A stretch of DNA of 64,000 bases, taken from a virus. A program made the translations under genes and the position numbers. Position 1 is the stretch's first letter; every line of letters starts with the position of its first letter. Under the pieces are notes generated by a model. It had not been told where the DNA came from. It was given only the letters and a program-made list of their open reading frames with translations, and did no database searches. The stretch spans positions 101,800 through 165,799 of IMG/VR virus record IMGVR_UViG_3300042402_003111. One strand, written 5' to 3'. Positions 1 to 64,000 of this stretch are shown here, one piece after another.

Positions 1-5
1 GTGCT

Positions 6-224
6 ATGTCTGCATCAGTATATGTGGCACCAAAAGTTGCTCATCGAGGTTCGGATCAGCCCAAAATACCTAGTTTGCCTTTTACTGGAGGCCCTTGTAC
101 TAAACCTGAACAAAAGGTTTACACAGGTACTAAAGTTAAAGGAATTGGCACTATGCATAAAAGTAATGCTGTGCCTATCTTCAGTGATGAAGAAGCAGTA
201 GACATTAGCAAAATGCGTAGATAA
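6..224 (+). CDS. Small conserved-looking phage protein
   Basis: This is a 72-residue basic protein with no recognised domain. It has no signal peptide or membrane segment, and is rich in Pro, Gly and Lys. The ATG lies five bases from the window edge, so the ribosome site cannot be judged and an upstream start is possible. A gap of about 120 bases separates it from the next gene. No function is proposed. Confidence 0.55.
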   Translation: MSASVYVAPKVAHRGSDQPKIPSLPFTGGPCTKPEQKVYTGTKVKGIGTMHKSNAVPIFSDEEAVDISKMRR

Positions 225-305
225 TGATTCTATGTACTTTGATAACTACTTAACGTTTTGATTTTTTCAAACTACAGCAATTTTTAATATTTTTTGGATT
301 GCTGG

Positions 306-321
306 TGTGTAGCGATACACA
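306..321 (+). promoter_or_regulatory. GNRA-capped hairpin upstream of the hydrolase
   Basis: TGTGTA pairs with TACACA around a GCGA loop. It lies 10 bases before a strong AGGAGG ribosome site for the gene at 346. It could stabilise the leader or be a small regulatory structure. No clear promoter was identified in the 224-345 gap. Confidence 0.35.
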
Positions 322-345
322 TTAATATAATAGGAGGATGTAACT

Positions 346-921
346 ATGGAAAAATATCTAAGAATCGGTATGCTCGTGCTGGGTGTATTCTTAGTAGGAT
401 CAGCAATACAGGCTATTACTAAAAATCGTATAGCCCATTATCAAAGAGTTGAATTAGCTACTCAAGCAAAAATCGAATCTAAAAATCGAGAACTTGTAGC
501 TCTCAAAGATAGAGAGCGTCAACTAGAATGTCTAGCTCGAAACATTTATTTTGAATCAGGCAGTGAGTCGTTTGAAGGAAAAGTGGCAGTGGCCCAGGTA
601 ACTTTGAATAGATCAAAGCATCCAAATTTTCCTAACGATATTTGCCAAGTAGTTTACCAAAAAACTATTTTTATGGAAAAAGTAGTTTGTCAATTTAGTT
701 GGTACTGTGAAAACGGTGGCCGACCAAGGATTAAGCACCCTGAACTTTATAAAGAAAGTTATGAAGTTGCTAAAAAAGTTCTTTTAGAAAACTTTAGATT
801 AAGTTCTATGAAAGATGCCATGTACTTTCATGCTGTATATGTCAATCCAAATTGGGGCAAAGAAAGAATTGGCGTAATTGGTAATCACATTTTTTATAGG
901 GATCGAAATGTCAAGATTTAA
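346..921 (+). CDS. Cell wall hydrolase, SleB/CwlJ type (Hydrolase_2), membrane-anchored
   Basis: A 191-residue protein with an N-terminal hydrophobic segment at about residues 6-24, then a short linker and a Hydrolase_2-type domain from about residue 60. The family signature is visible: LARNIYFES near residue 64, followed by AVAQVTLNR, then Cys/Trp-containing QFSW and a His-containing AMYFHA segment. Family members cleave peptidoglycan. The anchor suggests a signal-anchor-release endolysin acting from the periplasm. A strong AGGAGG site precedes the ATG, and the gene overlaps the small membrane protein downstream, as in a lysis cassette. The lysis role is inferred from family and position. 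Confidence 0.85.
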   Translation: MEKYLRIGMLVLGVFLVGSAIQAITKNRIAHYQRVELATQAKIESKNRELVALKDRERQLECLARNIYFESGSESFEGKVAVAQVTLNRSKHPNFPNDICQVVYQKTIFMEKVVCQFSWYCENGGRPRIKHPELYKESYEVAKKVLLENFRLSSMKDAMYFHAVYVNPNWGKERIGVIGNHIFYRDRNVKI

Positions 922-1219
922 TCGTTTATATGAACATGCTAAATTTGTTATAACCAAAAAAATTGGCATTATTAGTTCTGAAACAATGGCTTGGTTAGCC
1001 AATATTATGTTACATGCTGCTACTATCCCTAGTTTGATAGCAGTTAGTATGAGTTTAACAGATAGACTGCCCAGTGTAGATTTAGTTCTGCTAACTTGGG
1101 GCGCATTGACGCTGCTATTTTTAAAAGCAGTCATTGTAAAAGACATGTTAAATGTAGCAACTATTGGTTTCGGATTTATCGTTCAAAGTGTCTTAATGAT
1201 GCTGATATTTTTTAAATAA
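908..1219 (+). CDS. Small two- to three-TM membrane protein, holin candidate
   Basis: A 103-residue protein starting at ATG 908, overlapping the hydrolase by 14 bases; an in-frame ATG at 878 would overlap by 44. Hydrophobic segments lie at about residues 30-50, 58-75 and 80-103, with a charged N-terminus. Translational coupling to a cell-wall hydrolase and the size and topology fit a holin, but no holin family signature was recognised, so the role is inferred from context. Confidence 0.6.
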   Translation: MSRFNRLYEHAKFVITKKIGIISSETMAWLANIMLHAATIPSLIAVSMSLTDRLPSVDLVLLTWGALTLLFLKAVIVKDMLNVATIGFGFIVQSVLMMLIFFK

Positions 1220-1229
1220 CCAAAATACA

Positions 1230-1258
1230 TTGACATTTACCAACCTCTGCAGTATACT
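1230..1258 (+). promoter_or_regulatory. Sigma70-type promoter
   Basis: TTGACA at 1230, a 17-base spacer, then TATACT at 1253, reading toward the lipoprotein gene at 1306. The -10 lies inside the terminator-like stem at 1242-1274. Confidence 0.55.
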
Positions 1259-1281
1259 TGGTACTGTAGAGGTTTTCTTTT
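1242..1281 (+). terminator. Intrinsic terminator-like hairpin
   Basis: A 13-pair stem (1242-1254 with 1262-1274, one G-U pair) with a 7-base loop, followed by a T-rich run. It should end transcription of the lysis genes while a promoter overlaps it for the next operon. Confidence 0.7.
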
Positions 1282-1305
1282 ATACACACACTTTGAAAGG
1301 CAAAT

Positions 1306-1917
1306 ATGAAAAAGGCTCTTGTAGTAGTTTCGTTAACATCAATCCTTGCTGCTTGCGGCACTACCAGTATGGAACCATTACGTACCGAAAATGTAACTAA
1401 ACGTGAAGTTCCTAATTGGTATTTAGAACATTCTGATGTAGGTAAAGAATCTAAAGATGGTTGGAAGTTTTGGGACAAAGAAGGATATCTCTATGCAGTA
1501 GCAGAAGATGTCAGTCCTAGTATGGAAATGGCTCTAAAGAAAGCTACGCTTAAAGCCAAGGCCAAAGTTCTTGATCGCATTACAGGAGAAATGAACAATC
1601 GAACTACTATCATCTATGATGAAGAAGGTGGGCCAGAAAAACTAGAAGCATTTCAACAAGGTCAAGACGTAATTGTTAATCTTATCGCAGAAAGTGTACT
1701 TCGAACTTATGCTGTAGATAAGAAAATGATTGTGTATAATCCAGACACTGCTCACTACCGTGCTTTCGTGTTAATGAAAATTACCAAGAAAGATGTAGAA
1801 GCTATGGCTAAGGAATACGATGCCAGAGTTGAACGTAGTGAACGTAAGCATGCCGGCAAAAATGTTAACGAAGTCGCTGGTGAACTTTTAAACCAAACTA
1901 AGAATCGTAACAAATAA
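1306..1917 (+). CDS. Lipoprotein, LPP20-like
   Basis: A 203-residue protein with a lipoprotein signal peptide ending at LAAC (Cys at about residue 17). The mature part has a charged alpha/beta region resembling the LPP20/LPS-assembly lipoprotein fold, including a stretch around residues 65-95 (ALKKATLKAKAKV) and a C-terminal Lys/Glu helix. It should be anchored in an inner or outer membrane leaflet of the host. It shares one base with the next lipoprotein gene, so the two are probably co-translated. Family assignment is tentative. Confidence 0.65.
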   Translation: MKKALVVVSLTSILAACGTTSMEPLRTENVTKREVPNWYLEHSDVGKESKDGWKFWDKEGYLYAVAEDVSPSMEMALKKATLKAKAKVLDRITGEMNNRTTIIYDEEGGPEKLEAFQQGQDVIVNLIAESVLRTYAVDKKMIVYNPDTAHYRAFVLMKITKKDVEAMAKEYDARVERSERKHAGKNVNEVAGELLNQTKNRNK

Positions 1918-2258
1918 TGATACGCTATTTGTTAATAGGTAGTATAGCTCTATCAGGCTGTACTACCTATACTCCTCGAGCTAACATACCTGATCAGTAC
2001 TGTGACATAAAAACTGAAACACGTATTGTTAAAGATAAATCCGGTAAAACTGTTGATGGCCAAACAGTAGAAGTAATGAAGTGCAACGACAATAAAGTTG
2101 ATAGATTATTTCATGCTCAAAGTGGTATGGCACAAGACTGTGGAGAATACAAATACTTTATTACATTAAACAATCGACCAGTAGAAAGGCGTGGTTATGC
2201 ATGTAAGAAATATGATGGTACTTGGGAAGTTGTGCCTCATCCTAGTATGTACCAATAG
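1917..2258 (+). CDS. Small lipoprotein
   Basis: A 113-residue protein with a short signal peptide and lipobox LSGC (Cys at about residue 15). The mature region has Cys residues near 29, 55, 75 and 96 that could form disulfides in the periplasm. The ATG overlaps the stop of the previous lipoprotein (TAATG). No domain recognised. Its neighbours suggest a secreted envelope-modifying group. Confidence 0.65.
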   Translation: MIRYLLIGSIALSGCTTYTPRANIPDQYCDIKTETRIVKDKSGKTVDGQTVEVMKCNDNKVDRLFHAQSGMAQDCGEYKYFITLNNRPVERRGYACKKYDGTWEVVPHPSMYQ

Positions 2259-2622
2259 CTATGCTCAAAGCTGGCAAGGACCTGTAAATAATCATTGGAT
2301 GAGTAATGATTCTTTACTGGGTATGGCATATAACCTTTCTAAATTTTTTGGTACAAAATTAAAACCACAAGATCAAAATCTACACTCACATGCAGTTTAT
2401 CATGCATTGAATAATCTTGAAAATGGAGAGTCAGTAGAATGGTTTAATGATCGAACTGATGCTCAAGGCAAAGCTAGAGTAGTTTATACCTATCCTGGTA
2501 ATGGTAATATTTGTCGACGTGTACACAGTTGGGTTCGTCTAGGTGCTGACGAAAAAAGTTTTGAAGATACTGCATGTTATTATAACAGCACTAAAACATG
2601 GAAATTCATCGATAAATATTGA
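2197..2622 (+). CDS. Secreted protein resembling 17-kDa surface antigen
   Basis: A 141-residue protein. I chose ATG 2197 because an AAAGG site lies 7 bases upstream; GTG 2191 and ATG 2212 are alternatives. A signal peptide ending SYA precedes the mature part. The C-terminal half (ALNNLENGESVEWFND, then CRRVHSWV and a terminal aromatic stretch) resembles the RT0821/17-kDa surface-antigen type fold. It overlaps the upstream lipoprotein in another frame by about 60 bases, which is long but both frames look coding. Confidence 0.55.
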   Translation: MHVRNMMVLGKLCLILVCTNSYAQSWQGPVNNHWMSNDSLLGMAYNLSKFFGTKLKPQDQNLHSHAVYHALNNLENGESVEWFNDRTDAQGKARVVYTYPGNGNICRRVHSWVRLGADEKSFEDTACYYNSTKTWKFIDKY

Positions 2623-2624
2623 CT

Positions 2625-4223
2625 ATGAAAATTACATTTGCTGATAAAAGTATTGCATGGTTTGCTCTATTCAGCGGACTTGCCATTTCTGCTGTGGCTG
2701 TTTGGTATTCTGTCGCAGGCCTAATAAGTATTTTTGCCGCCGCGGCTGTACCTATTGCCATTATGGGAATAGTATTAGAAGTTAGTAAATTAGTTGCCAC
2801 TGTTTGGTTGAAACAGAATTGGTTTATTGCTCCTAGACTAATTAAAACTTACCTGCTTATAGCAGTATCCATTTTGATGTTAATTACATCGATGGGAATT
2901 TTTGGTTATTTGTCGAAAGCACATTTAGATCAGGCCGTACCTACCGGTGATGTTGCTGCTAAAGTCGCTCTTATAGACGAGAAAATTAAAACAGAACGTG
3001 ACAATATTGATGCGGCTAGACGAGCATTGACTCAAATGGATGCACAAGTTGATCAAATGTTAGGTCGTAGCGATACAGAACGTGGTGCTGAACGTGCTGT
3101 ACAAATTCGTCGCAATCAAGCCAAAGAACGCACTGCTCTGCAATCAGATATTGCACGTTCTCAAAAAACAATCGCTGCTCTTAATCAAGAACGGGCACCA
3201 ATAGCTAGCGAGTTACGCAAGGTAGAGGCTGAAGTAGGGCCGATTAAATACATTGCGGCTTTACTGTATGGCGATAATCCGGATCAAAATGTTTTAGAAC
3301 GTGCAGTTCGTTGGGTCATAATTTTGATTGTTGTTATTTTTGATCCGTTAGCAGTTGTTCTATTATTGTCTAGTCAATACAGTTTTCAATACTTCAGACG
3401 AGTCAAGGAGGAACAAGATGCTAATACTGATGCCGAACTTAATAGTGTACATGTGGTGGGAGATAGTGGTGGAACCAATCCTGTGGTGGCTACCGGAGAT
3501 CCCCAAGAAGTAATAACGCATTGTCCTAAGTGCAGGACAGAAGTTATGGATGCCCCAGGAATTGGTCCTTTTTGTCCTAATAAAGAGTGTGATGTAGTCG
3601 ATGGATTGTATGGCACAATCGATCCTGAAACAGAGCAATTTTTTAAACGTCTAAGAGTAATTGCTAAATTGCAAGATATCGAAGACGATCAAGCAGACAT
3701 CGAAGAAGCTAATCGTCTGATATCAGAGATTCCAAAAGAAGATGGATATAACTACGAACCAGACGACGGTCCTTTAACAGAAGAACAAATCAAACAAATT
3801 AAAGACTCTGTTGATGAGCATTCAGAAATGCCAAGTGATATCGCAGATCTAAATGAATATGAAAAGCCATATCCGTTTCCAATGGTACGTCCATTAGAAG
3901 GACAAGCCAAGTTAGATCAGGATCTAATTAACAGTGTTCCTGTTCTAGAAAATGAAGAAACATGGGCACAACGAGTAATAGACGAGGAAGACGAGGAAGC
4001 AGATACAGATGCTCGTAGAGCATGGAAGGCATCTAATCCGCACGATACGTTGAAGCGTCAGCGTTCTTTATACGAACGAGGCCTTATAGATAAACTACCT
4101 TGGGAAACTGTAGCACATTTTGATGCGGAAACTGAAGAATCTAATGATCTAAATTACAAGCAAAATTCAGAACAAAGCCCTGATTCATTGTGGCAAAAGA
4201 TTCAGGAAAAAAAGAATAAGTAG
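2625..4223 (+). CDS. Large membrane protein with coiled coil and zinc-ribbon-like motif
   Basis: A 532-residue protein. Hydrophobic segments at about residues 10-55 (two), 73-97 and 228-252 flank a long charged coiled coil at about 110-215. The cytoplasmic tail has paired cysteines (CPKCRTEV, then CPNKEC) near residues 302-320 that look like a zinc ribbon, followed by a long acidic tail. An in-frame TTG at 2619 is an alternative start. Proteins of this layout occur in large marine phages, but I know no function. The topology suggests an envelope-spanning or membrane-organising role. Confidence 0.65.
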   Translation: MKITFADKSIAWFALFSGLAISAVAVWYSVAGLISIFAAAAVPIAIMGIVLEVSKLVATVWLKQNWFIAPRLIKTYLLIAVSILMLITSMGIFGYLSKAHLDQAVPTGDVAAKVALIDEKIKTERDNIDAARRALTQMDAQVDQMLGRSDTERGAERAVQIRRNQAKERTALQSDIARSQKTIAALNQERAPIASELRKVEAEVGPIKYIAALLYGDNPDQNVLERAVRWVIILIVVIFDPLAVVLLLSSQYSFQYFRRVKEEQDANTDAELNSVHVVGDSGGTNPVVATGDPQEVITHCPKCRTEVMDAPGIGPFCPNKECDVVDGLYGTIDPETEQFFKRLRVIAKLQDIEDDQADIEEANRLISEIPKEDGYNYEPDDGPLTEEQIKQIKDSVDEHSEMPSDIADLNEYEKPYPFPMVRPLEGQAKLDQDLINSVPVLENEETWAQRVIDEEDEEADTDARRAWKASNPHDTLKRQRSLYERGLIDKLPWETVAHFDAETEESNDLNYKQNSEQSPDSLWQKIQEKKNK

Positions 4224-4227
4224 TTAT

Positions 4228-4629
4228 ATGAGTGGAACAAATATTAACTTAATTACACCTCCTGACAGACTGTACAATTCGAACTTATCATTCTTATTAG
4301 TCAAACCGTCTACTAAAATCAAACTGCAATTTCAAGCTACTCTAAGTAAGATTGGAGAAGATGTAAATGTATATGTGTTTGATGATGCTGAATCGGATAT
4401 CAACTGGTTATTGTCAGTGAGCCAAAGTGTCGATAGGATTGTTGTAGACATTGATAATTGTGACGATCTTACTAAACTATTTGTTTCCTTAATTCTAACA
4501 CAATCTAATGCTTACTATTATACCACAGATGAAATCACACCGTGGAGTTTAATAAGCAGAAATAGAATGTATAATTTAGATTGGGTTTTAGAAGTTCTAG
4601 ATAAAGACGACGAGGATGAGGATGCCTAG
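4228..4629 (+). CDS. Conserved phage protein of unknown function
   Basis: A 133-residue protein, five bases after the membrane protein and overlapping the bS21 gene by eight bases. The C-terminus is strongly acidic (DKDDEDEDA). No domain recognised. Order and spacing point to one transcript with the rpsU homologue, so translational coupling to bS21 is likely. Confidence 0.6.
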   Translation: MSGTNINLITPPDRLYNSNLSFLLVKPSTKIKLQFQATLSKIGEDVNVYVFDDAESDINWLLSVSQSVDRIVVDIDNCDDLTKLFVSLILTQSNAYYYTTDEITPWSLISRNRMYNLDWVLEVLDKDDEDEDA

Positions 4630-4846
4630 AAAAGGAACTACAGTAGTGCTAAGAGATGGAGACGATGTAAACAGAGCTTTACGCAAATTAAAAAACAAAG
4701 TAGAGGAAGCTGGTACATTAAAGACTCTACAAAAAAAAGAATTTTATGAAAAACCAACAACAGCTCGTAAACGTAAAAAAGCAGCAGGTCGAGCTCGTTT
4801 CTTAAACAAATTAAAAAAAGAACAATTGCCAAAAAAGTTGTTTTAA
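4622..4846 (+). CDS. rpsU: Ribosomal protein bS21
   Basis: A 74-residue protein, the usual bS21 length, with the family core in order: VVLRDGDDVNRALRKLKNK, EAGTLK, KEFYEKPT, ARKRKKAAGRA, then a basic tail ending LPKKLF. I chose ATG 4622 rather than 4616 because it matches the usual N-terminus. bS21 sits next to the anti-Shine-Dalgarno end of 16S rRNA on the 30S subunit and aids initiation. Phage copies are known and are thought to replace host bS21 and favour phage mRNAs. The IF-1 gene and tRNA array in this window fit that idea. Confidence 0.93.
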   Translation: MPRKGTTVVLRDGDDVNRALRKLKNKVEEAGTLKTLQKKEFYEKPTTARKRKKAAGRARFLNKLKKEQLPKKLF

Positions 4847-4885
4847 TTTAATTTTTTTTGTATAATATAATTTTAGAAAGATTTT

Positions 4886-5467
4886 ATGCTATCTGATATA
4901 ATGATAGATTTAGAGACTCTTGCCACCTCACCTAATGCAGCAGTATTGACAATTGGAGCTGTTAAATTTGATCCGTTTAGTAATGAACTCGATAGTCCTA
5001 GTTGTGAAAAATTTTATGTCAAAGTAGACATAGACAGTTGCGACGAATTAGAATTAGATGTTTCAAATGATACTCTAGAATGGTGGAGTAAGCAGAGTAA
5101 AGAAGCACAAGAAGAAGCATTTAGTACAGAAGACAGGATTCATGTAAGAGAAGCCTTTAATCAATTGTATAAATTTTGTTGGGGAGCTAAACGTGTTTGG
5201 AGTCATGGTGCCGCTTTTGACACTGTTATTTGTGAAAATATTTTTAGAAAACTTAATAAGGCAATCCCTTGGAGTTTTTGGGAAGTTAGGGATACTAGAA
5301 CGTTGTTTGATTTGGGCATTGACCCAAAAAGACCGCCGGTACTTAAACATCATGCTTTAGAAGATGCGTGGAACCAAGCAGTGGGAGTACAGAACGTTTT
5401 TCAAAGATTAAGGAGCAGTACACAATTTAATGGAAATTTAATACAACCTCTGGCAAATCAGAGATAA
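4886..5467 (+). CDS. DEDD-family 3'-5' exoribonuclease (Rv2179c/DexA-like)
   Basis: A 193-residue protein. Motif I is MIDLETLA (Asp8, Glu10 area), motif II is SHGAAFDT near residue 112, and motif III is HHALEDA near residue 156, giving the D-E-D-D metal ligands with the DEDDh His. The spacing and length match the 3'-5' exoribonuclease Rv2179c family that includes T4 DexA-like proteins. It probably degrades RNA or DNA ends in nucleotide turnover. A TATAAT box at 4861 lies 17 bases after a weak TTGTTT. Confidence 0.85.
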   Translation: MLSDIMIDLETLATSPNAAVLTIGAVKFDPFSNELDSPSCEKFYVKVDIDSCDELELDVSNDTLEWWSKQSKEAQEEAFSTEDRIHVREAFNQLYKFCWGAKRVWSHGAAFDTVICENIFRKLNKAIPWSFWEVRDTRTLFDLGIDPKRPPVLKHHALEDAWNQAVGVQNVFQRLRSSTQFNGNLIQPLANQR

Positions 5468-5470
5468 ATA
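5463..5470 (+). promoter_or_regulatory. T4-late-like promoter element upstream of dnaK
   Basis: GATAAATA matches 7 of 8 positions of the T4 late -10 (TATAAATA) and lies about 75 bases before the dnaK start. Weak on its own; it is one of several such elements in the window. Confidence 0.3.
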
Positions 5471-5518
5471 AGATTGTGCAGCGCCTTAAGGGTTGTACAA
5501 AGGACACGAGTCCAAAAA

Positions 5519-5541
5519 TCTTGCTTAATTTAAGGAGAAAA
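5519..5541 (+). promoter_or_regulatory. Leader box shared by dnaK and hsp20
   Basis: TCTTGCTTAA, a short A/T stretch, then AAGGAGAAAA immediately before the dnaK ATG. The same box occurs at 7460-7484 before hsp20. It contains the ribosome site, so the shared part may be a translation enhancer or a regulator site. Confidence 0.45.
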
Positions 5542-5543
5542 AC

Positions 5544-7421
5544 ATGAGCAAAATCATCGGTATCGATTTGGGTACTACTAATAGTTGTGTAGCAATAATT
5601 GAAAACGGTATAAGCAAAGTAATTGAAAATTCAGAAGGTGCTAGAACTACACCTAGTATTGTTGCTTATACTAATGAAGAAATCCTAGTCGGCGCACCAG
5701 CCAAACGTCAAGCAGTAACTAATCCAAAAAATACAATTCATGCATCAAAGCGTCTTATCGGACGTAAATTTAAAGAAGACGCTGTACAAAAAGATATCAA
5801 CTTAATGCCTTACGAGATCATGGAGGCTACTAACGGAGATGCTTGGATACGAGCTAATGGCAAAGAATTGGCTCCTCCACAAGTTTCAGCGGAAGTACTA
5901 CGTAAGATGAAGAAAACCGCAGAAGACTATCTTGGGCAAGAAGTAACACAGGCTGTTATCACTGTACCTGCTTACTTCAACGATAGTCAGCGTCAAGCTA
6001 CTAAAGATGCAGGAAAAATTGCAGGGCTAGAAGTTCTGCGTATTATTAACGAACCAACCGCAGCAGCTCTAGCCTATGGCGTCGATAAAACAGATAAACG
6101 TGATCGAAAAGTTGCTGTATATGATCTAGGTGGCGGTACTTTCGATATCAGCATTATAGAAATCGCTAACGTCGACGGAGATAAACAAATCGAAGTTCTT
6201 TCTACCAACGGCGATACATTCCTTGGCGGCGAAGACTTTGATAATAGAATTATGGATTATCTTGTATCTGAATTTAAGAAAGAGCAAGGTATTGACCTTA
6301 GTAAAGACGTCATGGCACTGCAACGTCTTAAAGAAGCAGCTGAACGTACAAAAATTGAATTGTCCAACAGTTCACAAACTGATGTGAATCTTCCATATAT
6401 CACTGCTGATGCTTCAGGTCCTAAGCATCTAAATCTTAAATTAACTAGAGCAAAATTAGAAAGTTTAGTAGAAGACTTAATTCAAAGAAGTTTAGCACCT
6501 TGTCGTCAAGCAATGCAAGATGCAAAAGTTAGTGCTGCCGATATTGATGAAATTATTCTAGTCGGTGGGCAAACACGTATGCCTAAAGTGCAAGAAGAAG
6601 TTGAAAAACTATTTGGTAAAGCACCACGTAAAGATGTTAATCCAGATGAAGCAGTTGCAGCTGGAGCAGCAGTACAAGGCGCAGTTCTAGGTGGAGATAG
6701 AAAAGACGTTCTGTTATTAGATGTGACTCCACTAAGTCTAGGCATTGAAACAATGGGAGGCATTTTTACTAAACTAATCAGTAAGAATACTACTATACCT
6801 ACAAAACATAGTCAGGTATTTTCTACAGCCGAAGATAATCAGCCTGCGGTAACTATTAAAGTTGCACAAGGTGAACGCGAAATGTTTTCTTACAATAAGT
6901 TGTTAGGAGAATTTAATTTAGAAGGAATCGCTCCTGCACGTAGAGGCATGCCGCAGATTGAAGTGACATTGGATATAGATGCTAATGGTATTATGCACGT
7001 GAGTGCCAAAGATAAGAACACAGGTAAAGAAAATAAAATTACCATTAAAAGCGATAGCGGATTAACTCCAGAAGAAATTGAACGTATGGTAAAGGACGCC
7101 GAAGCCAATGCAGACGAAGATCGTAAACAACGAGAGTTGATAGAAACACGAAATAATGCAGAAGGTATTATACATAACATTCGTAGTGATATGAAAGAAG
7201 TTGAAACTCTTCTTACTGAAGAAGAAAAAACCAAAGTGAATGATGCTTGCAAAGTAGCTGAAGAAGCTTGTGCAGAATCAGACAAGGAAAAAATTAACGA
7301 ATCTATCACTACACTTTTTGAAGTACAACAAATAGTTGCAACTGCAAAAAGTAAAAAGGAATCTTCAAGCGGAACTTCCGAAGATGTTGCAGTAGATGCA
7401 GAATTTAAGGAAACTGCTTAA
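5544..7421 (+). CDS. dnaK: Hsp70 chaperone DnaK
   Basis: A 625-residue protein, close to full bacterial DnaK length. The ATPase domain starts [13 protein letters not shown], includes [11 protein letters not shown] near residue 193 and [11 protein letters not shown] near residue 335. The interdomain linker [13 protein letters not shown] lies near residue 390, then the substrate domain and a helical lid. The C-terminal tail is short and lacks the usual EEVKD end, so contact with host TPR-like or co-chaperone partners may differ. No dnaJ or grpE is visible here, so it probably uses host co-chaperones. It folds phage proteins in the cytoplasm and sits with hsp20 and clpS. Confidence 0.97.
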
Positions 7422-7426
7422 GAACT

Positions 7427-7457
7427 ATATTTGACGCCATTGGGTCAAATATTTTTA
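7427..7457 (+). terminator. Terminator after dnaK
   Basis: ATATTTGAC pairs with GTCAAATAT around an 8-base loop and is followed by a T-rich stretch. It separates dnaK from hsp20. Confidence 0.7.
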
Positions 7458-7459
7458 TT

Positions 7460-7484
7460 ATCTTGCTTAAATAAAGGAGAAAAG
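7460..7484 (+). promoter_or_regulatory. Leader box shared by hsp20 and dnaK
   Basis: Second copy of the TCTTGCTTAA...AAAGGAGAAAA box, directly before hsp20. It differs from the dnaK copy at only a few A/T positions, although the flanking sequences are unrelated. Confidence 0.45.
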
Positions 7485-7486
7485 AA

Positions 7487-7936
7487 ATGACAATGAATGG
7501 AACTTTAACACGTTTTGATACAACGGCCTTGAATAAGGCATTGGTAGGATTTGATAGATTATTTGATACTTTTGAAACAAGGTTTGCAAATCAACTATCA
7601 ACAAATTATCCTCCACATAATATTATAAAAACAGATGATACTCATTATCAAATTGAAATAGCAATTGCAGGTTTCAAGAAAAATGAAATTAGTATCGAAG
7701 TTGAACAAGAGATTCTAACTGTAAAGGGAGAATCAGAAACACCTAATGAAAATACTGTTAAACAGTACTTACATCGTGGACTAAGCAGTAGAAGCTTTGT
7801 AAGAAGTTGGCAACTTGCAGAACACATGGTTGTTAACGGTGCTGAAATCAAAGATGGTATCTTGACTATTAATCTAGAATACATTATTCCAGAAGAAAAG
7901 AAAGCCAGGGTAATTGACATTGTAGAAGTTAAGTAA
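7487..7936 (+). CDS. Small heat-shock protein, Hsp20/IbpA family
   Basis: A 149-residue protein with an alpha-crystallin domain at about residues 40-140: the start HYQIEIAIAGFKKNEISIEV, a middle LTVKGE, then the signature near NGAEIKDGILTINL. The N-terminus (FDRLFDTFETRF) resembles IbpA. The C-terminal I-x-I/V anchor may be RVIDIVEV. It holds unfolded proteins for DnaK. It follows dnaK behind a terminator and shares its leader box, suggesting coordinated but separable expression. Confidence 0.93.
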   Translation: MTMNGTLTRFDTTALNKALVGFDRLFDTFETRFANQLSTNYPPHNIIKTDDTHYQIEIAIAGFKKNEISIEVEQEILTVKGESETPNENTVKQYLHRGLSSRSFVRSWQLAEHMVVNGAEIKDGILTINLEYIIPEEKKARVIDIVEVK

Positions 7937-7944
7937 TATAATAC

Positions 7945-7966
7945 AAGGGGACTTTATGTCCCCTTA
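7945..7966 (+). terminator. Hairpin between hsp20 and clpS
   Basis: AAGGGGAC pairs perfectly with GTCCCCTT around TTTAT. The following sequence is AT-rich but has no T run, so termination may be weak or the hairpin may protect an mRNA end. Confidence 0.5.
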
Positions 7967-7987
7967 TAAACATCACAGGAGTTAAAC

Positions 7988-8293
7988 ATGTCTGTAGAAC
8001 ACGACGTAAAAATTGACGAAAAAATCAAACAAAATATACAAGAACCAAAACGTTGGAAAGTGATTTTGTTAAATGACGATTATACTCCAATGGATTTTGT
8101 AATTTCCGTATTAACTACAATATTTAAACACAGCCAAGATACTGCTAAAGATATTACAATGCAGATACATAATGAAGGAAGTGGAATTGCTGGAGTTTAC
8201 ACTTTTGAAATTGCAGAAGTAAAAGCAGTCGAAGCAACTTCAATTTCTAGATCTCAAGGGTTTCCTTTACAAATTAAATTAGAAGAAGAATGA
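7988..8293 (+). CDS. clpS: ClpS adaptor
   Basis: A 101-residue protein of typical ClpS length. The core WKVILLNDDYTPMDFVI, then AKDITMQIHNEGSGIAG and YTFEIAEVKA are hallmark segments; the N-degron pocket residues (NDD, TPMDFV, H-x-G region) are present. ClpS delivers N-end-rule substrates to ClpA-ClpP and blocks other substrates. No ClpA is seen, so it would redirect the host unfoldase. A clpP gene lies at 53337. Its stop overlaps the heme oxygenase start by four bases. Confidence 0.93.
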   Translation: MSVEHDVKIDEKIKQNIQEPKRWKVILLNDDYTPMDFVISVLTTIFKHSQDTAKDITMQIHNEGSGIAGVYTFEIAEVKAVEATSISRSQGFPLQIKLEEE

Positions 8294-8832
8294 GTCTACG
8301 AGAAATAACTAAAGATTTGCACTCAGATGCAGAAAGAACAGTATTTGCCAAAAAGCTAGTTACAGGTTCTTTCACTAAAGAAGAATACGCTAACTATCTT
8401 TGGCAAATGGTACTGGTGTATAATGGTATCGAAACTGCGGCTAACAGTCAAGGAATGTTGAAAAATCTTCCTGACATTGAACGAGCACATAAGATTTATC
8501 AAGACTGTATTGAATTAGTAGGGCCTTATCATAATTTAACTTGGTTGCCTGAAACCATTAGCTATTGCAAGTATTTGTTAGATTTAAATTACGATCAAGA
8601 ACGTAGACATTTAATCAAAGCTCATTTATATTGTCGCCATATGGGAGATTTATTTGGTGGGCAAATCATTGCAAAGAAATGTCCAGGTCAAGGTCGATTT
8701 TATCAATTCAAAGATGCGGAAAATTTAAAAACTGCTATACGTGCTGAATTAACAGACGACCTTGGTGACGAAGCAAAGGTCGCTTTTCAATGGGCTATTA
8801 AGATAATGAAAGCATTGGTTAGAGAAGAATGA
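8290..8832 (+). CDS. Heme oxygenase (biliverdin-forming)
   Basis: A 180-residue protein of the HemO/HO-1 family. The N-terminal LREITKDLH puts the proximal heme ligand at His11. The distal helix HLYCRHMGDLFGGQ, near residues 113-127, matches the family H-x-Y-x-R-x-x-G-D-x-x-G-G signature. It opens heme to biliverdin, CO and iron using reduced ferredoxin. It overlaps clpS and the following desaturase by four bases each, so it is operonic. A bilin reductase follows two genes later, giving a complete heme-to-bilin route. Confidence 0.92.
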   Translation: MSLREITKDLHSDAERTVFAKKLVTGSFTKEEYANYLWQMVLVYNGIETAANSQGMLKNLPDIERAHKIYQDCIELVGPYHNLTWLPETISYCKYLLDLNYDQERRHLIKAHLYCRHMGDLFGGQIIAKKCPGQGRFYQFKDAENLKTAIRAELTDDLGDEAKVAFQWAIKIMKALVREE

Positions 8833-9581
8833 CCGGATTGGATTTAAATAAAGAATTTCGAGATTATTATTTAAAATTTAATCTTCCTTTACAAATTGTC
8901 GCAATTACAGCGACAATTTTTTTATCTTTTAATATAGTCAAAGTTCTTTTATTTACGATATTTTTTCATATTTTAATTTATTGGGCAGGTATCCAATGTG
9001 GTTCTCATAAATTATTTTCTCATAAAAGTTGGATACCAAAATATAAATGGATCACTTATTCCATTGGCATTATTTCTTGTTTTGGAATCATGGGGGGTCC
9101 TATACTATGGAGTTTAATGCACAGGTGGCATCATGCACATAGTGATACTGATTTAGATCCACACAGTCCTAAACATGGATACTTACATAGTTATTTTACA
9201 TGGTTTTTAAACATTCCACATGTACCTCTAAGAATAATAAAAGACCATATTTTAGATTACAATTTGATACGTATTGATAGAAATTGTAAAAAAATTGTTT
9301 ACATTACTTTACTTTTTTTAACAGTGCTAGATTACGAAATTGCATTAAGTCTATTACTCGCTATGGTAATCACTTTTCATATAGAAATGAGTGTTAATTG
9401 TTTCGCTCATAAACAATTAGATGGGGAATGGAAAAGTGTTAACTATATAAGTTTAGCATTTATAACAGGAGGCAGCACTCTACATGCAAACCATCATGCA
9501 GATTCTTCAAATTGGAATTTTAGTAAAAAATGGTTTGAGCTTGATCCCAGTGCATGGATTATAAAATGTTTGAAAAAATAA
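8829..9581 (+). CDS. Membrane fatty-acid desaturase 1 (acyl-CoA/lipid delta-9 type)
   Basis: A 250-residue protein with three histidine boxes for the diiron site: HKLFSH near residue 60, HRWHHAHSD near residue 97, and HANHH near residue 219. Hydrophobic segments surround them, as expected for a four-TM desaturase. It introduces a double bond into an acyl chain with O2 and ferredoxin or cytochrome-type electrons. It is shorter than typical bacterial DesC-like enzymes. It lies between heme oxygenase and a second desaturase and overlaps both neighbours. Confidence 0.9.
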   Translation: MTGLDLNKEFRDYYLKFNLPLQIVAITATIFLSFNIVKVLLFTIFFHILIYWAGIQCGSHKLFSHKSWIPKYKWITYSIGIISCFGIMGGPILWSLMHRWHHAHSDTDLDPHSPKHGYLHSYFTWFLNIPHVPLRIIKDHILDYNLIRIDRNCKKIVYITLLFLTVLDYEIALSLLLAMVITFHIEMSVNCFAHKQLDGEWKSVNYISLAFITGGSTLHANHHADSSNWNFSKKWFELDPSAWIIKCLKK

Positions 9582-10351
9582 ATTACTTAGATAAATTTAG
9601 ATTATTTTATTGTTTTAATATTTTAAGTATTCCAGTAGGAATCGTTGTTGCTTTCTATACATCGCTATGGTGGCTTGTACTAGGCATTGTATGGTATCGC
9701 ATAGTAGGCATATTATTTGTATCAATAGGATTACATAGATATTTTACTCATAGAAGTTTTAAAACTGGATATAAAAGACACTTGTTGTTTGCTATAGGAT
9801 CCATTATTAGCGGTAACGGTAGTCCAATTGCATTTGCTGCTCAACATACACATCATCATAGACACAGTGATAAAGAGTTAGATTTACATAGCCCTAAAGA
9901 TGGAATATTACATTCATGTTTTTCTTGGTTACTAAATTCTAAAAAATGGTTTTTAGAAGAAAAAGAAATGAAAATTCCCATGTTTATCTTAAAAGATAGG
10001 GTTGTAAATTTTATTCATAAGTATTATTTCGCCTGCTGGTTTTTAATATCAGCAATACTATTTTTAATAGATTGGAAATTGTTCTTGTTTCTTATGCCTT
10101 TCGCAGGAGGACTTAGCATTTTAACCAGCAATATAGTAGTAGGGTACCTAGTGCATATTAAGTTGCCAGGATCATATAAAAGTTTTGATACCAAGGACAA
10201 TAGTTATAATAATAAATGGATTCAGATAATCGAAACAGCAGAAGGGTATCATAATAATCATCATGCAGATCCTTCTAACTATAATTTTGCAAAGAACAAA
10301 GGTGAGTTTGATTTGTGTGCAAAGATAATTGAAAAGTTTTTTAAGGTATAA
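9566..10351 (+). CDS. Membrane fatty-acid desaturase 2
   Basis: A 261-residue protein starting at ATG 9566 (ATG 9554 is an alternative), overlapping desaturase 1. Histidine boxes are HRYFTH near residue 55, HTHHHRHSD near residue 92, and HNNHH near residue 229. Several hydrophobic segments are present. It is a paralogue, not a copy, of desaturase 1, so a different chain position or substrate is possible. It is followed two bases later by the bilin reductase. Confidence 0.9.
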   Translation: MFEKINYLDKFRLFYCFNILSIPVGIVVAFYTSLWWLVLGIVWYRIVGILFVSIGLHRYFTHRSFKTGYKRHLLFAIGSIISGNGSPIAFAAQHTHHHRHSDKELDLHSPKDGILHSCFSWLLNSKKWFLEEKEMKIPMFILKDRVVNFIHKYYFACWFLISAILFLIDWKLFLFLMPFAGGLSILTSNIVVGYLVHIKLPGSYKSFDTKDNSYNNKWIQIIETAEGYHNNHHADPSNYNFAKNKGEFDLCAKIIEKFFKV

Positions 10352-10352
10352 A

Positions 10353-11033
10353 ATGAAAACTGTTTGGGATACACTTATTGATATACAAAAATTATTAGAG
10401 GACCAGTTTAATGAAACCGGAAGAGAAGTATTCGAGCCTGGCATGGATCGTTTTAACCAGCCTGGCTGGATTAATCGCGTATGGAGTAGCGATCGTTATC
10501 GCAGAGCACACATAGATGTTGTAGATGCCAGAGAAACCAAAGGGCTATGGATGATGCATTGTTGCGTGTTTCCGCATGTACACAATCCGGCACCAATATA
10601 TGGATTTGATGTTATAGCAGGAAAAAGTAAAATCACTGGGTGTTTTCATGATTTCAGTCCAGCAGGAGATCACGAGCATCCGTTAATAGACTGGTTTGCC
10701 GGAGAAGCAGTAAAACTTCAATGGAATAAGACACGTAAACTTCCTGAATGGGCAGATCGTATTTTTACTGGTAGTATGATTGCCGCAGGTAATGTGCAAG
10801 AAGACTACGAATTAGATCAAATTTTTAACATAGCAAATACAAGCATAAAATACTATCTAAGTAATGTAGCTAAATCTAATTTTACACACAAAAATACCAC
10901 AGATAATCAGAATTATTATTGCGAAAATCAAAAACAGAACCCACATACTCCTAAAGTAATGGCTAGTTTAGGGTTAAATGAAGAGGATGTTAAGATCTTT
11001 ATAGAACAATGTTTGTTCCCAGAGATACGCTAA
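10353..11033 (+). CDS. pcyX: Ferredoxin-dependent bilin reductase, PcyX-like
   Basis: A 226-residue protein of the PcyA/PebA/PebS family length. Visible family segments are LWMMHCCVFPH, APIYGFDVIAG, FHDFSPAGDHEHPL and the C-terminal YYCENQKQN with PHTPKVM. His69 and Asp86 are 17 residues apart, the same spacing as the catalytic His88/Asp105 pair of PcyA. I started at ATG 10353, two bases after the desaturase stop; an upstream in-frame start would overlap. With the heme oxygenase it would make a phytobilin such as phycoerythrobilin. The PcyX label rests on context and PcyA-like residues and needs a tree. Confidence 0.85.
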   Translation: MKTVWDTLIDIQKLLEDQFNETGREVFEPGMDRFNQPGWINRVWSSDRYRRAHIDVVDARETKGLWMMHCCVFPHVHNPAPIYGFDVIAGKSKITGCFHDFSPAGDHEHPLIDWFAGEAVKLQWNKTRKLPEWADRIFTGSMIAAGNVQEDYELDQIFNIANTSIKYYLSNVAKSNFTHKNTTDNQNYYCENQKQNPHTPKVMASLGLNEEDVKIFIEQCLFPEIR

Positions 11034-11045
11034 ATATGTATTATG
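11031..11045 (+). promoter_or_regulatory. Late-promoter-like element at the start of the 11043 gene
   Basis: GCTAAATA sits just before the ATG at 11043 with no clear Shine-Dalgarno site. It resembles the stronger TATAAATA element at 13914. Weak support alone. Confidence 0.25.
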
Positions 11046-12518
11046 AGATTTACAGAACTTAAAGAAGCTAGTATTTTTACTAGAGGTACCTACACTTTCG
11101 GGCACGAAGTTAAAGTCGCTAGCTCGGAGAATGGAAAGAAACTCCTGGCTGCTATCCAACAAGTAGTACCAGATTTTGCACCCGAAGAAACTCTAATTTG
11201 GGTTGAAAAACTGCCGAAAAAATCACCGGTTATTAATTTAGGCAAAGCTTTAGGAAATGAAAAATATTTTCTAAGAAGTAATAATCAGGGGTTGATAATC
11301 AGAGGGTCAGATTCAGTTATTCAAAGTGGACTAAATCATGCAGGTAAGGCAAAGAAATTCAATAGAGGTGATATAGCAGAAGGTGTGTTAGGAGCTGCAA
11401 TTACTGCAAAGTTAATTAAAAGAGGCAAAGACAGGATAGGTGATATTACTCCAGAAGATGTAAAACAAGTATTGGCCAAGGCAACACAAAAAATAGGATC
11501 GTCTTTAACATATACAGTAAATGACAGAAACAGTAACATAGCAGACAAGATTGTATTCAGTGTTAAATTAACTGGACCTAGCTTAGACATTATTTCAGAT
11601 ATGAAAGAATGGAGCAAATTTGAATTTCTATTTTCATCAACTGCTCATTATGCAAATAGTTTAGATGCAGAAAGGTACAGTGAATATTTTTATAAAAATG
11701 GTAAGGTTGATGAAATTTATATTAGTAGTGATGGCTTGAGCGGACAAAAAAGCAGAAAGACTGATGTTAGTGTAGTTGTAAGAGATCCTGAATCAGGCAA
11801 AGTCAGAAATTTAAAAAATGTAGACATAAGTCTTAAAGCAGATAGCAAACAGTTTGGTCAAATAGGTACCGGCGGTGTATCAGGAGGCTATGACAAATGG
11901 ATGGAATCCGCACGAAAATTATTTGAGCCTTTTGGTATAACAATGTCTGATGTATTAGCTAAAGGTGCCAAAAAAGACATTGTGATCTTTTTTAAAGCAG
12001 CATATATACAAGCTGGCGAAAAATTAAATCAAGAATTAGCAGGATCGAATATAAGAAATGAAACTACATTTGTAGAAAAAGTTGCTGATGTAATTTTTCA
12101 TCAAGCTACGTTAAAAGTTCCTAATGTTCGAATTGTAAATCTAGAAAAAGATCAATCCACAATTCACAGTTTTGCTTCTCTTAAACAAAGAATGATCAGT
12201 GCTAAAGTAGATCTTACAGCTAGTACAAGTATTGGTAGATCAGGATATCCTACTATTACAATTGCTGATAAAACTTCAGGAAAAGTCCTAGTTAAAATAA
12301 GATATTTCTCTACTCAACAAAGAGATAAAAGTGCCCATGTTTTCGAAAAAGGACCACTATTACACAGCTTAACAATGATTCAAAAAGATAAGACTAAAAT
12401 TCAACCTATAAGTAAACCAGTAAATGCAACTCAAGCAATTCCTGTAGCTAAAAAACCGTCTATTCCAACAGAACCTAATTTAACTACAGATGATAATTTT
12501 GATATAACCAATAAATAA
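11043..12518 (+). CDS. Phage protein with possible PD-(D/E)XK nuclease-like core
   Basis: A 491-residue protein of unknown function. Around residues 205-280 there is a pattern RYSEYF, then KTDVSVVV and NVDISLKAD, reminiscent of the E...D...(D/E)xK nuclease core, but this is only a visual match. The C-terminus is Pro/Thr/Lys-rich and probably disordered. No signal peptide. The ATG follows a TAAATA element rather than a clear ribosome site. Confidence 0.55.
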   Translation: MRFTELKEASIFTRGTYTFGHEVKVASSENGKKLLAAIQQVVPDFAPEETLIWVEKLPKKSPVINLGKALGNEKYFLRSNNQGLIIRGSDSVIQSGLNHAGKAKKFNRGDIAEGVLGAAITAKLIKRGKDRIGDITPEDVKQVLAKATQKIGSSLTYTVNDRNSNIADKIVFSVKLTGPSLDIISDMKEWSKFEFLFSSTAHYANSLDAERYSEYFYKNGKVDEIYISSDGLSGQKSRKTDVSVVVRDPESGKVRNLKNVDISLKADSKQFGQIGTGGVSGGYDKWMESARKLFEPFGITMSDVLAKGAKKDIVIFFKAAYIQAGEKLNQELAGSNIRNETTFVEKVADVIFHQATLKVPNVRIVNLEKDQSTIHSFASLKQRMISAKVDLTASTSIGRSGYPTITIADKTSGKVLVKIRYFSTQQRDKSAHVFEKGPLLHSLTMIQKDKTKIQPISKPVNATQAIPVAKKPSIPTEPNLTTDDNFDITNK

Positions 12519-12522
12519 TTAT

Positions 12523-12861
12523 ATGAAAAACTTATTAGCTGCCATCTTACTGGCTACTACAGCCTTGGCAGCTAATGCTGAACCAAGAAGCAGACAAATT
12601 AAATTTATGTGTGGCAGTTTCGAAGATGTAGAAGCAACTATGGAAAAATACGGAGAAAAGTTAGTTATAGCTACTCAAGCTCCTAATGAACAAACAGTAA
12701 ATTTATTATATGTAAATTTTGAAACACACACAAGTAGTTGGTTCATACACGATTTACAAACAGACGACTATTGTATGATAGGTGTAGGAAAAGAAATTTA
12801 TACACCTAAAGAAAGTCCACTTAATAATTTAAGTATAGGAACTAAAGTAATTTATCAATAA
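12523..12861 (+). CDS. Small secreted protein
   Basis: A 112-residue protein with a clear signal peptide (MKNLLAAILLATTALAANA, cleavage before EPRS). The mature part has two Cys residues that could pair. No domain recognised. It is likely periplasmic and is followed directly by a strong terminator whose stem includes the last base of its stop codon. Confidence 0.65.
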   Translation: MKNLLAAILLATTALAANAEPRSRQIKFMCGSFEDVEATMEKYGEKLVIATQAPNEQTVNLLYVNFETHTSSWFIHDLQTDDYCMIGVGKEIYTPKESPLNNLSIGTKVIYQ

Positions 12862-12886
12862 GCCTGGATTTTCCAGGCTTTTTTTT
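12861..12886 (+). terminator. Strong intrinsic terminator
   Basis: AGCCTGG pairs with CCAGGCT around ATTTT and is followed by eight Ts. It ends the transcript of the secreted-protein gene. Confidence 0.9.
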
Positions 12887-12897
12887 GGAGTCAAAAA

Positions 12898-12978
12898 TGT
12901 CATGGTTCTCACATAAATCTAAACGTTACCCAGCACCACCCTCTCCACCGGAGCCCCATCGCACACCACAAAGGTAAA
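12898..12978 (+). CDS. Putative 26-residue proline-rich peptide
   Basis: A short ORF preceded by GGAG eight bases upstream. It begins MSWFSHK and continues with Pro-rich sequence (PAPPSPPEP). It starts right after a terminator, so it would need its own promoter. Short Pro-rich proteins are common in large phages, but coding status is uncertain. Confidence 0.35.
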
Positions 12979-12992
12979 CTAAATACTGGATG
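12978..12992 (+). promoter_or_regulatory. Late-promoter-like ACTAAATACTGG element
   Basis: ACTAAATA followed by CTGG directly precedes the ATG at 12990. Only 6 of 8 positions match TATAAATA, but it is similar in placement to the 13914 element. Confidence 0.3.
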
Positions 12993-13598
12993 CGAATTTT
13001 TGAAATAACGGAAACAGTTAAGGATAGTAATCTAATAAACAAGATAGCCAATAATGTGGCTAAATGGATGTATCAAAATGAACCAGCAGAACATCCTGTT
13101 CAAAGTATTGGCAAAATAACTGGTATTAAAGATTCTCCTTTAAGTAAACTAGGTGTGACTTTTGATTATCTTGACAAAGACACTGTAGCTGAATATCATA
13201 GAGAACAAGGTGGAAAACCTTTGATTGTGATAAATTTAGATGAATGGCAAGAAGGAGATTACGCCAGTATAGCAGAATATGTAGCGCATGAACTAAGACA
13301 TGCCTTGGACGATATCAAATTTAAAGGAAAACATCACGTAAGTTATTGGGCTGCACAGGATAGGTATCAGCAACCTAAAAAGAAAGACGAACCTTATTGG
13401 AGTAAGCCTAGCGAAATTAATGCTCGTGTTCAACAAGCATTGCATAATGTAGATTACATTAAAAGAGATAACCCAGGTGCAGATATCAAAGACATCTGGC
13501 CTGAAATTAAAAACATGTTAGAAGAGTTAAAACTTACAGAATACCCAGGTTATCAAAGAATCGTCAACCGTGTATTAGCCTACGCTAAACAAGATTAA
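12990..13598 (+). CDS. Putative zinc metallopeptidase (HExxH)
   Basis: A 202-residue protein. The zinc-binding helix EYVAHELRHALDD contains HELRH near residue 98. A downstream Glu such as that in SKPSEINARVQQ could be the third ligand; that stretch resembles phage peptidases that share E-I-x-A-x-V. No signal peptide, so it should act in the cytoplasm or virion. The substrate is unknown. It converges on the minus-strand basic gene, overlapping by four bases. Confidence 0.7.
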   Translation: MRIFEITETVKDSNLINKIANNVAKWMYQNEPAEHPVQSIGKITGIKDSPLSKLGVTFDYLDKDTVAEYHREQGGKPLIVINLDEWQEGDYASIAEYVAHELRHALDDIKFKGKHHVSYWAAQDRYQQPKKKDEPYWSKPSEINARVQQALHNVDYIKRDNPGADIKDIWPEIKNMLEELKLTEYPGYQRIVNRVLAYAKQD

Positions 13599-13735
13599 CG
13601 TCCTTGTCCACGATAGGATTTATGTCCTATTTTTTCGCTTTTATTCATCGAGCTAGTTTTTACTTTACCACCCTGTTTAGTTTTTTTAACTACTGATGTA
13701 TGTGCTGCTGTTGTAGTACCTTTAGCTTTAGCCAT
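13595..13735 (-). CDS. Small basic protein (46 aa)
   Basis: A short minus-strand ORF beginning MAKAKGTTTAA and ending SYRGQGR, with many Lys and Arg residues. An AAAGGAA ribosome site lies upstream, inside the end of the Cys-rich gene, which it overlaps by eight bases. Tails of the form KSYRGQG occur in small basic proteins of T4-like phages. The charge suggests nucleic-acid or ribosome binding. It is likely real because it has a good ribosome site and a partner gene. Confidence 0.6.
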   Translation of the reverse strand: MAKAKGTTTAAHTSVVKKTKQGGKVKTSSMNKSEKIGHKSYRGQGR

Positions 13736-13889
13736 TTAGATTCCTTTCAATATCTTTACAATTTGGACATTGACATTCATTACAGTCGCAGTCATCTGTT
13801 AAACAACTATGCCCACAGTGCCGATAGCAACCACACGAACATTTATTTGGTTTTATATAAGATGTATTATCTTCAAAAATAGGCTGCAT
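13728..13889 (-). CDS. Cys-rich metallothionein-like miniprotein (53 aa)
   Basis: A minus-strand ORF with 10 Cys in 53 residues, clustered as C-x-C-x-C, C-x3-C, C-x-C and C-x-C-x2-C, with two His nearby, after a 16-residue acidic lead (MQPIFEDNTSY). AGGAG lies eight bases before the ATG. The pattern fits a metal-binding miniprotein such as a metallothionein or zinc cluster protein. It overlaps the basic gene downstream, forming a two-gene minus-strand operon in an otherwise plus-strand region. Confidence 0.6.
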   Translation of the reverse strand: MQPIFEDNTSYIKPNKCSCGCYRHCGHSCLTDDCDCNECQCPNCKDIERNLNG

Positions 13890-13913
13890 TTATTTGCTCC
13901 TGGACAGCGTATT

Positions 13914-13921
13914 TATAAATA
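13914..13921 (+). promoter_or_regulatory. T4-type late promoter TATAAATA
   Basis: A perfect TATAAATA, followed by TTGG and the ATG at 13926. A start 6-7 bases downstream would yield an almost leaderless mRNA for the oxygenase gene. Confidence 0.5.
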
Positions 13922-13925
13922 TTGG

Positions 13926-14483
13926 ATGAAAGACTATTTTGTAAAATTAGATTTACATTTAGAAAACGTCGATCTTGATCGTATTAAAGGAAAATATTTC
14001 GAAGGATACGGTACAACTTTTAAAAATTATCTGATAAAAGATAAGGACTATTTCGACAGTTTAATAAAAGAAAAAATTAAATTTAACATTGATCCATCTT
14101 TAGTATTAATTACAGAAATCACAGGCGATGGTATCGATCCTCATGTTGACCAACATACTGTAGCTCTTAATTATTATCTCGAAGCCGATAAGTCAATAAC
14201 AAGTTTTTGGGATCAAAAAATAGATACAGAAGGAGACACTATTCCTCAACACTACGGCGATGGCAAATTGTATAAAAATAATGCTAAAGTTTATGAGATT
14301 AAAGATTTGAAAATGGCTTGTTCTTTTTCCGCTAAAAAAGGAGAATGTTTTTTATTAAATGTTAGAAAAATTCATAATGTTTTTAAACTTGAACAAGATG
14401 TCAATCGGTATGCAATTCGTTGGGGCTGGCAAGATTACGATTATCATACAATTTTAAATAGTATAGAACTTATCAATAAATAA
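13926..14483 (+). CDS. Putative 2-oxoglutarate/Fe(II) oxygenase 1
   Basis: A 185-residue protein. The candidate iron site is His-x-Asp in IDPHVDQHT near residue 76 and a distal His in RKIHNVF near residue 157, followed by Arg in NRYAIRWGW for 2-oxoglutarate. The double-stranded beta-helix pattern between them is plausible. I start at ATG 13926, directly after TATAAATA, rather than the upstream in-frame ATG at 13809, which would overlap minus-strand genes. The substrate is unknown. It is one of about ten such genes here. Confidence 0.6.
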   Translation: MKDYFVKLDLHLENVDLDRIKGKYFEGYGTTFKNYLIKDKDYFDSLIKEKIKFNIDPSLVLITEITGDGIDPHVDQHTVALNYYLEADKSITSFWDQKIDTEGDTIPQHYGDGKLYKNNAKVYEIKDLKMACSFSAKKGECFLLNVRKIHNVFKLEQDVNRYAIRWGWQDYDYHTILNSIELINK

Positions 14484-14488
14484 AAATT

Positions 14489-14611
14489 ATGGGAACCGAG
14501 CAACTGTATTTTATAATTGGATTTTTACTCGGATTATTAATAACATTGTGTTTAACAATAGCAGGTGCTATAATATATTACGAGTCTATAGAAAAAAAGG
14601 AAGAAGATTAA
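14489..14611 (+). CDS. Single-TM miniprotein (40 aa)
   Basis: A short ORF beginning MGTEQLYFIIG, with one hydrophobic helix at residues 7-30 and a charged tail (EKKEED). It lies five bases after the oxygenase gene and two bases before the Bfd-like gene. It could anchor a partner at the inner membrane. No family recognised. Confidence 0.5.
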   Translation: MGTEQLYFIIGFLLGLLITLCLTIAGAIIYYESIEKKEED

Positions 14612-14612
14612 A

Positions 14613-14765
14613 ATGGTTGTTTGTGTGTGTCGAAATATAAAAGAATCCGATTACACTAGACAAGAGGATCTTATAGAGCGTATAATGCAAGCAGATCACA
14701 ACTGTGGACAATGTCAAGAATATTGTTCAAAGTTAAAAGAATTGTTGTATGAAGGGTTATACTAA
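14613..14765 (+). CDS. Bfd-like [2Fe-2S] miniprotein
   Basis: A 50-residue protein starting MVVCVCRNIKESD with a CGQC motif near residue 32 and one further Cys at 38. The C-x-C...C-x2-C cysteine spacing and length match the BFD-like [2Fe-2S]-binding domain of bacterioferritin-associated ferredoxin. Such a protein could donate electrons, for example to release iron from ferritin. A link to the heme oxygenase or bilin reductase 4-6 kb upstream is speculation. Confidence 0.7.
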   Translation: MVVCVCRNIKESDYTRQEDLIERIMQADHNCGQCQEYCSKLKELLYEGLY

Positions 14766-14779
14766 AGGTAGGAAGATAT

Positions 14780-14844
14780 TGTAGTACAATGCCTAAGAAG
14801 AAAGATCGGACAAGACCCGGGGGCGGTACCCGGCCGGTCCACCA
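14780..14844 (+). ncRNA. ssrA: Permuted tmRNA, acceptor piece
   Basis: The 3' end carries CCGGTCC, discriminator A and encoded CCA (to 14844). T-stem CCGGG/CCCGG closes a loop GGCGGTA, the form I recall from two-piece tmRNAs of alphaproteobacteria. CCGGTCC pairs with GGGCCGG at 15053, seven pairs including one G-U. The 5' boundary is approximate. In the mature molecule this piece joins the coding piece by pairing, not by ligation. Confidence 0.8.
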
Positions 14845-14856
14845 TAAGGAAGTTTG

Positions 14857-15051
14857 ATGAAGATTTGTGTTAAAACCCGTGACGGAGACATATTGCCTGT
14901 AATTTATGGCACCAGGTTTACCGAAAAGGATATTTTAGTTCGCACTGAACGAGAAGCAAACCAAGGTAGTTGGATGTTTAAGTTCGTTGGCGGACCAAAT
15001 GATTTTTACACAATGCTTTGTGATGAGCAAGGCGAAGAAGTTTTCTTATGA
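14857..15051 (+). CDS. 64-aa protein encoded inside the tmRNA intervening segment
   Basis: The ORF fills the segment between the acceptor piece (CCA ends 14844) and the 5' end of the coding piece (15053), with 12 bases before it and one after. An AAGGAAG site precedes ATG 14857; an in-frame TTG at 14854 is less likely. The protein begins MKICVKTRDGDILPV and looks like a folded alpha/beta protein of unknown family. Codon use matches its neighbours. Processing of the tmRNA precursor would release this coding segment. Confidence 0.7.
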   Translation: MKICVKTRDGDILPVIYGTRFTEKDILVRTEREANQGSWMFKFVGGPNDFYTMLCDEQGEEVFL

Positions 15052-15052
15052 T

Positions 15053-15255
15053 GGGCCGGAAATAGTATCGATTGACGAGCAAGTATTCAAAGGATCTACA
15101 CAGTAGGCGATGACTGTCAATCAAGCAAAACTATAGATGCAAACGTATCTACATTCAAGTTCTGGCAGAGCCCAGTTAGCGTAGCCGCTAACGATGAAGC
15201 TTTTGCTTTAGCTGCCTAAAAAACAGCAGAACTTCGGGGTTGACCACCTTGTTAC
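15053..15255 (+). ncRNA. ssrA: Permuted tmRNA, coding piece
   Basis: It starts GGGCCGG, pairing with the acceptor piece, followed by a D-like region (GTATCGATTGACG). The tag reading frame ends at TAA 15217-15219 and encodes AANDEAFALAA from a GCC at 15184, or with one more Val if GTA 15181 is the resume codon. The ALAA ending is the classical degradation tag for ClpXP and ClpAP. The 3' end is approximate and lies before the terminator. The tRNA-like and tag parts are in reverse gene order, as in permuted tmRNAs. Confidence 0.85.
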
Positions 15256-15265
15256 CCAATAGTCT

Positions 15266-15290
15266 AAAAGGCACTTCGGTGCCTTTTATT
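15266..15290 (+). terminator. Terminator of the tmRNA precursor
   Basis: AAAAGGCAC pairs with GTGCCTTTT around a TTCG tetraloop. Confidence 0.85.
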
Positions 15291-15307
15291 TTCAATAAGT
15301 ACTACTC

Positions 15308-16741
15308 ATGGCAAATGTAATTTTATACAACCAATTAGGATATAGACCACTGATTTGGAGAACTATATCTTGTTATCTATTAGCTCGATGGATCGAAGAA
15401 CATGGTTACACTTGCCAAGTAATAGAATTTACACATTTATTTGATCCAGAAGAATTGTTAGAATATACCAAAATGTTCATCGACGACGATACTATTTTGA
15501 TCGGTGCTAGTTCTAGTATGTGGTCAACATGGAGTTCAGAATTAATGATGAACATACATGCTAAAAAGGTTCCCGAGAGTATATACTTTTCTTTATCTGA
15601 AATAAAAAAAGAATTTCCAAAAATTAAAACAGTTGTAGGAGGTCATAGATTTTATAATCAATTAGAAGATTTAGATGTGTTTGATTACAAATGCATAATC
15701 GACTACGGAGAAGACTGGTTACTTAAATTGTTAGACGAATTAACTGATAAACCATTAGCACAAAAATTAAAAAGAAAATCTTTCGACATTAATACACATA
15801 GATTTGTTTTTAGAGAGCACGATTGTATTTTACCTGGAGAAAGCTTACCTATGGAATGGGGCCGTGGATGTATATTCAAATGTCCTTTCTGCCGTAGTCC
15901 AAACTTAGGTAAAAAAAGCGGGTCCGATGAAAAAAGTGTAGAATTGATGGTAGATGTGTTTACAGAGATGTACGAACGATTTGGAACTACTAGTTATTAT
16001 TTCGTCGATGAAACATTTAATGCTGATGTAAAAAGAATAGAAACTCTACACGAAGTAAGTCAACAATTGCCGTTTCAATTAGAATACATAATTTATGGAA
16101 GAGCTGATTTAATCGATAAGCATCCTCATACTATCGATATGCTTCAAGATTCTGGATTAAGAGCAGTGCTGTTTGGAATAGAAACTTTTCATCCTGAAGG
16201 TGCTAAATTAGTTCTTAAACCGTGGAGTGCAAAAAGAGGAAAAGATTTTTTATTAGAATTAAGAAATCGTTGGAACAAAGTTCATATTGATTGTAGTCTT
16301 ATAGCAGGGTTACCCGGAGTGTCTAACGAATATCATTATGAATTAGCTGATTGGTTTTTAAATTCGAAACTTGGATTTTTTAATTTTAAACCTTTACTTA
16401 TGGTAAAAGGTGCAGAAAGCACTATGAGTACTTGGGAAATAGATTCTTCGAAATTAAAAATTGAATGGCCGGACGAAAAAGAACCTGCCTACTGGGTCTG
16501 GGGAGACACAAACTATGTTAATTCGTATAAGTTAGCTTGCGAATTGAACAGACATATAAGAGTTCAAGATAAGGCGTTTGCATGGAGTTTAGGTGCATTT
16601 ACTGCGTTGGGATTTAAGATGGAACAATTAACCAATTTAGGTACTAAAGAAATATTAAATTTGTGTGGAGATATCTACGATCACGAAGCACGATTATTCA
16701 ACAAATATAAAAGTATGTTAAAATCTATTGCAGGACGTTAA
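15308..16741 (+). CDS. B12-binding-like radical SAM protein 1
   Basis: A 477-residue protein. Residues 1-145 form a Rossmann-like domain similar to cobalamin-binding domains, but the DxHxxG cobalamin motif is not seen. The radical SAM domain follows, with the cluster motif CIFKCPFC (C-x3-C-x2-C) near residue 193. There is no C-terminal Cys cluster of SPASM type. Such proteins catalyse methylation or unusual C-C or C-S chemistry. It is two bases from a paralogue-like second radical SAM gene, suggesting a two-enzyme step. Substrate unknown. Confidence 0.8.
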   Translation: MANVILYNQLGYRPLIWRTISCYLLARWIEEHGYTCQVIEFTHLFDPEELLEYTKMFIDDDTILIGASSSMWSTWSSELMMNIHAKKVPESIYFSLSEIKKEFPKIKTVVGGHRFYNQLEDLDVFDYKCIIDYGEDWLLKLLDELTDKPLAQKLKRKSFDINTHRFVFREHDCILPGESLPMEWGRGCIFKCPFCRSPNLGKKSGSDEKSVELMVDVFTEMYERFGTTSYYFVDETFNADVKRIETLHEVSQQLPFQLEYIIYGRADLIDKHPHTIDMLQDSGLRAVLFGIETFHPEGAKLVLKPWSAKRGKDFLLELRNRWNKVHIDCSLIAGLPGVSNEYHYELADWFLNSKLGFFNFKPLLMVKGAESTMSTWEIDSSKLKIEWPDEKEPAYWVWGDTNYVNSYKLACELNRHIRVQDKAFAWSLGAFTALGFKMEQLTNLGTKEILNLCGDIYDHEARLFNKYKSMLKSIAGR

Positions 16742-16743
16742 CC

Positions 16744-18228
16744 ATGAATCATGCTATTATTATCAGTATTCAAAATGTGTTTATTACGAGAAATCTCGGA
16801 GCACATAAAATTGCTAGTTTTTTAAGAAGTCATGACTGGGACGTAGAAGTAATAGACTATGCTGGATTAATTGGTGTGGAATACATAACAAAGATTGTTA
16901 AAACCAGAGTATCTGATAAAACTATCTTTATAGGTTTCAGTGACACCTGGGGAACTGTGCATCAGCTGGACTTTTCCGAACTTACTAATTGGTTAAGAAA
17001 TAAATTTCCAAGAGTTAAAATAATTGTTGGTGGACAAAAAATTATCAGAAGTCCTATACCAGCAGATTATTATATAGAAGGATATGGCGAAAATGCTATG
17101 ATAGAAGTTATTAAAAACATCTTAGGAACTAATACCGAAAAACTAAAATATACGTTGTACGGAAAAGGTAAGTTAATTAAAGCTACGTTAGATTATCCTT
17201 CTATTTTTATGAAAGATCTTACTTTAAAATATGAAGCAAGAGATTTTATTCAATCTAATGAACAATTAGGTATAGAATGGAGCAGAGGATGTAAATTTAG
17301 TTGCGACTTTTGTACATATCAACCTTTAGGAGTTAAAGGTGACAATTTTAGAGAAGTACAAAATTATGTAGATAATATGAACTATCTTTATGAAAATTTT
17401 GGAGTTACAACCTTTTTCAGTGCCGATAGTACAGCCAATGTTAATCCAGAAAAATTAAAATTACTAGCAGAAGCTACACAATCAAAAATAAATTTCGATC
17501 CTTGGATTATGGCATTTACCAGGATAGACTTAATGATAGCACACCCTGAAACGTGGGATGACATGATTGCTATGGGATATACTGGACATACATACGGAAT
17601 AGAAAGTTTTAATCATCCAACAGGTAAATCGATTAAAAAAGGCATGCATCCAGATAAAGTTAAACAGGGTTTGTTAGATATTGAAAAATATTTTTCGCAA
17701 AGAAGTTTCTATCGTAGTAGAACTACTTTTATCTGTGGGCTTCCGCATGAAACTTACGATAGTTTCCTCAACGGTATAAAATGGATTAGAGATAATTTGG
17801 AATGTTGTGCTCCTACTTTTTATCCTCTGAATATTTACAATCGAAATAAAAGAATAGGAAAAGAATCTAACTCAATATCCGAAAACTATGAAAAATACGG
17901 ATATACTAATTTAAAAGAAGATAATGATACTGATGATGTAATTAACTGGATTAATTATGAAACAGGAACATCATACGAAGGAGCATACGATACGGTCATT
18001 AATCATCCTTTATGTCATAAAGGAGAGTCACTAGTCAGTGCGTGGTTAATTGGAGAACAAAGATTAATTTTTGATTTAGATTTTCAGGAAGCAGCGAACA
18101 AGCGATGGATTGATTCTAGAGAAGCAACGATAGGCTATGCTAACGTCGATTCAGATTTTTGGAAAAATCCAGGAGTTTATGAGTATTTGAAAAAATACGT
18201 AGTTAATAAATTGAACTACAATAAATGA
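16744..18228 (+). CDS. B12-binding-like radical SAM protein 2
   Basis: A 494-residue protein with the same architecture as its neighbour: N-terminal Rossmann-like domain, then the radical SAM motif CKFSCDFC near residue 185 preceded by GIEWSRG, and an alpha-helical C-terminal part. No DxHxxG motif is visible. Shared architecture but modest similarity suggests divergence after an old duplication. It is followed by a hairpin and an amidotransferase-like gene, so all three may act in one modification pathway. Confidence 0.8.
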   Translation: MNHAIIISIQNVFITRNLGAHKIASFLRSHDWDVEVIDYAGLIGVEYITKIVKTRVSDKTIFIGFSDTWGTVHQLDFSELTNWLRNKFPRVKIIVGGQKIIRSPIPADYYIEGYGENAMIEVIKNILGTNTEKLKYTLYGKGKLIKATLDYPSIFMKDLTLKYEARDFIQSNEQLGIEWSRGCKFSCDFCTYQPLGVKGDNFREVQNYVDNMNYLYENFGVTTFFSADSTANVNPEKLKLLAEATQSKINFDPWIMAFTRIDLMIAHPETWDDMIAMGYTGHTYGIESFNHPTGKSIKKGMHPDKVKQGLLDIEKYFSQRSFYRSRTTFICGLPHETYDSFLNGIKWIRDNLECCAPTFYPLNIYNRNKRIGKESNSISENYEKYGYTNLKEDNDTDDVINWINYETGTSYEGAYDTVINHPLCHKGESLVSAWLIGEQRLIFDLDFQEAANKRWIDSREATIGYANVDSDFWKNPGVYEYLKKYVVNKLNYNK

Positions 18229-18256
18229 TAAATATAGTTATATGCTAATATAACTA
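18227..18256 (+). promoter_or_regulatory. GATAAATA element plus 9-pair hairpin before the 18258 start
   Basis: GATAAATA at 18227-18234 is followed by TAGTTATAT (18235-18243), loop GCTA and ATATAACTA (18248-18256), one base before the ATG. A start from the late-like element would fall in the 5' arm, so the hairpin would form only in read-through transcripts. Confidence 0.4.
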
Positions 18257-18257
18257 A

Positions 18258-18905
18258 ATGAAACCAAAAATAGCATTATTTCTACATCAACCTAAAGCCA
18301 GCATCCAAAGCGGTAACGGTATAATAACCGCTTTAAGTTCACACTACGATTTTAAAATATTCACAAAACATGAAATAGAACGAGGGTTTTTTAAAGACGT
18401 AGACATTGTGGCTTTTCCTGGAGGATTCGGAGACAGCGATAGCTATGATTACTTACTACAACATCATGTAAAACAAATCAGAAGATTCGTACAACGTGGA
18501 GGAAAATATCTTGGTATCTGTATGGGAGCGTATTGGGCTGATCAAGATTACTTCAATTTATTAGAAGGTGCTCGCGCTGTACAATATATCAAACGTCCTA
18601 GTACAGATACAAAACGTCCACACGCTAAAGCTATCGATGTTAAATGGCAACGCAAACCTCATAAAATGTTTTTCTACGATGGTTGTGCTATTGTAGGAGA
18701 TCGCTCAAAATTTAAAACTATTGCCACTTACGCTAATGGCGATCCTATGGCCATAATTCAAAACAACATAGGTCTAATAGGGTGTCATCCAGAAAGTGAA
18801 CGACATTGGTATGATGACTATTCTTGGATGCCTCGTCATTGGCATAGAGGTGCTCATCATAAACTACTATTAGACTTTGTTAACCAATTGATGGAAAATA
18901 ATTAA
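18258..18905 (+). CDS. Class I glutamine amidotransferase-like protein (BPL_N type)
   Basis: A 215-residue protein. The nucleophile-elbow segment LGICMGAYWA puts a Cys near residue 95 after AFPGGFGDSDSY, and the likely His/Glu of the triad lie in IGCHPESERHWY near residue 176. The closest recognised fold is the biotin-protein-ligase N-terminal type GATase1. It could hydrolyse Gln or act as a peptidase-like enzyme. It may act with the two upstream radical SAM proteins. Substrate unknown. Confidence 0.7.
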   Translation: MKPKIALFLHQPKASIQSGNGIITALSSHYDFKIFTKHEIERGFFKDVDIVAFPGGFGDSDSYDYLLQHHVKQIRRFVQRGGKYLGICMGAYWADQDYFNLLEGARAVQYIKRPSTDTKRPHAKAIDVKWQRKPHKMFFYDGCAIVGDRSKFKTIATYANGDPMAIIQNNIGLIGCHPESERHWYDDYSWMPRHWHRGAHHKLLLDFVNQLMENN

Positions 18906-18907
18906 GT

Positions 18908-18941
18908 TTGTAATACGCTTGTAATCTTTGTGTGTTTAAAT
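18908..18941 (+). promoter_or_regulatory. Pho box and -10 upstream of pstS
   Basis: Two 7-base direct repeats TTGTAAT are separated by ACGC (18908-18925), the 7+4+7 layout of a PhoB site. TTTAAAT lies 9-10 bases downstream as a likely -10. PhoB sites replace the -35, so host phosphate starvation should activate this operon. Confidence 0.7.
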
Positions 18942-18987
18942 AGATGTGTAGAAAAAGATTTCTACATAATCAAATAGGAGACACACA

Positions 18988-20013
18988 ATGCGAAATCTTA
19001 TCGCAACAGTTTTATTAGCAGTATCCTCTCTAGCATCCGCAGCAGATTTAACCGGAGCAGGTGCTACATTTCCATATCCAATCTACAGTAAATGGGCCGA
19101 AGCATACAAAGCCGCGACTGGTATTGGTTTAAATTATCAATCAATTGGCTCTGGCGGTGGTATCCGTCAAATCAAAGCTAAGATTGTAGACTTTGGTGCT
19201 AGTGACATGCCACTAAAACAAGATGAATTAGACAAAGAAGGTCTAATGCAATTTCCTGCTATTATAGGCGGTGTTGTGCCAATCGTTAACATCGATGGTG
19301 TTGCTGCTGGACAACTTAGACTTACTTCGGACGTTATTGCTGATATCTATATGGGCAAGATTACCAAGTGGGATCATCCTAGTATCACAGCAATTAATCC
19401 AGGACTTAAATTACCTAACGCAAATATCTCTGTGGTTCACCGCAGTGATGGTTCAGGCACAACCTTTATATGGACTAACTGGTTAAGCAAAACTAATCCA
19501 GAATGGGCAGATAAAGTTAAGGATGGTACAGCAGTTAAATGGCCGGTAGGTGTAGGCGGTAAAGGCAATGAAGGTGTAAGTGCTGTAGTTCAACAGTTAA
19601 AAAATAGTATCGGTTATGTAGAATATGCCTATGCTAAACGCAACAAGATTCCACACGCACAAGTCAAAAATCGTGATGGTAACTTTGTACAGCCTAGCGA
19701 TGACACATTCAAGGCCGCAGCAGCCAACGCAGACTGGAACAGTGCTCCAGGCATGTATTTGTTGCTTACAGATCAAAAAGGTAAGGATGCTTGGCCTATC
19801 ACTGGTGCTAGTTTTATCCTTATGCACAAGCAACAAGCTGACGCATTAACGGGTCGTGCAGTTCTTAAATTCTTTGATTGGAGTTACAAGAACGGTGCCA
19901 AGATGAGTGAAGATTTAGAATATGTTCACTTGCCGCAGTCAGTTATCAAATTAGTACAGGATAACTGGAAACGGGATCTTAAAGGTCCGGACAACAATCC
20001 AATTTGGAAATAA
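18988..20013 (+). CDS. pstS: Phosphate-binding protein PstS
   Basis: A 341-residue protein with a Sec signal peptide (cleavage near ASAADL). Family segments: GAGATFPYPIY, GSGGGIRQI, FGASDMPL, VHRSDGSGTTF and GNEGVSAVV, which hold the phosphate ligands. PstS delivers periplasmic phosphate to the PstCAB transporter; no pstCAB is seen, so host permease is used. It is preceded by a Pho box and followed nine bases later by an OprP-type porin, forming a phosphate uptake pair. Confidence 0.95.
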   Translation: MRNLIATVLLAVSSLASAADLTGAGATFPYPIYSKWAEAYKAATGIGLNYQSIGSGGGIRQIKAKIVDFGASDMPLKQDELDKEGLMQFPAIIGGVVPIVNIDGVAAGQLRLTSDVIADIYMGKITKWDHPSITAINPGLKLPNANISVVHRSDGSGTTFIWTNWLSKTNPEWADKVKDGTAVKWPVGVGGKGNEGVSAVVQQLKNSIGYVEYAYAKRNKIPHAQVKNRDGNFVQPSDDTFKAAAANADWNSAPGMYLLLTDQKGKDAWPITGASFILMHKQQADALTGRAVLKFFDWSYKNGAKMSEDLEYVHLPQSVIKLVQDNWKRDLKGPDNNPIWK

Positions 20014-20022
20014 GGGATAGAC

Positions 20023-21426
20023 ATGAAAAAAATTACGATCATAGCTGCTATGGCCTTGTGCTTTGCAGCACCGGCTGTTGCAGATGAATATAAAGACACA
20101 CTTGATATTCTACTACAAAAAGGTATTATTACTCAACAAGAGTACAACACAAAAATTGAAGCACACGCAGAGCGTTTAGAGAACAAACAGTTTAATGCTG
20201 CTCGTATTGATAAAGATTTGCGTGATAACAACAATTCAAGATTTACAAAGGCTAATGATGGGTCAGTCACTGAAAACGGAATCGGACTTAAAAGTAAAGA
20301 TGGCAACAATACCGTCCAACTTACAGGTAGACTACATATGGACTATCGTCAGTACTCCCCGGATTACGGTACAGGTCAAACCACGGATTCGTATCAAAAC
20401 ACCGCTGAAGCACGACGAGCCAGATTTGGAATAAGAGGACAGTTTGCCAAAGATTTCAAATATCAATTGTTAGCAAACTTTGGTGCAAGCGATGGTTTTA
20501 GTTCCACATCAAGTACAGCAGATGAAATGTGGGTTAACTGGGCTGCTAATCCTGAAATGCAATTTCAATTTGGTTTGTTTAAAATGCCTTTCAGTTTAGA
20601 ACAAATGACTAGTTCAAACAATCTAGATTTTATGGAGCGTAGTTTGATTGGTCAAAACGATAGCGAATTAATTCCTGCTAAAGAAACCGGATTCATGCTA
20701 CACGGTATTCCTAAACCTGGATTAACATACGCTCTAGCATTAAGCAGAGGCAAGAGTAATAAGAGTGCCGAGTTTGATGGCTTTGATTACATTGGTCGTA
20801 TAACCACAAACATTGCTGAACTAACCGGAAGCAAAGCATATACAGCACACTTAGGTGCTGCTTACAGTACAGGCGAAATTAAAAGTGGTGTTATTCCAGT
20901 AAGTGGCAGAACAGAGTCACGTATGCAGTCAGCATGGTTCACCGGGTCCGCCCTTAGCGATGCGACTACAAGAACACGACAGGGACTCGAAGCTGCATTT
21001 GCTTATAATGCTTTTAAGGTACAGGGCGAACAGTTCCAATTCAATTATGATCCAGCAACAGGCAACGATCAGAAAATAAATGGATACTATGTTCAAGCTG
21101 TGTACAACCTAACAGGAGAATCACACGCTTATAAAGATGGCGCATTTGGTTGGATCAAACCAAACAATCCCGTTGACAAAGGTGGTCGTGGTGCTTGGCA
21201 AGTGGGTGTGCGTATGAGTGAGTTTGATGCCAGCGACATATCAGTAGCAACAGGCAAATCTAATCGTGCTACTGCAATGACTTACGGTATCACTTGGTTC
21301 TGTACAGATAATCTACGTTTTATGTTAAATTATGTAGACACAAAGTTTGACAGTCTGGTAGGCAGTTCAGGTAGTCGTGTAAACGGTGACCGTGCTGTAA
21401 TGTTTAGAAGCCAACTTAGTTTTTAA
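20023..21426 (+). CDS. Phosphate-selective porin, OprO/OprP family
   Basis: A 467-residue protein with signal peptide (cleavage after AVA) and an N-terminal coiled-coil or periplasmic segment. A beta-barrel of the Porin_O_P type follows: GRLHMDYRQY, ARRARFGIRGQF, FGLFKMPFSLEQMTSS and repeated aromatic strands. It ends in Phe (RSQLSF), the BAM recognition signal, so it should insert in the outer membrane. It would raise phosphate influx for PstS. A porin for nutrient uptake encoded by a phage is unusual. Confidence 0.88.
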   Translation: MKKITIIAAMALCFAAPAVADEYKDTLDILLQKGIITQQEYNTKIEAHAERLENKQFNAARIDKDLRDNNNSRFTKANDGSVTENGIGLKSKDGNNTVQLTGRLHMDYRQYSPDYGTGQTTDSYQNTAEARRARFGIRGQFAKDFKYQLLANFGASDGFSSTSSTADEMWVNWAANPEMQFQFGLFKMPFSLEQMTSSNNLDFMERSLIGQNDSELIPAKETGFMLHGIPKPGLTYALALSRGKSNKSAEFDGFDYIGRITTNIAELTGSKAYTAHLGAAYSTGEIKSGVIPVSGRTESRMQSAWFTGSALSDATTRTRQGLEAAFAYNAFKVQGEQFQFNYDPATGNDQKINGYYVQAVYNLTGESHAYKDGAFGWIKPNNPVDKGGRGAWQVGVRMSEFDASDISVATGKSNRATAMTYGITWFCTDNLRFMLNYVDTKFDSLVGSSGSRVNGDRAVMFRSQLSF

Positions 21427-21471
21427 ATCGAGCACACTTATAGAGTGCTGCGGGAACTCGTAACCCGTAAT

Positions 21472-21496
21472 AAAAAGGACCTATAGGTCCTTTTTT
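21472..21496 (+). terminator. Terminator of the pstS-porin operon
   Basis: AAAAAGGACC pairs with GGTCCTTTTT around TATA, followed by a T run. Confidence 0.9.
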
Positions 21497-21565
21497 ATTG
21501 ATTAAACACTCACACTATTCTTGTTCATAACTCCTTAAATAAAATAAGTTGGGAGCGAATCAACT

Positions 21566-22453
21566 ATGAAGAAGTATATAACAATAATAATGTGGGCGTT
21601 AATTTCAAATGTCTATGCCCAAACATATGATAGTAGCACATTAGTAGATACAAATAGCACTAGTACAAGCACCAGCACGGTTAACAGTAACAGCACAAGC
21701 ACCAGTACCAGTACGAATGTAAACACCACAGATGTGAACAGCACTAGCACAAACACGAATAACAATAATAATACCAGTACAAGCACTAATACAAATTATA
21801 ATATAAACAGTGGTACACAGACTTTTAATAATAACAACGTAAACACATCTACTAGTACTAGTACCAATACAAATAATAACGTGAACACCGGTGATATGAC
21901 TAACAGAAATATCAATACCGGTGATATGACTAATCGTAATATACAAAGTGGCGGGTTGAATAATACAAATACAAATAATAATATTAATACTGGTGATATG
22001 ACCAATAGAAATATTAATGACAGTAATATAACACAGAAAGTTATACAACCTCCGCCGACTGCTATTGCTCCGGCAATGATGAGTGGCGGTAATAATGACT
22101 TATGTACTACAGGAACTAGTGGTGCTGTACAAACACAGATACTAGGTATCAGTAGTGGAGGTACAATACGTGATATGAATTGCGAAAGATTAAAGAATGC
22201 CAAGACACTTTATGATATGGGAATGAAAGTTGCTGCGGTGTCTATTATGTGTCAAGATCGTAGAGTTTTTGATGCTATGTGGAATGCTGGTACACCTTGT
22301 CCTTACGAGGGTGTAATTGGCGAGCAGGCTCGCGTGGCATGGAACGAAAATACCAACAAGTGGCCAAAATACGAGGAACCAAAGAGTGATGATTTCTATA
22401 AGAAAACTGGTTGGGGTGCTTTACTTGGCATCCTTCTTTTCAGTTTGTTCTAA
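21566..22453 (+). CDS. Secreted low-complexity Asn/Ser/Thr-repeat protein
   Basis: A 295-residue protein with a signal peptide (cleavage near VYAQ). Residues 25-150 are almost only Asn, Ser and Thr, with four near-identical NINTGDMTNR-type units. The C-terminal third is a normal globular domain with several Cys (NCERLKNAKTLYDMG, PCPYEG) and ends in a hydrophobic helix. It may be a surface-exposed or spanin-like linker protein or adhesin. Coding overlaps the next gene by 65 bases. Confidence 0.6.
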   Translation: MKKYITIIMWALISNVYAQTYDSSTLVDTNSTSTSTSTVNSNSTSTSTSTNVNTTDVNSTSTNTNNNNNTSTSTNTNYNINSGTQTFNNNNVNTSTSTSTNTNNNVNTGDMTNRNINTGDMTNRNIQSGGLNNTNTNNNINTGDMTNRNINDSNITQKVIQPPPTAIAPAMMSGGNNDLCTTGTSGAVQTQILGISSGGTIRDMNCERLKNAKTLYDMGMKVAAVSIMCQDRRVFDAMWNAGTPCPYEGVIGEQARVAWNENTNKWPKYEEPKSDDFYKKTGWGALLGILLFSLF

Positions 22454-23939
22454 CGCTCAGGAATTAGATCCTTCACAGGTCTATACTACTAATAATTTAG
22501 TAGGTAATACTGGAAATGCTTGGTCCGGCTGTTATACCAACCAGAGTGGATCTTTCTGGGGAGGAACATCAGGTGGTCCTTGTCCAGGCTACGATTCCAG
22601 TACTGGACAAATTATTTTTAGTTATGGCCAATATACTCTAAGTCAGACTATAGCCATTAATCAAGCATTGGCCAATGCTGGCACAGGTTTACAAATTAAT
22701 GGCTATAATTATTCTTGGAGTGTAAAAAATTCTAACATTAACGGACAGCAACCAGGCGGGTTTGATCCTATCACCTACGTTGATGTTAATCTTTATAGTA
22801 ATACAGGTTCATTATTAGTTAATGACAGATACAATTATGGCTATCATATTCCAAGTTGGACCACATTCTCTGGTACAAGAAACTACGATACACCATATTC
22901 TCTAGCAGCATTAGGTAATATTCAACTGGCAGTAACCGCCAAAGACTCAGGGTTCTGGGCAGGATATTATGGTCCAGAATTTATGAATTTTAATCTTAGT
23001 TTAAATTATAAACTAGATCCTTGTGTAGGAAATCCTCTCTACAGTCCTGCCTGCCCAGGATACGGTGCTGCTTTTGTAGCATCATTAAGTCCTAGTACTT
23101 CAACAAGCACACCTACAGTAAACTATAACTCCTCTTCTGGATATACTAGTGTAACATTAACACCTGATAGCACACGTACTGACCCTACAGTACAAAATGC
23201 TGGCGGTGTTGAAATGACTACTACAGGCTCTATTAGTGCTCCTGACGGTGTGCCTACTGTGAGTAAAGAAGCAGTAGTGGCAGCTAATAATCAAAGTCAA
23301 ACGCAGGAACGTGAAAAACGTGAAGTTAACCCAATGGCTTTAAGCATAGCATTAAACACCATAAGACGAAACGCAGAAAGAGAACAGAACATAGTTAGGG
23401 ATGTACTACAACGTAATGAAACTACTGCCCTACAAAATCGTGTCGGTCAGGATGCTTTAGTAGGAGATTTAGTTAGTCGTACACAAGAACAAAGTCAAAA
23501 CATAGCTTTAAGTATAACAGTTAACAGTGCATTATCTATAACTACTAACACTAGTAGACCTAATCAAGAAACAGCACAGACACGTAATGAAGATTCTACT
23601 GGGCAAGGATTATCTACATTTGGACCAATGAGTAATTTACAAAATATCATGCAACCCAGACTACCTGAAACTGCTACTAAAGAAAATGCTACTAGTTCAG
23701 TAAATAAAAATGTACAACCAAACACAGCAGCTGGCAACGTAGATATAGCATCAATAGCACAGACACCAGCAGGGTTTGAAACATATATGAATAGTATGAG
23801 AGATGGACAGTTTTACGCACCTAAAGAAATATATAAAGGTCAGCGTACAGTAGATAACGCAAGAGCCGAGCGTTTTTTAAACGGCAAAAGCGATGTTCTA
23901 CATCAAATGATGATAGAGCAACAATATAACTTAAGATAA
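22389..23939 (+). CDS. Large secreted protein, unknown
   Basis: A 516-residue protein. I start at ATG 22389, which gives a clean signal peptide (MISIRKLVGVLYLASFF..., cleavage after SNA); the upstream ATG 22317 would not. The N-terminal domain is Gly/Tyr/Asn-rich and beta-like, then a Thr/Ser linker and a helical Gln/Asn-rich C-terminus. It overlaps the Asn/Ser/Thr-repeat gene and probably works with it in the host envelope or virion. Confidence 0.55.
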   Translation: MISIRKLVGVLYLASFFSVCSNAQELDPSQVYTTNNLVGNTGNAWSGCYTNQSGSFWGGTSGGPCPGYDSSTGQIIFSYGQYTLSQTIAINQALANAGTGLQINGYNYSWSVKNSNINGQQPGGFDPITYVDVNLYSNTGSLLVNDRYNYGYHIPSWTTFSGTRNYDTPYSLAALGNIQLAVTAKDSGFWAGYYGPEFMNFNLSLNYKLDPCVGNPLYSPACPGYGAAFVASLSPSTSTSTPTVNYNSSSGYTSVTLTPDSTRTDPTVQNAGGVEMTTTGSISAPDGVPTVSKEAVVAANNQSQTQEREKREVNPMALSIALNTIRRNAEREQNIVRDVLQRNETTALQNRVGQDALVGDLVSRTQEQSQNIALSITVNSALSITTNTSRPNQETAQTRNEDSTGQGLSTFGPMSNLQNIMQPRLPETATKENATSSVNKNVQPNTAAGNVDIASIAQTPAGFETYMNSMRDGQFYAPKEIYKGQRTVDNARAERFLNGKSDVLHQMMIEQQYNLR

Positions 23940-23949
23940 GGGGACCACT

Positions 23950-24087
23950 ATGTTAGAAACATTATTTTGGATCGTAGTCGGAGCATTTGTAGGTTGGAAC
24001 TTACCGCAACCAAGTTGGGCAAAAAGTTTTCAAGAAAAAAACTTACAAAAATACATCAATATGATTCCATTCATTACTAAAAAATAA
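23950..24087 (+). CDS. Small membrane protein (45 aa)
   Basis: A short ORF starting MLETLFWIVVGAFVGW, with one hydrophobic helix at residues 3-20 and a Lys-rich tail. It lies ten bases after the secreted protein, with GGGGACC as a possible ribosome site. No family recognised. Confidence 0.45.
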   Translation: MLETLFWIVVGAFVGWNLPQPSWAKSFQEKNLQKYINMIPFITKK

Positions 24088-24098
24088 GGAGGCGTTAT

Positions 24099-24122
24099 GA
24101 ATTTTTCTCTAGAGAAAAATTC
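24099..24122. repeat. Perfect 24-base palindrome
   Basis: GAATTTTTCTCT joined directly to AGAGAAAAATTC, with no spacer. It lies between two small membrane-protein genes. It could be an operator or an mRNA hairpin. Confidence 0.6.
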
Positions 24123-24135
24123 GTAAAGAAACAAA

Positions 24136-24759
24136 ATGTCAAATAAAAATATAGACGAACAAGTAGACAAATTAGAAGAAGCAGCAGAAAAGTATGCCAG
24201 TGCTAACACTGTTATCAGTATTGGTGGTTATGAATTTACTCCTGCTAAATTAATGATAGCCGGCACTATTGTTAGTACCATACTAGGTGGTCTTTATGGA
24301 GCATTCGAAGTTTATAAAGACTATATGGATATGAAAGATAAAATAGCAAACTATGTAGCACCTGATCTCAGTGAACTAGAAAAGAAATTAGAAGTCATTG
24401 AAGCTAGCGTAAACAAGAGCACAGAATATACACAAGATATCAAAAATGATTTAAAAAATGATATACGTCGTTTAGAAACTGTGGTAGAGAATGTGGAGCG
24501 TAGTAGCAAAAGTGGACTACGTGATGCTGACCAAACAGTAAACAGTACAAAAAAAGAAGTAGATTCGGCTGTAAAAGAAATACGTAAAGAAAGTGACAAT
24601 GCTATTAAAGACATACGTCGTTACAGCGATCAAACTATTAAAGAAATTAATCAAGAACTTACACGTAACCAAAAAGAAACACAGCAAGAAATCAAACAAC
24701 TTCGTCGAGAAATCGATGATAAGATCAAAAAAGCCTTAGACAATCCGCTAGCCAATTAA
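24136..24759 (+). CDS. Membrane-anchored coiled-coil protein
   Basis: A 207-residue protein with one hydrophobic segment at about residues 38-57 (LMIAGTIVSTILGGLYGAF) and a long charged coiled coil to the C-terminus with heptad-like Lys/Glu/Ile patterns. Probably a scaffold at the inner membrane. No family recognised. It is followed by a terminator. Confidence 0.6.
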   Translation: MSNKNIDEQVDKLEEAAEKYASANTVISIGGYEFTPAKLMIAGTIVSTILGGLYGAFEVYKDYMDMKDKIANYVAPDLSELEKKLEVIEASVNKSTEYTQDIKNDLKNDIRRLETVVENVERSSKSGLRDADQTVNSTKKEVDSAVKEIRKESDNAIKDIRRYSDQTIKEINQELTRNQKETQQEIKQLRREIDDKIKKALDNPLAN

Positions 24760-24785
24760 TTAAAGGACCTTTCGGTCCTTTAATT
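24760..24785 (+). terminator. Intrinsic terminator
   Basis: TTAAAGGACC pairs with GGTCCTTTAA around TTTC, followed by a T-rich stretch. The near-palindromic flanks could work in both directions. Confidence 0.8.
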
Positions 24786-24835
24786 TTATCTATTGTCTCT
24801 ATAGAAAAATACCATAAGAAATCTATTGAAATCGC

Positions 24836-24864
24836 TTGATTTATAGATTAAATAAACATATAAT
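24836..24864 (+). promoter_or_regulatory. Sigma70-type promoter of rubrerythrin
   Basis: TTGATT at 24836, a 17-base spacer, then a perfect TATAAT at 24859. The gene starts at 24918 with an AAGGAG site. Confidence 0.7.
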
Positions 24865-24917
24865 ATTAAGACAGTTTTAAACTGCTGTACCATTTTTTAC
24901 ACACAAGGAGACTTAAA

Positions 24918-25355
24918 ATGGCAAAATTAGTAGGAACCAAAACAGAACAGCATTTGAAGGATGCGTTCGCAGGCGAATCAAAAGCAAATCGTCGTTACTT
25001 GTATTTCGCGAACATGGCTGACATCGCCGGAGCAACTGATGTTGCTAACATCTTCCGTCATACCGCAGAAGGTGAAACAGGTCACGCACATGGTCACATG
25101 GAATATTTGATTGATGGCGGTAGCGGTGATCCAGAAACCGGTCTACCAGCTAAGAACATTGTGCAGGCTCTTGAAAGTGCTATTCATGGCGAAACACATG
25201 AGTACACTGACATGTACCCTGGCATGGCTCGTGATGCTCGTGAAGAAGGTTTTGATGAAATTGCTGATTGGTTCGACACTCTTGCTAAGGCAGAGCGTAG
25301 CCATGCTGGCAAGTTTCAGAAGACACTTGATGCTTACAAAGCAGACAACGTTTAA
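24918..25355 (+). CDS. Rubrerythrin-type diiron protein
   Basis: A 145-residue four-helix protein: [16 protein letters not shown] near residue 16, [13 protein letters not shown] near residue 51, [19 protein letters not shown] near residue 85, and AERSHAGKF near residue 125 carry the Glu/His diiron ligands. The C-terminal rubredoxin domain is absent, so it is the short class. It probably reduces peroxide in the cytoplasm. It is followed by a DUF3501 gene, a pairing known in bacteria. The gene is richer in G+C than its neighbours, as in a highly expressed or recently acquired gene. Confidence 0.9.
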
Positions 25356-25370
25356 TTTGTAGCACTTAAT

Positions 25371-25393
25371 AGGGGACCTAGTCCCCTTTTTTC
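25371..25393 (+). terminator. Terminator after rubrerythrin
   Basis: AGGGGAC pairs with GTCCCCT around CTA, followed by six further Ts. It separates rubrerythrin from the DUF3501 gene, whose ribosome site lies just after it. Confidence 0.85.
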
Positions 25394-25404
25394 AAAGGTA
25401 CATC

Positions 25405-26001
25405 ATGCTTACACATAAAGACTTACATTCACTGGAAGAATACAGTCGTATTAGAAATGATTTCAAACGACACGCTGTTAATCATAGAAAACATCGCCAA
25501 GTAGAATTAGGCGATCATATGACTCTTCATTTTGAAGATCGTGTTACTGTAAAATATCAAATACAGGAAATGTTATTAATCGAAAAAACATTTACCTCTG
25601 AAGGTATTCAAGACGAGTTAGACGCTTACAATCCACTTATTCCCACAGGTACAAATTTAAAAGCCACACTAACTATAGAATACAGCGATCCAACTGTACG
25701 TACTCAAAAGTTAGAAGAACTACACGGTGTAGAAGATCGCATCTATGTTAAAGTAGAAGGTCATCAACCTGTGTATGCTATTGCTGATGAAGATATGGAT
25801 CGCAGCACAGATACTAAAACCGCCGCAGTACATTTTTTACGTTTCGAACTAACACCAGAAATGATAGCAGACTTGCGTGATCTTAACACAGCATTTACTG
25901 TCGGTTCAGATCATCCTTCTTATAAAGAATATACTAGAGTAAATACTTTGACTAAGGAAATGTTGGTCAAGGATTTTGATGAAAATAGTATCTTGGCTTG
26001 A
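25405..26001 (+). CDS. DUF3501 family protein
   Basis: A 198-residue protein matching the DUF3501 pattern: LHSLEEYSRIRNDF at the start, then LHFEDRVTVKYQIQEML, IQDELDAYNPLIPTGTNLK and a second-half HFLRFELT. The family has no settled function but often sits beside rubrerythrins, which suggests a role in oxidative stress. Here it follows rubrerythrin after a terminator. It overlaps the next gene by about 23 bases. Confidence 0.8.
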   Translation: MLTHKDLHSLEEYSRIRNDFKRHAVNHRKHRQVELGDHMTLHFEDRVTVKYQIQEMLLIEKTFTSEGIQDELDAYNPLIPTGTNLKATLTIEYSDPTVRTQKLEELHGVEDRIYVKVEGHQPVYAIADEDMDRSTDTKTAAVHFLRFELTPEMIADLRDLNTAFTVGSDHPSYKEYTRVNTLTKEMLVKDFDENSILA

Positions 26002-26284
26002 TTGGTTAGACAAATATATACCCTACTACGAAGTTGATCAGCAACGTACTAGGTATTTTGATAACCCTCCCGAAGTTGTATTGATTATTAATCCAGCAGA
26101 TAGGGTCAAAACGAATTTACGAAATGGAATCACATGGAGTAATTGGGATACTTGTCATAATCAAATGGTAGACACCGGTTATAAAATGGCTCCAATATTT
26201 TTAAGCCGTGATACACACGGTAAATGGTATTGGGCGTTTTGGAGTAAAGAAGAAGCACTTCTAACTGTATTAAAAATTTCCTAA
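25979..26284 (+). CDS. Hypothetical protein, Trp-rich
   Basis: A 101-residue protein starting at ATG 25979 after AAGGATTTTG. It is Trp- and Tyr-rich (WLDWLDKYIPYY, ITWSNWD) with one Cys. It overlaps the DUF3501 gene in another frame by 23 bases. No domain recognised. Confidence 0.5.
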   Translation: MKIVSWLDWLDKYIPYYEVDQQRTRYFDNPPEVVLIINPADRVKTNLRNGITWSNWDTCHNQMVDTGYKMAPIFLSRDTHGKWYWAFWSKEEALLTVLKIS

Positions 26285-26394
26285 ATAATCAGCTGATAGT
26301 CTTTTAATGATTATCTGTATGTACTTTATGGTAAAAACATTGTAAAATACAGATACATACTAATGCAGTATGTTAACTTAGAAAGGAAATTAAC

Positions 26395-26469
26395 ATGAAT
26401 TGGACTACTCCATCAGCAACCGATATGCGCTTCGGTTTCGAAATCACCATGTATATTGCTAATCGTTAA
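26395..26469 (+). CDS. pqqA: PqqA-like precursor peptide of PQQ cofactor
   Basis: A 24-residue ORF too short for standard gene finding. It starts MNWTTP, continues with FGFEITMYIANR, and ends there. The Glu and Tyr used to build PQQ (E-x3-Y) are present in FEITMY, with the typical R-F-G-F before. AAGGAA lies six bases before the ATG and a terminator follows. Sequence style is that of beta- and gammaproteobacterial PqqA. No pqqBCDE is seen, so host enzymes would process it. Confidence 0.8.
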   Translation: MNWTTPSATDMRFGFEITMYIANR

Positions 26470-26486
26470 TTAGTAATTACAAAAAT

Positions 26487-26508
26487 AAAAGGACCTTCGG
26501 GTCCTTTT
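26487..26508. terminator. Bidirectional terminator after pqqA
   Basis: AAAAGGACC pairs with GGTCCTTTT around TTCG. T runs occur on both strands, so it could end both pqqA and the convergent oxygenase gene, whose stop is at 26507. Confidence 0.85.
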
Positions 26509-27085
26509 ACTTTATCATCATACTGTTTTGAAGTAAATTATATGTTGTAGTATTAAACACTACATTAAAAACAGCCATTATAGATCCATCAAAAGAAAAT
26601 AAAGCATGTTTTTTTCTAGTGTTTATATAATACCAAGAATGATTTTCTAAAGGCAAGATCTTATCGTCTTCTAACCAAATCATTGAATGATTTGAACAAT
26701 TTTGGATTGTGTAGATTATTCTAAAAGTAGTTGGATCATTATCCCTATGCCAAGGAAAAAACCCTCCAGGATTCAGTTTTAAATAATGACTACGTCCTAC
26801 TGTAAACGTATTCAAAAAATCTAAGAATGGTGTAGCATGAACTGTAGGTTTCGAAAAATCTTTTTCAGTATACTTTGTGCCGTGTAAACGATTATATTCT
26901 GTTAAACTATCTAGATCTGGTATTCCAGAATCATTGCCATCTAAACTTGTAATACTACAACCAAATCGATTTATATTCTTTCTAGGATTATAAGGCATCC
27001 AGTTTAAAGATTCCAAATCAATTGCGTTTTTATTAACAGGTAATTCTAACTGAATATAATCTTCGTAATGTAATAATCTATGCAT
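26507..27085 (-). CDS. Putative 2OG/Asp-hydroxylase-like oxygenase 2
   Basis: A 192-residue protein. A cupin-like half carries NPGGFFPWHRDND (His-x-Asp) near residue 110 and a later RKKHALFSF with the distal His near residue 160. This resembles aspartyl/asparaginyl hydroxylase folds. It is the only minus-strand gene between 13.9 and 28.9 kb. The substrate is unknown. No clear ribosome site. Confidence 0.6.
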   Translation of the reverse strand: MHRLLHYEDYIQLELPVNKNAIDLESLNWMPYNPRKNINRFGCSITSLDGNDSGIPDLDSLTEYNRLHGTKYTEKDFSKPTVHATPFLDFLNTFTVGRSHYLKLNPGGFFPWHRDNDPTTFRIIYTIQNCSNHSMIWLEDDKILPLENHSWYYINTRKKHALFSFDGSIMAVFNVVFNTTTYNLLQNSMMIK

Positions 27086-27135
27086 CTGTTATTTAATAAC
27101 TAATGTCGTAAAAATACCACATTTCAGACTAGTTC

Positions 27136-27164
27136 TTGACAAAAGATATAAATACTCATATAAT
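27136..27164 (+). promoter_or_regulatory. Strong promoter upstream of the tRNA region, with embedded late-like element
   Basis: TTGACA at 27136, 17-base spacer, TATAAT at 27159. The spacer contains TATAAATACTC (27147-27157), a perfect T4 late-promoter match. An early and a late promoter may overlap here. Confidence 0.75.
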
Positions 27165-27223
27165 AGAAGCATAGTTGAGTTTTGTTGCAAGTATAGCAAC
27201 TTTGCCAAAAAGGTAAAAAGTTG

Positions 27224-27252
27224 TTGACAGCAATCAAATTAGACTATACAAT
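27224..27252 (+). promoter_or_regulatory. Second strong promoter
   Basis: TTGACA at 27224, 17-base spacer, TACAAT at 27247, reading to the 43-aa ORF at 27283 and beyond. Confidence 0.7.
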
Positions 27253-27282
27253 AACATCATAAGTTAATTTTTAGGAACAAAA

Positions 27283-27414
27283 ATGCAACACACGATTCAT
27301 TATACAATCAAAACGATAGCCAAGCAAGGGAGCTTTATGCCCTCTTATTGGTCAACGATTGAGAGTAATGATCGTACACCAGGTAAAGGGTCCATGGAGG
27401 ATCGTGTAACGTAG
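27283..27414 (+). CDS. Small protein (43 aa) in tRNA-region leader
   Basis: A short ORF with an AGGAA ribosome site and two upstream promoters. It begins MQHTIHYTIKTIAKQ and has no recognised family. A terminator follows 28 bases after its stop. It could be a leader peptide or an early phage peptide. Confidence 0.5.
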   Translation: MQHTIHYTIKTIAKQGSFMPSYWSTIESNDRTPGKGSMEDRVT

Positions 27415-27441
27415 TAAAATACAAAACACAAACTTCAAAGG

Positions 27442-27471
27442 ACCCTAGGATTAGAAACCCTGGGGTTTTTT
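27442..27471 (+). terminator. Intrinsic terminator
   Basis: ACCCTAGG pairs with CCTGGGGT (one G-U) around a 9-base loop, followed by six Ts. Confidence 0.75.
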
Positions 27472-27477
27472 GTTTTT

Positions 27478-27692
27478 AGCAGTACAGTGTGTAAAGAGGT
27501 AACGAGGACCTCGCTGGGCACTATAAACATCCAGTAAAAGGGCGGCCTACCGGATGGATTATCCTTGTGTGGATAAAAAAATGGTAGCGTATTAAAAAGC
27601 ATTGCCGAACAGTCAAATTGCGCAAGCAGATGAGTAGTGCTTTTTAATACACACTCTCTAGTCACCCTTGACACGCATAGCGTGAGAGTGTT
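27478..27692 (+). ncRNA. Structured noncoding leader of the tRNA array
   Basis: No ORF is credible here. It holds several stems in a row: GAGGT/ACCTC around 27497-27513, CATCC/GGATG, TTATCC/GGATAA, a perfect 13-pair stem 27589-27601 with 27638-27650, and ACACTCTC (27651) with GAGAGTGT (27684) enclosing ACGC-ATA-GCGT. It is more G+C-rich than its surroundings. It could be a small stable RNA or a processing leader. Confidence 0.5.
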
Positions 27693-27694
27693 AT

Positions 27695-27782
27695 GGGTGT
27701 TGCCCCTGTCGGCGGTCTGTAAAACCGTTACCTTAAGAGATAGGAAGTCAGGTTCGTGGAGCGTTACCATCAGCACCCACCA
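27695..27782 (+). tRNA. tRNA-Tyr(GTA), atypical
   Basis: Acceptor GGGTGTT/AGCACCC, discriminator A and encoded CCA. The anticodon arm CGGT-CTGTAAA-ACCG gives GTA. The D arm is reduced to GCC-CCTGTC-GGC without GG, and the T loop reads AGCGTTA instead of TTCGAAT. Long variable arm. Confidence 0.6.
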
Positions 27783-27788
27783 AATAAT

Positions 27789-27862
27789 TCCGGTGTAGTA
27801 TAATGGCAGTGCGACGGTCTCCAAAACCGTTAGTGGGGGTTCGATTCCCTCCACCGGAGCCA
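27789..27862 (+). tRNA. tRNA-Trp(CCA)
   Basis: Acceptor TCCGGTG/CACCGGA, anticodon loop CTCCAAA, T arm GGGGG-TTCGATT-CCCTC, discriminator G and encoded CCA. Confidence 0.93.
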
Positions 27863-27864
27863 AT

Positions 27865-27939
27865 GGCTCGTTCATATAGAGGTAATTATGCTGGACTGTC
27901 TATCCGGACACAGGAGTTCGATTCTCCTACGAGTCGCCA
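27865..27939 (+). tRNA. tRNA-Asp(GTC)
   Basis: Acceptor GGCTCGT/ACGAGTC, anticodon loop CTGTCTA, T arm AGGAG-TTCGATT-CTCCT, G plus CCA. Confidence 0.92.
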
Positions 27940-28036
27940 TTATAAGGAGAAATATCATGGGGGCGTGACAGTTATAATAATGGTTGGAATTTTAGTAATT
28001 TATATACACAAAAATTTAAGATAAGGAGATCCTGTT

Positions 28037-28153
28037 ATGGATAGTGACAAGAGCTGTAAAGGCGGATTGCTAAGATATGGTTACACATATCAAAACAAGC
28101 ATAAGCTAGCCGCAATTATGTGGCAGTTATACGGAGTAAGAATGGGTGCGTAA
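28037..28153 (+). CDS. Small basic protein overlapping tRNA-Lys
   Basis: A 38-residue ORF with AAGGAG nine bases before the ATG, starting MDSDKSCKGGLLRYG. Its stop codon lies within the tRNA-Lys acceptor stem. No family recognised. The strong ribosome site argues for translation. Confidence 0.4.
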   Translation: MDSDKSCKGGLLRYGYTYQNKHKLAAIMWQLYGVRMGA

Positions 28154-28220
28154 CTCAACTGGTTAGAGTAATCGGCTTTTAACCGATAAGTTGTGAGTTC
28201 GAGTCTCACCGCACCTACCA
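28144..28220 (+). tRNA. tRNA-Lys(TTT)
   Basis: Acceptor GGGTGCG/CGCACCT, anticodon loop CTTTTAA, T arm GTGAG-TTCGAGT-CTCAC, A plus CCA. Confidence 0.93.
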
Positions 28221-28300
28221 TATAAAAACACATTCAAACACATAATGGCGTCCGGAGCTATGGGCTACTGTTACGAGAGCCCAAGAATGTGTTTCTATAT
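28221..28300 (+). ncRNA. Structured spacer A between tRNA-Lys and tRNA-Met
   Basis: AAACACATTC pairs with GAATGTGTTT, flanked by ATATA and TATAT that can extend the stem. An inner hairpin GGGCT/AGCCC lies in the 49-base interior. A partner element with compensating changes lies at 30421-30487. Confidence 0.55.
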
Positions 28301-28375
28301 GGTAGTGTAGCATAATGGTAGTGCAGCACCTTCATACGGTGTACAGTGTAAGTTCGACTCTTACCACTACTACCA
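28301..28375 (+). tRNA. tRNA-Met(CAT), elongator (or Ile2)
   Basis: Acceptor GGTAGTG/CACTACT, anticodon loop TTCATAC, T arm GTAAG-TTCGACT-CTTAC, A plus CCA. A second CAT tRNA at 31997 has initiator features, so this one is elongator Met or a lysidine-modified Ile tRNA. Confidence 0.88.
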
Positions 28376-28377
28376 AT

Positions 28378-28451
28378 GCCCTTGTAGCTCAAAAGTAGAG
28401 CACTCGACTGATAATCGAAAGACGTAGGAGCGTTACCTTCCAAGGGTACCA
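28378..28451 (+). tRNA. tRNA-Ile(GAT), atypical loops
   Basis: Acceptor GCCCTTG/CAAGGGT, anticodon loop CTGATAA, A plus CCA. The D loop is AAAAGTA, lacking GG, and the T loop is AGCGTTA, the same as in the Tyr tRNA. Confidence 0.75.
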
Positions 28452-28461
28452 TAAAGTTTAT

Positions 28462-28536
28462 TCCGAGATAGCACAGCGGTAGTGCAGAAGACTGTTAATC
28501 TTTTGGTCGTAGGTTCGATCCCTACTCTCGGAGCCA
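28462..28536 (+). tRNA. tRNA-Asn(GTT)
   Basis: Acceptor TCCGAGA/TCTCGGA, anticodon loop CTGTTAA, T arm GTAGG-TTCGATC-CCTAC, G plus CCA. Confidence 0.92.
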
Positions 28537-28540
28537 ATAC

Positions 28541-28622
28541 TCGCCCTTGTTGACGGCGTAGAGTAGGACAAATTGTCAACAACAGACCCCCGCTTTCCTT
28601 GGTTGTGCGGCAAACAACCAAG
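28541..28622 (+). other. Two strong hairpins after tRNA-Asn
   Basis: TTGTTGAC (28547) pairs with GTCAACAA (28575), and CTTGGTTGT (28598) pairs with ACAACCAAG (28614). They lie between tRNA-Asn and a membrane-protein gene and probably mark a processing or termination region. Confidence 0.5.
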
Positions 28623-28639
28623 ACCAGTTAAATAACAGT

Positions 28640-28885
28640 ATGAAAGAATTATTGGAAAAACTACCGCAAATTTTAGGCATGATGCCTCAGATTATATCAT
28701 TCTTAAAATATATTCCTATTCTTATGATTTTAGGTGGCATAGGATACGGTGCGTATTACTATGCTCAAAATCATAAAGATCCATTCATCTGTGTAAACAA
28801 TCAAGTATTTGAACAACTGAGAATAGACAGCGATGTTTATGTGTTCAGAGGCGAAACTTGTGTTGACAAGAAAGATGTAGAATAA
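28640..28885 (+). CDS. Small membrane protein with one TM
   Basis: An 81-residue protein with a hydrophobic stretch at about residues 10-45 (strongest at 22-42), then a polar C-terminal part with two Cys (PFICVNN, GETCVDK) that may form a disulfide outside the inner membrane. No family recognised. It lies between tRNA-Asn and tRNA-Ala. Confidence 0.55.
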   Translation: MKELLEKLPQILGMMPQIISFLKYIPILMILGGIGYGAYYYAQNHKDPFICVNNQVFEQLRIDSDVYVFRGETCVDKKDVE

Positions 28886-28887
28886 CT

Positions 28888-28961
28888 GGGGGATTAGTTA
28901 AATGGGATAACATCGGCTTTGCAAGCCGAGATTAACAGTTCGATTCTGTTATCCTCCACCA
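28888..28961 (+). tRNA. tRNA-Ala(TGC)
   Basis: Acceptor GGGGGAT/ATCCTCC (one G-U), anticodon loop TTTGCAA, T arm AACAG-TTCGATT-CTGTT, A plus CCA. Confidence 0.92.
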
Positions 28962-29224
28962 TTACCTATTCTACTAAGAATATTTAAAGCTCTGGTTCGT
29001 AACTTATTTACGAATTCGCTTTCAGTCAGAATACCTTTTTCAAGATTACATTTTCTACAAGTAACTTGTAAATTATCAAACGATGTTCTTCCACCTTTAG
29101 ATTCAGGTATTACATGATCTAGATGAACTTCATTGTTTGTTAAATCTAAGTCACAATAAACACATCGAAGACCATCTCTTTCAATTACCATGCGTCTTAG
29201 ATTAGTTGGTATTCTGTCTTTCAT
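28949..29224 (-). CDS. HNH endonuclease
   Basis: A 91-residue protein with the HNH core: CVYC near residue 21, LDHVIPESKGG (His) near residue 35, FDNLQVTCRKCNLEKG (Asn and second Cys pair). HNH nucleases of this size are often homing enzymes or phage-encoded DNA nickases. Its stop lies inside the 3' end of tRNA-Ala on the other strand, so it may have invaded next to the tRNA. Confidence 0.85.
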   Translation of the reverse strand: MKDRIPTNLRRMVIERDGLRCVYCDLDLTNNEVHLDHVIPESKGGRTSFDNLQVTCRKCNLEKGILTESEFVNKLRTRALNILSRIGNGGG

Positions 29225-29231
29225 AGTTTAT

Positions 29232-29307
29232 TGGGGGTTAGCTCAGTTGGTAGAGCAGCGGATTTTGATTCCGCGTGTCACAGGTTCGATCCCTGTACCC
29301 CTTACCA
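29232..29307 (+). tRNA. tRNA-Gln(TTG)
   Basis: Acceptor TGGGGGT/ACCCCTT with a U-U first pair, anticodon loop TTTTGAT, T arm ACAGG-TTCGATC-CCTGT, A plus CCA. The weak first pair is typical of Gln tRNAs. Confidence 0.9.
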
Positions 29308-30021
29308 TAACACTGCATAGTCTTTGTATTTTTCGGCAGAGGCTATGATTTTATTTTTAAGTCTGTCATAGATTTTAGCATCACTTCGAGGATTGCCACT
29401 AACAATAACAGCAATTCTTGTACTGTCTTCTACTTCAGTATATGTACCGTGGAATGCACGAGTATTATTAATAAACCAACAACCTCTATTAGAAAATGTT
29501 CGACATTCAATTAATTCTGGTTGTAAAATTTTTGGATCTACTGGCGGTTCATACTTAGGTCTTTTAATATAAGGAACTCTTGTTTTTTGTAAAAACAATT
29601 TATTTTTTCCTATATGCTCGAACTCCAAATATATTCTAAGACCAAAGTTACCAGGATCCTGGTGCATGAATCCCATGCCAGTATGTTTGTGTCTTACAGG
29701 CAGTATTACAATAGTACCTAAATCTTCTAAAGGTATTTCAAATACTTCGTACATATACTTACTGAGTTCTGGAAACTCTTTGTCAAAGTTACATAGCCAC
29801 CCAGGTCCTTGATCTTGCCAATTAAGATAAGCAAGCCCCATGTTCCAAGGCCATTTAACTTTAGTATTTTTTTCAGAAGTTAATTCATTATCATATGCAT
29901 ATTGTTTGTAAGGTTCTAATTGTTCTTTATTATGATCGATCCAATCAATTATAGATTGTGCATTGCAAGTAGGCGGAGCAGGCAGATCCAGTGGTGTATA
30001 TAATATATCAAGAAGTTCCAT
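29302..30021 (-). CDS. Putative 2OG/Fe(II) oxygenase 3
   Basis: A 239-residue protein. His-x-Asp lies in FMHQDPGNFGLRIYLEF near residue 120, the distal His in FINNTRAFHGTY near residue 192 and Arg in STRIAVIV. This is the classic 2OG oxygenase arrangement. The stop codon is inside tRNA-Gln on the other strand, and an AATAAATA element sits just upstream of its start. Substrate unknown. Confidence 0.65.
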   Translation of the reverse strand: MELLDILYTPLDLPAPPTCNAQSIIDWIDHNKEQLEPYKQYAYDNELTSEKNTKVKWPWNMGLAYLNWQDQGPGWLCNFDKEFPELSKYMYEVFEIPLEDLGTIVILPVRHKHTGMGFMHQDPGNFGLRIYLEFEHIGKNKLFLQKTRVPYIKRPKYEPPVDPKILQPELIECRTFSNRGCWFINNTRAFHGTYTEVEDSTRIAVIVSGNPRSDAKIYDRLKNKIIASAEKYKDYAVLW

Positions 30022-30026
30022 GGCAA

Positions 30027-30034
30027 TATTTATT
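30027..30034 (-). promoter_or_regulatory. Late-promoter-like AATAAATA upstream of the 29302 gene
   Basis: On the minus strand AATAAATATTGCC precedes the ATG at 30021. It matches 7 of 8 positions of TATAAATA and is a candidate late promoter with a very short leader. Confidence 0.35.
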
Positions 30035-30109
30035 ATCGCTTTAGTACAATGGATAGTACACTTGGTTGCGAACCAGGAAATAGGAGTTCGATTCTCTTAG
30101 GCGGTGCCA
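30035..30109 (+). tRNA. tRNA-Arg(GCG)
   Basis: Acceptor ATCGCTT/AGGCGGT, anticodon loop TTGCGAA, T arm AGGAG-TTCGATT-CTCTT, G plus CCA. The GCG anticodon for CGY codons, rather than the usual bacterial ACG, is unusual. Confidence 0.85.
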
Positions 30110-30115
30110 AACAAT

Positions 30116-30191
30116 GGTGTCCTTAATGTAGTGGCCTGCATACTAGTCTGTGAAACTGGAAGTACCGGATCGATACCGGTAGGACACCCCA
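30116..30191 (+). tRNA. tRNA-His(GTG)
   Basis: Extra G-1 opposite C73 as in all His tRNAs, acceptor GTGTCCT/AGGACAC, anticodon loop CTGTGAA, T loop ATCGATA, encoded CCA. Confidence 0.9.
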
Positions 30192-30193
30192 AA

Positions 30194-30269
30194 GCTGCTT
30201 TAGCTGATGTGGTCATAGCACCGGTCTGAAGAACCGAGGAACCAGGATCGTAACCTGGAGGCAGCACCA
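30194..30269 (+). tRNA. tRNA-Phe(GAA)
   Basis: Acceptor GCTGCTT/AGGCAGC, anticodon loop CTGAAGA, T arm CCAGG-ATCGTAA-CCTGG, A plus CCA. The T loop starts with A instead of T. Confidence 0.88.
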
Positions 30270-30276
30270 AATACTG

Positions 30277-30305
30277 TTGACAGTAACAAAGTAAGATTGT
30301 ATACT
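30277..30305 (+). promoter_or_regulatory. Promoter inside the tRNA array
   Basis: TTGACA at 30277, 17-base spacer, TATACT at 30300, reading into tRNA-Glu. Confidence 0.65.
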
Positions 30306-30319
30306 GTTGGCATAGTAAG

Positions 30320-30335
30320 TGTTCTTTAACAATTT
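30320..30335 (+). promoter_or_regulatory. boxA-like antitermination site
   Basis: TGTTCTTTAACAATTT lies 15 bases after the promoter and upstream of tRNA-Glu. It closely resembles the rRNA-operon boxA (TGCTCTTTAACA) bound by NusB-NusE. Confidence 0.55.
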
Positions 30336-30345
30336 TAAAAACAAA

Positions 30346-30421
30346 GTCCCGTTCATCTAGAGGCCTAGGATACCGCCCTTTCACGGCGAACACACCGGTT
30401 CGAATCCGGTACGGGACGCCA
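30346..30421 (+). tRNA. tRNA-Glu(TTC)
   Basis: Acceptor GTCCCGT/ACGGGAC, anticodon loop CTTTCAC, T arm ACCGG-TTCGAAT-CCGGT, G plus CCA. Very close to host-type Glu tRNA. Confidence 0.93.
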
Positions 30422-30487
30422 TATAAAAACACACTCGATATGCAGATAGCATATAGAGACATAAGAAACGTGAGTGTGTTCCTGTAT
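30421..30487 (+). ncRNA. Structured spacer B after tRNA-Glu
   Basis: AACACACTC pairs with GAGTGTGTT; ATATA can extend to TGTAT. The interior has a perfect ATATGC-AGATA-GCATAT hairpin. The outer stem differs from spacer A (28221) by a compensated pair: T-A in A is C-G in B. Confidence 0.55.
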
Positions 30488-30510
30488 GGGAGGTTAGCTC
30501 AGTTGGTAGA
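30488..30510 (+). pseudogene. Truncated tRNA 5' half
   Basis: GGGAGGT followed by TAGCTCAGTTGGTAGA is a complete tRNA 5' acceptor strand and D arm, but no anticodon arm, T arm or matching 3' strand follows. The next 56 bases are AT-rich and contain a repeated GATACAAAA, then tRNA-Val begins. Confidence 0.7.
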
Positions 30511-30566
30511 AACTACAGACGATACAAAAAAGATACAAAACGAAATTCTTATCTTAGAGAATTTAA

Positions 30567-30640
30567 GGCCCGTTAGTTTAATGGTAGAACTCCGTCTTTA
30601 CACGGCGGTTACGGCAGTTCGATTCTGTCACGGGCTACCA
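30567..30640 (+). tRNA. tRNA-Val(TAC)
   Basis: Acceptor GGCCCGT/ACGGGCT, anticodon loop TTTACAC, T arm GGCAG-TTCGATT-CTGTC, A plus CCA. Confidence 0.88.
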
Positions 30641-30659
30641 AATTTTTCCTACCAAATAT

Positions 30660-30751
30660 GCCAGCGAGACTTGGAAGTCAGAGAGGTCTTATACACCTTT
30701 TAGCGCCAGATTAGCGTTCTTGAGTAGGTTCGATTCCTACCGCTGGTACCA
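30660..30751 (+). tRNA. Type II tRNA, anticodon uncertain (TAT best)
   Basis: Acceptor GCCAGCG/CGCTGGT, T arm GTAGG-TTCGATT-CCTAC, A plus CCA are sound. The D loop is only TGGA. The best anticodon arm is GAGGT-CTTATAC-ACCTT, giving TAT (Ile, AUA), but a long variable arm is unusual for Ile. It may be a Leu-like or remodelled tRNA. Confidence 0.6.
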
Positions 30752-30770
30752 ATATTAGTATAAGTATTAT

Positions 30771-30860
30771 GGAAGTGTGGCAGAGTCCGGTTTATTGCAC
30801 CTGTCTTGAAAACAGACGAACAGAAATGTTCCGTGAGTTCGAATCTCACCGCTTCCGCCA
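30771..30860 (+). tRNA. tRNA-Ser(TGA)
   Basis: Acceptor GGAAGTG/CGCTTCC, anticodon loop CTTGAAA, long variable arm, T arm GTGAG-TTCGAAT-CTCAC, G plus CCA. Confidence 0.92.
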
Positions 30861-30874
30861 ACTAGGAGATTGTT

Positions 30875-31168
30875 ATGAGTACAGAATTAGATAAGTTTCA
30901 TCATAGCAAGAGACTTCATAAAGATGAAGTGGCAATCGAAAGACAAGTGCGTATAGCCAAAGATTACTATATGCATCACAATGGTAAGTGGAAGTATTTA
31001 GAACAACCGCATCGTAATCATAAGAAACATATACTAAACTGCGGTGATCCCAAGTGTTATATGTGTGGTAATCCTCGAAAATGGTTCAAAGAAGAAACTA
31101 TGCAGGAACGTAAACACAAACAAGATAAATTTTATGTAGATAATGGAAAAGATGTAGAAGATCTATGA
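30875..31168 (+). CDS. Conserved Cys-containing small protein
   Basis: A 97-residue protein with an AGGAG ribosome site. Residues 55-70 contain CGDPKCYMCGNPRK, a C-x4-C-x2-C group followed by basic residues, like a small zinc-binding site. Similar proteins with NCGNPKCxxCGNPRK are found in bacteria and phages without known function. Basic and His-rich, possibly nucleic-acid binding. It overlaps the TauD-like gene by four bases. Confidence 0.6.
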   Translation: MSTELDKFHHSKRLHKDEVAIERQVRIAKDYYMHHNGKWKYLEQPHRNHKKHILNCGDPKCYMCGNPRKWFKEETMQERKHKQDKFYVDNGKDVEDL

Positions 31169-31992
31169 ATATAAGTTATGCAGACAACGGGTGGACCGTT
31201 TTTATAAATGAAAATTTAAATGATCTGTCCGATCAAGAAATTATAGAAATAGGTAAGTTAGTTGTAAAAAACATGGTTGTTGTTTTTAAAAATCAAAAAC
31301 TTACTCCTGAACAAGAGTTAAATTTTTGTTCTAAAATAGGAAAATATCAATATTATCCTCCAGACGTAGAAAGAATTAAACACATCAGAGTAAATGATGG
31401 TATACTACGTGTTACCGGAAAAAAGAACGAGTATGGTGAGGAAGGATTATTTGGTCATAAAGCTGCTTTAGATTGGCATGCAAATCAACCTAGCAACAAG
31501 CAACGATCTCCATTAATTTGGTTGTATGGTGTAGAAGGAACAAAAGGTTCAAGAACTAGTTGGATAAACAACATCCGTTCTTATGAAGATTTGCCTAGCG
31601 ACATAAAAGAAAAAATTAACAATATCAAAGTATACTGTGGATACAAAGTAGGTTCATATTCCAATAGTAGATTTTTTATAGAACATATAGATAAAGATAA
31701 TCCGGTTAATTTAGTACAAATTAATAAAGAAGGAAACAAAGGTTTATTTTTTCCTTTTCTACAAATTTTCGGATTTGAAAACTACGAAGAAAAAGAGTTT
31801 AAAGAAATTATGAATCTTTTAACTGATCATATCTTACAAGAAAAATATGTTTATCATCATGATTGGGAAGACGGAGACATTGTAATTTCTGAACAATGGT
31901 TAAGTATTCATAAACGTTGGCCATTTGAAGATATGGCCAATAGAGTTTTACATCGAATAGCTTTCGATTATTCGAAAATTTATACAGATTAA
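31165..31992 (+). CDS. TauD/TfdA-like oxygenase with altered iron motif
   Basis: A 275-residue protein with the TauD fold: N-terminal IGKLVVKNMVVVFKNQ, then DWHANQPS near residue 106 and C-terminal LSIHKRWPFEDMANRVLHR with the distal His and Arg. The usual W-H-x-D is here W-H-A-N, so the iron-binding Asp is replaced by Asn. That could mean lost activity or a changed reaction, such as halogenation-like chemistry. It overlaps the upstream gene by four bases and ends just before an initiator tRNA. Confidence 0.7.
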   Translation: MNISYADNGWTVFINENLNDLSDQEIIEIGKLVVKNMVVVFKNQKLTPEQELNFCSKIGKYQYYPPDVERIKHIRVNDGILRVTGKKNEYGEEGLFGHKAALDWHANQPSNKQRSPLIWLYGVEGTKGSRTSWINNIRSYEDLPSDIKEKINNIKVYCGYKVGSYSNSRFFIEHIDKDNPVNLVQINKEGNKGLFFPFLQIFGFENYEEKEFKEIMNLLTDHILQEKYVYHHDWEDGDIVISEQWLSIHKRWPFEDMANRVLHRIAFDYSKIYTD

Positions 31993-31996
31993 TAAT

Positions 31997-32073
31997 GGCG
32001 GAGGGGAGAAACGGTTTACTCGTCAGTCTCATAAGCTGAAGACATCAGGTTCGATTCCTGTTCTCCGCAACCA
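31997..32073 (+). tRNA. tRNA-Met(CAT), initiator-like
   Basis: The 3' end TCTCCGCAACCA and the mismatch between G1 and A72 (the usual initiator feature), with a second part of the stem GCGGAGG/TCTCCGC. Anticodon loop CTCATAA, T loop TTCGATT. The usual three G-C pairs of the initiator anticodon stem are replaced by AGT/GCT. Confidence 0.75.
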
Positions 32074-32680
32074 GTAAATTGTCGTATTGTTTTACAAAAG
32101 ATTCGAAGGTAGTTATATTAGAAAAACTCGTAGTTAGATTGCAGGTCAATCCTATACGAGGTCCGTTAATACCAAAAACAGCATGTATTTCATCTGTGTT
32201 TAACAAATACCACTGGTGCTTTTCAAATTTTTTAGACTCAATCTGATCGATCTCATTTAAAAGATACATTATTTTTTTATCATTATTTTTAGATTTAAAC
32301 CAAATTGTATCGGCATTGTCATCAGTTAAATTATAAAGAAAACAAACTGTCCTTCCAGGATCTCGATGGGGAACAAATTTTGAATCTCCGACTATATAAT
32401 GTAAATAATAATCTATTTTAGAATGCGGAAACAAAGAATCTCCTAAAAAAGAGTGTATTTCTTTTTTTAATTCTTCAGATAATGGGATTATAAAATAAGA
32501 AGTTATATTTGTGTTTGTTTCTTTATGAAAGTCTTTAAATGTTAAAGTCTCCTGGTTTACTTCGTTGATGTTAATTACGTCGAACCCTGATGTATCTTTT
32601 TTATCGAGAGCATATTGTAAAAGTTGTCGATTTAAATTGTCAGGCAATACAGGAAAAGAAAGTGAATAAAAATTTGTCAT
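32045..32680 (-). CDS. Putative 2OG/Fe(II) oxygenase 4
   Basis: A 211-residue protein from ATG 32680 (TTG 32701 is an alternative). FVPHRDPGRTV gives His-x-Asp near residue 105 and NTDEIHAVFGINGPRIGLT gives the distal His and Arg near residues 165-177. This is a typical small phage 2OG oxygenase. Its last 29 bases overlap the initiator tRNA on the other strand. Substrate unknown. Confidence 0.65.
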   Translation of the reverse strand: MTNFYSLSFPVLPDNLNRQLLQYALDKKDTSGFDVININEVNQETLTFKDFHKETNTNITSYFIIPLSEELKKEIHSFLGDSLFPHSKIDYYLHYIVGDSKFVPHRDPGRTVCFLYNLTDDNADTIWFKSKNNDKKIMYLLNEIDQIESKKFEKHQWYLLNTDEIHAVFGINGPRIGLTCNLTTSFSNITTFESFVKQYDNLLVAENRNRT

Positions 32681-32690
32681 ATATATACTT

Positions 32691-33251
32691 ATGCTATACA
32701 AATCTGTGAAAATACCCGATTGGGAAAAAATTGGCGATATTGTTTATAAGAATCTACCTGATGATTATAAAATACATGGAGGTTTTAGAAGTCATGATCC
32801 GATCTTATTTCAAAAATGTAAACCTTTAGTCGATGGTATTTCAATATATACTGATTGGAGTAATGTTAATGATGTTGCAGTTGTTTCGGTTCCTCCGAAT
32901 AAATTATGGCCAATTCATACTGATTGGAAAATAACTTTTCCTTTTTCACTTAACATACCAATTTACAATTGTACAACGGAAACTAGAACTAGTTTTTATA
33001 AAGTTAAAGATCAAGAAAAATTTATAACTAAAAACTCTGATAAGAAAAAAGTTGAATCTAAAGAATATTTAGAATATAATTCTTTGCCTGAAGGGCATGT
33101 ATTCGAGTTAGAGGATGTAGAAGAAATTGACAGCTATTATTTGACAGAACCGACATTGTATAGAATAGATGTTCCTCATAGTATATTCAACTCAGGATCA
33201 CAACAACGATTATCGTTGAGTGTAAGATTTCGTGAGTGGGTAGAATTTTAA
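32691..33251 (+). CDS. Putative 2OG/Fe(II) oxygenase 5
   Basis: A 186-residue protein divergent from oxygenase 4. LWPIHTDWKITFPFSLNIPIYNC gives His-x-Asp near residue 84, and VPHSIFNSGSQQRLSLSVRF gives the distal His near residue 163 and Arg. The double-stranded beta-helix order is intact. Substrate unknown. It ends just before tRNA-Cys. Confidence 0.65.
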   Translation: MLYKSVKIPDWEKIGDIVYKNLPDDYKIHGGFRSHDPILFQKCKPLVDGISIYTDWSNVNDVAVVSVPPNKLWPIHTDWKITFPFSLNIPIYNCTTETRTSFYKVKDQEKFITKNSDKKKVESKEYLEYNSLPEGHVFELEDVEEIDSYYLTEPTLYRIDVPHSIFNSGSQQRLSLSVRFREWVEF

Positions 33252-33252
33252 C

Positions 33253-33330
33253 GCTTAGGTGCCAGAGTGGTCCAATGGAACGGTCTGCAAAACCGTAAAG
33301 TCGTCGGTTCAAATCCGACCCTAAGCTCCA
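33253..33330 (+). tRNA. tRNA-Cys(GCA)
   Basis: Acceptor GCTTAGG/CCTAAGC, anticodon loop CTGCAAA, T arm GTCGG-TTCAAAT-CCGAC, U73 (as Cys requires) plus CCA. Confidence 0.93.
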
Positions 33331-33353
33331 AGTTTATTTTTAAATAGTTTTAT

Positions 33354-33435
33354 GCGCATGTGGTGGAATGGTAGACACGCTAGTCTTAGGAACTAGTCTT
33401 TCGGGGTGGGGGTTCGAGTCCCTCCATGCGCACCA
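33354..33435 (+). tRNA. tRNA-Leu(TAG)
   Basis: Acceptor GCGCATG/CATGCGC, anticodon loop CTTAGGA, T arm GGGGG-TTCGAGT-CCCTC, A plus CCA. Confidence 0.92.
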
Positions 33436-33439
33436 ATAA

Positions 33440-33514
33440 GCGGGTATAGCACAGTGGTAGTGCGACACGTTGCCAACGTGTAGGTCATCAGTTCGAATCT
33501 GATTATCCGCTCCA
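33440..33514 (+). tRNA. tRNA-Gly(GCC)
   Basis: Acceptor GCGGGTA/TATCCGC, anticodon loop TTGCCAA, T loop TTCGAAT, U73 plus CCA. Confidence 0.92.
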
Positions 33515-33520
33515 AGTTTT

Positions 33521-33595
33521 CGGTCCGTAGCTCAGCGGAAGAGTTCTGGTCTTCGAAACCAGCTGTCGGGAGTTCGAATCTCTCCGGACCGGCCA
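33521..33595 (+). tRNA. tRNA-Arg(TCG)
   Basis: Acceptor CGGTCCG/CGGACCG (perfect), anticodon loop CTTCGAA, T arm GGGAG-TTCGAAT-CTCTC, G plus CCA. Confidence 0.92.
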
Positions 33596-33609
33596 ATAAG
33601 GAGATAATT

Positions 33610-33789
33610 ATGGAAATTAAATTTAAAAAATTTGAACCAGCAACACAAGTTGCTAAAATAAAAATCTCTGAATTGGTTCAGAGAGGCGGGACTATTATAG
33701 AAGATCGTCGAGAATACGTTGAAGTAAAAAGACAGCAAAGTATTGCTCATATTGATCAATATGGCAGAGTAGAATGGAGAGCAGAATAA
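33610..33789 (+). CDS. Small protein (59 aa)
   Basis: An ORF with AAGGAG before ATG 33610, beginning MEIKFKKFEPATQ and ending VEWRAE. Charged, with no membrane segment, no family recognised. Good codon use and ribosome site make it a credible gene between tRNA-Arg and the tRNA-like RNA. Confidence 0.55.
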   Translation: MEIKFKKFEPATQVAKIKISELVQRGGTIIEDRREYVEVKRQQSIAHIDQYGRVEWRAE

Positions 33790-33791
33790 GC

Positions 33792-33820
33792 TTGACAGTT
33801 ACCATTTACGACTATATAAT
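33792..33820 (+). promoter_or_regulatory. Promoter of tRNA-like RNA
   Basis: TTGACA at 33792, 17-base spacer, TATAAT at 33815. The expected start (about 33827) coincides with the first base of the tRNA-like acceptor. Confidence 0.8.
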
Positions 33821-33825
33821 TAGCT

Positions 33826-33924
33826 GTGGTCGTAAGCAAACTGGAAAAGCTCCCACTCGTTGGGTCGGGGATGGGCACAGGCAAAGCCAAGCTCTTGTAG
33901 GTTCGAAGCCTACCGACCACACCA
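33826..33924 (+). tRNA. tRNA-like RNA, anticodon unresolved
   Basis: Acceptor GTGGTCG/CGACCAC, T arm GTAGG-TTCGAAG-CCTAC, A plus CCA are perfect, and the D arm AGC...GCT contains GG. A variable arm GGGC/GCTC with an inner GGC-AAA-GCC stem is clear. Between the D arm and variable arm the 20 bases do not form a normal 5-pair, 7-base anticodon arm; a TCCC/GGGA stem with a 13-base loop is the best fit. Length 99. It has its own promoter. Confidence 0.6.
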
Positions 33925-33944
33925 GATTTTGGTAAAAATAGTTC

Positions 33945-33973
33945 TTGAACTTTTTTTGAACTTCATGTAATAT
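33945..33973 (+). promoter_or_regulatory. Promoter of the 34011 gene
   Basis: TTGAAC at 33945, 17-base spacer, TAATAT at 33968. GTTCTTGAA recurs near 34000. Confidence 0.5.
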
Positions 33974-34010
33974 ATAGGTTCATTAGTTAAGTTCTTGAAA
34001 GGAAACAGAA

Positions 34011-34217
34011 ATGAACATAAAACTTAAAGCAGCTCTAATAACTGCGGGAGTAATGTTAACTGGTTTTGTTACCGGTTTTGTAATGAGTTATTTGCCTAAT
34101 TGGGCAGTAGCAGTGTTGGCACTTTCATTTGCTGGTTATCTTGTATATACATTAGCTTTAGCACAATTAAAGTGGGATCAAACTATAGACGAAATGAATC
34201 AGAAATATCAGAAGTAA
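34011..34217 (+). CDS. Small two-TM membrane protein
   Basis: A 68-residue protein with two hydrophobic segments at about residues 6-26 and 31-51 and a charged tail (DQTIDEMNQKYQK). AAAGGAA precedes the ATG. No family recognised. It is followed by tRNA-Ser. Confidence 0.5.
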   Translation: MNIKLKAALITAGVMLTGFVTGFVMSYLPNWAVAVLALSFAGYLVYTLALAQLKWDQTIDEMNQKYQK

Positions 34218-34225
34218 AGTTTTAC

Positions 34226-34317
34226 GGAGATATGGCCGAGAGGCTTAAGGCAGCAGTTTGCTAAACTGTCGTAGGGATTAAACTCTACCGTTGGTTCGAA
34301 TCCAACTATCTCCGCCA
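34226..34317 (+). tRNA. tRNA-Ser(GCT)
   Basis: Acceptor GGAGATA/TATCTCC, anticodon loop TTGCTAA, long variable arm, T arm GTTGG-TTCGAAT-CCAAC, G plus CCA. Confidence 0.93.
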
Positions 34318-34338
34318 ATTTTTTTTTGAAAGAAGCAA

Positions 34339-34515
34339 ATGCTATTATTCTTAAAGAAGTGGACTCCTGTATTAATAGTAGTTTTTACTGCTATTGGTAT
34401 GGGAACTAATTTTGATAATCCAAACATGTTCAGTGCCTATGTTACTGGATTTACTGGATGGCTAGTTGTAGCAATGAATGAATTTATTCCGGAGAATCGT
34501 AAAAATGAAAGCTAA
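34339..34515 (+). CDS. Small membrane protein (58 aa)
   Basis: An ORF with AAGAAG before the ATG, starting MLLFLKKWTPVLIVVF, with hydrophobic segments at about 9-22 and 34-47. Its end overlaps the next gene by 11 bases in another frame. No family recognised. Confidence 0.5.
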   Translation: MLLFLKKWTPVLIVVFTAIGMGTNFDNPNMFSAYVTGFTGWLVVAMNEFIPENRKNES

Positions 34516-34675
34516 AGGTAATTTTAAACTAAGTAAGTCTAGTAAAATGATAATGGCCAGCATGTTGCCTCCTCGTAGTTACGAATTTAAACGTGCAATG
34601 ATTCAAGCAGAACTAGCAGCAGCTATCAGGCCTAAGGCTAGTAAAGCAGATCGTAACACTGGGACAGCAGAATAA
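34505..34675 (+). CDS. Small basic protein (56 aa)
   Basis: Starts at ATG 34505 (an in-frame ATG at 34478 exists), with GGAG before it. It is Lys/Arg-rich (KAKGNFKLSKSSK, ARNTGTAE-like tail). No family recognised. It is one base from the next gene, as in an operon. Confidence 0.5.
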   Translation: MKAKGNFKLSKSSKMIMASMLPPRSYEFKRAMIQAELAAAIRPKASKADRNTGTAE

Positions 34676-34676
34676 A

Positions 34677-34904
34677 ATGGCAGGCAAAGGATCTCGTCCT
34701 AGACCTTTTAGTGTAAGTCAATCGACTTATGATAAAAACTGGGATGCTATTTTTAATAAAGGTAAAAATATGAGTACTATAGAAGAAAATCAAGTCCCTT
34801 GCGGATGTGGTCGTAGTGCCAGCGGATATTGTACTGGACTACATAACTTATCCGAATCAGAATGGCAGGCAAAATTGCTTGAAGAATTTAAGGATGAGGA
34901 ATAA
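34677..34904 (+). CDS. Small protein with CDGSH-like motif
   Basis: A 75-residue protein. The N-terminus MAGKGSRPRPFSVS is known from small phage proteins. The middle, CGCGRSASGYCTGLHNLSE, has the C-x-C...C-x3-H pattern of CDGSH iron-sulfur proteins, although the aspartate differs. It overlaps the next gene by one base. A metal or cluster site is plausible, function unknown. Confidence 0.55.
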   Translation: MAGKGSRPRPFSVSQSTYDKNWDAIFNKGKNMSTIEENQVPCGCGRSASGYCTGLHNLSESEWQAKLLEEFKDEE

Positions 34905-35095
34905 TGGCAGCTAAAAGTTTTAAACGTGATCCTATGAAAACCAAGACTGGTAAAACACGTCTTGGTCCTTTGAATGTTAAACAATTAAATGAATTGCTCG
35001 GATCTTGTCGTCCTAAGCACAAAATGAAAATTCAACGTCGCATTAATACTTTAATTAAATACGGACACAAAGTTGAAGAAACAGTAGTAGAATAA
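34904..35095 (+). CDS. Small basic protein (63 aa)
   Basis: A 63-residue Lys/Arg-rich protein (KSFKRDPMKTKTGKTR) with a helical middle. Its ATG overlaps the previous stop. No family recognised; its charge and position between tRNAs suggest RNA binding. Confidence 0.5.
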   Translation: MAAKSFKRDPMKTKTGKTRLGPLNVKQLNELLGSCRPKHKMKIQRRINTLIKYGHKVEETVVE

Positions 35096-35102
35096 AGTTT
35101 AC

Positions 35103-35178
35103 GCTGGTCTAGCTCATCAGGTAGAGCAACGGATTTGTAATCCGTAGGTGGCGGGTTCGAGTCCTGCGACCAGCACCA
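35103..35178 (+). tRNA. tRNA-Thr(TGT)
   Basis: Acceptor GCTGGTC/GACCAGC, anticodon loop TTTGTAA, T arm GCGGG-TTCGAGT-CCTGC, A plus CCA. Confidence 0.93.
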
Positions 35179-35385
35179 AGAACCTCGCAGTCCCTTCTGC
35201 GTTATTAAAGGGGGTGGTTGGTGTCACCAAAATACCAGGGCTCATACGATGACGCCTCAGAACCCGCTTACATGGGTGCAAGAAAAATCGTAGGTTTAGC
35301 TGGCACAAGCCATAAGGAACGTCAGGGGACAGGGTAACAACTCAGTTAGGGGCTAATGAGGATTAGTAGCCTAACAAGAACACAT
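35179..35385 (+). ncRNA. G+C-richer structured gap between tRNA-Thr and tRNA-Gly
   Basis: No credible ORF on the plus strand. Several stems: TTGGTG/CACCAA, ACCC/GGGT, and a strong long hairpin with inner arms GGCTAAT and ATTAG-T-AGCC (about 35351-35371), closed by TTAGG/CCTAA. More G+C-rich than its neighbours. It could be a small RNA. Confidence 0.45.
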
Positions 35386-35461
35386 GCGGGTGTAGCTCAG
35401 TTGGTAGAGCGTCAGCCTTCCAAGCAGAATGTCGTCAGTTCGAACCTGATCACCCGCTCCA
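35386..35461 (+). tRNA. tRNA-Gly(TCC)
   Basis: Acceptor GCGGGTG/CACCCGC, anticodon loop CTTCCAA, T arm ATCAG-TTCGAAC-CTGAT region, U73 plus CCA. One mismatch in the anticodon stem. Confidence 0.85.
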
Positions 35462-35466
35462 AGTTT

Positions 35467-35545
35467 CGGGGTGTAGCTTAGTCTGGTTTAAAGCGCCTGC
35501 TTTGGGAGCAGGAGATCGAGAGTTCGAATCCCTCTTCCCCGACCA
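35467..35545 (+). tRNA. tRNA-Pro(TGG)
   Basis: Anticodon arm CCTGC-TTTGGGA-GCAGG, T loop TTCGAAT, C1-G72, A plus CCA. The acceptor has one T-T mismatch near its base. Confidence 0.85.
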
Positions 35546-35552
35546 TTAATAT

Positions 35553-36158
35553 ATGAATAATATTATCCTACCTAAAAATTCTACTGTAATAGATAGCAAT
35601 CAAATCTTTAAAAAGTTCGACTTCAGTTCTGTCATTAACAAACAAGATAACGATAATGCTTGCAATATTGTAAAACAAATTATTGATAACGGCAACTACT
35701 ATACTAACAGCCCAAAATATCAAACTAAAGAAAATATTTTTAATCGAACAGAAGAAGTTTGGTTAAAATACAGAATGAGTTTTCTTTTCAGTGTATTCAT
35801 GTATCTAGGAAGAGAAGTCAAAGTTTTTAATATGCAGGCTTGGAGTTTCATGACTAACTTAGAAGGTGCAGAAGATAGAAACAATCTTTGGCATCATCAT
35901 TGGCATCCTAGCACTGAAAAAAGTAAATTATTAAGCGGAATTTGGTATTTAGATATTCCTGACGATGTAACTGATCTAAATTATTGTGGCACAGAGTTTG
36001 CACCTAACGGTCCAGAAAACTCTGGAAAATTTTATGTTAAACCAGAAAAATTTAGTTGGTTAGTATACCCTAGTGATTATTGGCACAGACCTGGAATAGT
36101 TCAGAGCAACAAATTTAGATTTATTTTGGCAGCAGACGTAGAATACCTAGCAGTATAG
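35553..36158 (+). CDS. Putative 2OG/Fe(II) oxygenase 6
   Basis: A 201-residue protein. LWHHHWHPSTEK near residue 113 and YPSDYWHRPGI near residue 178 hold the iron-site His residues, with Arg in KFRFILAADV. The pattern resembles TIGR02466/phage 2OG oxygenases (G-x-W/Y-Y-L after the first His group). It starts seven bases after tRNA-Pro. Substrate unknown. Confidence 0.65.
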   Translation: MNNIILPKNSTVIDSNQIFKKFDFSSVINKQDNDNACNIVKQIIDNGNYYTNSPKYQTKENIFNRTEEVWLKYRMSFLFSVFMYLGREVKVFNMQAWSFMTNLEGAEDRNNLWHHHWHPSTEKSKLLSGIWYLDIPDDVTDLNYCGTEFAPNGPENSGKFYVKPEKFSWLVYPSDYWHRPGIVQSNKFRFILAADVEYLAV

Positions 36159-36164
36159 CAACGG

Positions 36165-36193
36165 TTGACATTACATCCGATTGATAGTATAAT
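36165..36193 (+). promoter_or_regulatory. Strong promoter of the phosphoesterase
   Basis: TTGACA at 36165, 17-base spacer, TATAAT at 36188, then AAAGGAGGG before the ATG at 36219. Confidence 0.8.
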
Positions 36194-36218
36194 ACAATTT
36201 TAAAGAAAGGAGGGCACT

Positions 36219-36818
36219 ATGCCAGCAGTATTTTTAGTTAGCGACACGCACTTTGGTCATGCTGGTGTGTGCCGATTCTTACGCGACGACGGAACTAAAC
36301 TTCGTCCTTGGGACGATCCTAGCGAAATGGACGAAGAAATGATCCGCCGTTGGAACGACCGTGTTCGCCCAAACGATAAAGTTTATCATTTAGGTGATGT
36401 GGTTATTAACCGTAAAGCGTTATCTACATTGTCTCGATTAAACGGAGATAAAGTGTTAATCCGAGGCAATCACGACATCTTTCGTGATACAGAATATAAC
36501 GAATATTTTCGAGAACTTCGTGCTTACCACGTTATGAATGGAATGATACTGAGTCATATTCCTGTACACGAAGCAAGTTTAGGACGTTTTGGTGTAAACA
36601 TACACGGACACTTACATGCAGGTCGTGTTAAAAAAGCACGTGGCATAAATGCTAAAACAGGTGAAGTTCTGTACAGTGACGAAATCGATCCTCGTTATCA
36701 TTGCGTTTGTGTAGAACAAACTGACTACACGCCTATATTATTCGAAGACGTAATCAAACGTATCGAAGCAGAAGGTGGCACAGTTGGTTTTAAAAACGGC
36801 AACGGTCCAACTATGTAA
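36219..36818 (+). CDS. Calcineurin-like phosphoesterase 1
   Basis: A 199-residue protein with all metallophosphoesterase motifs: SDTHFGH near residue 8, LGDVV near residue 58, RGNHD near residue 82, SHIPVH near residue 112 and HGHLHAG near residue 130. It binds two metal ions and cleaves phosphoester bonds, probably in nucleotides or nucleic acids. It has its own strong promoter and terminator. A second phosphoesterase lies at 51345. Confidence 0.9.
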   Translation: MPAVFLVSDTHFGHAGVCRFLRDDGTKLRPWDDPSEMDEEMIRRWNDRVRPNDKVYHLGDVVINRKALSTLSRLNGDKVLIRGNHDIFRDTEYNEYFRELRAYHVMNGMILSHIPVHEASLGRFGVNIHGHLHAGRVKKARGINAKTGEVLYSDEIDPRYHCVCVEQTDYTPILFEDVIKRIEAEGGTVGFKNGNGPTM

Positions 36819-36843
36819 TAGGCACTTCGGTGCCTATTTTTTT
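36818..36843 (+). terminator. Terminator after phosphoesterase
   Basis: ATAGGCAC pairs with GTGCCTAT around TTCG, followed by a run of Ts. Confidence 0.9.
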
Positions 36844-36870
36844 GACTTTACATTCTACTGAATGTAAAAT
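36842..36870 (+). promoter_or_regulatory. Promoter of the structured RNA
   Basis: TTGACT at 36842, 17-base spacer, TAAAAT at 36865. The expected start is about 36876, the first base of the RNA's terminal stem. Confidence 0.65.
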
Positions 36871-36875
36871 ATAGT

Positions 36876-37080
36876 TGTGGGCATAATCATTGTAGCGGAT
36901 GCTGTTACCTGAATAGGCTTAGTTGAAATCGGTAGTACAGTTGTTTGATCCCCGTGCGAATATCAGGTACTCCTGAGGGTCCAGATAGTTTTTCAATTAG
37001 TCCGAAAAGTTGTTGAGATCACCTAGCTAGTGAATATAGTACAAAGCTTTAGGTCGCTAAAACAGCCTTGTATGCCCACA
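36876..37080 (+). ncRNA. Structured ~205-nt noncoding RNA
   Basis: TGTGGGCATA (36876-36885) pairs perfectly with TATGCCCACA (37071-37080), closing a region without ORFs, then a T-rich stretch. Inside, TACCTGA pairs with TCAGGTA and TTTTC with GAAAA around a 9-base loop. A promoter starts at the 5' arm. No known RNA signature (RNase P, SRP, 6S, tmRNA) was recognised. Confidence 0.65.
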
Positions 37081-37108
37081 TTCCTTTTTAATTTCGATAA
37101 GTACAGAT

Positions 37109-37678
37109 ATGAACAAGCCAAGTAAAAGTCCTGATCGTTATAGTTTTCAAAAATCTAAGTCCCTTGAAAGATGGGCTGAAAAAGGTCGCACTCCTGAAAA
37201 TGATGAACATGTCAAGACTATGCTAGAGTTTTATAATAGCTGGGGAATTCGAGCCGAGGAAAATGAAACAAATCCTGAGTGGCAAAAAAATAACTTAGAA
37301 TATGATCTGCGTACTTGCGATTGGATTTTGGAAAAAGTTCGCAATAAAGAACATTACGCTCAAAATTTATATGCAGCAATGTGTAATAATGAATTTCAAA
37401 AACGTGATTTGTGGCCAGTATTAAAAGAAGAGACATGGAGTGCTAGTTGGCGCTATGCTGGAGGCATCATTGCTGACATGCGTCAAGAAGGTGACTACAT
37501 TGACTGGTACTGTAGTGGCATGGGAGGGCTTGCAGGCAGTTGGGATAAAGATGAAGAGACTTTCTGCGAATGGGCTGCTCGTACTAAGTTTGTGTCTGAA
37601 GGCGTTGTCACTGAAGAAATTCGAGATGACTTACTTAAATTAGGATGGCTAGTTGTAGATGATAAAAATGACACATAA
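37109..37678 (+). CDS. Conserved phage protein of unknown function
   Basis: A 189-residue protein, acidic and Trp-rich (WILEKVRNKEHYAQNLYAAMCNNEF, SWRYAGGIIADMR). No signal peptide or TM. It overlaps the first desaturase of the island by 11 bases, so it may be part of that operon. Confidence 0.55.
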   Translation: MNKPSKSPDRYSFQKSKSLERWAEKGRTPENDEHVKTMLEFYNSWGIRAEENETNPEWQKNNLEYDLRTCDWILEKVRNKEHYAQNLYAAMCNNEFQKRDLWPVLKEETWSASWRYAGGIIADMRQEGDYIDWYCSGMGGLAGSWDKDEETFCEWAARTKFVSEGVVTEEIRDDLLKLGWLVVDDKNDT

Positions 37679-38417
37679 TCAAACTGTAAGAACACTACAA
37701 GTAATTAATCATGTAATTGCTACAATAGGTATAATATATGCTATCTACATTGCTGAATATAGTTTATTATTTGTGTCCTTAGTAACCTATTGGATCATAG
37801 GTGTACTTGGTATTAACATTGGTTACCATAGACTACTCAGTCATCGTAGTTTTAAAACACATCGATTCTGGGAGCAACTGTTTAGTCTTATAGGTGTTAT
37901 TACTGTGGTAGGTAGTCCATTAGCTTGGGTAGCTGTACATAGACAGCATCATAGATCAGCAGAACGTCCTGGAGATCCTCATAGTCCTTATATACTGGGA
38001 AATTTTCGAGCATGGTTCGGTATATGGAATATGCCTAGATTAGATTTAAAACTAGTTCGTGATATGCGTGAAAATGTCTTTCAACGAGAACTACACAAAA
38101 AATATTTGCTGGTAATTCTAATTTGGATATCAATTTTATTTGCTTATGATCCATTAATGATAATATATGTGTTTGCTATACCTGCTTGTCTTTGCTTACA
38201 CAGCACTAGTGCTATTATTGTTATAGCACATAGACATGGTTATAGACCTTATCCGGACGTCAAAGATCAAAGCCGTAATAGTTGGATTGCCAATCTTATC
38301 ACATTAGGAGAAGGGTGGCATAATACACATCACGCTAAACCATATGCTTGGAACAATCAAGAACGTTGGTGGGAGTTTGATATACCTGCTTACATTATTA
38401 GATTGATTAAACAATGA
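37668..38417 (+). CDS. Membrane fatty-acid desaturase 3
   Basis: A 249-residue protein starting at ATG 37668. Histidine boxes: HRLLSH near residue 54, HRQHHRSAE near residue 91 and HNTHH near residue 218, with hydrophobic segments around them. It overlaps desaturase 4 by four bases and the upstream gene by 11. It belongs to the stearoyl-CoA desaturase-like family; chain position is unknown. Confidence 0.9.
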   Translation: MTHNQTVRTLQVINHVIATIGIIYAIYIAEYSLLFVSLVTYWIIGVLGINIGYHRLLSHRSFKTHRFWEQLFSLIGVITVVGSPLAWVAVHRQHHRSAERPGDPHSPYILGNFRAWFGIWNMPRLDLKLVRDMRENVFQRELHKKYLLVILIWISILFAYDPLMIIYVFAIPACLCLHSTSAIIVIAHRHGYRPYPDVKDQSRNSWIANLITLGEGWHNTHHAKPYAWNNQERWWEFDIPAYIIRLIKQ

Positions 38418-39193
38418 AAAAATATGGATTTAACTTTTGGGTAGTATTTCTACCTTTTCATATATGGGGACTAATTGCTATATGGGAACTACCTAATCAT
38501 TGGATCAGTTTCTTAGTAATTTGGTTTGTCATTGGTGTAGTAGGCAATGGTGTAGCAGCACATAGATATTTTGCTCATGGTCAGTTCGAAACCTATAAAC
38601 CTGTAAAATGGCTATTAGGATTTTTATCTACTTTAGGCGCTATTGGTCCAGTGACATTTTGGGTCATACAGCATAAAGCTCATCATCTTAGAGCAGATAA
38701 AGTTAACGATCCTCATAGTCCAATGTATAACAGTTGGTTCTACGTATTCTATGCTTGGACATTTCCTCAGGGAAATAACGAACAAGAATATTTACAAGAC
38801 AAGTATGCTAAAAAATTAGCTGTACAGATGTTGCGTGACCCGTTTTATCTTTTCTTTCATAGACATCATTATAAAATAATTTTTACATTTTGTTTTACAC
38901 TTGTTTTGATTGATCCGGTGTACTTCATGATGTACTGTTTGGCCTACTGTGTGGATTTTTTTAGACTAGGTGCAGTTAACTATTGGTGTCATAGATCAGG
39001 TTATAGAAATTTTTCTACAGACGATGCAACTACGAATAATTTATGGTTAGGTTGGTTAGGTATGGGGTTCGGATGGCACAATAATCATCATGCTCATCCT
39101 GGACGATTGATACTTCAACATCGTTGGTGGGAAATAGATATAGAGGGTTATATAGGATTTCTCTTAAGTAAAAGATTTAGTAAAAAACTTTAA
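38414..39193 (+). CDS. Membrane fatty-acid desaturase 4
   Basis: A 259-residue protein with boxes HRYFAH near residue 54, HKAHHLRAD near residue 92 and HNNHH near residue 226. Overlaps desaturase 3 by four bases and converges on the UbiB-like gene, overlapping by 30 bases. It has a longer insertion before box 3 than desaturase 3, suggesting different substrate. Confidence 0.9.
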   Translation: MKKYGFNFWVVFLPFHIWGLIAIWELPNHWISFLVIWFVIGVVGNGVAAHRYFAHGQFETYKPVKWLLGFLSTLGAIGPVTFWVIQHKAHHLRADKVNDPHSPMYNSWFYVFYAWTFPQGNNEQEYLQDKYAKKLAVQMLRDPFYLFFHRHHYKIIFTFCFTLVLIDPVYFMMYCLAYCVDFFRLGAVNYWCHRSGYRNFSTDDATTNNLWLGWLGMGFGWHNNHHAHPGRLILQHRWWEIDIEGYIGFLLSKRFSKKL

Positions 39194-40462
39194 AAGAACC
39201 GGCTCTGCTATACTTTGAATATTTAGATCAGGTGTTAGTTGCTTTACTATACCTTCAGTTACTAAAATTGTTTTTACCAATAATGTAAATTGATAAGGCA
39301 CATTGCCTTGATAATTTTCTACTAAATTGAAAAATTTATTTAATACATTACCAATTGAAAAATCTTTTTGTTTTCGATTAACAAATAGCTGTGCTATATC
39401 AATTAAATCGACTTCTAATTGGTCTAAGTTTTGATTTTTGTTTAACCATCCGGCATCTATTAATTTTTCAATCGTTTTTTTATTATTTTTAGAATATAAA
39501 AAGAAAAGAATTTGCAATAATGATTTTCTATCTGCCTCTGTAATAGACCCAACTATTCCAAAATCTAAATAAATTCGAGATCCATCAGGTTTAATCCATA
39601 AGTTTCCGGGATGTTGATCTGCATGAAAAAATCCGTCTCGGAATAGTTGTAACATCATTACTTCGACACCTTGTTGAACTACTATCCTAACATCAACACC
39701 TTGATCAATAAGTTGTTGTTTTTGATCAATAGGAATTCCAAACATTCTTTCCATCACTAAAATAGTTTTTGTACTATATTTGTCATATACTTTAGGAACA
39801 CATACATATGAAACATGTTTCATATTAGATGCAAACTTTTTCATATGATCAGATTCTATCAATAAATCTAGTTCTAACATTAAACTATTTGATAACTCAT
39901 CTAAAATTTTTTCTATCTTAATTTTTTTTAAATTTTTATTATACAAAAAAATTAATTGTAAAATATTTCTAAATAACTTTATGTCTTTTTTAATAATACA
40001 TTCTATTTTAGGCCTTAATATTTTAACCGCAACTAACTCACCAGTGTGTAGTTCAGCATAATGAACTTGCGCTACACTACCCGCAGCAATAGGAGATTTA
40101 TCAAACTTTTTAAATATGTTTTCTGTAGAGTTTTTTAATTCTAATTCTATTATTTTTTCTACATCATGTTCAGAAAAAGGCTTTACTGACTCTCTAAGAA
40201 ATTTTAATTCTTTAACAATACTTGCAGGAATTAAATCAGGTCTAGATGATAACATTTGTCCAAATTTGATAAAAACTGGTCCTAGTTCCTCTAGCGCACA
40301 ACGTAATCGATATTCAAAAGTTCCGTGCGGAGTTGTTATGCCGAATAGATTCTTAAAAGAAAGTTTTGCGATTGAAAGTAATTTGAAATTTGAATTTTGA
40401 AATAGATGTTCCTCAAGATTATATTTTACAATAACTTGAAGAACATCGATAATTCTTAACAT
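39164..40462 (-). CDS. UbiB/ABC1-type atypical kinase
   Basis: A 432-residue protein with UbiB hallmarks: IKFGQMLSSRPDLIP (KxGQ) near residue 65, AAGSVAQVH (Ala-rich nucleotide loop) near residue 125, HADQHPGNL near residue 275 and LDFGIVG near residue 293. It ends in helical segments that may sit at the membrane. UbiB proteins support ubiquinone biosynthesis by ATP-dependent lipid handling. A phage copy is rare. It lies beside desaturases and oxygenases, suggesting a role in lipid or quinone metabolism. Confidence 0.88.
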   Translation of the reverse strand: MLRIIDVLQVIVKYNLEEHLFQNSNFKLLSIAKLSFKNLFGITTPHGTFEYRLRCALEELGPVFIKFGQMLSSRPDLIPASIVKELKFLRESVKPFSEHDVEKIIELELKNSTENIFKKFDKSPIAAGSVAQVHYAELHTGELVAVKILRPKIECIIKKDIKLFRNILQLIFLYNKNLKKIKIEKILDELSNSLMLELDLLIESDHMKKFASNMKHVSYVCVPKVYDKYSTKTILVMERMFGIPIDQKQQLIDQGVDVRIVVQQGVEVMMLQLFRDGFFHADQHPGNLWIKPDGSRIYLDFGIVGSITEADRKSLLQILFFLYSKNNKKTIEKLIDAGWLNKNQNLDQLEVDLIDIAQLFVNRKQKDFSIGNVLNKFFNLVENYQGNVPYQFTLLVKTILVTEGIVKQLTPDLNIQSIAEPVLLKFFTKSFT

Positions 40463-40465
40463 CTA

Positions 40466-40861
40466 TTAAATTTTGCTTATAAAATTTTTCAAAGGTTGAG
40501 CATGATTGCCTAACACTTCTAATTGAGCATTATCTACATCAGAAAAGAATCTTTCGAATATTAGTCCTTCAGTTTCTAACTCATCGATACATTCTTTATA
40601 TAACTCTTCTGAAATTTCTCCAAATGTTTTAAACCAGTCGTTATATGTTTCCAAAGAATTATGATCAGCGTGAAACTCGGCATACGATTTATCTTCACTT
40701 AAATTAACTGTAACATTGTCGATATAATTAGATGGATGAGGATGACAGTAATATAATTGGTGCCATGCAACAGATGTCTCTAAAGTTTTTATCACATTAA
40801 TTTCGCCATCGATATCAGGAGCAGTTTGTGTTACTGTCAGTATTTTTATAAATTTTTCCAT
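40466..40861 (-). CDS. Hypothetical protein (131 aa), possibly ABM-like
   Basis: A 131-residue acidic protein with a DxxxxE-rich helical half and an N-terminal beta strand (FIKILTVTQTAPD). The size and pattern allow a dimeric alpha/beta-barrel like antibiotic-biosynthesis-monooxygenase proteins, but no motif is decisive. AAGGAA precedes the ATG. It is in an operon with 40872 and UbiB on the minus strand. Confidence 0.45.
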   Translation of the reverse strand: MEKFIKILTVTQTAPDIDGEINVIKTLETSVAWHQLYYCHPHPSNYIDNVTVNLSEDKSYAEFHADHNSLETYNDWFKTFGEISEELYKECIDELETEGLIFERFFSDVDNAQLEVLGNHAQPLKNFISKI

Positions 40862-40871
40862 ATCATATTCC

Positions 40872-41204
40872 TTAAATTTCTAAAGGTTTAATTGTTTCAC
40901 CGAGACTGTCTGTTATAGTCAAATCAATATCATGCTTTAACGCCTCCATTTCGAATCGAGACCAGAACATTTTTCGCATAGGATGTTGCATAGCTTTTTC
41001 CCAATCTGACTTTGATTCCCATACAGTGGTAATTTCCCAACGTTCGTTATCATAGTGATCATCACGTGCTTCAACAAACCCTTGAAATTTAACATTGTAA
41101 TTTTTCATTAATTGATTGAATTTTAACCCCTGTGTAGTGACTATTCGAAATCGATCCATTTTAGGTTGACCTTGACATACTAACTTATAACTTCTTATAT
41201 ACAT
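40872..41204 (-). CDS. ABM-like dimeric alpha/beta-barrel protein 1
   Basis: A 110-residue protein with an arrangement typical of ABM-fold monooxygenases: RFRIVTTQGLKFNQ, RWEITTVWESKSDWEKAMQHP and a C-terminal helix. Such proteins can oxidise quinone-like or polyketide substrates without cofactor, or serve as structural subunits. No catalytic residue can be assigned. It starts the minus-strand operon that leads to UbiB. Confidence 0.5.
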   Translation of the reverse strand: MYIRSYKLVCQGQPKMDRFRIVTTQGLKFNQLMKNYNVKFQGFVEARDDHYDNERWEITTVWESKSDWEKAMQHPMRKMFWSRFEMEALKHDIDLTITDSLGETIKPLEI

Positions 41205-41255
41205 ACATTTTCCTAATTAAATTATTTTTTTTTTGAACATGATAAGTAAGTTATC

Positions 41256-41852
41256 ATGTTTAATATTAAAATTTTACAAAAAGAAGACCAAAGTATTTTA
41301 AAAAATTTATTTGTTAAAAACCCTCAAGTATTTAACGGATATACCGATCATCAGTATCAAGACTACTTAATACAGTCTACAGAAACAATGTTAAACGATA
41401 AGTTATTTTTTAATGTTGGAATATTTAACAAAAATAATCTAGTAGGGGCAATAATCTTGAAAGAATTTTCTACGGCACCGGCATGGTGTTGGGCACACCA
41501 TTTATTCGAAAATAGAGGATTTTTAATTAATAATACTGAAATGATCGACATGTTTAAAGACATTGATCAAATTATTTTCGACGAAATGGAAAATAAAAGA
41601 AAATTAAATAGATGGCATTTTGCTTATAATGCAGAACACTTGGGTGTACGTTCGATTGGAGGAATAGATAGACTTCTTAGATTTTCTAAAAATTTCAAAA
41701 AAGATTATAATTTATCTAAATATCACTATATAACTGAACATGTATTAGAGTCGAATTCTATTCCAAAATATGATTATCAAAAAAATATGATATTAAATAG
41801 GTCGTGGCCTATAAGAATTGGATTCCGAACAGCGTTTAAAATTGAAGATTAA
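41256..41852 (+). CDS. Unknown protein, possibly GNAT-like
   Basis: A 198-residue protein starting MFNIKILQKEDQS, with an alpha/beta pattern that could be an acetyl- or acyl-transferase fold, although no GNAT R/Q-x-x-G motif is clear. It shares features with the product at 48602 in the same island (WHFAYNAEHLG vs FVSRQYNHWQ). It is divergent from the ABM-like gene. Function unknown. Confidence 0.45.
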   Translation: MFNIKILQKEDQSILKNLFVKNPQVFNGYTDHQYQDYLIQSTETMLNDKLFFNVGIFNKNNLVGAIILKEFSTAPAWCWAHHLFENRGFLINNTEMIDMFKDIDQIIFDEMENKRKLNRWHFAYNAEHLGVRSIGGIDRLLRFSKNFKKDYNLSKYHYITEHVLESNSIPKYDYQKNMILNRSWPIRIGFRTAFKIED

Positions 41853-41861
41853 AGGAAAATT

Positions 41862-42185
41862 ATGTTTAGCAGAACTGCAATTTTAAAGTCAAGAGATGCA
41901 TCAGATAAAGAACGGTTATTGAATTTCATACGAGATATACGTTCACATTCGATGTATGAACCTTATCTAAATGCATTGTATATAGTTCCTGGATTTATAA
42001 GAAAGGAAACTAAATTTGTCGAACAACCTCAAGGAACAATATTATATAGTTCTGTAATTTTTGAAAGTAAAGAAGAATTTAATAATTTTTACTCTAAGGA
42101 GGAGAACGAATTTATTTGGAATTACTTTGAAATTATAACGAATCAATACGGAATTGATTTTGCTTTGGAAGATAGCGAAATTTAA
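41862..42185 (+). CDS. ABM-like dimeric alpha/beta-barrel protein 2
   Basis: A 107-residue protein with a pattern like 40872 (SRTAILKSRDAS, ILYSSVIFESKEEFNNFYS). It ends by overlapping the convergent oxygenase gene by four bases. It probably shares the ABM fold; role unknown. AAAGGAAA precedes the ATG. Confidence 0.45.
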   Translation: MFSRTAILKSRDASDKERLLNFIRDIRSHSMYEPYLNALYIVPGFIRKETKFVEQPQGTILYSSVIFESKEEFNNFYSKEENEFIWNYFEIITNQYGIDFALEDSEI

Positions 42186-42721
42186 TCGTCCAATAATAAT
42201 CCTACATCAGGAATTGTTGAAACAGTAAGTGTAATTCTAGGAAAACTTTTATCATTCATTACTACGGTATGTCCTTCACTTATTCTGACAATAGTAGGAC
42301 GATCTATTTCAACTCCGCCAACTTCTTCGTAATCTTTGTTTATAGTCATATAAAATGGAGACCTAGTAGGCAACATTAATCTTTTAGATTTTAAATTTTT
42401 ATAAAATATGGTTTTAGATCCTTGACAATTTAATATAGGGATATTCACTCTACCAATGGCATCTGTATAATCTTTATGGGGAATACAATCGGTGTTATTC
42501 CACATTAAAAATATATGAATACCAGTGACATACAACCCATAATTTAAAAAACTTTCTTGAAGCTCTGGAACATCCTTATTGTAATCGAAAAAGGGCAAAT
42601 TAATATATGGACCTTTATATTTAGATTTATCCATAAAATCTGTTTTTTCTCGAATAAACGTTAAAGTTTTTTCTTGAATCTTTTCTACATTATCTAATTC
42701 TAAATATTTCCAGTATTCCAT
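42182..42721 (-). CDS. Putative 2OG/Fe(II) oxygenase 7
   Basis: A 179-residue protein. CIPHKDYTDAIGRVNIPI gives His-x-Asp near residue 81, RISEGHTVVMNDKSFPRITL gives distal His near residue 150 and Arg. It is the last of three adjacent minus-strand oxygenases. It is one base from its upstream neighbour. Substrate unknown. Confidence 0.65.
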   Translation of the reverse strand: MEYWKYLELDNVEKIQEKTLTFIREKTDFMDKSKYKGPYINLPFFDYNKDVPELQESFLNYGLYVTGIHIFLMWNNTDCIPHKDYTDAIGRVNIPILNCQGSKTIFYKNLKSKRLMLPTRSPFYMTINKDYEEVGGVEIDRPTIVRISEGHTVVMNDKSFPRITLTVSTIPDVGLLLDD

Positions 42722-42722
42722 T

Positions 42723-43592
42723 TTATCCGTATTTTTTTAAACTTGTACTTAGCAAATTATCTAACTTTGCTGTATCCCATATCGCGTTAACAACTATTTG
42801 AAAATTCTTTTTTCCGTGATAATCACCCCCGTATAATTTAGTTCCATTACTCCAACAAAAACTGTTTGTATCTTGAGGTAGATCTATATATCTCGTTTCA
42901 CCGCTTTCGATATCCGTTACGTAAAATACAGGGGTTTTATTTTCATCATAAAGATTTATTCTAAATTCAGTAGGACATTTCCAGTACCAAGTTTCCTCCC
43001 TATGAGGTGCTACATCATTCATAACTTCGAATATAGATATAGTATTAATAACACTAATAGGAAAAGTTGCCATAATATTACTAACTAAAGAATTAAAAAA
43101 TCTATCTTTATAAAGTTTTTTAGTGTATAAACCTATATTGTCTCTTCCTTGAGTAAATCCGCTTTTTTCCGAAATTTGATTTTCTATCATCTTACCTTTT
43201 GAATCGTACAAATCATGACAGTAAAAGTCAATTAATGGGTTAGATGCAATATGCATTCCGTAAAATTCTTGAATAAAATCTGGATCGTTTTTTTTAACAA
43301 TAGGTATTTTTTCTCTTTCCCAAATTTCTAAAAAAAGTTTCCAATCGCTTATTTGAATTTTAGGTATATCTAAAGGTAACCAAAAAATAGATTCATATTT
43401 TTCTTCTAATAACTTTATTTTTTTTAGATAAGATTCAGAAATAGGTATCTCGGGTGACCATGAAGCCTGAATAAAACTTGCATTTTTATGCAAGGAAGGA
43501 CCTAGTTTTGTGTAACTAGTGTTTAATTTTGAATAATCAAATTGAGAGACTTTCGCCTCTTCAATTTTTTTTTGTAAGATACTTAGATCCAT
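42723..43592 (-). CDS. 2OG-oxygenase-like protein 8, HxE variant
   Basis: A 289-residue protein closely related to its neighbour at 43592: shared WLPLDIPKI, YWKCPTEFR, LYDENKTP, DTNSFCWSNG and DYHGKKN. Where the partner has PHRDAAS it has PHREETW, so the His-x-Asp is His-x-Glu. Glu is tolerated in some 2OG enzymes. The tandem pair arose by duplication. Substrate unknown. Confidence 0.65.
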   Translation of the reverse strand: MDLSILQKKIEEAKVSQFDYSKLNTSYTKLGPSLHKNASFIQASWSPEIPISESYLKKIKLLEEKYESIFWLPLDIPKIQISDWKLFLEIWEREKIPIVKKNDPDFIQEFYGMHIASNPLIDFYCHDLYDSKGKMIENQISEKSGFTQGRDNIGLYTKKLYKDRFFNSLVSNIMATFPISVINTISIFEVMNDVAPHREETWYWKCPTEFRINLYDENKTPVFYVTDIESGETRYIDLPQDTNSFCWSNGTKLYGGDYHGKKNFQIVVNAIWDTAKLDNLLSTSLKKYG

Positions 43593-44425
43593 TACATTTC
43601 TAATTTATAATTTAATTTGTCTTTATACTTTGCAATACTGCGATCAAACAACTCTACAGATTTTCTTGTATGCTGTATTCCTGTCATAATTAGTAGTAAT
43701 TTTCTTTTTCCATGATAATCAGATCCATGAACCATTTTTCCATTGCTCCAACAAAAAGTATTAGTATCCTCAGGAAGGTCAATATAGATTGGTTCATCTG
43801 ATCCGTCTTCTGCTACATACAAAGTAGGTTTATCATTTTCATCATATAACATAGATCTAAAATCTGTAGGACATTTCCAATATGATGCGGCATCCCTATG
43901 AGGAATAATAGTCGATAAACTTTCCCAGATGAATATACTGATAAAAGGGTGATGAGGAATATAATCATGCACTTGTTCAATAATCCTTTTGAAAACAGGA
44001 ATATCTCCAAGATAAACTTTTCCGTAAAAGGTACTTAGCTTAAGATCAATCATAGGATTTTGATATAGATGAAGACCATTAAATGCTGCTTTATTCCAGC
44101 TACTATCTTGCTTAAAAGGATGATCTTCCTTACTCCATGGTTCTGCTACATCAGGTTTAATTCTTACAACAGGATAACGTTGACTATCGTAAATTTCTAA
44201 AAATTCTTTAGGATCGCCTATATCAATTTTAGGTATATCCAACGGTAGCCATTGTATGGGTTTATACTTTTCACTGATAACTTTCATTTTTTCAATGTAT
44301 TCGGTAGGTAAGTCGTAACCAGCCGGAGGTCCGTCTGTCATAAAACTTGATCCATCGATTTTTTCCATTTTCAACCGCAACAAATGTCTCGGGTCAGTAT
44401 TTGTATCTGAAGTATGATTGTACAT
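43592..44425 (-). CDS. 2OG-oxygenase-like protein 9
   Basis: A 277-residue protein. IIPHRDAASYWKCPTDFR gives the His-x-Asp near residue 169, and MVHGSDYHGKRK gives the distal His region near residue 245. It overlaps the next gene by one base (stop/ATG). With 42723 it forms a duplicated pair just downstream of the ketosynthase. Substrate unknown. Confidence 0.65.
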   Translation of the reverse strand: MYNHTSDTNTDPRHLLRLKMEKIDGSSFMTDGPPAGYDLPTEYIEKMKVISEKYKPIQWLPLDIPKIDIGDPKEFLEIYDSQRYPVVRIKPDVAEPWSKEDHPFKQDSSWNKAAFNGLHLYQNPMIDLKLSTFYGKVYLGDIPVFKRIIEQVHDYIPHHPFISIFIWESLSTIIPHRDAASYWKCPTDFRSMLYDENDKPTLYVAEDGSDEPIYIDLPEDTNTFCWSNGKMVHGSDYHGKRKLLLIMTGIQHTRKSVELFDRSIAKYKDKLNYKLEM

Positions 44426-44435
44426 ATATTGAAAC

Positions 44436-45614
44436 CTAAATTGTTTGAAATACTGCTATAGCAGTTCTGCCCCCAAACCCAAAAGAAGCTTTAATAAATG
44501 TATCTCCTTTGATAGGAATCGCTTTTGTAATTAATCTAGGATCGTCGCTTATTGGATCTGTTAAATCGTAGTTTGGATGCAGATACTGATTTTTTAATGC
44601 TTCTAATCCGTAAGCAGATTCAACCATACCACTTGCACTCATAGTGTGGCCGATATAACCTTTAAAACTAACACACGGAATATCAACGTCTTTAAATTTT
44701 TGCTGAAAAACGTCTAATTCAATATCGTCTCCTATCAAAGTACTAGTAGCATGTGCATTAAAAAAAGCTATATCTTCCGATTTTTTATTTGCAATAGTTA
44801 GTGCTTTATTAATTGTATCAATTTGACTCTTTCCTGTTTTATCGTGAGCAGTCATAGTAGCAGTATCATAGCATTTAGAAGACAGCACTATAGAAAGAAT
44901 TTTAGCTTTAGGAGTTAAATTATATTTTTTCAATGTTTCTTCATCGCATATTAACCATAATGTTCCTCCCTCGGCTTGAACAAACCCATCTCTGTTCTTA
45001 TCAAATGGTTTACAGATTCCTCCATCTCGAGTAGAAATTGCACTAGTACATTGCCAGTAATATTGCACAGAAGGATGTATTGGAGTTTCTATAGCTCCAA
45101 CTACAGCGGACGAAATCACTCCTGATTGTATGCAAGTGAAAGCATAGTGTAAGTTGAACATACTAGAACTACACGCTGCCATTACCCCAGAGCTGAATCC
45201 TTCTAATTTTAATTTTTTCGCTATGTTAGCACTCATTAAATCATTATTATTTAGAAAAAGCTTTGTAGGACTAAATCGGCTCATTCCGCCTCGGAATGAG
45301 TTATCAAAATCATTTCTTACTTCGTTGCCTGAATGAGCAAACGCACTCACTATTACGGCAGAATCTGATGGAATAGTAGCTTTCGATAATAACTGATCAG
45401 ATAAATCGTTATGCAACTTTGAAAAAATATTACGTCCATCATACTGAGAAATTTCATAACCTTTAGTACAGAGTATGTGAGGATACTCTGTTACATCGTA
45501 TCTAGTGCAGGTCTGAGGACCTTTAGCTAATAGAGTAAGATTTTTATAGTTCGATTCTATATCAAATCCTATTGTATCTATTACTGCATAATCAACTATA
45601 TAAACAGGTTTCAT
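44436..45614 (-). CDS. Beta-ketoacyl-ACP synthase (KAS I/II type)
   Basis: A 392-residue protein with the catalytic Cys148 in GVMAACSSSMF, His288 in NAHATSTLIGD and His323 in GYIGHTMSASG, plus Lys318 and a C-terminal FGFGG. That is the Cys-His-His triad of elongating ketosynthases (not the Cys-His-Asn KAS III type). It condenses malonyl-ACP with an acyl chain. Its start overlaps the ACP gene by four bases, so the two are co-translated. It is shorter than FabF, especially near the N-terminus. Confidence 0.93.
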   Translation of the reverse strand: MKPVYIVDYAVIDTIGFDIESNYKNLTLLAKGPQTCTRYDVTEYPHILCTKGYEISQYDGRNIFSKLHNDLSDQLLSKATIPSDSAVIVSAFAHSGNEVRNDFDNSFRGGMSRFSPTKLFLNNNDLMSANIAKKLKLEGFSSGVMAACSSSMFNLHYAFTCIQSGVISSAVVGAIETPIHPSVQYYWQCTSAISTRDGGICKPFDKNRDGFVQAEGGTLWLICDEETLKKYNLTPKAKILSIVLSSKCYDTATMTAHDKTGKSQIDTINKALTIANKKSEDIAFFNAHATSTLIGDDIELDVFQQKFKDVDIPCVSFKGYIGHTMSASGMVESAYGLEALKNQYLHPNYDLTDPISDDPRLITKAIPIKGDTFIKASFGFGGRTAIAVFQTI

Positions 45615-45979
45615 TTTTGTTTCATTTTTTTAGGGTCTTGACTATCTGCTATATAACCAATAAGATCTTCCCATCTAAGTAGAGTGGCCACATCTTTATC
45701 GTCAATTACTACGCCAAATTCTTCTTCGATCTGAATTACTAATTCCAATATATCTATGCTATCGATTTCAAAATTCTTTTTTATAATTTCTAATGATTCT
45801 TCATCAACATCTTGTAATTGTTCAATAACTTTCGTATCCCCAACTAATCTCAAATCTTTTAAAGAAAGATTTGGATCTACAGGATATTCTAAATTTAATT
45901 TTAGATAGTCATTAATCATTCCAATAAATTTCTTTTCTATTTCTTGCGTAGTCAATGGTGTCCAATTTTCTAAATCCAT
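45611..45979 (-). CDS. Acyl carrier protein, extended N-terminus
   Basis: A 122-residue protein. The ACP core covers about residues 60-115: FEIDSIDILELVIQIEEEFGV, where Ser in DSI is the expected phosphopantetheine site. The N-terminal 55 residues are extra for an ACP and may dock a partner enzyme. AGGAGG precedes the ATG and the gene is coupled to the ketosynthase. Confidence 0.85.
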   Translation of the reverse strand: MDLENWTPLTTQEIEKKFIGMINDYLKLNLEYPVDPNLSLKDLRLVGDTKVIEQLQDVDEESLEIIKKNFEIDSIDILELVIQIEEEFGVVIDDKDVATLLRWEDLIGYIADSQDPKKMKQK

Positions 45980-46005
45980 ACGTCCTCCTATATAGCTATT
46001 TAATA

Positions 46006-46464
46006 TTAAATACCAGCAGTGGCTTTTAACTTGGCCGAAGCAACTATAATCCTATCAACTTCTATTCTAGTTTCAAATTCAAATAAAGTTCTAGCACATC
46101 TAGTCAATTTAGAAAATATTTTTAATTGATCTCCAGGATGCACAACTCGTTTAAATCTCACTTCATCAGCAGCTACAAACAAAAATCCTCCAGAAAATTG
46201 TGACAAAATTTGTTCCATAGTTGCATTCTTTTCTATGTACTTGAACCCTAAAATTGTGCTGGCTTGTGCCATAGATTCTACCATCATTACACCTGGCATT
46301 ATATGATTGTTTGGAAAATGTCCTTGTACATATGGCTCATTGATTGTGAAATTTTTCACTGCTATTAGATCTGTGTCGGAGTATTCGATAACTTTATCAA
46401 TCATCAGAAATGGATAACGATGAGGCAATATTGAAAGAACTTCTTGGTTAGTTAATTGATTCAT
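46006..46464 (-). CDS. fabZ: 3-hydroxyacyl-ACP dehydratase FabZ
   Basis: A 152-residue protein with FabZ signatures: LPHRYPFLMIDKV near residue 14, YVQGHFPNNHIMPGVMMVESMAQ near residue 45 (catalytic His52 area and Glu), and later FKRVVHPGDQL. It dehydrates beta-hydroxyacyl-ACP. It lies between ACP and the PP-loop gene. It supplies a C=C that a ketosynthase could extend. No ketoreductase or enoyl reductase is seen in the window. Confidence 0.93.
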   Translation of the reverse strand: MNQLTNQEVLSILPHRYPFLMIDKVIEYSDTDLIAVKNFTINEPYVQGHFPNNHIMPGVMMVESMAQASTILGFKYIEKNATMEQILSQFSGGFLFVAADEVRFKRVVHPGDQLKIFSKLTRCARTLFEFETRIEVDRIIVASAKLKATAGI

Positions 46465-46467
46465 ATA

Positions 46468-47376
46468 TTAAGAATTTGAAGGACATACTGAAAAAGCTTT
46501 AGAAGATTTTCCCGAACTGAGTTTTTCTACTACAGTATGATACTGATGGTCGCTAGTTCCGCCCCAGCGATCTTTCCAACTAATCACAGTTTGAATGTCA
46601 GGATGATTAAAAATCAAACTTTTTTCAGCATTTTCATATCCGTGTTGTTTAACACGTTGTTCTAAATTAAAATTGCTGTCTCTATTAAACACATGAACTT
46701 TAGTACTGTTAGTTCCTAATTTACCTGGAAATCCATGATTAGCTAATTTTTCCATAGTCGGATCTAATAAAAAACTTAACATTAATTCAGGAGTATAGCT
46801 TAACAGAAAAGGTGTTCCAAGTATATCTCGATTTCTCCAAAAATTAAATTGACTATGAATAACTTCCTCTTCATCGAGATACCAAAGATTATCTTCTTTG
46901 TTTAACTTCATATGTGGAGGATCATTACCAATTATAACTGTACCTGTTAATTGTTCCACTAGCCACATATTAGCAGGTATTTGCCACTGTGCGCAACACA
47001 TGGATTCTGCTATTTCTATTAGTTTACCAGATTCTACAAATTTATCATAATCTAGATCAACTATGGTAGGAGTAATGTTCTTTGATTCACAAAATTTAAA
47101 TGCATATTTGGTTTCATGATAATTGTATTGAGTATTCATAATGAATACTTCTACTGGTATGCCTAAGTATAATAACGTACTTAGAACATATTCACTATCA
47201 AGGCCTCCACTATAACATAGTTGTAAAGGAGCAGTTCTTTGCTCATATATTAACCCACAAGCAATTTTAGTTTCTTCGAAATAACTTTTAACTGATCTAG
47301 TAGGAGGGTCTATTTCTACTGACCAAGTTGACCCATTTCCTGAACTACGCATGTAATCATTATACAACAATTTCAT
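46468..47376 (-). CDS. PP-loop ATP pyrophosphatase (asparagine-synthetase-like)
   Basis: A 302-residue protein with the PP-loop LCYSGGLDSEYVL near residue 52, then helical segments and a C-terminal part unlike known families. N-type ATP pyrophosphatases adenylate carboxyl or other groups, then transfer ammonia, sulfur or an amine. In this acyl-ACP island it could amidate or activate a fatty-acyl or amino-acid group. Overlaps the Rieske gene by four bases. Confidence 0.7.
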   Translation of the reverse strand: MKLLYNDYMRSSGNGSTWSVEIDPPTRSVKSYFEETKIACGLIYEQRTAPLQLCYSGGLDSEYVLSTLLYLGIPVEVFIMNTQYNYHETKYAFKFCESKNITPTIVDLDYDKFVESGKLIEIAESMCCAQWQIPANMWLVEQLTGTVIIGNDPPHMKLNKEDNLWYLDEEEVIHSQFNFWRNRDILGTPFLLSYTPELMLSFLLDPTMEKLANHGFPGKLGTNSTKVHVFNRDSNFNLEQRVKQHGYENAEKSLIFNHPDIQTVISWKDRWGGTSDHQYHTVVEKLSSGKSSKAFSVCPSNS

Positions 47377-48182
47377 TTTTTACTTAACCACTCTCTGTAA
47401 TGAATTTTGGCTTCTTCTAAATTAGCAGAAGGAAATCTTACCATTTGCTCTGCTTGAGCTTTATCTTGTGAAAATGCATTTTCCCACATACTTTCATTAG
47501 TTCTATAGTTTTCTTCTGACTCGGTTATATCTTTATATTTCCATACTGCCATTTGTGTTTCATTGAAAGACCGTGTTATAAACAATGCTTTATCTTGCCA
47601 CTCTATCATAGTATAAGGATAGATAGCGATCCAACGAGCAATAACTTTTCCCGATTCGTCACTAACAGTCTGCATACTTCCCCAGTCTGCATAACTCCAT
47701 TTAACATCTGCTTTACCTTCGATTCCTAATAAATCATAGACTCCGTTATGAACGATTGGAATATGATCGACGTCTAAAAATATATCCATACTAATTTTTG
47801 GATCAGCATTAACCGTATCGATTCTAAATTCTTCTAATCTTAAATTTTCAAAACTTAATTCTTCGAGCATTGAAAAATCTAATTCTTCTTCGAATAAAAG
47901 ACCTTTATATTCATACGCTGTTTTCATATGTAATTTTTGCTTATTACACATAGTACTAGCACCTGAATCTTTAGGTGATCCATCCATATTCCACGACCAT
48001 CCGTGGTACTGGCATCTAAGTTCTGTACGTGTTCCGGAAATAATTCTGCTATTTTGATGAGGGCAAATATTACTACCTATTTTGTATACACCATTTTCAT
48101 TGATTAAAACTTTTTTGTTTTCAAGAACTTCAATCGATTTGGCTTGGCCGATTTCTAAGTCGTTAATGTGTCCTATAAACAT
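47373..48182 (-). CDS. Rieske oxygenase (terminal component-like)
   Basis: A 269-residue protein. The Rieske cluster ligands are Cys40, His42 (CPH), Cys57 and His60 (CQYHGW). The mononuclear iron site is visible as DVDHIPIVHNG (His140, His145). It hydroxylates or desaturates a substrate with O2 and electrons from a ferredoxin. Shorter than ring-hydroxylating subunits, similar to single-component Rieske enzymes. It is the first gene of the minus-strand block. Confidence 0.85.
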   Translation of the reverse strand: MFIGHINDLEIGQAKSIEVLENKKVLINENGVYKIGSNICPHQNSRIISGTRTELRCQYHGWSWNMDGSPKDSGASTMCNKQKLHMKTAYEYKGLLFEEELDFSMLEELSFENLRLEEFRIDTVNADPKISMDIFLDVDHIPIVHNGVYDLLGIEGKADVKWSYADWGSMQTVSDESGKVIARWIAIYPYTMIEWQDKALFITRSFNETQMAVWKYKDITESEENYRTNESMWENAFSQDKAQAEQMVRFPSANLEEAKIHYREWLSKK

Positions 48183-48210
48183 AATATCCTCCGGTGTATT
48201 TACCAGGCTA

Positions 48211-48239
48211 TTGACACACAGATTTAAAAAAAGTATAAT
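48211..48239 (+). promoter_or_regulatory. Strong promoter of acpS, leaderless
   Basis: TTGACA at 48211, 17-base spacer, TATAAT at 48234. The ATG begins at 48246, only 6 bases after the -10, so the mRNA is expected to start at or near the ATG. Confidence 0.8.
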
Positions 48240-48245
48240 TACTGT

Positions 48246-48605
48246 ATGATATTAGGACACGGAATTGATATTGTAGATTTAAATCGTTTTCATATGATGA
48301 ACGATCTACGACTAACTAAAATTGCAATGCGTATTTGCACAGATGAAGAATTAGAAGAATTCAAAAACCACAAATTAAAATTTCAATATTTGGCTAAAAT
48401 ATGGGCAGGAAAAGAAGCCATTGCCAAGGCTTTTGGAAAAGGAATACGAGATAAAGTAACTTGGAAAAATATTAAAATTAAATCCAATCACGAAGGTCGT
48501 CCAACAGTACAGTTTAAAGAACAATTAGCAGGACCAACTTGTCATCTTAGTTTTAGTCACGAACGAGACTATCTCATAGCCAGTGCTATTTTGGAAGTAA
48601 CATGA
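48246..48605 (+). CDS. acpS: Holo-[acyl-carrier-protein] synthase
   Basis: A 119-residue protein with AcpS motifs: GHGIDIVDLNRF at the start (metal-binding Asp8 area), WAGKEAIAKAFGKGI near residue 55 (Glu, Lys), and LSFSHERDYLIA near residue 102. It attaches phosphopantetheine to the ACP serine. It lets the phage activate its own ACPs. Its promoter sits so close that translation would be leaderless. Divergent from the Rieske gene; overlaps the next gene by four bases. Confidence 0.93.
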   Translation: MILGHGIDIVDLNRFHMMNDLRLTKIAMRICTDEELEEFKNHKLKFQYLAKIWAGKEAIAKAFGKGIRDKVTWKNIKIKSNHEGRPTVQFKEQLAGPTCHLSFSHERDYLIASAILEVT

Positions 48606-49144
48606 TTAGTGTTAAAATTTGGACTCCGGGATCCGACTCGTACTTAGACAAACTTTTCGAAAATTTAAGACAACATCAGCACAATAACAAAACAGATCCA
48701 TTAGCAGTAAATTACAACAAGTATCTTTTTGAAAGATCAGCAGCTTTTAGTATAGCGTTCGACGAAAATGGAGACCCTACTCATTGTAGCAGTATTATAC
48801 GAAGAGATTGCTGGCCAGATAGAGTTTATAGAATTTTGAATAGAATGTGGAAAATAAAGAGAATTCCCATTACTAAATTTGTCAGTCCTCAAATCTGTTT
48901 AATGGTGTCAGAACAAGTTAAATGGTTACAAAATAACACTGATTCAAAATTAGTATTTGTAAGCAGACAATACAACCATTGGCAAAGTATGCTAATAAGA
49001 GATTTTAAAAAATATTCTGACTTGACGTTTGATACCAACAACTATAAATATCAAACTTGCCCAAATAGTGATGATGATAGTTGTTGGCAACATATCATAT
49101 ATCACGGCGACGACTCTTTATTGAATTCCTGGAAACACAAATGA
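48602..49144 (+). CDS. Unknown protein, possibly GNAT-like acyltransferase
   Basis: A 180-residue protein between AcpS and a desaturase, overlapping both by four bases. Alpha/beta layout with Trp- and Arg-rich segments (IWTPGSDSY, FVSRQYNHWQ). No catalytic motif is certain. In this setting an acyltransferase that unloads the ACP is plausible but unproven. Confidence 0.5.
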   Translation: MISVKIWTPGSDSYLDKLFENLRQHQHNNKTDPLAVNYNKYLFERSAAFSIAFDENGDPTHCSSIIRRDCWPDRVYRILNRMWKIKRIPITKFVSPQICLMVSEQVKWLQNNTDSKLVFVSRQYNHWQSMLIRDFKKYSDLTFDTNNYKYQTCPNSDDDSCWQHIIYHGDDSLLNSWKHK

Positions 49145-49926
49145 AACAAATTTTTAAAAACATTATATCATTTAGTAATCTTTGGTGTGGTGTGATTCCT
49201 ATCCATATTTTAGGATTATACAGCATTTATAATCTGTTTGTAGATTATACTCCTTATTGGTGGGCATACTATATTATTGGTTTCATTTGTATTAAAATTA
49301 TTGGAGTAAGCGCCGGCTATCATAGATTGTTCAGTCACAAAAGTTTTAAAGTAAAAAGATGGGTAAAGATAATAATTCTTTGGTTTGGAAATTTATCAGG
49401 ACAAGGTAGTCCTATTCAATGGGCCACAATACACAGAAGTTATCATCATAGATATAGTGATGAAGATAAAGATCCTCACAGCCCTCATCATGGGTTTTGG
49501 CACAGTTATATCTGGTGGATGTTTAAACTAAAGGAAGGACAATATAATACAAAGCATATTGTAGATTTGCTTAAAGACAAAGATTGTATTTTCTTTCATA
49601 AAAATTACGCTAAAATCTTTTTAATCAGTCATGCCGCTTTTTTATTAATTGATATAAATCTTTGGTTATATGCTGTAATACTACCTGCATTCATTACCTA
49701 TCAAGTTTTTAATATACAAACAAGTGTGACTCACATTAAGAAACTAGGTTATAGAAATCTCGAAACTAAAGACGACAGTGTAAATATTGTTTGGATTTGG
49801 CCTATTACGTTAGGGGAAAGTTGGCACAATAATCATCACGGAGATCCTACAAACATCAACTATGGAAAGCGTTGGTGGGAAATAGACCCGACTTATTGGG
49901 TGATAAAATTACTTAAGACTGATTAA
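49141..49926 (+). CDS. Membrane fatty-acid desaturase 5
   Basis: A 261-residue protein starting at ATG 49141 (an ATG at 49081 lies in the previous gene). Histidine boxes: HRLFSH near residue 59, HRSYHHRYSDED near residue 98, and HNNHHGDPT near residue 224. Hydrophobic segments surround them. It converges on ACP 2, overlapping by 18 bases. Family: stearoyl-type desaturase. Confidence 0.92.
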   Translation: MKQIFKNIISFSNLWCGVIPIHILGLYSIYNLFVDYTPYWWAYYIIGFICIKIIGVSAGYHRLFSHKSFKVKRWVKIIILWFGNLSGQGSPIQWATIHRSYHHRYSDEDKDPHSPHHGFWHSYIWWMFKLKEGQYNTKHIVDLLKDKDCIFFHKNYAKIFLISHAAFLLIDINLWLYAVILPAFITYQVFNIQTSVTHIKKLGYRNLETKDDSVNIVWIWPITLGESWHNNHHGDPTNINYGKRWWEIDPTYWVIKLLKTD

Positions 49927-50157
49927 TTTTGAGATAACTTCATTGATATCATTTAATGTATTAAGCTTTGGTAACTCTGGATCATCTAAGTCCACTTCGA
50001 TTTCAAACTGTTCTTCTAACGATATCAACAATTCTGTAAAGCTTAAACTGTCCAAATTTAAATCTTCTTTAAGAGTTGAATGCATAGTGATAGATTGGTC
50101 TTTACCGATCTTCATATCTTTAATTGTTTGTAAAATTTGCTGCTCTATGTTATTCAT
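49909..50157 (-). CDS. acpP: Acyl carrier protein 2
   Basis: An 82-residue protein from ATG 50157 (TTG 50169 is in frame). LKEDLNLDSLSFTELLISLEEQFEIEVD holds the DSL phosphopantetheine serine near residue 37. Standard ACP length, unlike the extended ACP at 45611. It should be activated by AcpS. Two carriers in one island suggest two chains or two docking partners. Divergent from the AbrB-like gene. Confidence 0.9.
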   Translation of the reverse strand: MNNIEQQILQTIKDMKIGKDQSITMHSTLKEDLNLDSLSFTELLISLEEQFEIEVDLDDPELPKLNTLNDINEVISKLISLK

Positions 50158-50163
50158 TTTAAT

Positions 50164-50191
50164 TGACAAAAAATATAATTATACTTATACT
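50164..50191 (+). promoter_or_regulatory. Promoter of the AbrB-like/IF-1 operon
   Basis: TTGACA at 50164, 16-base spacer, TATACT at 50186, ATG at 50215. Confidence 0.6.
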
Positions 50192-50214
50192 TCACAGAAA
50201 GACTTTATATCAAA

Positions 50215-50385
50215 ATGAAACTTATTTTTAAATCAGAAGAAATATTCGAAGAAATTGAAGGGGATCCAGATAACATACTTATGAAAATACCACAAGAAAT
50301 TTTAGACTTAAACGGTTGGAAGGAAGGCGATCAATTGACTATTAAAGTTCAAGACAATTCGATTGTTATATCAAAAAATGGCTAA
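50215..50385 (+). CDS. AbrB/MazE-like DNA-binding protein (56 aa)
   Basis: A 56-residue protein resembling the SpoVT/AbrB fold: ILMKIPQEILDLNGWKEGD then LTIKVQDNSIVISKNG. MazE-type antitoxins and AbrB-like regulators share this fold. No toxin gene lies next to it. It overlaps the IF-1 start by eight bases, so it may regulate its own operon and IF-1. Confidence 0.7.
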   Translation: MKLIFKSEEIFEEIEGDPDNILMKIPQEILDLNGWKEGDQLTIKVQDNSIVISKNG

Positions 50386-50599
50386 AAACAGTGAACTGAT
50401 AGAATTCACCGGAGAAGTCGTCGATGTTCTTCCTAATAGTACTTTTAAAGTCAAAGTAGACGATACTGCACATGAACTTATTTGTTATATGGGCGGTAAA
50501 CTTAAACAACACAAAATCAAAGTAATTTTGGGTGACAATGTTCGAATAGAAGTTAGCCCATACGATCTAACCAAAGGTAGAATTACCTTCAGATTATAG
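50378..50599 (+). CDS. infA: Translation initiation factor IF-1
   Basis: A 73-residue protein, the length of IF-1, with the S1-like OB fold: GEVVDVLPNSTFKVKVDD, then ICYMGGKLKQHKIKVILGDNVRIEVSPYDLTKGRITFR, which is the IF-1 consensus end. I start at ATG 50378, although an in-frame TTG 50363 exists. IF-1 binds the 30S A site during initiation. A phage copy is rare; with bS21, tmRNA and tRNAs it points to takeover of initiation. Confidence 0.93.
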   Translation: MAKNSELIEFTGEVVDVLPNSTFKVKVDDTAHELICYMGGKLKQHKIKVILGDNVRIEVSPYDLTKGRITFRL

Positions 50600-50628
50600 T
50601 TGACATCCATTTTAATTGATAGTATAAT
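50600..50628 (+). promoter_or_regulatory. Strong promoter
   Basis: TTGACA at 50600, 17-base spacer, TATAAT at 50623, reading to the genes at 50659-52846. It overlaps the last base of infA's stop region. Confidence 0.8.
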
Positions 50629-50658
50629 ACAGAAAATATCAACCAATTTGGAGTAATC

Positions 50659-51348
50659 ATGGACTTTCCTGTACAGCGAGCACTCGAACTAGCCTGTGCT
50701 GCTCAGCGTTACAACCAATGCTATCAAAAAGAAAGCGAAACGTTATATACTGATGATGGGAAAGCTATGGGTTATAAACATAGCAACAAAACACTGATGA
50801 TTTGGACTTTGGATCAAGAAAGGCGAATAACTGCTGATCCACAGTACTTGCCTCCCGTGATCGAAGCTAATGACTCCGATCGTTTGTTAACAGAAGATAT
50901 TAGAACATATTATCGTCGTCTTATGTTTAGTGTGTTAGCACAACCTGAAAATCAATTCTTACAAGAGATTTTGAGTTTACTTAACAAAGAAATAATGAAT
51001 GAAAATAAACTAGGATTTGTTGCCTGTTTACCGCACGTTTACGAAAGGGATCGTAAGCGTAACGATATTACTAAAATTATCAGAGAGTGCGATAACAACT
51101 ACTTAGGCAGTAAAGAAACTAAGTTAATGAATTTGGAAGCTACTATTGTAGATTGTGAACGTTCGAAGAATTATGATGCTTATAATATTCTTGCCATTGT
51201 TGACAATAAACTGGCCAGCTGGTTCAGCAAATTTCCAATCAGGCAAAATAGAGTAGAGATTGTGTCTGCTAAAGTAAAAGATAATAATCAAAATTGGCTT
51301 ACTAAAAAAGCAGAAACCAGATTAAATTATGTAAAGGTAAAAAAATGA
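50659..51348 (+). CDS. Conserved phage protein of unknown function
   Basis: A 229-residue protein, soluble, helical and charged, with no recognised domain (ALELACAAQRYNQCYQ at the start). GGAG lies eight bases before the ATG. It overlaps the phosphoesterase gene by four bases, so both share a promoter. Confidence 0.55.
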   Translation: MDFPVQRALELACAAQRYNQCYQKESETLYTDDGKAMGYKHSNKTLMIWTLDQERRITADPQYLPPVIEANDSDRLLTEDIRTYYRRLMFSVLAQPENQFLQEILSLLNKEIMNENKLGFVACLPHVYERDRKRNDITKIIRECDNNYLGSKETKLMNLEATIVDCERSKNYDAYNILAIVDNKLASWFSKFPIRQNRVEIVSAKVKDNNQNWLTKKAETRLNYVKVKK

Positions 51349-52241
51349 AAATCGCAGTAACCAGTGATGTCCATCTTGAGTTTGGAGATTTGGACCTACA
51401 CAATGATGAAAATGCCGATGTGCTGATCCTCGGTGGAGATATCCTTGTGGCTGAAGATGTTAAAAACTTCAGTTACGTGGACGAGCAGATTATGGCAGCT
51501 ACTCCAAGTATGTTAGCTCGTGGAGAGCGTTATTACAACTTCTTAAAACGTTGTAGTGAAAGATTCCCACAGGTTATTTTAATCATGGGTAACCATGAAC
51601 ACTATCACGGTGACTATGCGGAATCTGCTAGTGTAATTCGTACTGTAGTCGGTGAAATGAGTAATGTTCATTTCTTAGACAAAGAGTGGCGTATCATTAA
51701 TGGTGTGCTGTTCTTTGGTGGTACACTATGGACAGACATGAATAATGAAGATCCAAAAACTCTGCGTGAGATGGCATACTGTATGAATGATTACAGAGGC
51801 GTACAAAACTCTAATAAGACAGTTTCATATCGTGTGCCTGACTTGACTAAAGATGAAGTAGATGCGTTTTCTTTTAAAGAAAGACCTGCTCAGTTTCGAC
51901 CCGAGGACAGTGTAGAAGATCATCGAGCTTTTCTTAAAGGATTGGATGAGGTATTGGCTCTACACCCAGACCTGCCTACAGTAGTAGTCGGACATCACGC
52001 ACCTAGTAAGGCCAGTACGCATCCTCGATACAAGTCCGAATTTACTATGAATGGTGCTTACAGCACTAATTTAGATAACTTCATTTTGGATCGTAGGCAA
52101 ATTAAATTATGGACTCATGGTCATACACATGAAGACTTTGACTACATGATTGGTACTACTCGCATTGTTTGTAATCCTCGTGGATACGATGGATATGAAG
52201 AACGTGCAGATAACTTTAAACTAAAATACGTGGAGGTATAA
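51345..52241 (+). CDS. Calcineurin-like phosphoesterase 2
   Basis: A 298-residue protein with SDVHLEFGD near residue 7, LGGDIL near residue 31, MGNHEHYHG near residue 83, VVGHHAPS near residue 209 and THGHTHED near residue 254. That is the full metallophosphoesterase metal set. It is larger than the copy at 36219 and probably acts on a different nucleotide or lipid-phosphate substrate. One base separates it from the next gene. Confidence 0.9.
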   Translation: MKIAVTSDVHLEFGDLDLHNDENADVLILGGDILVAEDVKNFSYVDEQIMAATPSMLARGERYYNFLKRCSERFPQVILIMGNHEHYHGDYAESASVIRTVVGEMSNVHFLDKEWRIINGVLFFGGTLWTDMNNEDPKTLREMAYCMNDYRGVQNSNKTVSYRVPDLTKDEVDAFSFKERPAQFRPEDSVEDHRAFLKGLDEVLALHPDLPTVVVGHHAPSKASTHPRYKSEFTMNGAYSTNLDNFILDRRQIKLWTHGHTHEDFDYMIGTTRIVCNPRGYDGYEERADNFKLKYVEV

Positions 52242-52242
52242 A

Positions 52243-52446
52243 ATGAAAGATCAATTAGTAAAAGCAGCAAAGCTACATTTTGAAAGTCATATTGAAAAGC
52301 ATCGAATGAATGTAGAAGTTATGTTAAACAATCCTATAGCTATTCACGATCACACAGATTGGATGACAGCTATGGAGAATGAAATAGCACATATCGCCGA
52401 ATATGAAGATAAATTAGAAGTTCTTAAAAATCATTTCGGAGCCTAA
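52243..52446 (+). CDS. Small helical phage protein
   Basis: A 67-residue protein, charged and His-rich, probably a helical hairpin (KLHFESHIEKHRMNVEVML and MENEIAHIAEYEDKLEVL). No motif recognised. One base from both neighbours' ends, so operonic. Confidence 0.5.
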   Translation: MKDQLVKAAKLHFESHIEKHRMNVEVMLNNPIAIHDHTDWMTAMENEIAHIAEYEDKLEVLKNHFGA

Positions 52447-52447
52447 T

Positions 52448-52846
52448 GTGCTAGATTGTTTAATACTAGGTGATAGTATTGCTAAGGGTATAAGCGACAT
52501 AAGAAAAGAATGTGTTGCTTATGTCCAAAGTGGTATTAATAGTAGAGATTGGAATGATCGATTTGTTAAAAAAATTGTTCCGGCAAAAACTACTATTATC
52601 AGTTTAGGCAGTAATGATTATAAAAATCTTAACACAGAGATTGAACTAGTAGCGTTAAGATCGTTTGTAAACTCTGATCATATCTTCTGGATTGTTCCGG
52701 CTATAAAACCTGAAAAACAAGAATTAGTTAAAAAAATTGCCAGGTACTACGGCGATACTTTTATCATTATTCCAGAACTTTCCCAAGATAAAGTACATCC
52801 GACATACAAAGGTTATAAACAATTAAGTTCACTCACTAAAGAATAG
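52448..52846 (+). CDS. SGNH-like hydrolase
   Basis: A 132-residue protein starting at GTG 52448. LILGDSIAKG is the GDS block (catalytic Ser), SLGSNDYK the block with Asn-Asp, and QDKVHPTYKGY the D-x-x-H block. The family contains esterases and lipases. It is shorter than typical SGNH enzymes. In this window it could unload or edit acyl groups or sugar O-acyl groups. The upstream gene ends one base before. Confidence 0.75.
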   Translation: MLDCLILGDSIAKGISDIRKECVAYVQSGINSRDWNDRFVKKIVPAKTTIISLGSNDYKNLNTEIELVALRSFVNSDHIFWIVPAIKPEKQELVKKIARYYGDTFIIIPELSQDKVHPTYKGYKQLSSLTKE

Positions 52847-52855
52847 GAAAAATAT

Positions 52856-52993
52856 ATGGAACAAGAAATTGACTTTATTAAAGAAGCAGAGACTACAGCA
52901 GAGAATTTTAAAAATCTACTAATGTATCTTGTTGAGGAAATTAAACGTCTAAAGGACGAAAATGCAGAACTCAGACAACAACTTGGAAAATGA
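52856..52993 (+). CDS. Coiled-coil miniprotein (45 aa)
   Basis: A short helical protein (MEQEIDFIKEAETTAENF ...) with heptad pattern, ending AELRQQLGK. It overlaps the next gene by 32 bases in another frame. A possible dimerisation helix; function unknown. Confidence 0.45.
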   Translation: MEQEIDFIKEAETTAENFKNLLMYLVEEIKRLKDENAELRQQLGK

Positions 52994-53327
52994 TGAACGC
53001 ATTCCTCACGTATTTCTTTTTATGTGGGATATGTATGGTTTAGAATTTTGTCAAGATGTGACTGTCATAGAAAAACGTAACATGATTAAAGCATTAAAAG
53101 GAGAACCATTAGAACGGCCTTTTAATTTAAATTCTTTGTTAATGAGAGCAAGAATAAACAGTCAACGTAATTATGAAATTTATACAATGACTGTAGAACA
53201 AGGAATTACAGAAGAACAAGTTAAACAATGGTTCAATTCCGATCCACAAGAAGCAGTAACTCAAATAAGAGCAAGAGGTCGAGAACTATATAAGATCGGA
53301 TCACAATCAAAACAGGTTATCAGATAA
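52962..53327 (+). CDS. Conserved phage protein of unknown function
   Basis: A 121-residue protein starting at ATG 52962 after AAAGGACG. It starts MQNSDNNLENDERIPH and has a helical middle with Met and Arg. No domain recognised. Its stop lies nine bases before clpP, so the two probably share a transcript. Confidence 0.5.
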   Translation: MQNSDNNLENDERIPHVFLFMWDMYGLEFCQDVTVIEKRNMIKALKGEPLERPFNLNSLLMRARINSQRNYEIYTMTVEQGITEEQVKQWFNSDPQEAVTQIRARGRELYKIGSQSKQVIR

Positions 53328-53336
53328 AGGAAATAT

Positions 53337-53924
53337 ATGCCACATTTAGTACCAATGGTTGTAGAACAAGAAGCACGTGGCGAACGTGCCTATGACATTT
53401 ATAGTCGTCTACTTAAAGATCGTATTGTTATGTTAGACACTGATGTTAACGAACACAGCGCCAGTATAATCGTAGCACAGCTATTATTTTTAGAAAGTCA
53501 AGGCAATGATGACATTCAGTTTTTTATTAATAGCCCTGGCGGTGTCGTTACCGCTGGTATGGCGATTTATGATACAATGCAATTTATCAAACCCGATGTT
53601 GCTACTATTGTTATCGGCCAGGCCTGTTCTATGGGCAGTCTTTTGGCTACCTCCGGTGCTCCTGGTAAGCGGCGTATGCTTCCTAATGCTAGGCACATGA
53701 TTCACCAACCTAGCGGTGGTGCTCGTGGACAAGCTACAGACATGCAGATTCAAGTTGAAGAAATTCTTAAAATGAAAAAGAGCTTAACTGAACTCTATGT
53801 TAATCATAATAGCAAGGGCAAGACTTACGAACAGTTGCTTGCTGACATGGAACGTGATAAGTTCATGAGTGCCCAAGAAGCATTAGAATATGGACTAATT
53901 GACGAAATTATCACTAAAAGATAA
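53337..53924 (+). CDS. clpP: ATP-dependent Clp protease proteolytic subunit
   Basis: A 195-residue protein with the full ClpP triad: Ser98 ([11 protein letters not shown]), His123 ([10 protein letters not shown]) and Asp174 (MERDKFMSA). It begins [15 protein letters not shown], close to bacterial ClpP, and ends EIITKR. It forms a 14-mer degraded with ClpX or ClpA from the host. With ClpS at 7988 it would let the phage steer protein turnover. No ClpX/ClpA gene is in the window. Confidence 0.95.
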
Positions 53925-53945
53925 TATGCGTATATAATTAGGTTA

Positions 53946-53982
53946 CATAGTCTGCTATAAATATATGTAGGAGCAGACTATG
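53946..53982 (+). promoter_or_regulatory. Start-codon hairpin with late promoter TATAAATA in loop
   Basis: CATAGTCTGC (53946-53955) pairs perfectly with GCAGACTATG (53973-53982), which contains the ATG at 53980. The 17-base loop holds TATAAATA (53956-53963) and the ribosome site AGGAG (53969-53973). Confidence 0.65.
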
Positions 53983-54708
53983 GCCCAAGCAGTATTTGAT
54001 TGGTCCAAACTGGATCGATCTACACTTTATGGTTTCCTCAACGGTGCCCGAAAACGCATAGTAGGGCAGGTACTTACTATTGAAAAAATACACAGTATTC
54101 TCGCAAATCAAACCAAAAAATATCTTCCAGTCAAAACTAAAATGGTACGCACTGCCGAACAAGAGCACGGTATCATTTATATAGGCGGCTGTTATTATGG
54201 TGACGAAGATGAAGAAAACGAAAAACGATTTATTGAAATAGTGTTTAGTTATTTCATTTGGGACGAATACTTAAAAATCACCCAGTATCGTTGGCACAGA
54301 ATATGCGAGGTTTTCGCTGATACTATACTGCATGAAATCATACATATGAGACAGTATAGAACTAGAAATTGGAAAACCATTCCTGGATATCAAAGTACAG
54401 CCCATTTGATCACACAAAGACGTAATCAAAACTATTACGGACACCCAGACGAAATTGGTGCTTATGCTTTTAACATAGCCTGTGAATTATATGATAAATT
54501 TGGAACGAATTGGTCGAAATCCAAAAAATATCTAGACAGTAATCAAGCTAATCGATGTAAAAGAAGTAGCTACCTTAGATATCTGAGAACATTCAATTTC
54601 GATCATAATCATCCTATAATCAAAAAACTTAAAAAGAAAGTAATATATTACTTACCCTATGCCAAAATTGGCAAACCATTTAAAACTTCAGATTACTTGA
54701 CATACTAA
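53980..54708 (+). CDS. Putative zinc metalloprotease
   Basis: A 242-residue protein. The zinc helix FADTILHEIIHMRQYR contains HEIIH near residue 116, and PDEIGAYAFNIACELY near residue 157 supplies a Glu as third ligand. The layout (HExxH, then E about 40 residues later) fits a zincin; a phage-tail or lysis role is possible but not proved. Its translation is probably controlled by the hairpin covering its start. Confidence 0.65.
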   Translation: MAQAVFDWSKLDRSTLYGFLNGARKRIVGQVLTIEKIHSILANQTKKYLPVKTKMVRTAEQEHGIIYIGGCYYGDEDEENEKRFIEIVFSYFIWDEYLKITQYRWHRICEVFADTILHEIIHMRQYRTRNWKTIPGYQSTAHLITQRRNQNYYGHPDEIGAYAFNIACELYDKFGTNWSKSKKYLDSNQANRCKRSSYLRYLRTFNFDHNHPIIKKLKKKVIYYLPYAKIGKPFKTSDYLTY

Positions 54709-54725
54709 ACAAATTCAAGTATAAT
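54697..54725 (+). promoter_or_regulatory. Promoter of DNA ligase
   Basis: TTGACA at 54697, 17-base spacer, TATAAT at 54720; it begins inside the end of the metalloprotease gene. Confidence 0.8.
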
Positions 54726-54755
54726 CAGCGTATTAACTAATCATATACAAAAACT

Positions 54756-56075
54756 ATGTCCGATCCTTGCCAATATGTTATCACCGCATTAGAAACACAT
54801 AATAGTCGTTTAGACAAGGAAGCCATTATTTTGGTACAAGCTGAACAAGGTAATGACGAATTTTTTAAAGGCGTTCGCCTAGCACTAGATCCAATGGTCA
54901 CATTTGGTGTTAAAAAAGTTCCTAGCCATAGCGGTCCAGACGGCCAAGGACTACCTTGGGAAGTGTTTGAAGATCTGGCAGACAAATTAGCGAAACGTGA
55001 ACTTACCGGTCACGATGCTAAAGACGCTATTGAACTCTGTCTTACTATTGCTAAAAAGAATGAATGGAATGATTGGTATCGTCGTATTCTTATTAAAGAC
55101 CTACGTTGTGGTGTAAGTGAAAAAACAATTAACAAAGTAGTGGAGAAAAAATATGCAGATTACATTATACCTACTTTCAGCTGCCAGCTTGCTCACGATA
55201 GTGCTAATCATGAAGGAAAACTTACAGGTAAAAAATTGGTGGAAGTCAAGTTGGATGGTGTGCGTGTTATTACTGTTGTTTGGCCAGATGGTCGTGTTCT
55301 TCAATTTAGCCGGAATGGCAAAGAGCTTGTAAACTTTGAACACATCAAAGAAGAACTTGCACTAAACGCCAATACATTTACAGAACCAATGGTGCTTGAC
55401 GGTGAAGTTATGAGTTCAAGTTTCCAGGACCTAATGAAACAGGTTCATCGTAAAGACAATGTTGCGGCTAATGATGCAGTCTTGTGGTTATTCGATATTT
55501 TACCGTTGTCAGCTTTTGAATCAGGTATTTTTAATACGATCCAAAGAGACCGTAGTAGCTGGTTGCACAACTGGTATAATAATAAGCTTAACAAGTCGAT
55601 GTCATATGTACGGTGCTTAGATCAAGCTATTGTAGATTTAGATACAGATGAAGGACAAAATCTATTTCGTATGTATAACAAATCTGCTATTGAAAATAAT
55701 TACGAAGGTATTATGATCAAGGATCCCCTGGCTCCTTATGAATGTAAACGTACTACTAGTTGGTTAAAATTAAAACCATTTATCGAAGTTTCATTGGAGG
55801 TCACAGATGTTGAAGAAGGTACTGGAAGGAATGTGGGACGGCTTGGTGCTCTTGTCTGTGAGGGTAATGACGACGCTAGGCACATCAGGGTTAACGTTGG
55901 TTCCGGTTTTAGCGACTCTGATCGCGATACTTTTTGGAATTCACGGAGTTCTCTTTTTGGAAAAATTGTTGAAGTAAGAGCAGACGCCGTGACCCAAAAT
56001 CAAGATGGCAGTTATAGTTTGAGATTTCCAAGATTTCTTCATTTCAGAGGTTTCGAAGTAGGAGAAAAGATATAA
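54756..56075 (+). CDS. ATP-dependent DNA ligase
   Basis: A 439-residue protein of the T4 gp30 type. The nucleotidyltransferase motifs are KLDGVR (motif I, Lys near residue 160), VLDGEVMSS (motif III area), EGIMIKDP (motif IV) and WLKLKPF (motif V), followed by an OB domain ending RFLHFRG. It seals nicks using ATP. Bacterial hosts normally use NAD-dependent ligase, so this is a phage-type enzyme. It has its own strong promoter. Confidence 0.93.
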   Translation: MSDPCQYVITALETHNSRLDKEAIILVQAEQGNDEFFKGVRLALDPMVTFGVKKVPSHSGPDGQGLPWEVFEDLADKLAKRELTGHDAKDAIELCLTIAKKNEWNDWYRRILIKDLRCGVSEKTINKVVEKKYADYIIPTFSCQLAHDSANHEGKLTGKKLVEVKLDGVRVITVVWPDGRVLQFSRNGKELVNFEHIKEELALNANTFTEPMVLDGEVMSSSFQDLMKQVHRKDNVAANDAVLWLFDILPLSAFESGIFNTIQRDRSSWLHNWYNNKLNKSMSYVRCLDQAIVDLDTDEGQNLFRMYNKSAIENNYEGIMIKDPLAPYECKRTTSWLKLKPFIEVSLEVTDVEEGTGRNVGRLGALVCEGNDDARHIRVNVGSGFSDSDRDTFWNSRSSLFGKIVEVRADAVTQNQDGSYSLRFPRFLHFRGFEVGEKI

Positions 56076-56099
56076 TATATCATAACAAAGGAGTTACTT

Positions 56100-56288
56100 A
56101 TGATAACACAAGGATCACTATGGCAAAGTGCGGATGGTAGAAGATTTCAAGTTATTAATGAAGTTGAAGTAGAAGGTAACATGTGGGTTCATTATCGTAG
56201 AATCGATAGTGAGTACGATGAACCTAAAGAGTTTAGTTGTTACACAGAAAGCTTTTTAAGTAGATTTCATCAATTACCACAGAATTAA
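56100..56288 (+). CDS. Small conserved phage protein
   Basis: A 62-residue protein (ITQGSLWQSADGRRFQVINE, MWVHYR, FSCYTESFLSRFHQLP). It resembles a small conserved protein of T4-like cyanophages with the same GSLW...WVxYR...ESFLxRFxxLP order. AAAGGAG precedes the ATG. Unknown function. Confidence 0.6.
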   Translation: MITQGSLWQSADGRRFQVINEVEVEGNMWVHYRRIDSEYDEPKEFSCYTESFLSRFHQLPQN

Positions 56289-56300
56289 AGGAGACACATA

Positions 56301-56972
56301 ATGTTTGTTACAACTTATAAAAGTGCTGCTGAAGTCAATTCAGCAATGATACGTGTTTATCAAAATATGATGATAGCCGTTTTGATTAGTATGGTTACTA
56401 GTTTCATAGTAGGCAATACACCCATGATGATGGCACTGTTTTTCGGAACGCCATTAAAATGGTTGATTATGCTGGCGCCCATTGGATTCATTTTATTTTT
56501 TAGTTTTAAAATGGAAGACCTTAGCAAAGATACGGCCACTATGCTACTATGGGTATTTTCTGTATTAATGGGACTAAGTTTCAGTGCTATTTTTGTAATC
56601 TATACCGGTGCTAGTATTGTTATGTCATTTATGAGCGCAGCTATACTTTTTGGCTGTATGACCTTTTATGGTTATTTTACAAAACGTAGTTTAGAGAGTT
56701 TCGGACAATTTTTGATTGTAGGACTAATTGCTATTTGTATCGCTAGCATTGTTAATATTTTTGTGGGTAGTAGTGTAATGACTACTGTAATCAGTGCGTT
56801 GGCTATCATAATCTTTTTGGGGCTAACCGCTTATGATACACAACGTATTCGTGAAATGGTTAGCTATGATAACAATGGCAATGCTGAGGTAGCCGGAGCC
56901 TTGACTTTGTACTTAGATTTTATTAACATATTCCTTAACCTATTACATCTTTTTGGAAGTAAAAACGAATGA
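56301..56972 (+). CDS. Bax inhibitor-1/YccA family membrane protein
   Basis: A 223-residue protein with six to seven hydrophobic helices (from about residue 22 to 213) and the family end region AYDTQRIREMV then ALTLYLDFINIFLNLL. In bacteria YccA modulates the FtsH protease. A phage copy could protect phage proteins from FtsH or affect lysis timing. AAGGAG precedes the ATG; it overlaps the next gene by four bases. Confidence 0.85.
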   Translation: MFVTTYKSAAEVNSAMIRVYQNMMIAVLISMVTSFIVGNTPMMMALFFGTPLKWLIMLAPIGFILFFSFKMEDLSKDTATMLLWVFSVLMGLSFSAIFVIYTGASIVMSFMSAAILFGCMTFYGYFTKRSLESFGQFLIVGLIAICIASIVNIFVGSSVMTTVISALAIIIFLGLTAYDTQRIREMVSYDNNGNAEVAGALTLYLDFINIFLNLLHLFGSKNE

Positions 56973-57784
56973 GAAATTATTGGACTTGTAGTAAATTTGC
57001 CGATTGGATTCGCGGTACTACCAAACTAAAATGTGGTACCGGAAAAGAATGGAGAGAATGGGAAAAAGCCGCTAAAGAGAAATATCCGATCCGTTGGTGG
57101 CTGGCCGAAGAAGGGTTAGACCATATTCAAGACGTTTGGTGCTGGATTCCGGAAAGAATAAATGATATTAGGTATTACGTTAATAATCGCTGGGTTACTC
57201 GCACTAATTCCCTTACTGCCCATCCCAGAGATATTGCGCCAGGTAATTGGTGTGATGTGGGCAATCGCTTTTTGCCTTGTCTTTTCAACGAGCTTGTGGA
57301 TTTTGTTGAAATAGAGAAAGCGTGGACACACTGTGTTTGGGACGACGATGCTCGTAAGACATTTGGATATCCTTGGTGGCGTCGTTGGTTCCGTCAATGG
57401 CGTTGTCCAGAAGCAGGCATTGCCCATTTAAAATGGGAAATGGAGCTAACCACTGTAGAGTTTCTCGAAGAGGGTGAAAAGCATTTAGCTGAGCCCACTT
57501 ATCAAGCTAAGGCTGCTCGAGAAATTTACGAACTGTACACTTGGTGGAAGGAAATTTATCCAACACGTCCCGATATGTACGATGCCAGCGGGTGGAGTGA
57601 CTACTGCGAAATGCGTCGTGAAAAAGGATATCACTTACTGGACATGGATGATAAAACTCCGGAAGAAGCTGAAATGTGTAACACTGCCTTAGATAAGAGT
57701 CGAGAAATTGAAGCAGCATACAATAAGGAGGATGAAGAGATGATGATTCGTCTTATCAAAGTCCGAGAAAGTCTTTGGACTTAA
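56969..57784 (+). CDS. Conserved phage protein, Trp-rich, unknown
   Basis: A 271-residue protein rich in Trp, with repeated W-x-x-W pairs (WREWEKAAKEKYPIRWW, WWRRWFRQWRC) and acidic C-terminal helices. No TM or signal. No family known. It overlaps the BI-1 gene and is followed by a secreted small protein. Confidence 0.5.
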   Translation: MRNYWTCSKFADWIRGTTKLKCGTGKEWREWEKAAKEKYPIRWWLAEEGLDHIQDVWCWIPERINDIRYYVNNRWVTRTNSLTAHPRDIAPGNWCDVGNRFLPCLFNELVDFVEIEKAWTHCVWDDDARKTFGYPWWRRWFRQWRCPEAGIAHLKWEMELTTVEFLEEGEKHLAEPTYQAKAAREIYELYTWWKEIYPTRPDMYDASGWSDYCEMRREKGYHLLDMDDKTPEEAEMCNTALDKSREIEAAYNKEDEEMMIRLIKVRESLWT

Positions 57785-57790
57785 TAAATA
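57783..57790 (+). promoter_or_regulatory. Late-like AATAAATA element
   Basis: AATAAATA (7 of 8 late matches) begins at the end of the Trp-rich gene and lies 20 bases before the AAAGGAG site of the 57810 gene. Confidence 0.3.
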
Positions 57791-57809
57791 TTCAACAAAG
57801 GAGACCGCT

Positions 57810-58049
57810 ATGAAAATGATCACAGCACTTGTATTAGCCACAGCAGCAACCTTCGCTGTATCAGGTGAAGATAAGAATGTAAAAGTCGATGGCAAGACTT
57901 ATGAAGTTCGTGTACCAAAGTCAGCAAAAATTGACTGTAAGGATGCTAAAAACGCAGATAAAACTGAATGTAAAAAGCAGCCTAAAGAAATGCCGAAAGT
58001 TGAAAAGCCTGTAGTTAAGGCACCAAAAGACGAACCAAAAAAGAAGTAA
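57810..58049 (+). CDS. Small secreted Lys-rich protein
   Basis: A 79-residue protein with signal peptide (MKMITALVLATAATFAVSG), then two Cys and a Lys/Pro-rich tail (PKEMPKVEKPVVKAPKDE). It is periplasmic or on the virion surface. Function unknown. It is followed by a terminator. Confidence 0.5.
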   Translation: MKMITALVLATAATFAVSGEDKNVKVDGKTYEVRVPKSAKIDCKDAKNADKTECKKQPKEMPKVEKPVVKAPKDEPKKK

Positions 58050-58063
58050 TTCGATTAACACGG

Positions 58064-58101
58064 CCCGGACCTCTGATGCATAGCTCATGTTCGGGTTTTT
58101 C
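58064..58101 (+). terminator. Terminator
   Basis: CCCGGAC (58064-58070) pairs with GTTCGGG (58089-58095) around an 18-base loop, then TTTTT. Confidence 0.75.
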
Positions 58102-58115
58102 TATAAGTTTAAAAA

Positions 58116-58340
58116 ATGAACGATTATTCTGCTGTAATATCCGCTATTAACTTTGTTAATAGTGCTTTCTTACTAACTCTTGGAATGATTATAATCATTG
58201 CTGGATTGTTAATTGTTAACAATCTAATAATGAGGTTTTACATTTCCATGGGTATTGCTAAATGGTTAAGGCATACCATTATGAATCCAGCCGAGATGCC
58301 GAAAGAACAGGTTGACAAAAAAGACCCAACCGTGCTATAA
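58116..58340 (+). CDS. Small membrane protein
   Basis: A 74-residue protein with one long hydrophobic segment at about residues 14-38, followed by a basic stretch and an acidic tail. It has no clear ribosome site. The promoter for the next gene lies inside its end. Confidence 0.45.
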   Translation: MNDYSAVISAINFVNSAFLLTLGMIIIIAGLLIVNNLIMRFYISMGIAKWLRHTIMNPAEMPKEQVDKKDPTVL

Positions 58341-58341
58341 T
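58312..58341 (+). promoter_or_regulatory. Strong promoter
   Basis: TTGACA at 58312, 18-base spacer, TATAAT at 58336, reading toward 58370 with AGGAG. Confidence 0.7.
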
Positions 58342-58369
58342 TACTCACAATTAACAACTAGGAGTGATT

Positions 58370-59548
58370 ATGGCTCGCGTTAAAGCTAAAAAAGTCGTTG
58401 TAAAATCCGCAACTTCTAAATCCAAACGAGATACTAGCCCAAATTGGGAAGGTAGTGAAAGTTGGGACATTGACAAGTTTTATGCACATTTTCATAACAG
58501 TTCTTTATACTACCGTTCCGAATACGGTGGCAAAGAACTAAAGCCTCAAGTTATTAAATGGTTAACGCAAAAAGGCGTGGACAAAAGCATTATAGCGTCG
58601 TTTAAGCGTACTAAAGACTGGCGCAGTCATCTTACCATGGGAACTATTGCTTCATGCTTACTGAAGGGTATGCCCGAACAGCGAGCTGATTTTAATCACG
58701 GCAGAAACACTGCGGATTGGTTGTTAGCTCAAGTTAATAAAGTTATAGGTGAGGGCACGTATGACGTTGAAGAAGTAACAGACGATATTGCTAAAACTAC
58801 AACGATACAGCCTAGCATTCAAGATAGACTTCGCGAAGTTGCTATGTCAATGACGGAAGATATTGAAACAGCTATCGAAAATTGGAACGAAGATCCAGAA
58901 ACGTTCGATCCAAAAGCTTTCAAAGTTCTTAACTTGCTAAAAGGTAAAGATGCCAAAGCTGCTCACGCACGTATCATCCGAGACTTTTACTCGGGCAATC
59001 TTGCTGAACTAGAAGAACTAGCTAGTGGACAAGCCGACGAACAATTACGTGAAGCGTATAGTCATCGCAGTAAAAAACAAATTCGAAAGCTTATTGATTT
59101 TTACGCAGAAGTAAATTCTGCATGTACTATGCTCATGCAAGAAAGTAAAATCAATCGTAAGCCACGTGCTAAAAAAGTAGTGCCTGCTGACAAGATTGTT
59201 GCTAAACTCAAATATAAAAAGTCTGACGAACCTTTGAAATTGGTCAGTATTAATCCTGCTGATATTATTGGTTCCAAAGAATTGTGGATTTATAATACTA
59301 AAACTCGTAAATTAGGCAAATATGTAGCTGCCGACTTTAACGAACTTGGTGTTAAGGGTGCTAGTATTACTGGATTCAGTGAGACTCTTAGTGTTCAAAA
59401 AACACTTAGAAAGCCCGCAGACCAACTAAAAGAGTTTAAATCAGCTGGTAAAGTAGCACTACGTAAGTTTCTCGAGGACATAAAAGCTACAGATACTAAA
59501 ATGAATGGTAGAATAAACGAAGAAACAATACTATTAAAAGTACAGTGA
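58370..59548 (+). CDS. Conserved phage protein of unknown function
   Basis: A 392-residue protein starting at ATG 58370 (GTG 58364 is possible). Basic N-terminus (ARVKAKKVVVKSATSK), helical middle, C-terminus with basic repeats (KKVVPADKIVAKLKYKK). No domain is recognised. A DNA- or RNA-binding structural role would fit the charge. Late-like element and hairpin precede the next gene. Confidence 0.55.
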   Translation: MARVKAKKVVVKSATSKSKRDTSPNWEGSESWDIDKFYAHFHNSSLYYRSEYGGKELKPQVIKWLTQKGVDKSIIASFKRTKDWRSHLTMGTIASCLLKGMPEQRADFNHGRNTADWLLAQVNKVIGEGTYDVEEVTDDIAKTTTIQPSIQDRLREVAMSMTEDIETAIENWNEDPETFDPKAFKVLNLLKGKDAKAAHARIIRDFYSGNLAELEELASGQADEQLREAYSHRSKKQIRKLIDFYAEVNSACTMLMQESKINRKPRAKKVVPADKIVAKLKYKKSDEPLKLVSINPADIIGSKELWIYNTKTRKLGKYVAADFNELGVKGASITGFSETLSVQKTLRKPADQLKEFKSAGKVALRKFLEDIKATDTKMNGRINEETILLKVQ

Positions 59549-59554
59549 AATAAG

Positions 59555-59601
59555 TAAGGCCATGGATAAATACTCCAAAAGAGAGTATTTCTATGGCCTT
59601 A
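59555..59601 (+). promoter_or_regulatory. Start-codon hairpin with late-type GATAAATA in 5' arm
   Basis: TAAGGCCAT (59555-59563) pairs with ATGGCCTTA (59593-59601), whose first three bases are the start codon, and AAATACTC (59568) pairs with GAGTATTT (59583) inside. GATAAATA (59565-59572) lies in the 5' arm, so a late start would remove that arm. Confidence 0.65.
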
Positions 59602-60933
59602 AACGTTTATGAACCCCTGAAATTTCGCAGTCAAGGTATATCTGATTTAGCTACACAAGATACCTTGCTTATAACCAACGGTAAAATCACTGTTGCTAAT
59701 GTAGAAGGAACATCGGCTGTTAAAATAACAGCTAATAGTTTTTCTGAATTAGAAAATAAAGGATTTAGTTGGTCCGACGGCAGAAAAAATAAAGGGTTAT
59801 TTTATAAAAAAGAAAGCATCTATTCCGATTTATCAATAGATCTCGATGAGGATCAAAATTATAAAATTTCAAATACTACAGTTTTGTCCTTATACGAATT
59901 AGGAAATACGGTTGTAAAAAGTAATTTAAAAACTGTTGGTACACTTAAAACATTAAAGGTTGCAGGTAATGGAGAATTCGGAGAATTCTTTTATATTAGC
60001 AGTGATCAAAATAAAATAGGCATCAACAACGACAGCCCACAACTAGCTTTAGGAATCAGAGAAAACGGTGTTGATTTAGGTATAGGTAGTTCTAAATCAG
60101 AAACTGGTATTATTGGTACCCTTACTAGCAGTCATTTAGATATAGTTACCGATAATAAGGCGAGAATCACTGTATATAGAAACGGAGAAGTCAGAGTTCA
60201 TGGAAGACTAACTGCTGATGAAATACACACTGAAAAAACAACTTTATTAATTTTTAAAGAAACAGAAACTGTAAGTAATTACGGTAAAGGATTAATGTGG
60301 GCAAATTTAAAAGGTCCTAGCAAGCAATTTGTACTACATAATCAACCAGAAAGATTCTATTCTACTGAATCATTGGACTTGCCTTTAGAAAAGTCGTATA
60401 TGATTGATGGAAGAACAGTTCTAAACAGAAACACTCTTGGACCAAGTGTAACAACAAGTTCGTTAACATCTGTAGGTGTATTGACAGAACTACAAGTAGC
60501 AGGTGATGCTGCGGTAACAAGACGACTTAGTACCAGTCAAATAGAGGTAGGAAATTTTGTTATTGATGAACATCAGATTACATTCCAACAAAATTTTTCT
60601 ATTAAAAATTCTAACATAGTAGATTTTGAATTATCAGACCATATAGTAATAGGAAACTATGAAAATTTATCCAGACCTTTAAACTTATATGGAAACGTAA
60701 CTATAGGTGTATCGGCTCCTCAAGACGGTGTAGCATTGACTGTAGATGGTCCTGTTAGTTTTCAAAGAAAGAAATTTGAAATCGGATCTAATTATCCTTC
60801 ATCCGGTCAATACAATAAAGGAGATATTGTATGGAATGATGATCCTAAACCAACTAGTTATATAGGTTGGGTATGTATTACTCCTGGAACTCCTGGTATC
60901 TGGGCTCCTTTCGGCGCAATAACAAGAACTTAA
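59593..60933 (+). CDS. Tail-fibre/baseplate-like structural protein
   Basis: A 446-residue protein made of beta-repeats and ending in NYPSSGQYNKGDIVWNDDP followed by a terminal IGWVCITPGTPGIWAPFG, a C-terminal form typical of phage fibres and needle-like proteins. Little Cys, rich in Thr/Ser/Asn. The start codon sits in a hairpin carrying a late-type promoter, as expected for a late virion gene. Exact position in the virion is unknown. Confidence 0.75.
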   Translation: MALNVYEPLKFRSQGISDLATQDTLLITNGKITVANVEGTSAVKITANSFSELENKGFSWSDGRKNKGLFYKKESIYSDLSIDLDEDQNYKISNTTVLSLYELGNTVVKSNLKTVGTLKTLKVAGNGEFGEFFYISSDQNKIGINNDSPQLALGIRENGVDLGIGSSKSETGIIGTLTSSHLDIVTDNKARITVYRNGEVRVHGRLTADEIHTEKTTLLIFKETETVSNYGKGLMWANLKGPSKQFVLHNQPERFYSTESLDLPLEKSYMIDGRTVLNRNTLGPSVTTSSLTSVGVLTELQVAGDAAVTRRLSTSQIEVGNFVIDEHQITFQQNFSIKNSNIVDFELSDHIVIGNYENLSRPLNLYGNVTIGVSAPQDGVALTVDGPVSFQRKKFEIGSNYPSSGQYNKGDIVWNDDPKPTSYIGWVCITPGTPGIWAPFGAITRT

Positions 60934-60941
60934 AAAAACAA

Positions 60942-61523
60942 TTGAAAATCTGGGTTATAGGCAATGGGCAAAGTCGAGAAGGCTTTGCCCTTAATCAAAT
61001 TAAAGATCACACTATAGGGTGTAATGCAGTACATAGAGATCACACTTGTGATGAATATGTTGCGGTTGACCGAAGAATGGTTGACGAAATATTAAGAAAC
61101 GAAGCTAACAAAGATAAAACAATTTACACTAGGGAAGATTGGTTTGATAATTATAAACTTACTCAACAAGTAAAATCTTTACCTATATTACCTTTTACCG
61201 GTGTTAATAAAGTAGATCAACCGTTTCATTGGAATAGCGGACCTTATGCAGTTCTGCTTGCTTGTTTAAAAAATCCAAAAAAAATAATACTACTAGGATT
61301 TGACCTTTGGAGTAAAACTAGTTTTATCAATAATATCTATAAAGGAACTGCAAATTATGCAGGCCCTCATGATAGAAGAGTCGCTCCAGATTTTTGGATT
61401 TATCAACTTAAAAAATTATTTGATCATTACTCTAATATCGAGTTTGAACAATTACAACCGGAAGGTTGGAGAATTCCAGAACAGTGGAAGAATATTAAGA
61501 ACTTGACAATAACAAAATTATAA
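60942..61523 (+). CDS. Sialyltransferase/DUF115-like protein
   Basis: A protein of about 193 residues. The start is uncertain: TTG 60942 is most natural, but ATG 60867 or 60873 would overlap the fibre gene. Segments WVIGNGQSREGFALNQIKDH, GCNAVHRDH, YVAVDRRM and KIILLGFDLW resemble DUF115/sialyltransferase-like proteins that modify surface glycans or fibres. It lies next to a fibre-like gene and sugar enzymes, so glycan modification is plausible. Confidence 0.55.
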   Translation: MKIWVIGNGQSREGFALNQIKDHTIGCNAVHRDHTCDEYVAVDRRMVDEILRNEANKDKTIYTREDWFDNYKLTQQVKSLPILPFTGVNKVDQPFHWNSGPYAVLLACLKNPKKIILLGFDLWSKTSFINNIYKGTANYAGPHDRRVAPDFWIYQLKKLFDHYSNIEFEQLQPEGWRIPEQWKNIKNLTITKL

Positions 61524-61532
61524 GTATATAAT
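61503..61532 (+). promoter_or_regulatory. Promoter (first of two) before the QueD-like gene
   Basis: TTGACA at 61503, 18-base spacer, TATAAT at 61527. It starts inside the end of the preceding gene. Confidence 0.65.
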
Positions 61533-61590
61533 AACGCATAGCGGCCTTTCTGGCTTTCATTCCCGCTTTACAAATTCTGCAAGCCTATGC
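61533..61590 (+). promoter_or_regulatory. Leader hairpin between the two promoters
   Basis: GCATAG (about 61535) pairs with CTATGC (61585); inside, GCGG pairs with CCGC and GCC-TTTCT-GGC forms an inner hairpin. It would be in transcripts from the first promoter only. Whether it is a riboswitch is unknown. Confidence 0.35.
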
Positions 61591-61596
61591 TATAAT
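61567..61596 (+). promoter_or_regulatory. Promoter (second of two) before the QueD-like gene
   Basis: TTTACA at 61567, 18-base spacer, TATAAT at 61591, with AGGAG before ATG 61615. Confidence 0.6.
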
Positions 61597-61614
61597 TAAC
61601 ATAGGAGAATAAGC

Positions 61615-62208
61615 ATGTCGCAAGAAAACAAAACAATACATTATATTGATGTAGCCAATATGAGCTCAGAAGAAGCAGCGGCTCACCTTGAAACTATTCG
61701 AAGAGCATTTGCTCGTAATAGAACTTACAAATATACCAGTACCAAAGAATATCACGACGCATTTCCATGTGCCTATCGACAATGGCGTGCGGATAGTCAT
61801 TGTAATCTAATTCATGGCTATTCATTTAGCATGAAGTTTTACTTTGGCACAGACGATTTAGATGTGCGTAATTGGGCAGCTGACTATGGCGGTCTCAAAG
61901 AACTTAAAAAAATTCTAGAAGATCAATTTGATCACACATTAATTGTAGCACAAGATGATCCAGAAATGGAAACATTCCAACTTCTGAAAGAACGCAACAT
62001 GGCCAAGATTGTTGTGCTGCCTCGATTAGGCTGCGAAGGTCTTGCTGACATGCTGTACAAGTATGTTAATGGTGTTTACATTCCAGAAATGTGGGGTCCA
62101 GGCGAAGCAGAACGTCTTTGGTGTTATCGAGTAGAAGTGCGCGAAACACAGAGCAATATGGCTTTTAGAGAAGGCCATAGAGAATGGAATGAGGATTTAT
62201 TTGTGTGA
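61615..62208 (+). CDS. queD: 6-carboxytetrahydropterin synthase-like (QueD/PTPS fold)
   Basis: A 197-residue protein. HCNLIHGYSFSMKFYF near residue 63 gives zinc His ligands, DHTLIV near residue 108 the catalytic His, and RVEVRETQSNMA the C-terminal beta-strand. The usual H-x-x-x-H-G-H is H-x4-H-G-Y here. QueD makes a preQ0 precursor from a dihydroneopterin triphosphate. Phages use preQ0 pathways for 7-deazaguanine DNA modification. No queC, queE or folE lies in the window. It overlaps kdsA. Confidence 0.75.
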   Translation: MSQENKTIHYIDVANMSSEEAAAHLETIRRAFARNRTYKYTSTKEYHDAFPCAYRQWRADSHCNLIHGYSFSMKFYFGTDDLDVRNWAADYGGLKELKKILEDQFDHTLIVAQDDPEMETFQLLKERNMAKIVVLPRLGCEGLADMLYKYVNGVYIPEMWGPGEAERLWCYRVEVRETQSNMAFREGHREWNEDLFV

Positions 62209-63023
62209 TTACAATTAAGAACTTTAAAATAGGTAAAGGCCAACCATTAACTGTTATTGCTGGTCCGTGTCAAATTGAATCACTACAACATGCCTTGATG
62301 ATAGCCGAAACTGTAAAAGAAATTACAGATAGATTAGGTATGAACTTTATCTATAAGAGCAGTTTTGATAAAGCTAATAGAACTAGTATAAGCACTAAAA
62401 GAGGTCCAGGTATCAAAGAAGGCCTTGATGTTATGTTTGGAGTGAAACAAAATTTAAATGTTGCTACACTTACAGATATTCATCATCCTGAACAAGCCGT
62501 ACTCTGTAAAGAAGCTAATATTGATGTTTTACAAATTCCAGCTTTTCTATCTAGACAGACAGACTTATTATTAGCAGCAGGAGAAACAGGCCTTGCTGTT
62601 AATATTAAAAAAGGCCAATTTATGGCTCCGAACGATATCAGTAAAGCTGCTGAAAAAATTGCCAGTACTGGTAATAATCGTATTATGTTATGTGAAAGAG
62701 GAGTAACACATGGATACAATAATCTTGTGGTTGACATGCGTAGTCTACCTATTATGGAACGTTCTGGTTATCCCGTGGTCTTTGATTGTACTCACAGTGT
62801 ACAACAGCCTGGAGGAATGGGAACAAGCTCAGGTGGAGATAGATCAATGGTCCCATACTTGGCGAGGGCGGCTGTAGCCACTGGTTGTGTAAATGCAGTT
62901 TTTATAGAAACACATGAGAATCCAAATTCTGCACCAAGTGATGGCCCTAATATGATACCATTAAACGAATTAAGAGATCTATTAGAAAGTATAAAAAAAG
63001 TTTACGAGGCAGTTAATGGATAA
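62205..63023 (+). CDS. kdsA: 3-deoxy-8-phosphooctulonate synthase
   Basis: A 272-residue protein starting at GTG 62205 (overlapping the upstream stop by four bases). KdsA signatures include AGPCQIES near residue 19, YKSSFDKANRTS near residue 50, TDIHHPEQA and the metal/phosphoenolpyruvate region FDCTHSVQQPGG. It condenses PEP and arabinose-5-phosphate to KDO-8-phosphate for LPS. A phage kdsA may alter the LPS core, for example to prevent superinfection. It overlaps the glycosyltransferase by eight bases. Confidence 0.93.
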   Translation: MITIKNFKIGKGQPLTVIAGPCQIESLQHALMIAETVKEITDRLGMNFIYKSSFDKANRTSISTKRGPGIKEGLDVMFGVKQNLNVATLTDIHHPEQAVLCKEANIDVLQIPAFLSRQTDLLLAAGETGLAVNIKKGQFMAPNDISKAAEKIASTGNNRIMLCERGVTHGYNNLVVDMRSLPIMERSGYPVVFDCTHSVQQPGGMGTSSGGDRSMVPYLARAAVATGCVNAVFIETHENPNSAPSDGPNMIPLNELRDLLESIKKVYEAVNG

Positions 63024-63714
63024 ATGGCTGGTATGTTTAAAGCATGGAGAAAAATACAGCTCTGATTATGTAAACAAATTGTACAACATGGTTAAAAGAA
63101 ATAGCACTATTCCTTTTAACTTTGCCTGCATTACTGAAAATCCTAGTGGACTGAATGATAAAATTAAAATTATTCCTATTCCTATTCATGTGACTTTGTC
63201 AGGTTGGTGGTACAAAACCTGGGTGTTCAGCAATGAACTACCTCTTTCTGGTTCCATTCTTTTCTTTGATCTAGATGTTGTAGTTATAAACTCGATTGAT
63301 GACTTATGGAACTACAACAATGGTCAATTTTGTATTATAAGGGATTTCAATCGTAGTACTGTAAAAAATTGGAACAAATTTAACAGCAGTATCTTTAAAC
63401 TAGAAAAAGGTAGTCACTCGTATGTCTGGGAAAACTTTTTAAAAGAAAAAGATGTTGTAAAAAGAATGCACGGAGATCAAGACTGGATTTTTAGTCAAAT
63501 TAAAACTAATTTTTGTTTCTGGCCAGACGAATGGATACAAAGTTACAAATGGGAAATAAGAAACAAAACAGATGTTATAAGATTAGAAAATAAACGTATT
63601 TTTAGATCAATCGAAAATCCAAAAATTGATCCTAGAACTAAAGTGTTAGTGTTCCACGGTGAACCAAAACCTTCGGACGTACAAGATCCAATTATCGTTG
63701 ACAACTGGCGCTGA
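63016..63714 (+). CDS. Glycosyltransferase-like protein (GT-A type)
   Basis: A 232-residue protein. FFDLDVVVINSIDDLW near residue 88 is a D-x-D metal site, and RMHGDQDWIFSQI and LVFHGEPKP resemble GT8/GT32-like galactosyltransferases. It would add sugar to LPS or a host or virion glycan. Overlaps kdsA by eight bases, consistent with a shared LPS role. Confidence 0.75.
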   Translation: MDKWLVCLKHGEKYSSDYVNKLYNMVKRNSTIPFNFACITENPSGLNDKIKIIPIPIHVTLSGWWYKTWVFSNELPLSGSILFFDLDVVVINSIDDLWNYNNGQFCIIRDFNRSTVKNWNKFNSSIFKLEKGSHSYVWENFLKEKDVVKRMHGDQDWIFSQIKTNFCFWPDEWIQSYKWEIRNKTDVIRLENKRIFRSIENPKIDPRTKVLVFHGEPKPSDVQDPIIVDNWR

Positions 63715-63726
63715 TGTGTTTATAAT
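63698..63726 (+). promoter_or_regulatory. Promoter of uvsE
   Basis: TTGACA at 63698, 17-base spacer, TATAAT at 63721, six bases before ATG 63733, so the mRNA would be nearly leaderless. Confidence 0.75.
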
Positions 63727-63732
63727 ATACAT

Positions 63733-64000
63733 ATGACTAAACGTATAGGCTTTGCTTGCAAATGGATCGACCATCCTCATCAAGTGGATGGAATTAAACC
63801 CAAAGACGACTGTAAAAAATACAACACGGGTGCTACTACTGTGGCTTGGCTAAATCGGCAATCTAAAGAAGTCGCAGAACAAAAACTATGGGACCTCATG
63901 GTCCAAAATATTGAAGCAACTAGATTACTCGTTGAACGAGTGGGGGATTTAAATGAACGACTTAGAATGGTTCGTATCAGTTCTGACATTTTACCAGTAT
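63733..64000 (+). CDS. uvsE: UV damage endonuclease UvsE/UVDE, 5' part
   Basis: The first 89 residues are present and the gene runs off the window end. RIGFACKW, TTVAWLNRQ and MVRISSDILPV match the UVDE family start, including the R-I-S-S-D segment of the TIM-barrel metal site. UVDE nicks DNA 5' of UV photoproducts, giving a repair route without nucleotide excision. It has its own promoter. Confidence 0.85.
   Translation, partial: MTKRIGFACKWIDHPHQVDGIKPKDDCKKYNTGATTVAWLNRQSKEVAEQKLWDLMVQNIEATRLLVERVGDLNERLRMVRISSDILPV

Follow-up and report, generated by a model that had tools for sequence, protein, structure and literature searches.

The window analysed here, a 64,000-nucleotide stretch of DNA, belongs to a 364.6-kb contig from a jumbo phage (giant bacterial virus) with 24 tRNAs. 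An island of acyl-carrier and tailoring genes occupies approximately 37.7-50.2 kb of the window and is about 12.5 kb long (Table 1). The first-pass annotation had placed an 8-kb island here. Each open reading frame it named was present at its place, and so was the overlapping minus-strand operon, which consists of eight genes at 42182-48182 with intergenic gaps of -4 to 26 bp. Its boundaries proved too narrow and its gene list incomplete: two extra desaturases, a UbiB-like kinase, and two GNAT-type and two ABM-type proteins have to be included. The GC content of the island is 31.5%, compared with a minimum of 33.6% among 107 overlapping windows of the same size outside it. The promoter match preceding AcpS is found at the same position in two relatives (L126 and L127) and is absent from the other five.

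Table 1. Features of the island (positions in the window; fractions refer to the eight viral contigs carrying KAS, unless stated otherwise)
Feature	Position	Strand	Assignment	Basis
des1	37659..38417	+	fatty-acid desaturase	Pfam over cut-off; relatives found
des2	38414..39193	+	fatty-acid desaturase	Pfam over cut-off; relatives found
UbiB	39164..40462	-	UbiB/ABC1-type kinase-ATPase	Pfam 8.7e-72; TIGR01982 414.7 of 487.6; 4/8
u131	40466..40861	-	small protein	similar-sized ORFs at same place in relatives, barely alike in sequence (alignment)
abmA	40872..41204	-	predicted ABM dimeric alpha+beta-barrel (cofactorless monooxygenase / polyketide cyclase type)	AlphaFold pLDDT 88.9
gnat198	41256..41852	+	possible GNAT	GNAT structures matched weakly in a profile search (best E 0.032); 8/8
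abmB	41862..42185	+	probable ABM-type barrel	remote abmA homologue: hhalign probability 83, E 8.8e-6
og179	42182..42721	-	putative 2OG-oxygenase	HxD...H...R invariant in 8/8 aligned members from five contigs
og289	42723..43592	-	og277 paralogue	HRE, without later His (alignment, by eye)
og277	43592..44425	-	putative 2OG-oxygenase	HRD and later His (alignment, by eye)
KAS	44436..45614	-	ketosynthase	PF00109 1.9e-20; PF02801 1.8e-19
ACP1	45611..45979	-	acyl carrier protein with N-terminal extension	PF00550, 24.5 bits vs cut-off 20.8; phrog_5934
FabZ	46006..46464	-	FabZ-type 3-hydroxyacyl-ACP dehydratase	Pfam FabA/FabZ 3.2e-24; NF000582 146.4/113, over cut-off
PPL	46468..47376	-	PP-loop (SGGLDS) ATPase	remote profile match to NH3-dependent NAD+ synthetase 3p52, E 0.0035 (weak)
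Rieske	47373..48182	-	Rieske non-haem oxygenase	Pfam 6.2e-12; PDB match; C-x-H / CQYHGW and DxxHxPxxH motifs
promoter	48211..48239	+	predicted promoter, TTGACA-17-TATAAT	perfect sigma-70-type match; 6 bp upstream of AcpS ATG
AcpS	48246..48605	+	holo-ACP synthase	Pfam 6.6e-20; TIGR00516 86/59.8, over cut-off
u180	48602..49144	+	GNAT-fold acyltransferase	AlphaFold model pLDDT 93.8; 8/8
des3	49141..49926	+	membrane fatty-acid desaturase	Pfam 2.9e-16; three His boxes
ACP2	49909..50157	-	second acyl carrier protein	Pfam 28.8 bits, over cut-off; phrog_5934

When the gene set was sought in related phages, as had been suggested, a core comprising AcpS, u180, FabZ, ACP1, KAS, a gene of the og277/og289 family, abmB, abmA and gnat198 was found clustered in seven other viral contigs (seven of the eight KAS records are fragments). 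Its order is broadly the same across all eight: AcpS-u180 / FabZ-ACP1-KAS-(og277/og289)-abmB-abmA-gnat198. Searches of bacterial genomes did not recover the core. Since the same core content recurs in broadly the same order in seven other contigs, the grouping of these genes is not due to chance. Proteins encoded by the core genes of the relatives are about 20-90% identical to those of the window, and dN/dS ratios for the closest pair (L126 vs L127) were 0.044 for KAS, 0.026 for ACP1, 0.023 for FabZ, 0.045 for PPL and 0.018 for abmA, which shows purifying selection on these genes. Scattering of the genes among relatives was also checked. The core is clustered in each KAS contig, and PPL, Rieske, u180 and desaturase genes occur in other phage stretches without KAS as well, so some of them may serve another pathway. 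The tailoring content varies while the core stays: Rieske and UbiB-like genes are each present in four of the eight contigs, SDR and radical SAM genes in two each. Island neighbours differ from phage to phage, and the relatives show local swaps and inversions within the island. Putative glycosyltransferase genes, recognized by eye, adjoin the island in L126 and L127.

As for the acyl-chain genes, Cys148, His288, Lys318 and His323 of KAS are invariant in all eight contigs. KAS exceeds no NCBIfam cut-off (fabF 158/494), so it is a divergent ketosynthase of the FabF lineage. The eight viral proteins form a single clade in the tree; the best 80 bacterial KAS loci are 24-33% identical to them and, in the flanks examined, share only ACP and FabZ genes with the island. 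One KAS copy per record was present in the three records searched, hence no second KAS that could serve as chain-length factor. The attachment serine of ACP1, within DSIDILEL, is kept in 8/8 contigs; ACP2, present in six, also has its serine intact. Both carrier proteins, like KAS, score under the housekeeping family cut-offs of NCBIfam. AcpS is present in every contig. Loss of catalytic residues from KAS, FabZ and AcpS was looked for, and the residues were found to be kept in the copies examined (the FabZ copy of L035 was judged by eye). FabZ matched 4HBT models only under cut-off.

Ketoreductase and enoyl reductase had been described as missing. In the window phage there is indeed no PF13561 reductase (E<=0.01), and L125 alone matches among 10 records. 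However, a ketoreductase-like SDR does lie in the island in L024 and in L125, two of the eight contigs (that of L024 scores 24.6 against the PF13561 cut-off of 27 and exceeds the cut-off of PF00106), so the missing ketoreductase may reflect this particular phage and supply by its host, not the pathway as such. Two further activities are also absent: neither malonyl-CoA:ACP transacylase (PF00698; control matched 10/14) nor an AMP-binding fatty acyl-AMP ligase (PF00501; control matched 12/14) was found in any of the eight KAS records, seven of them fragments.

Three 2OG-oxygenase-like genes had been claimed, none with a convincing Pfam match. The family of og179 keeps its motif, and one member weakly matches Asp_Arg_Hydrox (0.0076). 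By its motif og277 is 2OG-oxygenase-like; no relative of it was found in genome_contigs. Activity of og289 is doubtful given its HRE and the lack of the later histidine, and this paralogue may be inactive. The og277/og289 family is represented in all eight contigs, in L035 by the og289-like type only. Another 20 viral contigs contain relatives of PPL, a few of which are near copies; among island contigs, no PPL was detected in L125, and those of L122 and L124 are divergent (37-38% identity). Across the whole phage, six desaturase matches were detected, five of them over cut-off.

Judged by its predicted structure, u180 is a GNAT (Foldseek E 5.7e-6; VIA Z up to 12.0). This similarity is not specific to acyl-ACP N-acyltransferases: FeeM (2g0b) reached Z 10.5, LasI and TofI 10.3 each, many acetyltransferases score similarly, and the sequence search gave no match. 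Mom of phage Mu is at rank 49 of the Foldseek list. For abmA, each of the top ten Foldseek rows is either an ABM protein or a dimeric ferredoxin-like one, with a best E of 6.7e-5, which suggests an ABM barrel resembling RslO4, SnoaB, ActVA-Orf6 and OAC cyclase. This assignment rests mainly on Foldseek, since the best VIA Z (8.5; 2.9 A over 91 residues; Z >=8 in 19 of 998 chains) is near the level reached by common arrangements. A profile search of PDB sequences returned one ABM chain, at E 1.6, ranked under ribonuclease H rows. In the viral scan, abmA occurred in all eight KAS contigs, which is by construction as the model was built from them, and in no further viral contig.

From these data, we consider it rather probable that the island is a phage-borne cluster of discrete, type-II-like acyl-ACP enzymes for an acyl product that is specialised, desaturated and oxidised, and not for bulk fatty acid, as had been proposed; the proposal is partly supported. 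It is favoured by i) the core common to eight contigs, with active-site motifs kept, overlapping genes and dN/dS of 0.018-0.045, ii) the dedicated AcpS with its perfect promoter match, and KAS and ACPs below housekeeping cut-offs, and iii) tailoring genes varying around a constant core, the predicted GNAT fold of u180 and the likeness of abmA to polyketide ABM enzymes. AcpS would transfer phosphopantetheine onto ACP1 and ACP2, and KAS would extend a starter with malonyl units, presumably from host FabD. A ketoreductase (the island SDR in two relatives, otherwise presumably host FabG) followed by FabZ would yield enoyl-ACP; the membrane desaturases could introduce unsaturation, and Rieske, 2OG and ABM-fold enzymes could oxidise or cyclise the chain. 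The PP-loop ATPase and u180 might then activate the acyl group and join it to an amine, so that an acyl amide or an acyl-amino acid results; taken on its own, this step we propose only tentatively. We infer this order of reactions, the host supply of malonyl-ACP and ketoreduction, and any role in infection. Points that speak against the reading are the lack of an AMP ligase and a malonyl transferase in the eight records and of a PF13561 reductase in the window phage, the unspecific GNAT match of u180, the modest VIA scores of abmA, a PPL that is divergent or undetected in three relatives, the occurrence of several of the genes apart from KAS, and a possibly inactive og289, whose type is the only one in L035.

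A role in the membrane, with the genes changing or boosting the fatty acid and phospholipid make-up of the host (chain length, unsaturation) during infection, a role that PMC8224337 suggests for the desaturases of cyanophages and the fab genes of roseobacter prophages, would fit the three island desaturases and the six desaturase matches of the phage, five of them over cut-off, the housekeeping-level score of FabZ and the acpP-fabF-fabG precedent in prophages. We regard it as unlikely, as it does not account for the dedicated AcpS, the two ACPs under housekeeping cut-offs, a KAS far from the bacterial ones found or the presence of abmA wherever KAS is (8/8), and ABM, Rieske, 2OG and GNAT tailoring genes would be out of place in bulk lipid synthesis. 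Alternatively, the GNATs might use the acyl-ACP product to modify a phage macromolecule or target: a protein of the virion, a glycan on the cell surface, tRNA or phage DNA. Both u180 and gnat198 are present in 8/8 contigs, Mom appears in the fold list, two relatives have the adjoining putative glycosyltransferases and the phage has its tRNAs; however, GNATs are common and versatile and the tailoring oxygenases are many for a simple acyl mark, which makes this quite improbable. Finally, independent cargo genes without common pathway could have piled up in a moron-rich region. The low GC content, the differing neighbours and the local rearrangements are what such a process might leave, but a clustered core in broadly the same order at about 20-90% identity, abmA accompanying KAS throughout and purifying selection render it extremely improbable.

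Within the preferred reading of a specialised acyl-ACP pathway, a bolder and, in our opinion, somewhat unlikely version is phage-native secondary metabolism without cellular counterpart, i.e. a self-contained natural-product cluster of a jumbo-phage lineage which evolved in phages, is swapped as a unit between their genomes and yields a diffusible acyl product with a role beyond ordinary metabolism: it would serve as a signal, or act against competitors or against superinfecting phage. Descriptions of metabolic genes in phages usually concern single enzymes of host-like type. If the specialised reading is true, phages would make their own specialised metabolites via a conserved acyl-ACP cluster of several enzymes that includes carriers, carrier activation and tailoring oxygenases, and would constitute a natural-product source overlooked by searches of bacterial genomes.

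Compared with type II fatty acid synthase, the island has KAS with Cys-His-His and Lys, ACP with its own phosphopantetheinyl transferase, and a dehydratase, whereas the window phage lacks PF13561 reductase and PF00698. In FeeM-type N-acyl amino acid synthase clusters, a GNAT-fold acyltransferase adjoins ACP and phosphopantetheinyl transferase; the likeness of u180 is in fold only, tied with many GNATs and without sequence match. SnoaB, ActVA-Orf6, RslO4 and OAC cyclase have the fold predicted for abmA, which lies near ketosynthase and ACP, but are only about 8-14% identical to it. Coccolithoviruses infect eukaryotic algae, and their pathway is based on serine palmitoyltransferase, not on ACP and KAS. 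Like the island phage, they carry a multi-step lipid pathway, that of sphingolipids (review PMC5371807). Bacterial alkyne/polyyne clusters contain ACP and at least three membrane desaturases (PMC8406139), matched by des1, des2, des3, ACP1 and ACP2, and a fatty acyl-AMP ligase, which was not found in any of the eight island records; KAS, FabZ, AcpS, Rieske, 2OG-like, ABM and GNAT genes are additions of the island. The view that no phage system resembles this one stands for the whole set, which is without precedent in the literature searched, but not for its parts: three roseobacter prophages combine ACP and KAS as acpP-fabF-fabG, in a plain host-like fab order for which the portion of the paper available names no adjoining AcpS, FabZ or tailoring genes (PMC8224337).

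As for the remaining island genes, tblastn of the seven relatives with u131 at 1e-4 gave no match. In a PADLOC scan of 10 island proteins, the UbiB-like kinase alone matched (PD-T4-6 4.5e-7, mad6 1.4e-4), which we take as generic kinase similarity and not as a known anti-phage defence system.

The island of acyl carrier protein (ACP) genes described in the first-pass annotation at 42182-50157 is present in the window, together with every open reading frame named there. Its boundaries had been set too narrowly, as further genes had to be added outside them (see table). In the family search, the ketosynthase (KAS), ACP1, the dehydratase FabZ, the Rieske protein, the holo-ACP synthase AcpS, the desaturase des3 and ACP2 all scored above Pfam cut-offs. 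Among NCBIfam models, FabZ and AcpS exceeded family cut-offs and KAS, ACP1 and ACP2 stayed below the cut-off of every family listed. The minus-strand operon with overlaps was likewise recovered, its eight genes following one another between 48182 and 42182 at distances of -4 to 26 bp; AcpS, u180 and des3 lie in the opposite orientation, with 4-bp overlaps. The PP-loop ATPase (PPL) carries an SGGLDS motif and weakly matches the profile of NH3-dependent NAD+ synthetase (E 0.0035). The GC content of 37659-50169 is 31.5%, against 36.3% for the remainder, and is lower than in any of 107 overlapping windows of equal length elsewhere. Six desaturase matches, five of them above cut-off, were present in the 364.6-kb contig, and an additional overlapping desaturase gene pair was observed at 8829-10351 of the window.

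Coordinates of genes added to the island and of a protein of related contigs
Feature	Contig	Positions	Position relative to 42182-50157, or occurrence	Basis
Two desaturases (des1, des2)	window	37659-39193	outside	Pfam
UbiB/ABC1 kinase-ATPase	window	39164-40462	outside	Pfam
Small genes	window	40466-42185	outside	ORF listing
Protein of ~380-400 aa	L024	17968-19167	UbiB not seen	
Protein of ~380-400 aa	L125	15354-16490	UbiB not seen	
Protein of ~380-400 aa	L126	16107-17303	UbiB not seen	
Protein of ~380-400 aa	L127	17530-18729	UbiB not seen	

The window is approximately 100% identical over its length to an IMG/VR contig of 364,554 bp. A contaminant or chimeric origin of the island was rejected, as this contig carries a phage terminase and the core of the island is kept in seven other contigs. 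With its counterpart in Pseudomonas phage PA5oct, the terminase shares 56% identity, and with those of Phosso, Atu_ph07, GAP32, CBB and PBECO4, 44-50%, all of them large phages (286-490 kb) of the T4 superfamily. The window also contains 24 tRNAs and, at 5544-7421 and 18988-21426, genes for a phage-borne Hsp70 (E 1.1e-257), a PstS-like binding protein and an OprP/OprO-type porin. In the contig (pieces L004-L022), ORFs resembling KdsA, a carbamoyltransferase and sugar-nucleotide enzymes were noted by eye; these suggest surface-glycan genes and a Gram-negative host.

Related viral contigs were found with both PPL and KAS. A PPL protein search detected 12 other viral contigs, a PPL profile 20 (near copies among them) and a KAS profile seven; this KAS model, built from three contigs, led to five further ones with the same neighbours, which is the core evidence and is independent of the co-occurrence of abmA, the desaturase count and the distribution of UbiB. 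The eight KAS contigs, window phage included, are 3300042350_002797, 3300042691_024053 (L024), 3300015244_001137 (L035), 3300020172_002521 (L126), 3300010885_039266 (L127), 3300020183_005424 (L122), 3300046804_004121 (L124) and 3300005758_001464 (L125). The gene set was indeed shared among them: AcpS, u180, FabZ, ACP1, KAS, the ABM-barrel candidates abmA and abmB, and gnat198 were present in all eight, as was a gene of the 2OG-oxygenase-like og277/og289 family (in L035, the og289-like type only). PPL occurred in seven (with 37-38% identity in L122 and L124), ACP2, des2 and des3 in six each (the L024 copy of des3 being just 34% identical), and Rieske and UbiB in four each, the latter in the window phage, L035, L122 and L124. 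A short-chain dehydrogenase (SDR) and a radical SAM gene were found in L024 and L125, with Pfam support for both SDRs and for the L024 radical SAM gene. All these counts refer to stretches of about 20 kb, so that absences are soft. UbiB and the ~390-aa protein, which occupy the same region in four contigs each, are not strict alternatives: L122, a UbiB contig, also matches the ~390-aa protein distantly (22%, E 4.7e-8). Gene order is broadly conserved, with og genes inverted in L035 and AcpS/u180 swapped in L122 and L124. A model of abmA built from the eight contigs recovered these eight by construction; what it adds is that the viral scan returned no contig lacking KAS. Near the island of L125, a QueC-like PP-loop protein was noted by eye (19215-19829).

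Active-site residues and substitution ratios speak for maintained function. Loss of catalytic residues, which would speak against a working pathway, was not observed. All copies examined retain the Cys, His, His and Lys of KAS, His and Glu of FabZ, Asp and Glu of AcpS and the serines of the ACPs; in L035 FabZ, the Glu motif reads LMEAMAQ (by eye). Between L126 and L127, dN/dS was 0.044 for KAS, 0.026 for ACP1, 0.023 for FabZ, 0.045 for PPL, 0.018 for abmA, 0.074 for gnat198, 0.131 for AcpS, 0.237 for u180 and 0.13 for des3; og277 is saturated in this comparison, and so are most synonymous distances between L122 and L124, which makes the ratios rough. In L126 and L127, u180 and des3 are 51-52% identical and KAS 93.9%; this far greater divergence suggests that the u180-des3 segment was exchanged.

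We searched for precedents and for a cellular parent of the island. Among 50,697 phage records, KAS had 27 matches, FabZ 24 (15 listed), AcpS seven and Rieske two (E 6e-3), with identities of 22-43% among the matches listed; PPL and og277 had none. H9, the one record inspected, proved to be a bacterial contig carrying rpsL, rpsG and fusA, and the remaining ones are presumably contaminants too. PHROGs held no KAS, FabZ, AcpS or Rieske family at E<=0.001. As for cellular genomes, the best 80 bacterial KAS matches are 24-33% identical to the phage KAS. Their flanks, searched up to 10 kb and often over shorter distances, contained matches to ACP1 in nine cases, ACP2 in 14 and FabZ in seven, and none to og277, abmA, abmB, u180, gnat198, PPL, Rieske, AcpS, desaturases or UbiB. 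The cellular scans used short patterns or samples, in which relatives can be missed. A pattern scan of 84,980 species with the og277 profile gave 67 pattern matches and no relative. The abmA model, which recovered 8/8 of the KAS records that built it and 0/3 others, had no match in 398 Pseudomonadota. PPL had three there (64-87 positions, E 8.6e-6 to 1.3e-4), which we read as the generic part of PP-loop sequences, and none in 18 other genomes, scanned without a positive control. No cellular parent cluster was thus found in profile, pattern and flank searches. In a tree with 69 of the 80 bacterial KAS (11 were dropped, their extracted length being outside 331-479 aa), the eight phage KAS formed one clade (100/100) on a branch so long that its place among bacterial sequences is not trusted.

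Parts of the island have a wider distribution. PPL accompanies desaturases in other phage contigs (L025, L027-L034), among them contigs of 352 kb and 524.6 kb, and its neighbours include a radical SAM gene in L034 and a Rieske gene with further PP-loop relatives in L030. Of 28 records searched, KAS and ACP occurred in three, which were the KAS contigs then known, and neither was present in the 352-kb and 524.6-kb records. Three contigs (L129-L131) harbour Rieske, PPL, u180, gnat198 and des2, with no KAS within the stretch compared. Since these oxidative genes occur without KAS in other phages, the acyl module may have been added to a set of oxidative genes that is itself more widespread. In L132 (5095-10873), five consecutive matches to PP-loop paralogues, a Rieske match among them, adjoin u180 and a desaturase, a possible family expansion. 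Flanking genes, named by eye, differ among phages. The L125 island is flanked by genes for nrdB, glutaredoxin, PAAR, a hydrolase and iscU, and most of these also adjoin the PPL cluster in L025, L030, L033 and L034; in the window phage, nrdB, glutaredoxin, iscU and hesB lie elsewhere (L018), and the island adjoins ClpP and a phosphoesterase gene, an arrangement shared with L024, L035 and L122. Therefore, either the unit moved between sites or its surroundings were rearranged.

The island is best read as a dedicated acyl-ACP pathway; it is not a complete fatty acid synthase. Malonyl units would be supplied by the host, as would the ketoreductase except in two relatives, and tailoring of the chain would fall to the desaturases, Rieske, 2OG-like and ABM proteins. 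Its release as an amide may be due to PPL and u180, the chemistry proposed for these final steps being a guess. Two radical SAM genes at 15308-18228 of the window are 28-37% identical to the island radical SAM proteins of L024 and L125, and this phage may encode part of the pathway away from the island. As far as the polyyne gene set given in PMC8406139 goes, the island is not a polyyne cluster, because the acyl-AMP ligase of that set is missing. A likeness to cispentacin AmcF/AmcB/AmcE appeared in the NCBIfam list far below cut-off and was dismissed. The supposition that no phage system resembles this one holds for the whole set in the literature searched (most subscription papers lay outside it), and does not extend to its parts, which have precedents. 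The main text of a jumbo-phage review (PMC7824862) mentions no acyl carrier, ketoacyl, desaturase, Rieske, PP-loop or ATP pyrophosphatase.

Structure models were compared for two of the conserved proteins. For u180 (pLDDT 93.8), Foldseek returned GNATs, AAC(6')-Ib first, and VIA gave Z 12.0 for the top GNAT, 10.5 for FeeM and 10.3 for LasI and TofI; as these rows are nearly tied, the model supports a GNAT fold, with acyl-ACP use a candidate function only. For abmA (pLDDT 88.9), Foldseek ranked RslO4, a Deinococcus ABM protein and SnoaB highest (from E 6.7e-5), and VIA added ActVA-Orf6, WhiE-ORFI and OAC, its best Z of 8.5 being modest by the tool's own note; the sequence profile did not find the ABM family with confidence. 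AbmB is likely a remote homologue of abmA, and gnat198 gave weak GNAT profile matches. Assignment of the small protein u131 to ABM was not supported, nor was the union of og277 with og179, or of u180 with gnat198, in single families.

Regarding expression, T4-type late promoters (TATAAATA) gave no signal, with five found versus 11.7 expected. Exact TTGACA-N16-18-TATAAT matches in the window numbered ten versus 0.17 expected, all on the plus strand; the minus strand, which carries the main operon, had none. One of them (48211-48239) ends 6 bp 5' of the AcpS start codon, an arrangement also present in L126 and L127 and not in the other five relatives. This suggests transcription by the host RNA polymerase and a (nearly) leaderless AcpS message.
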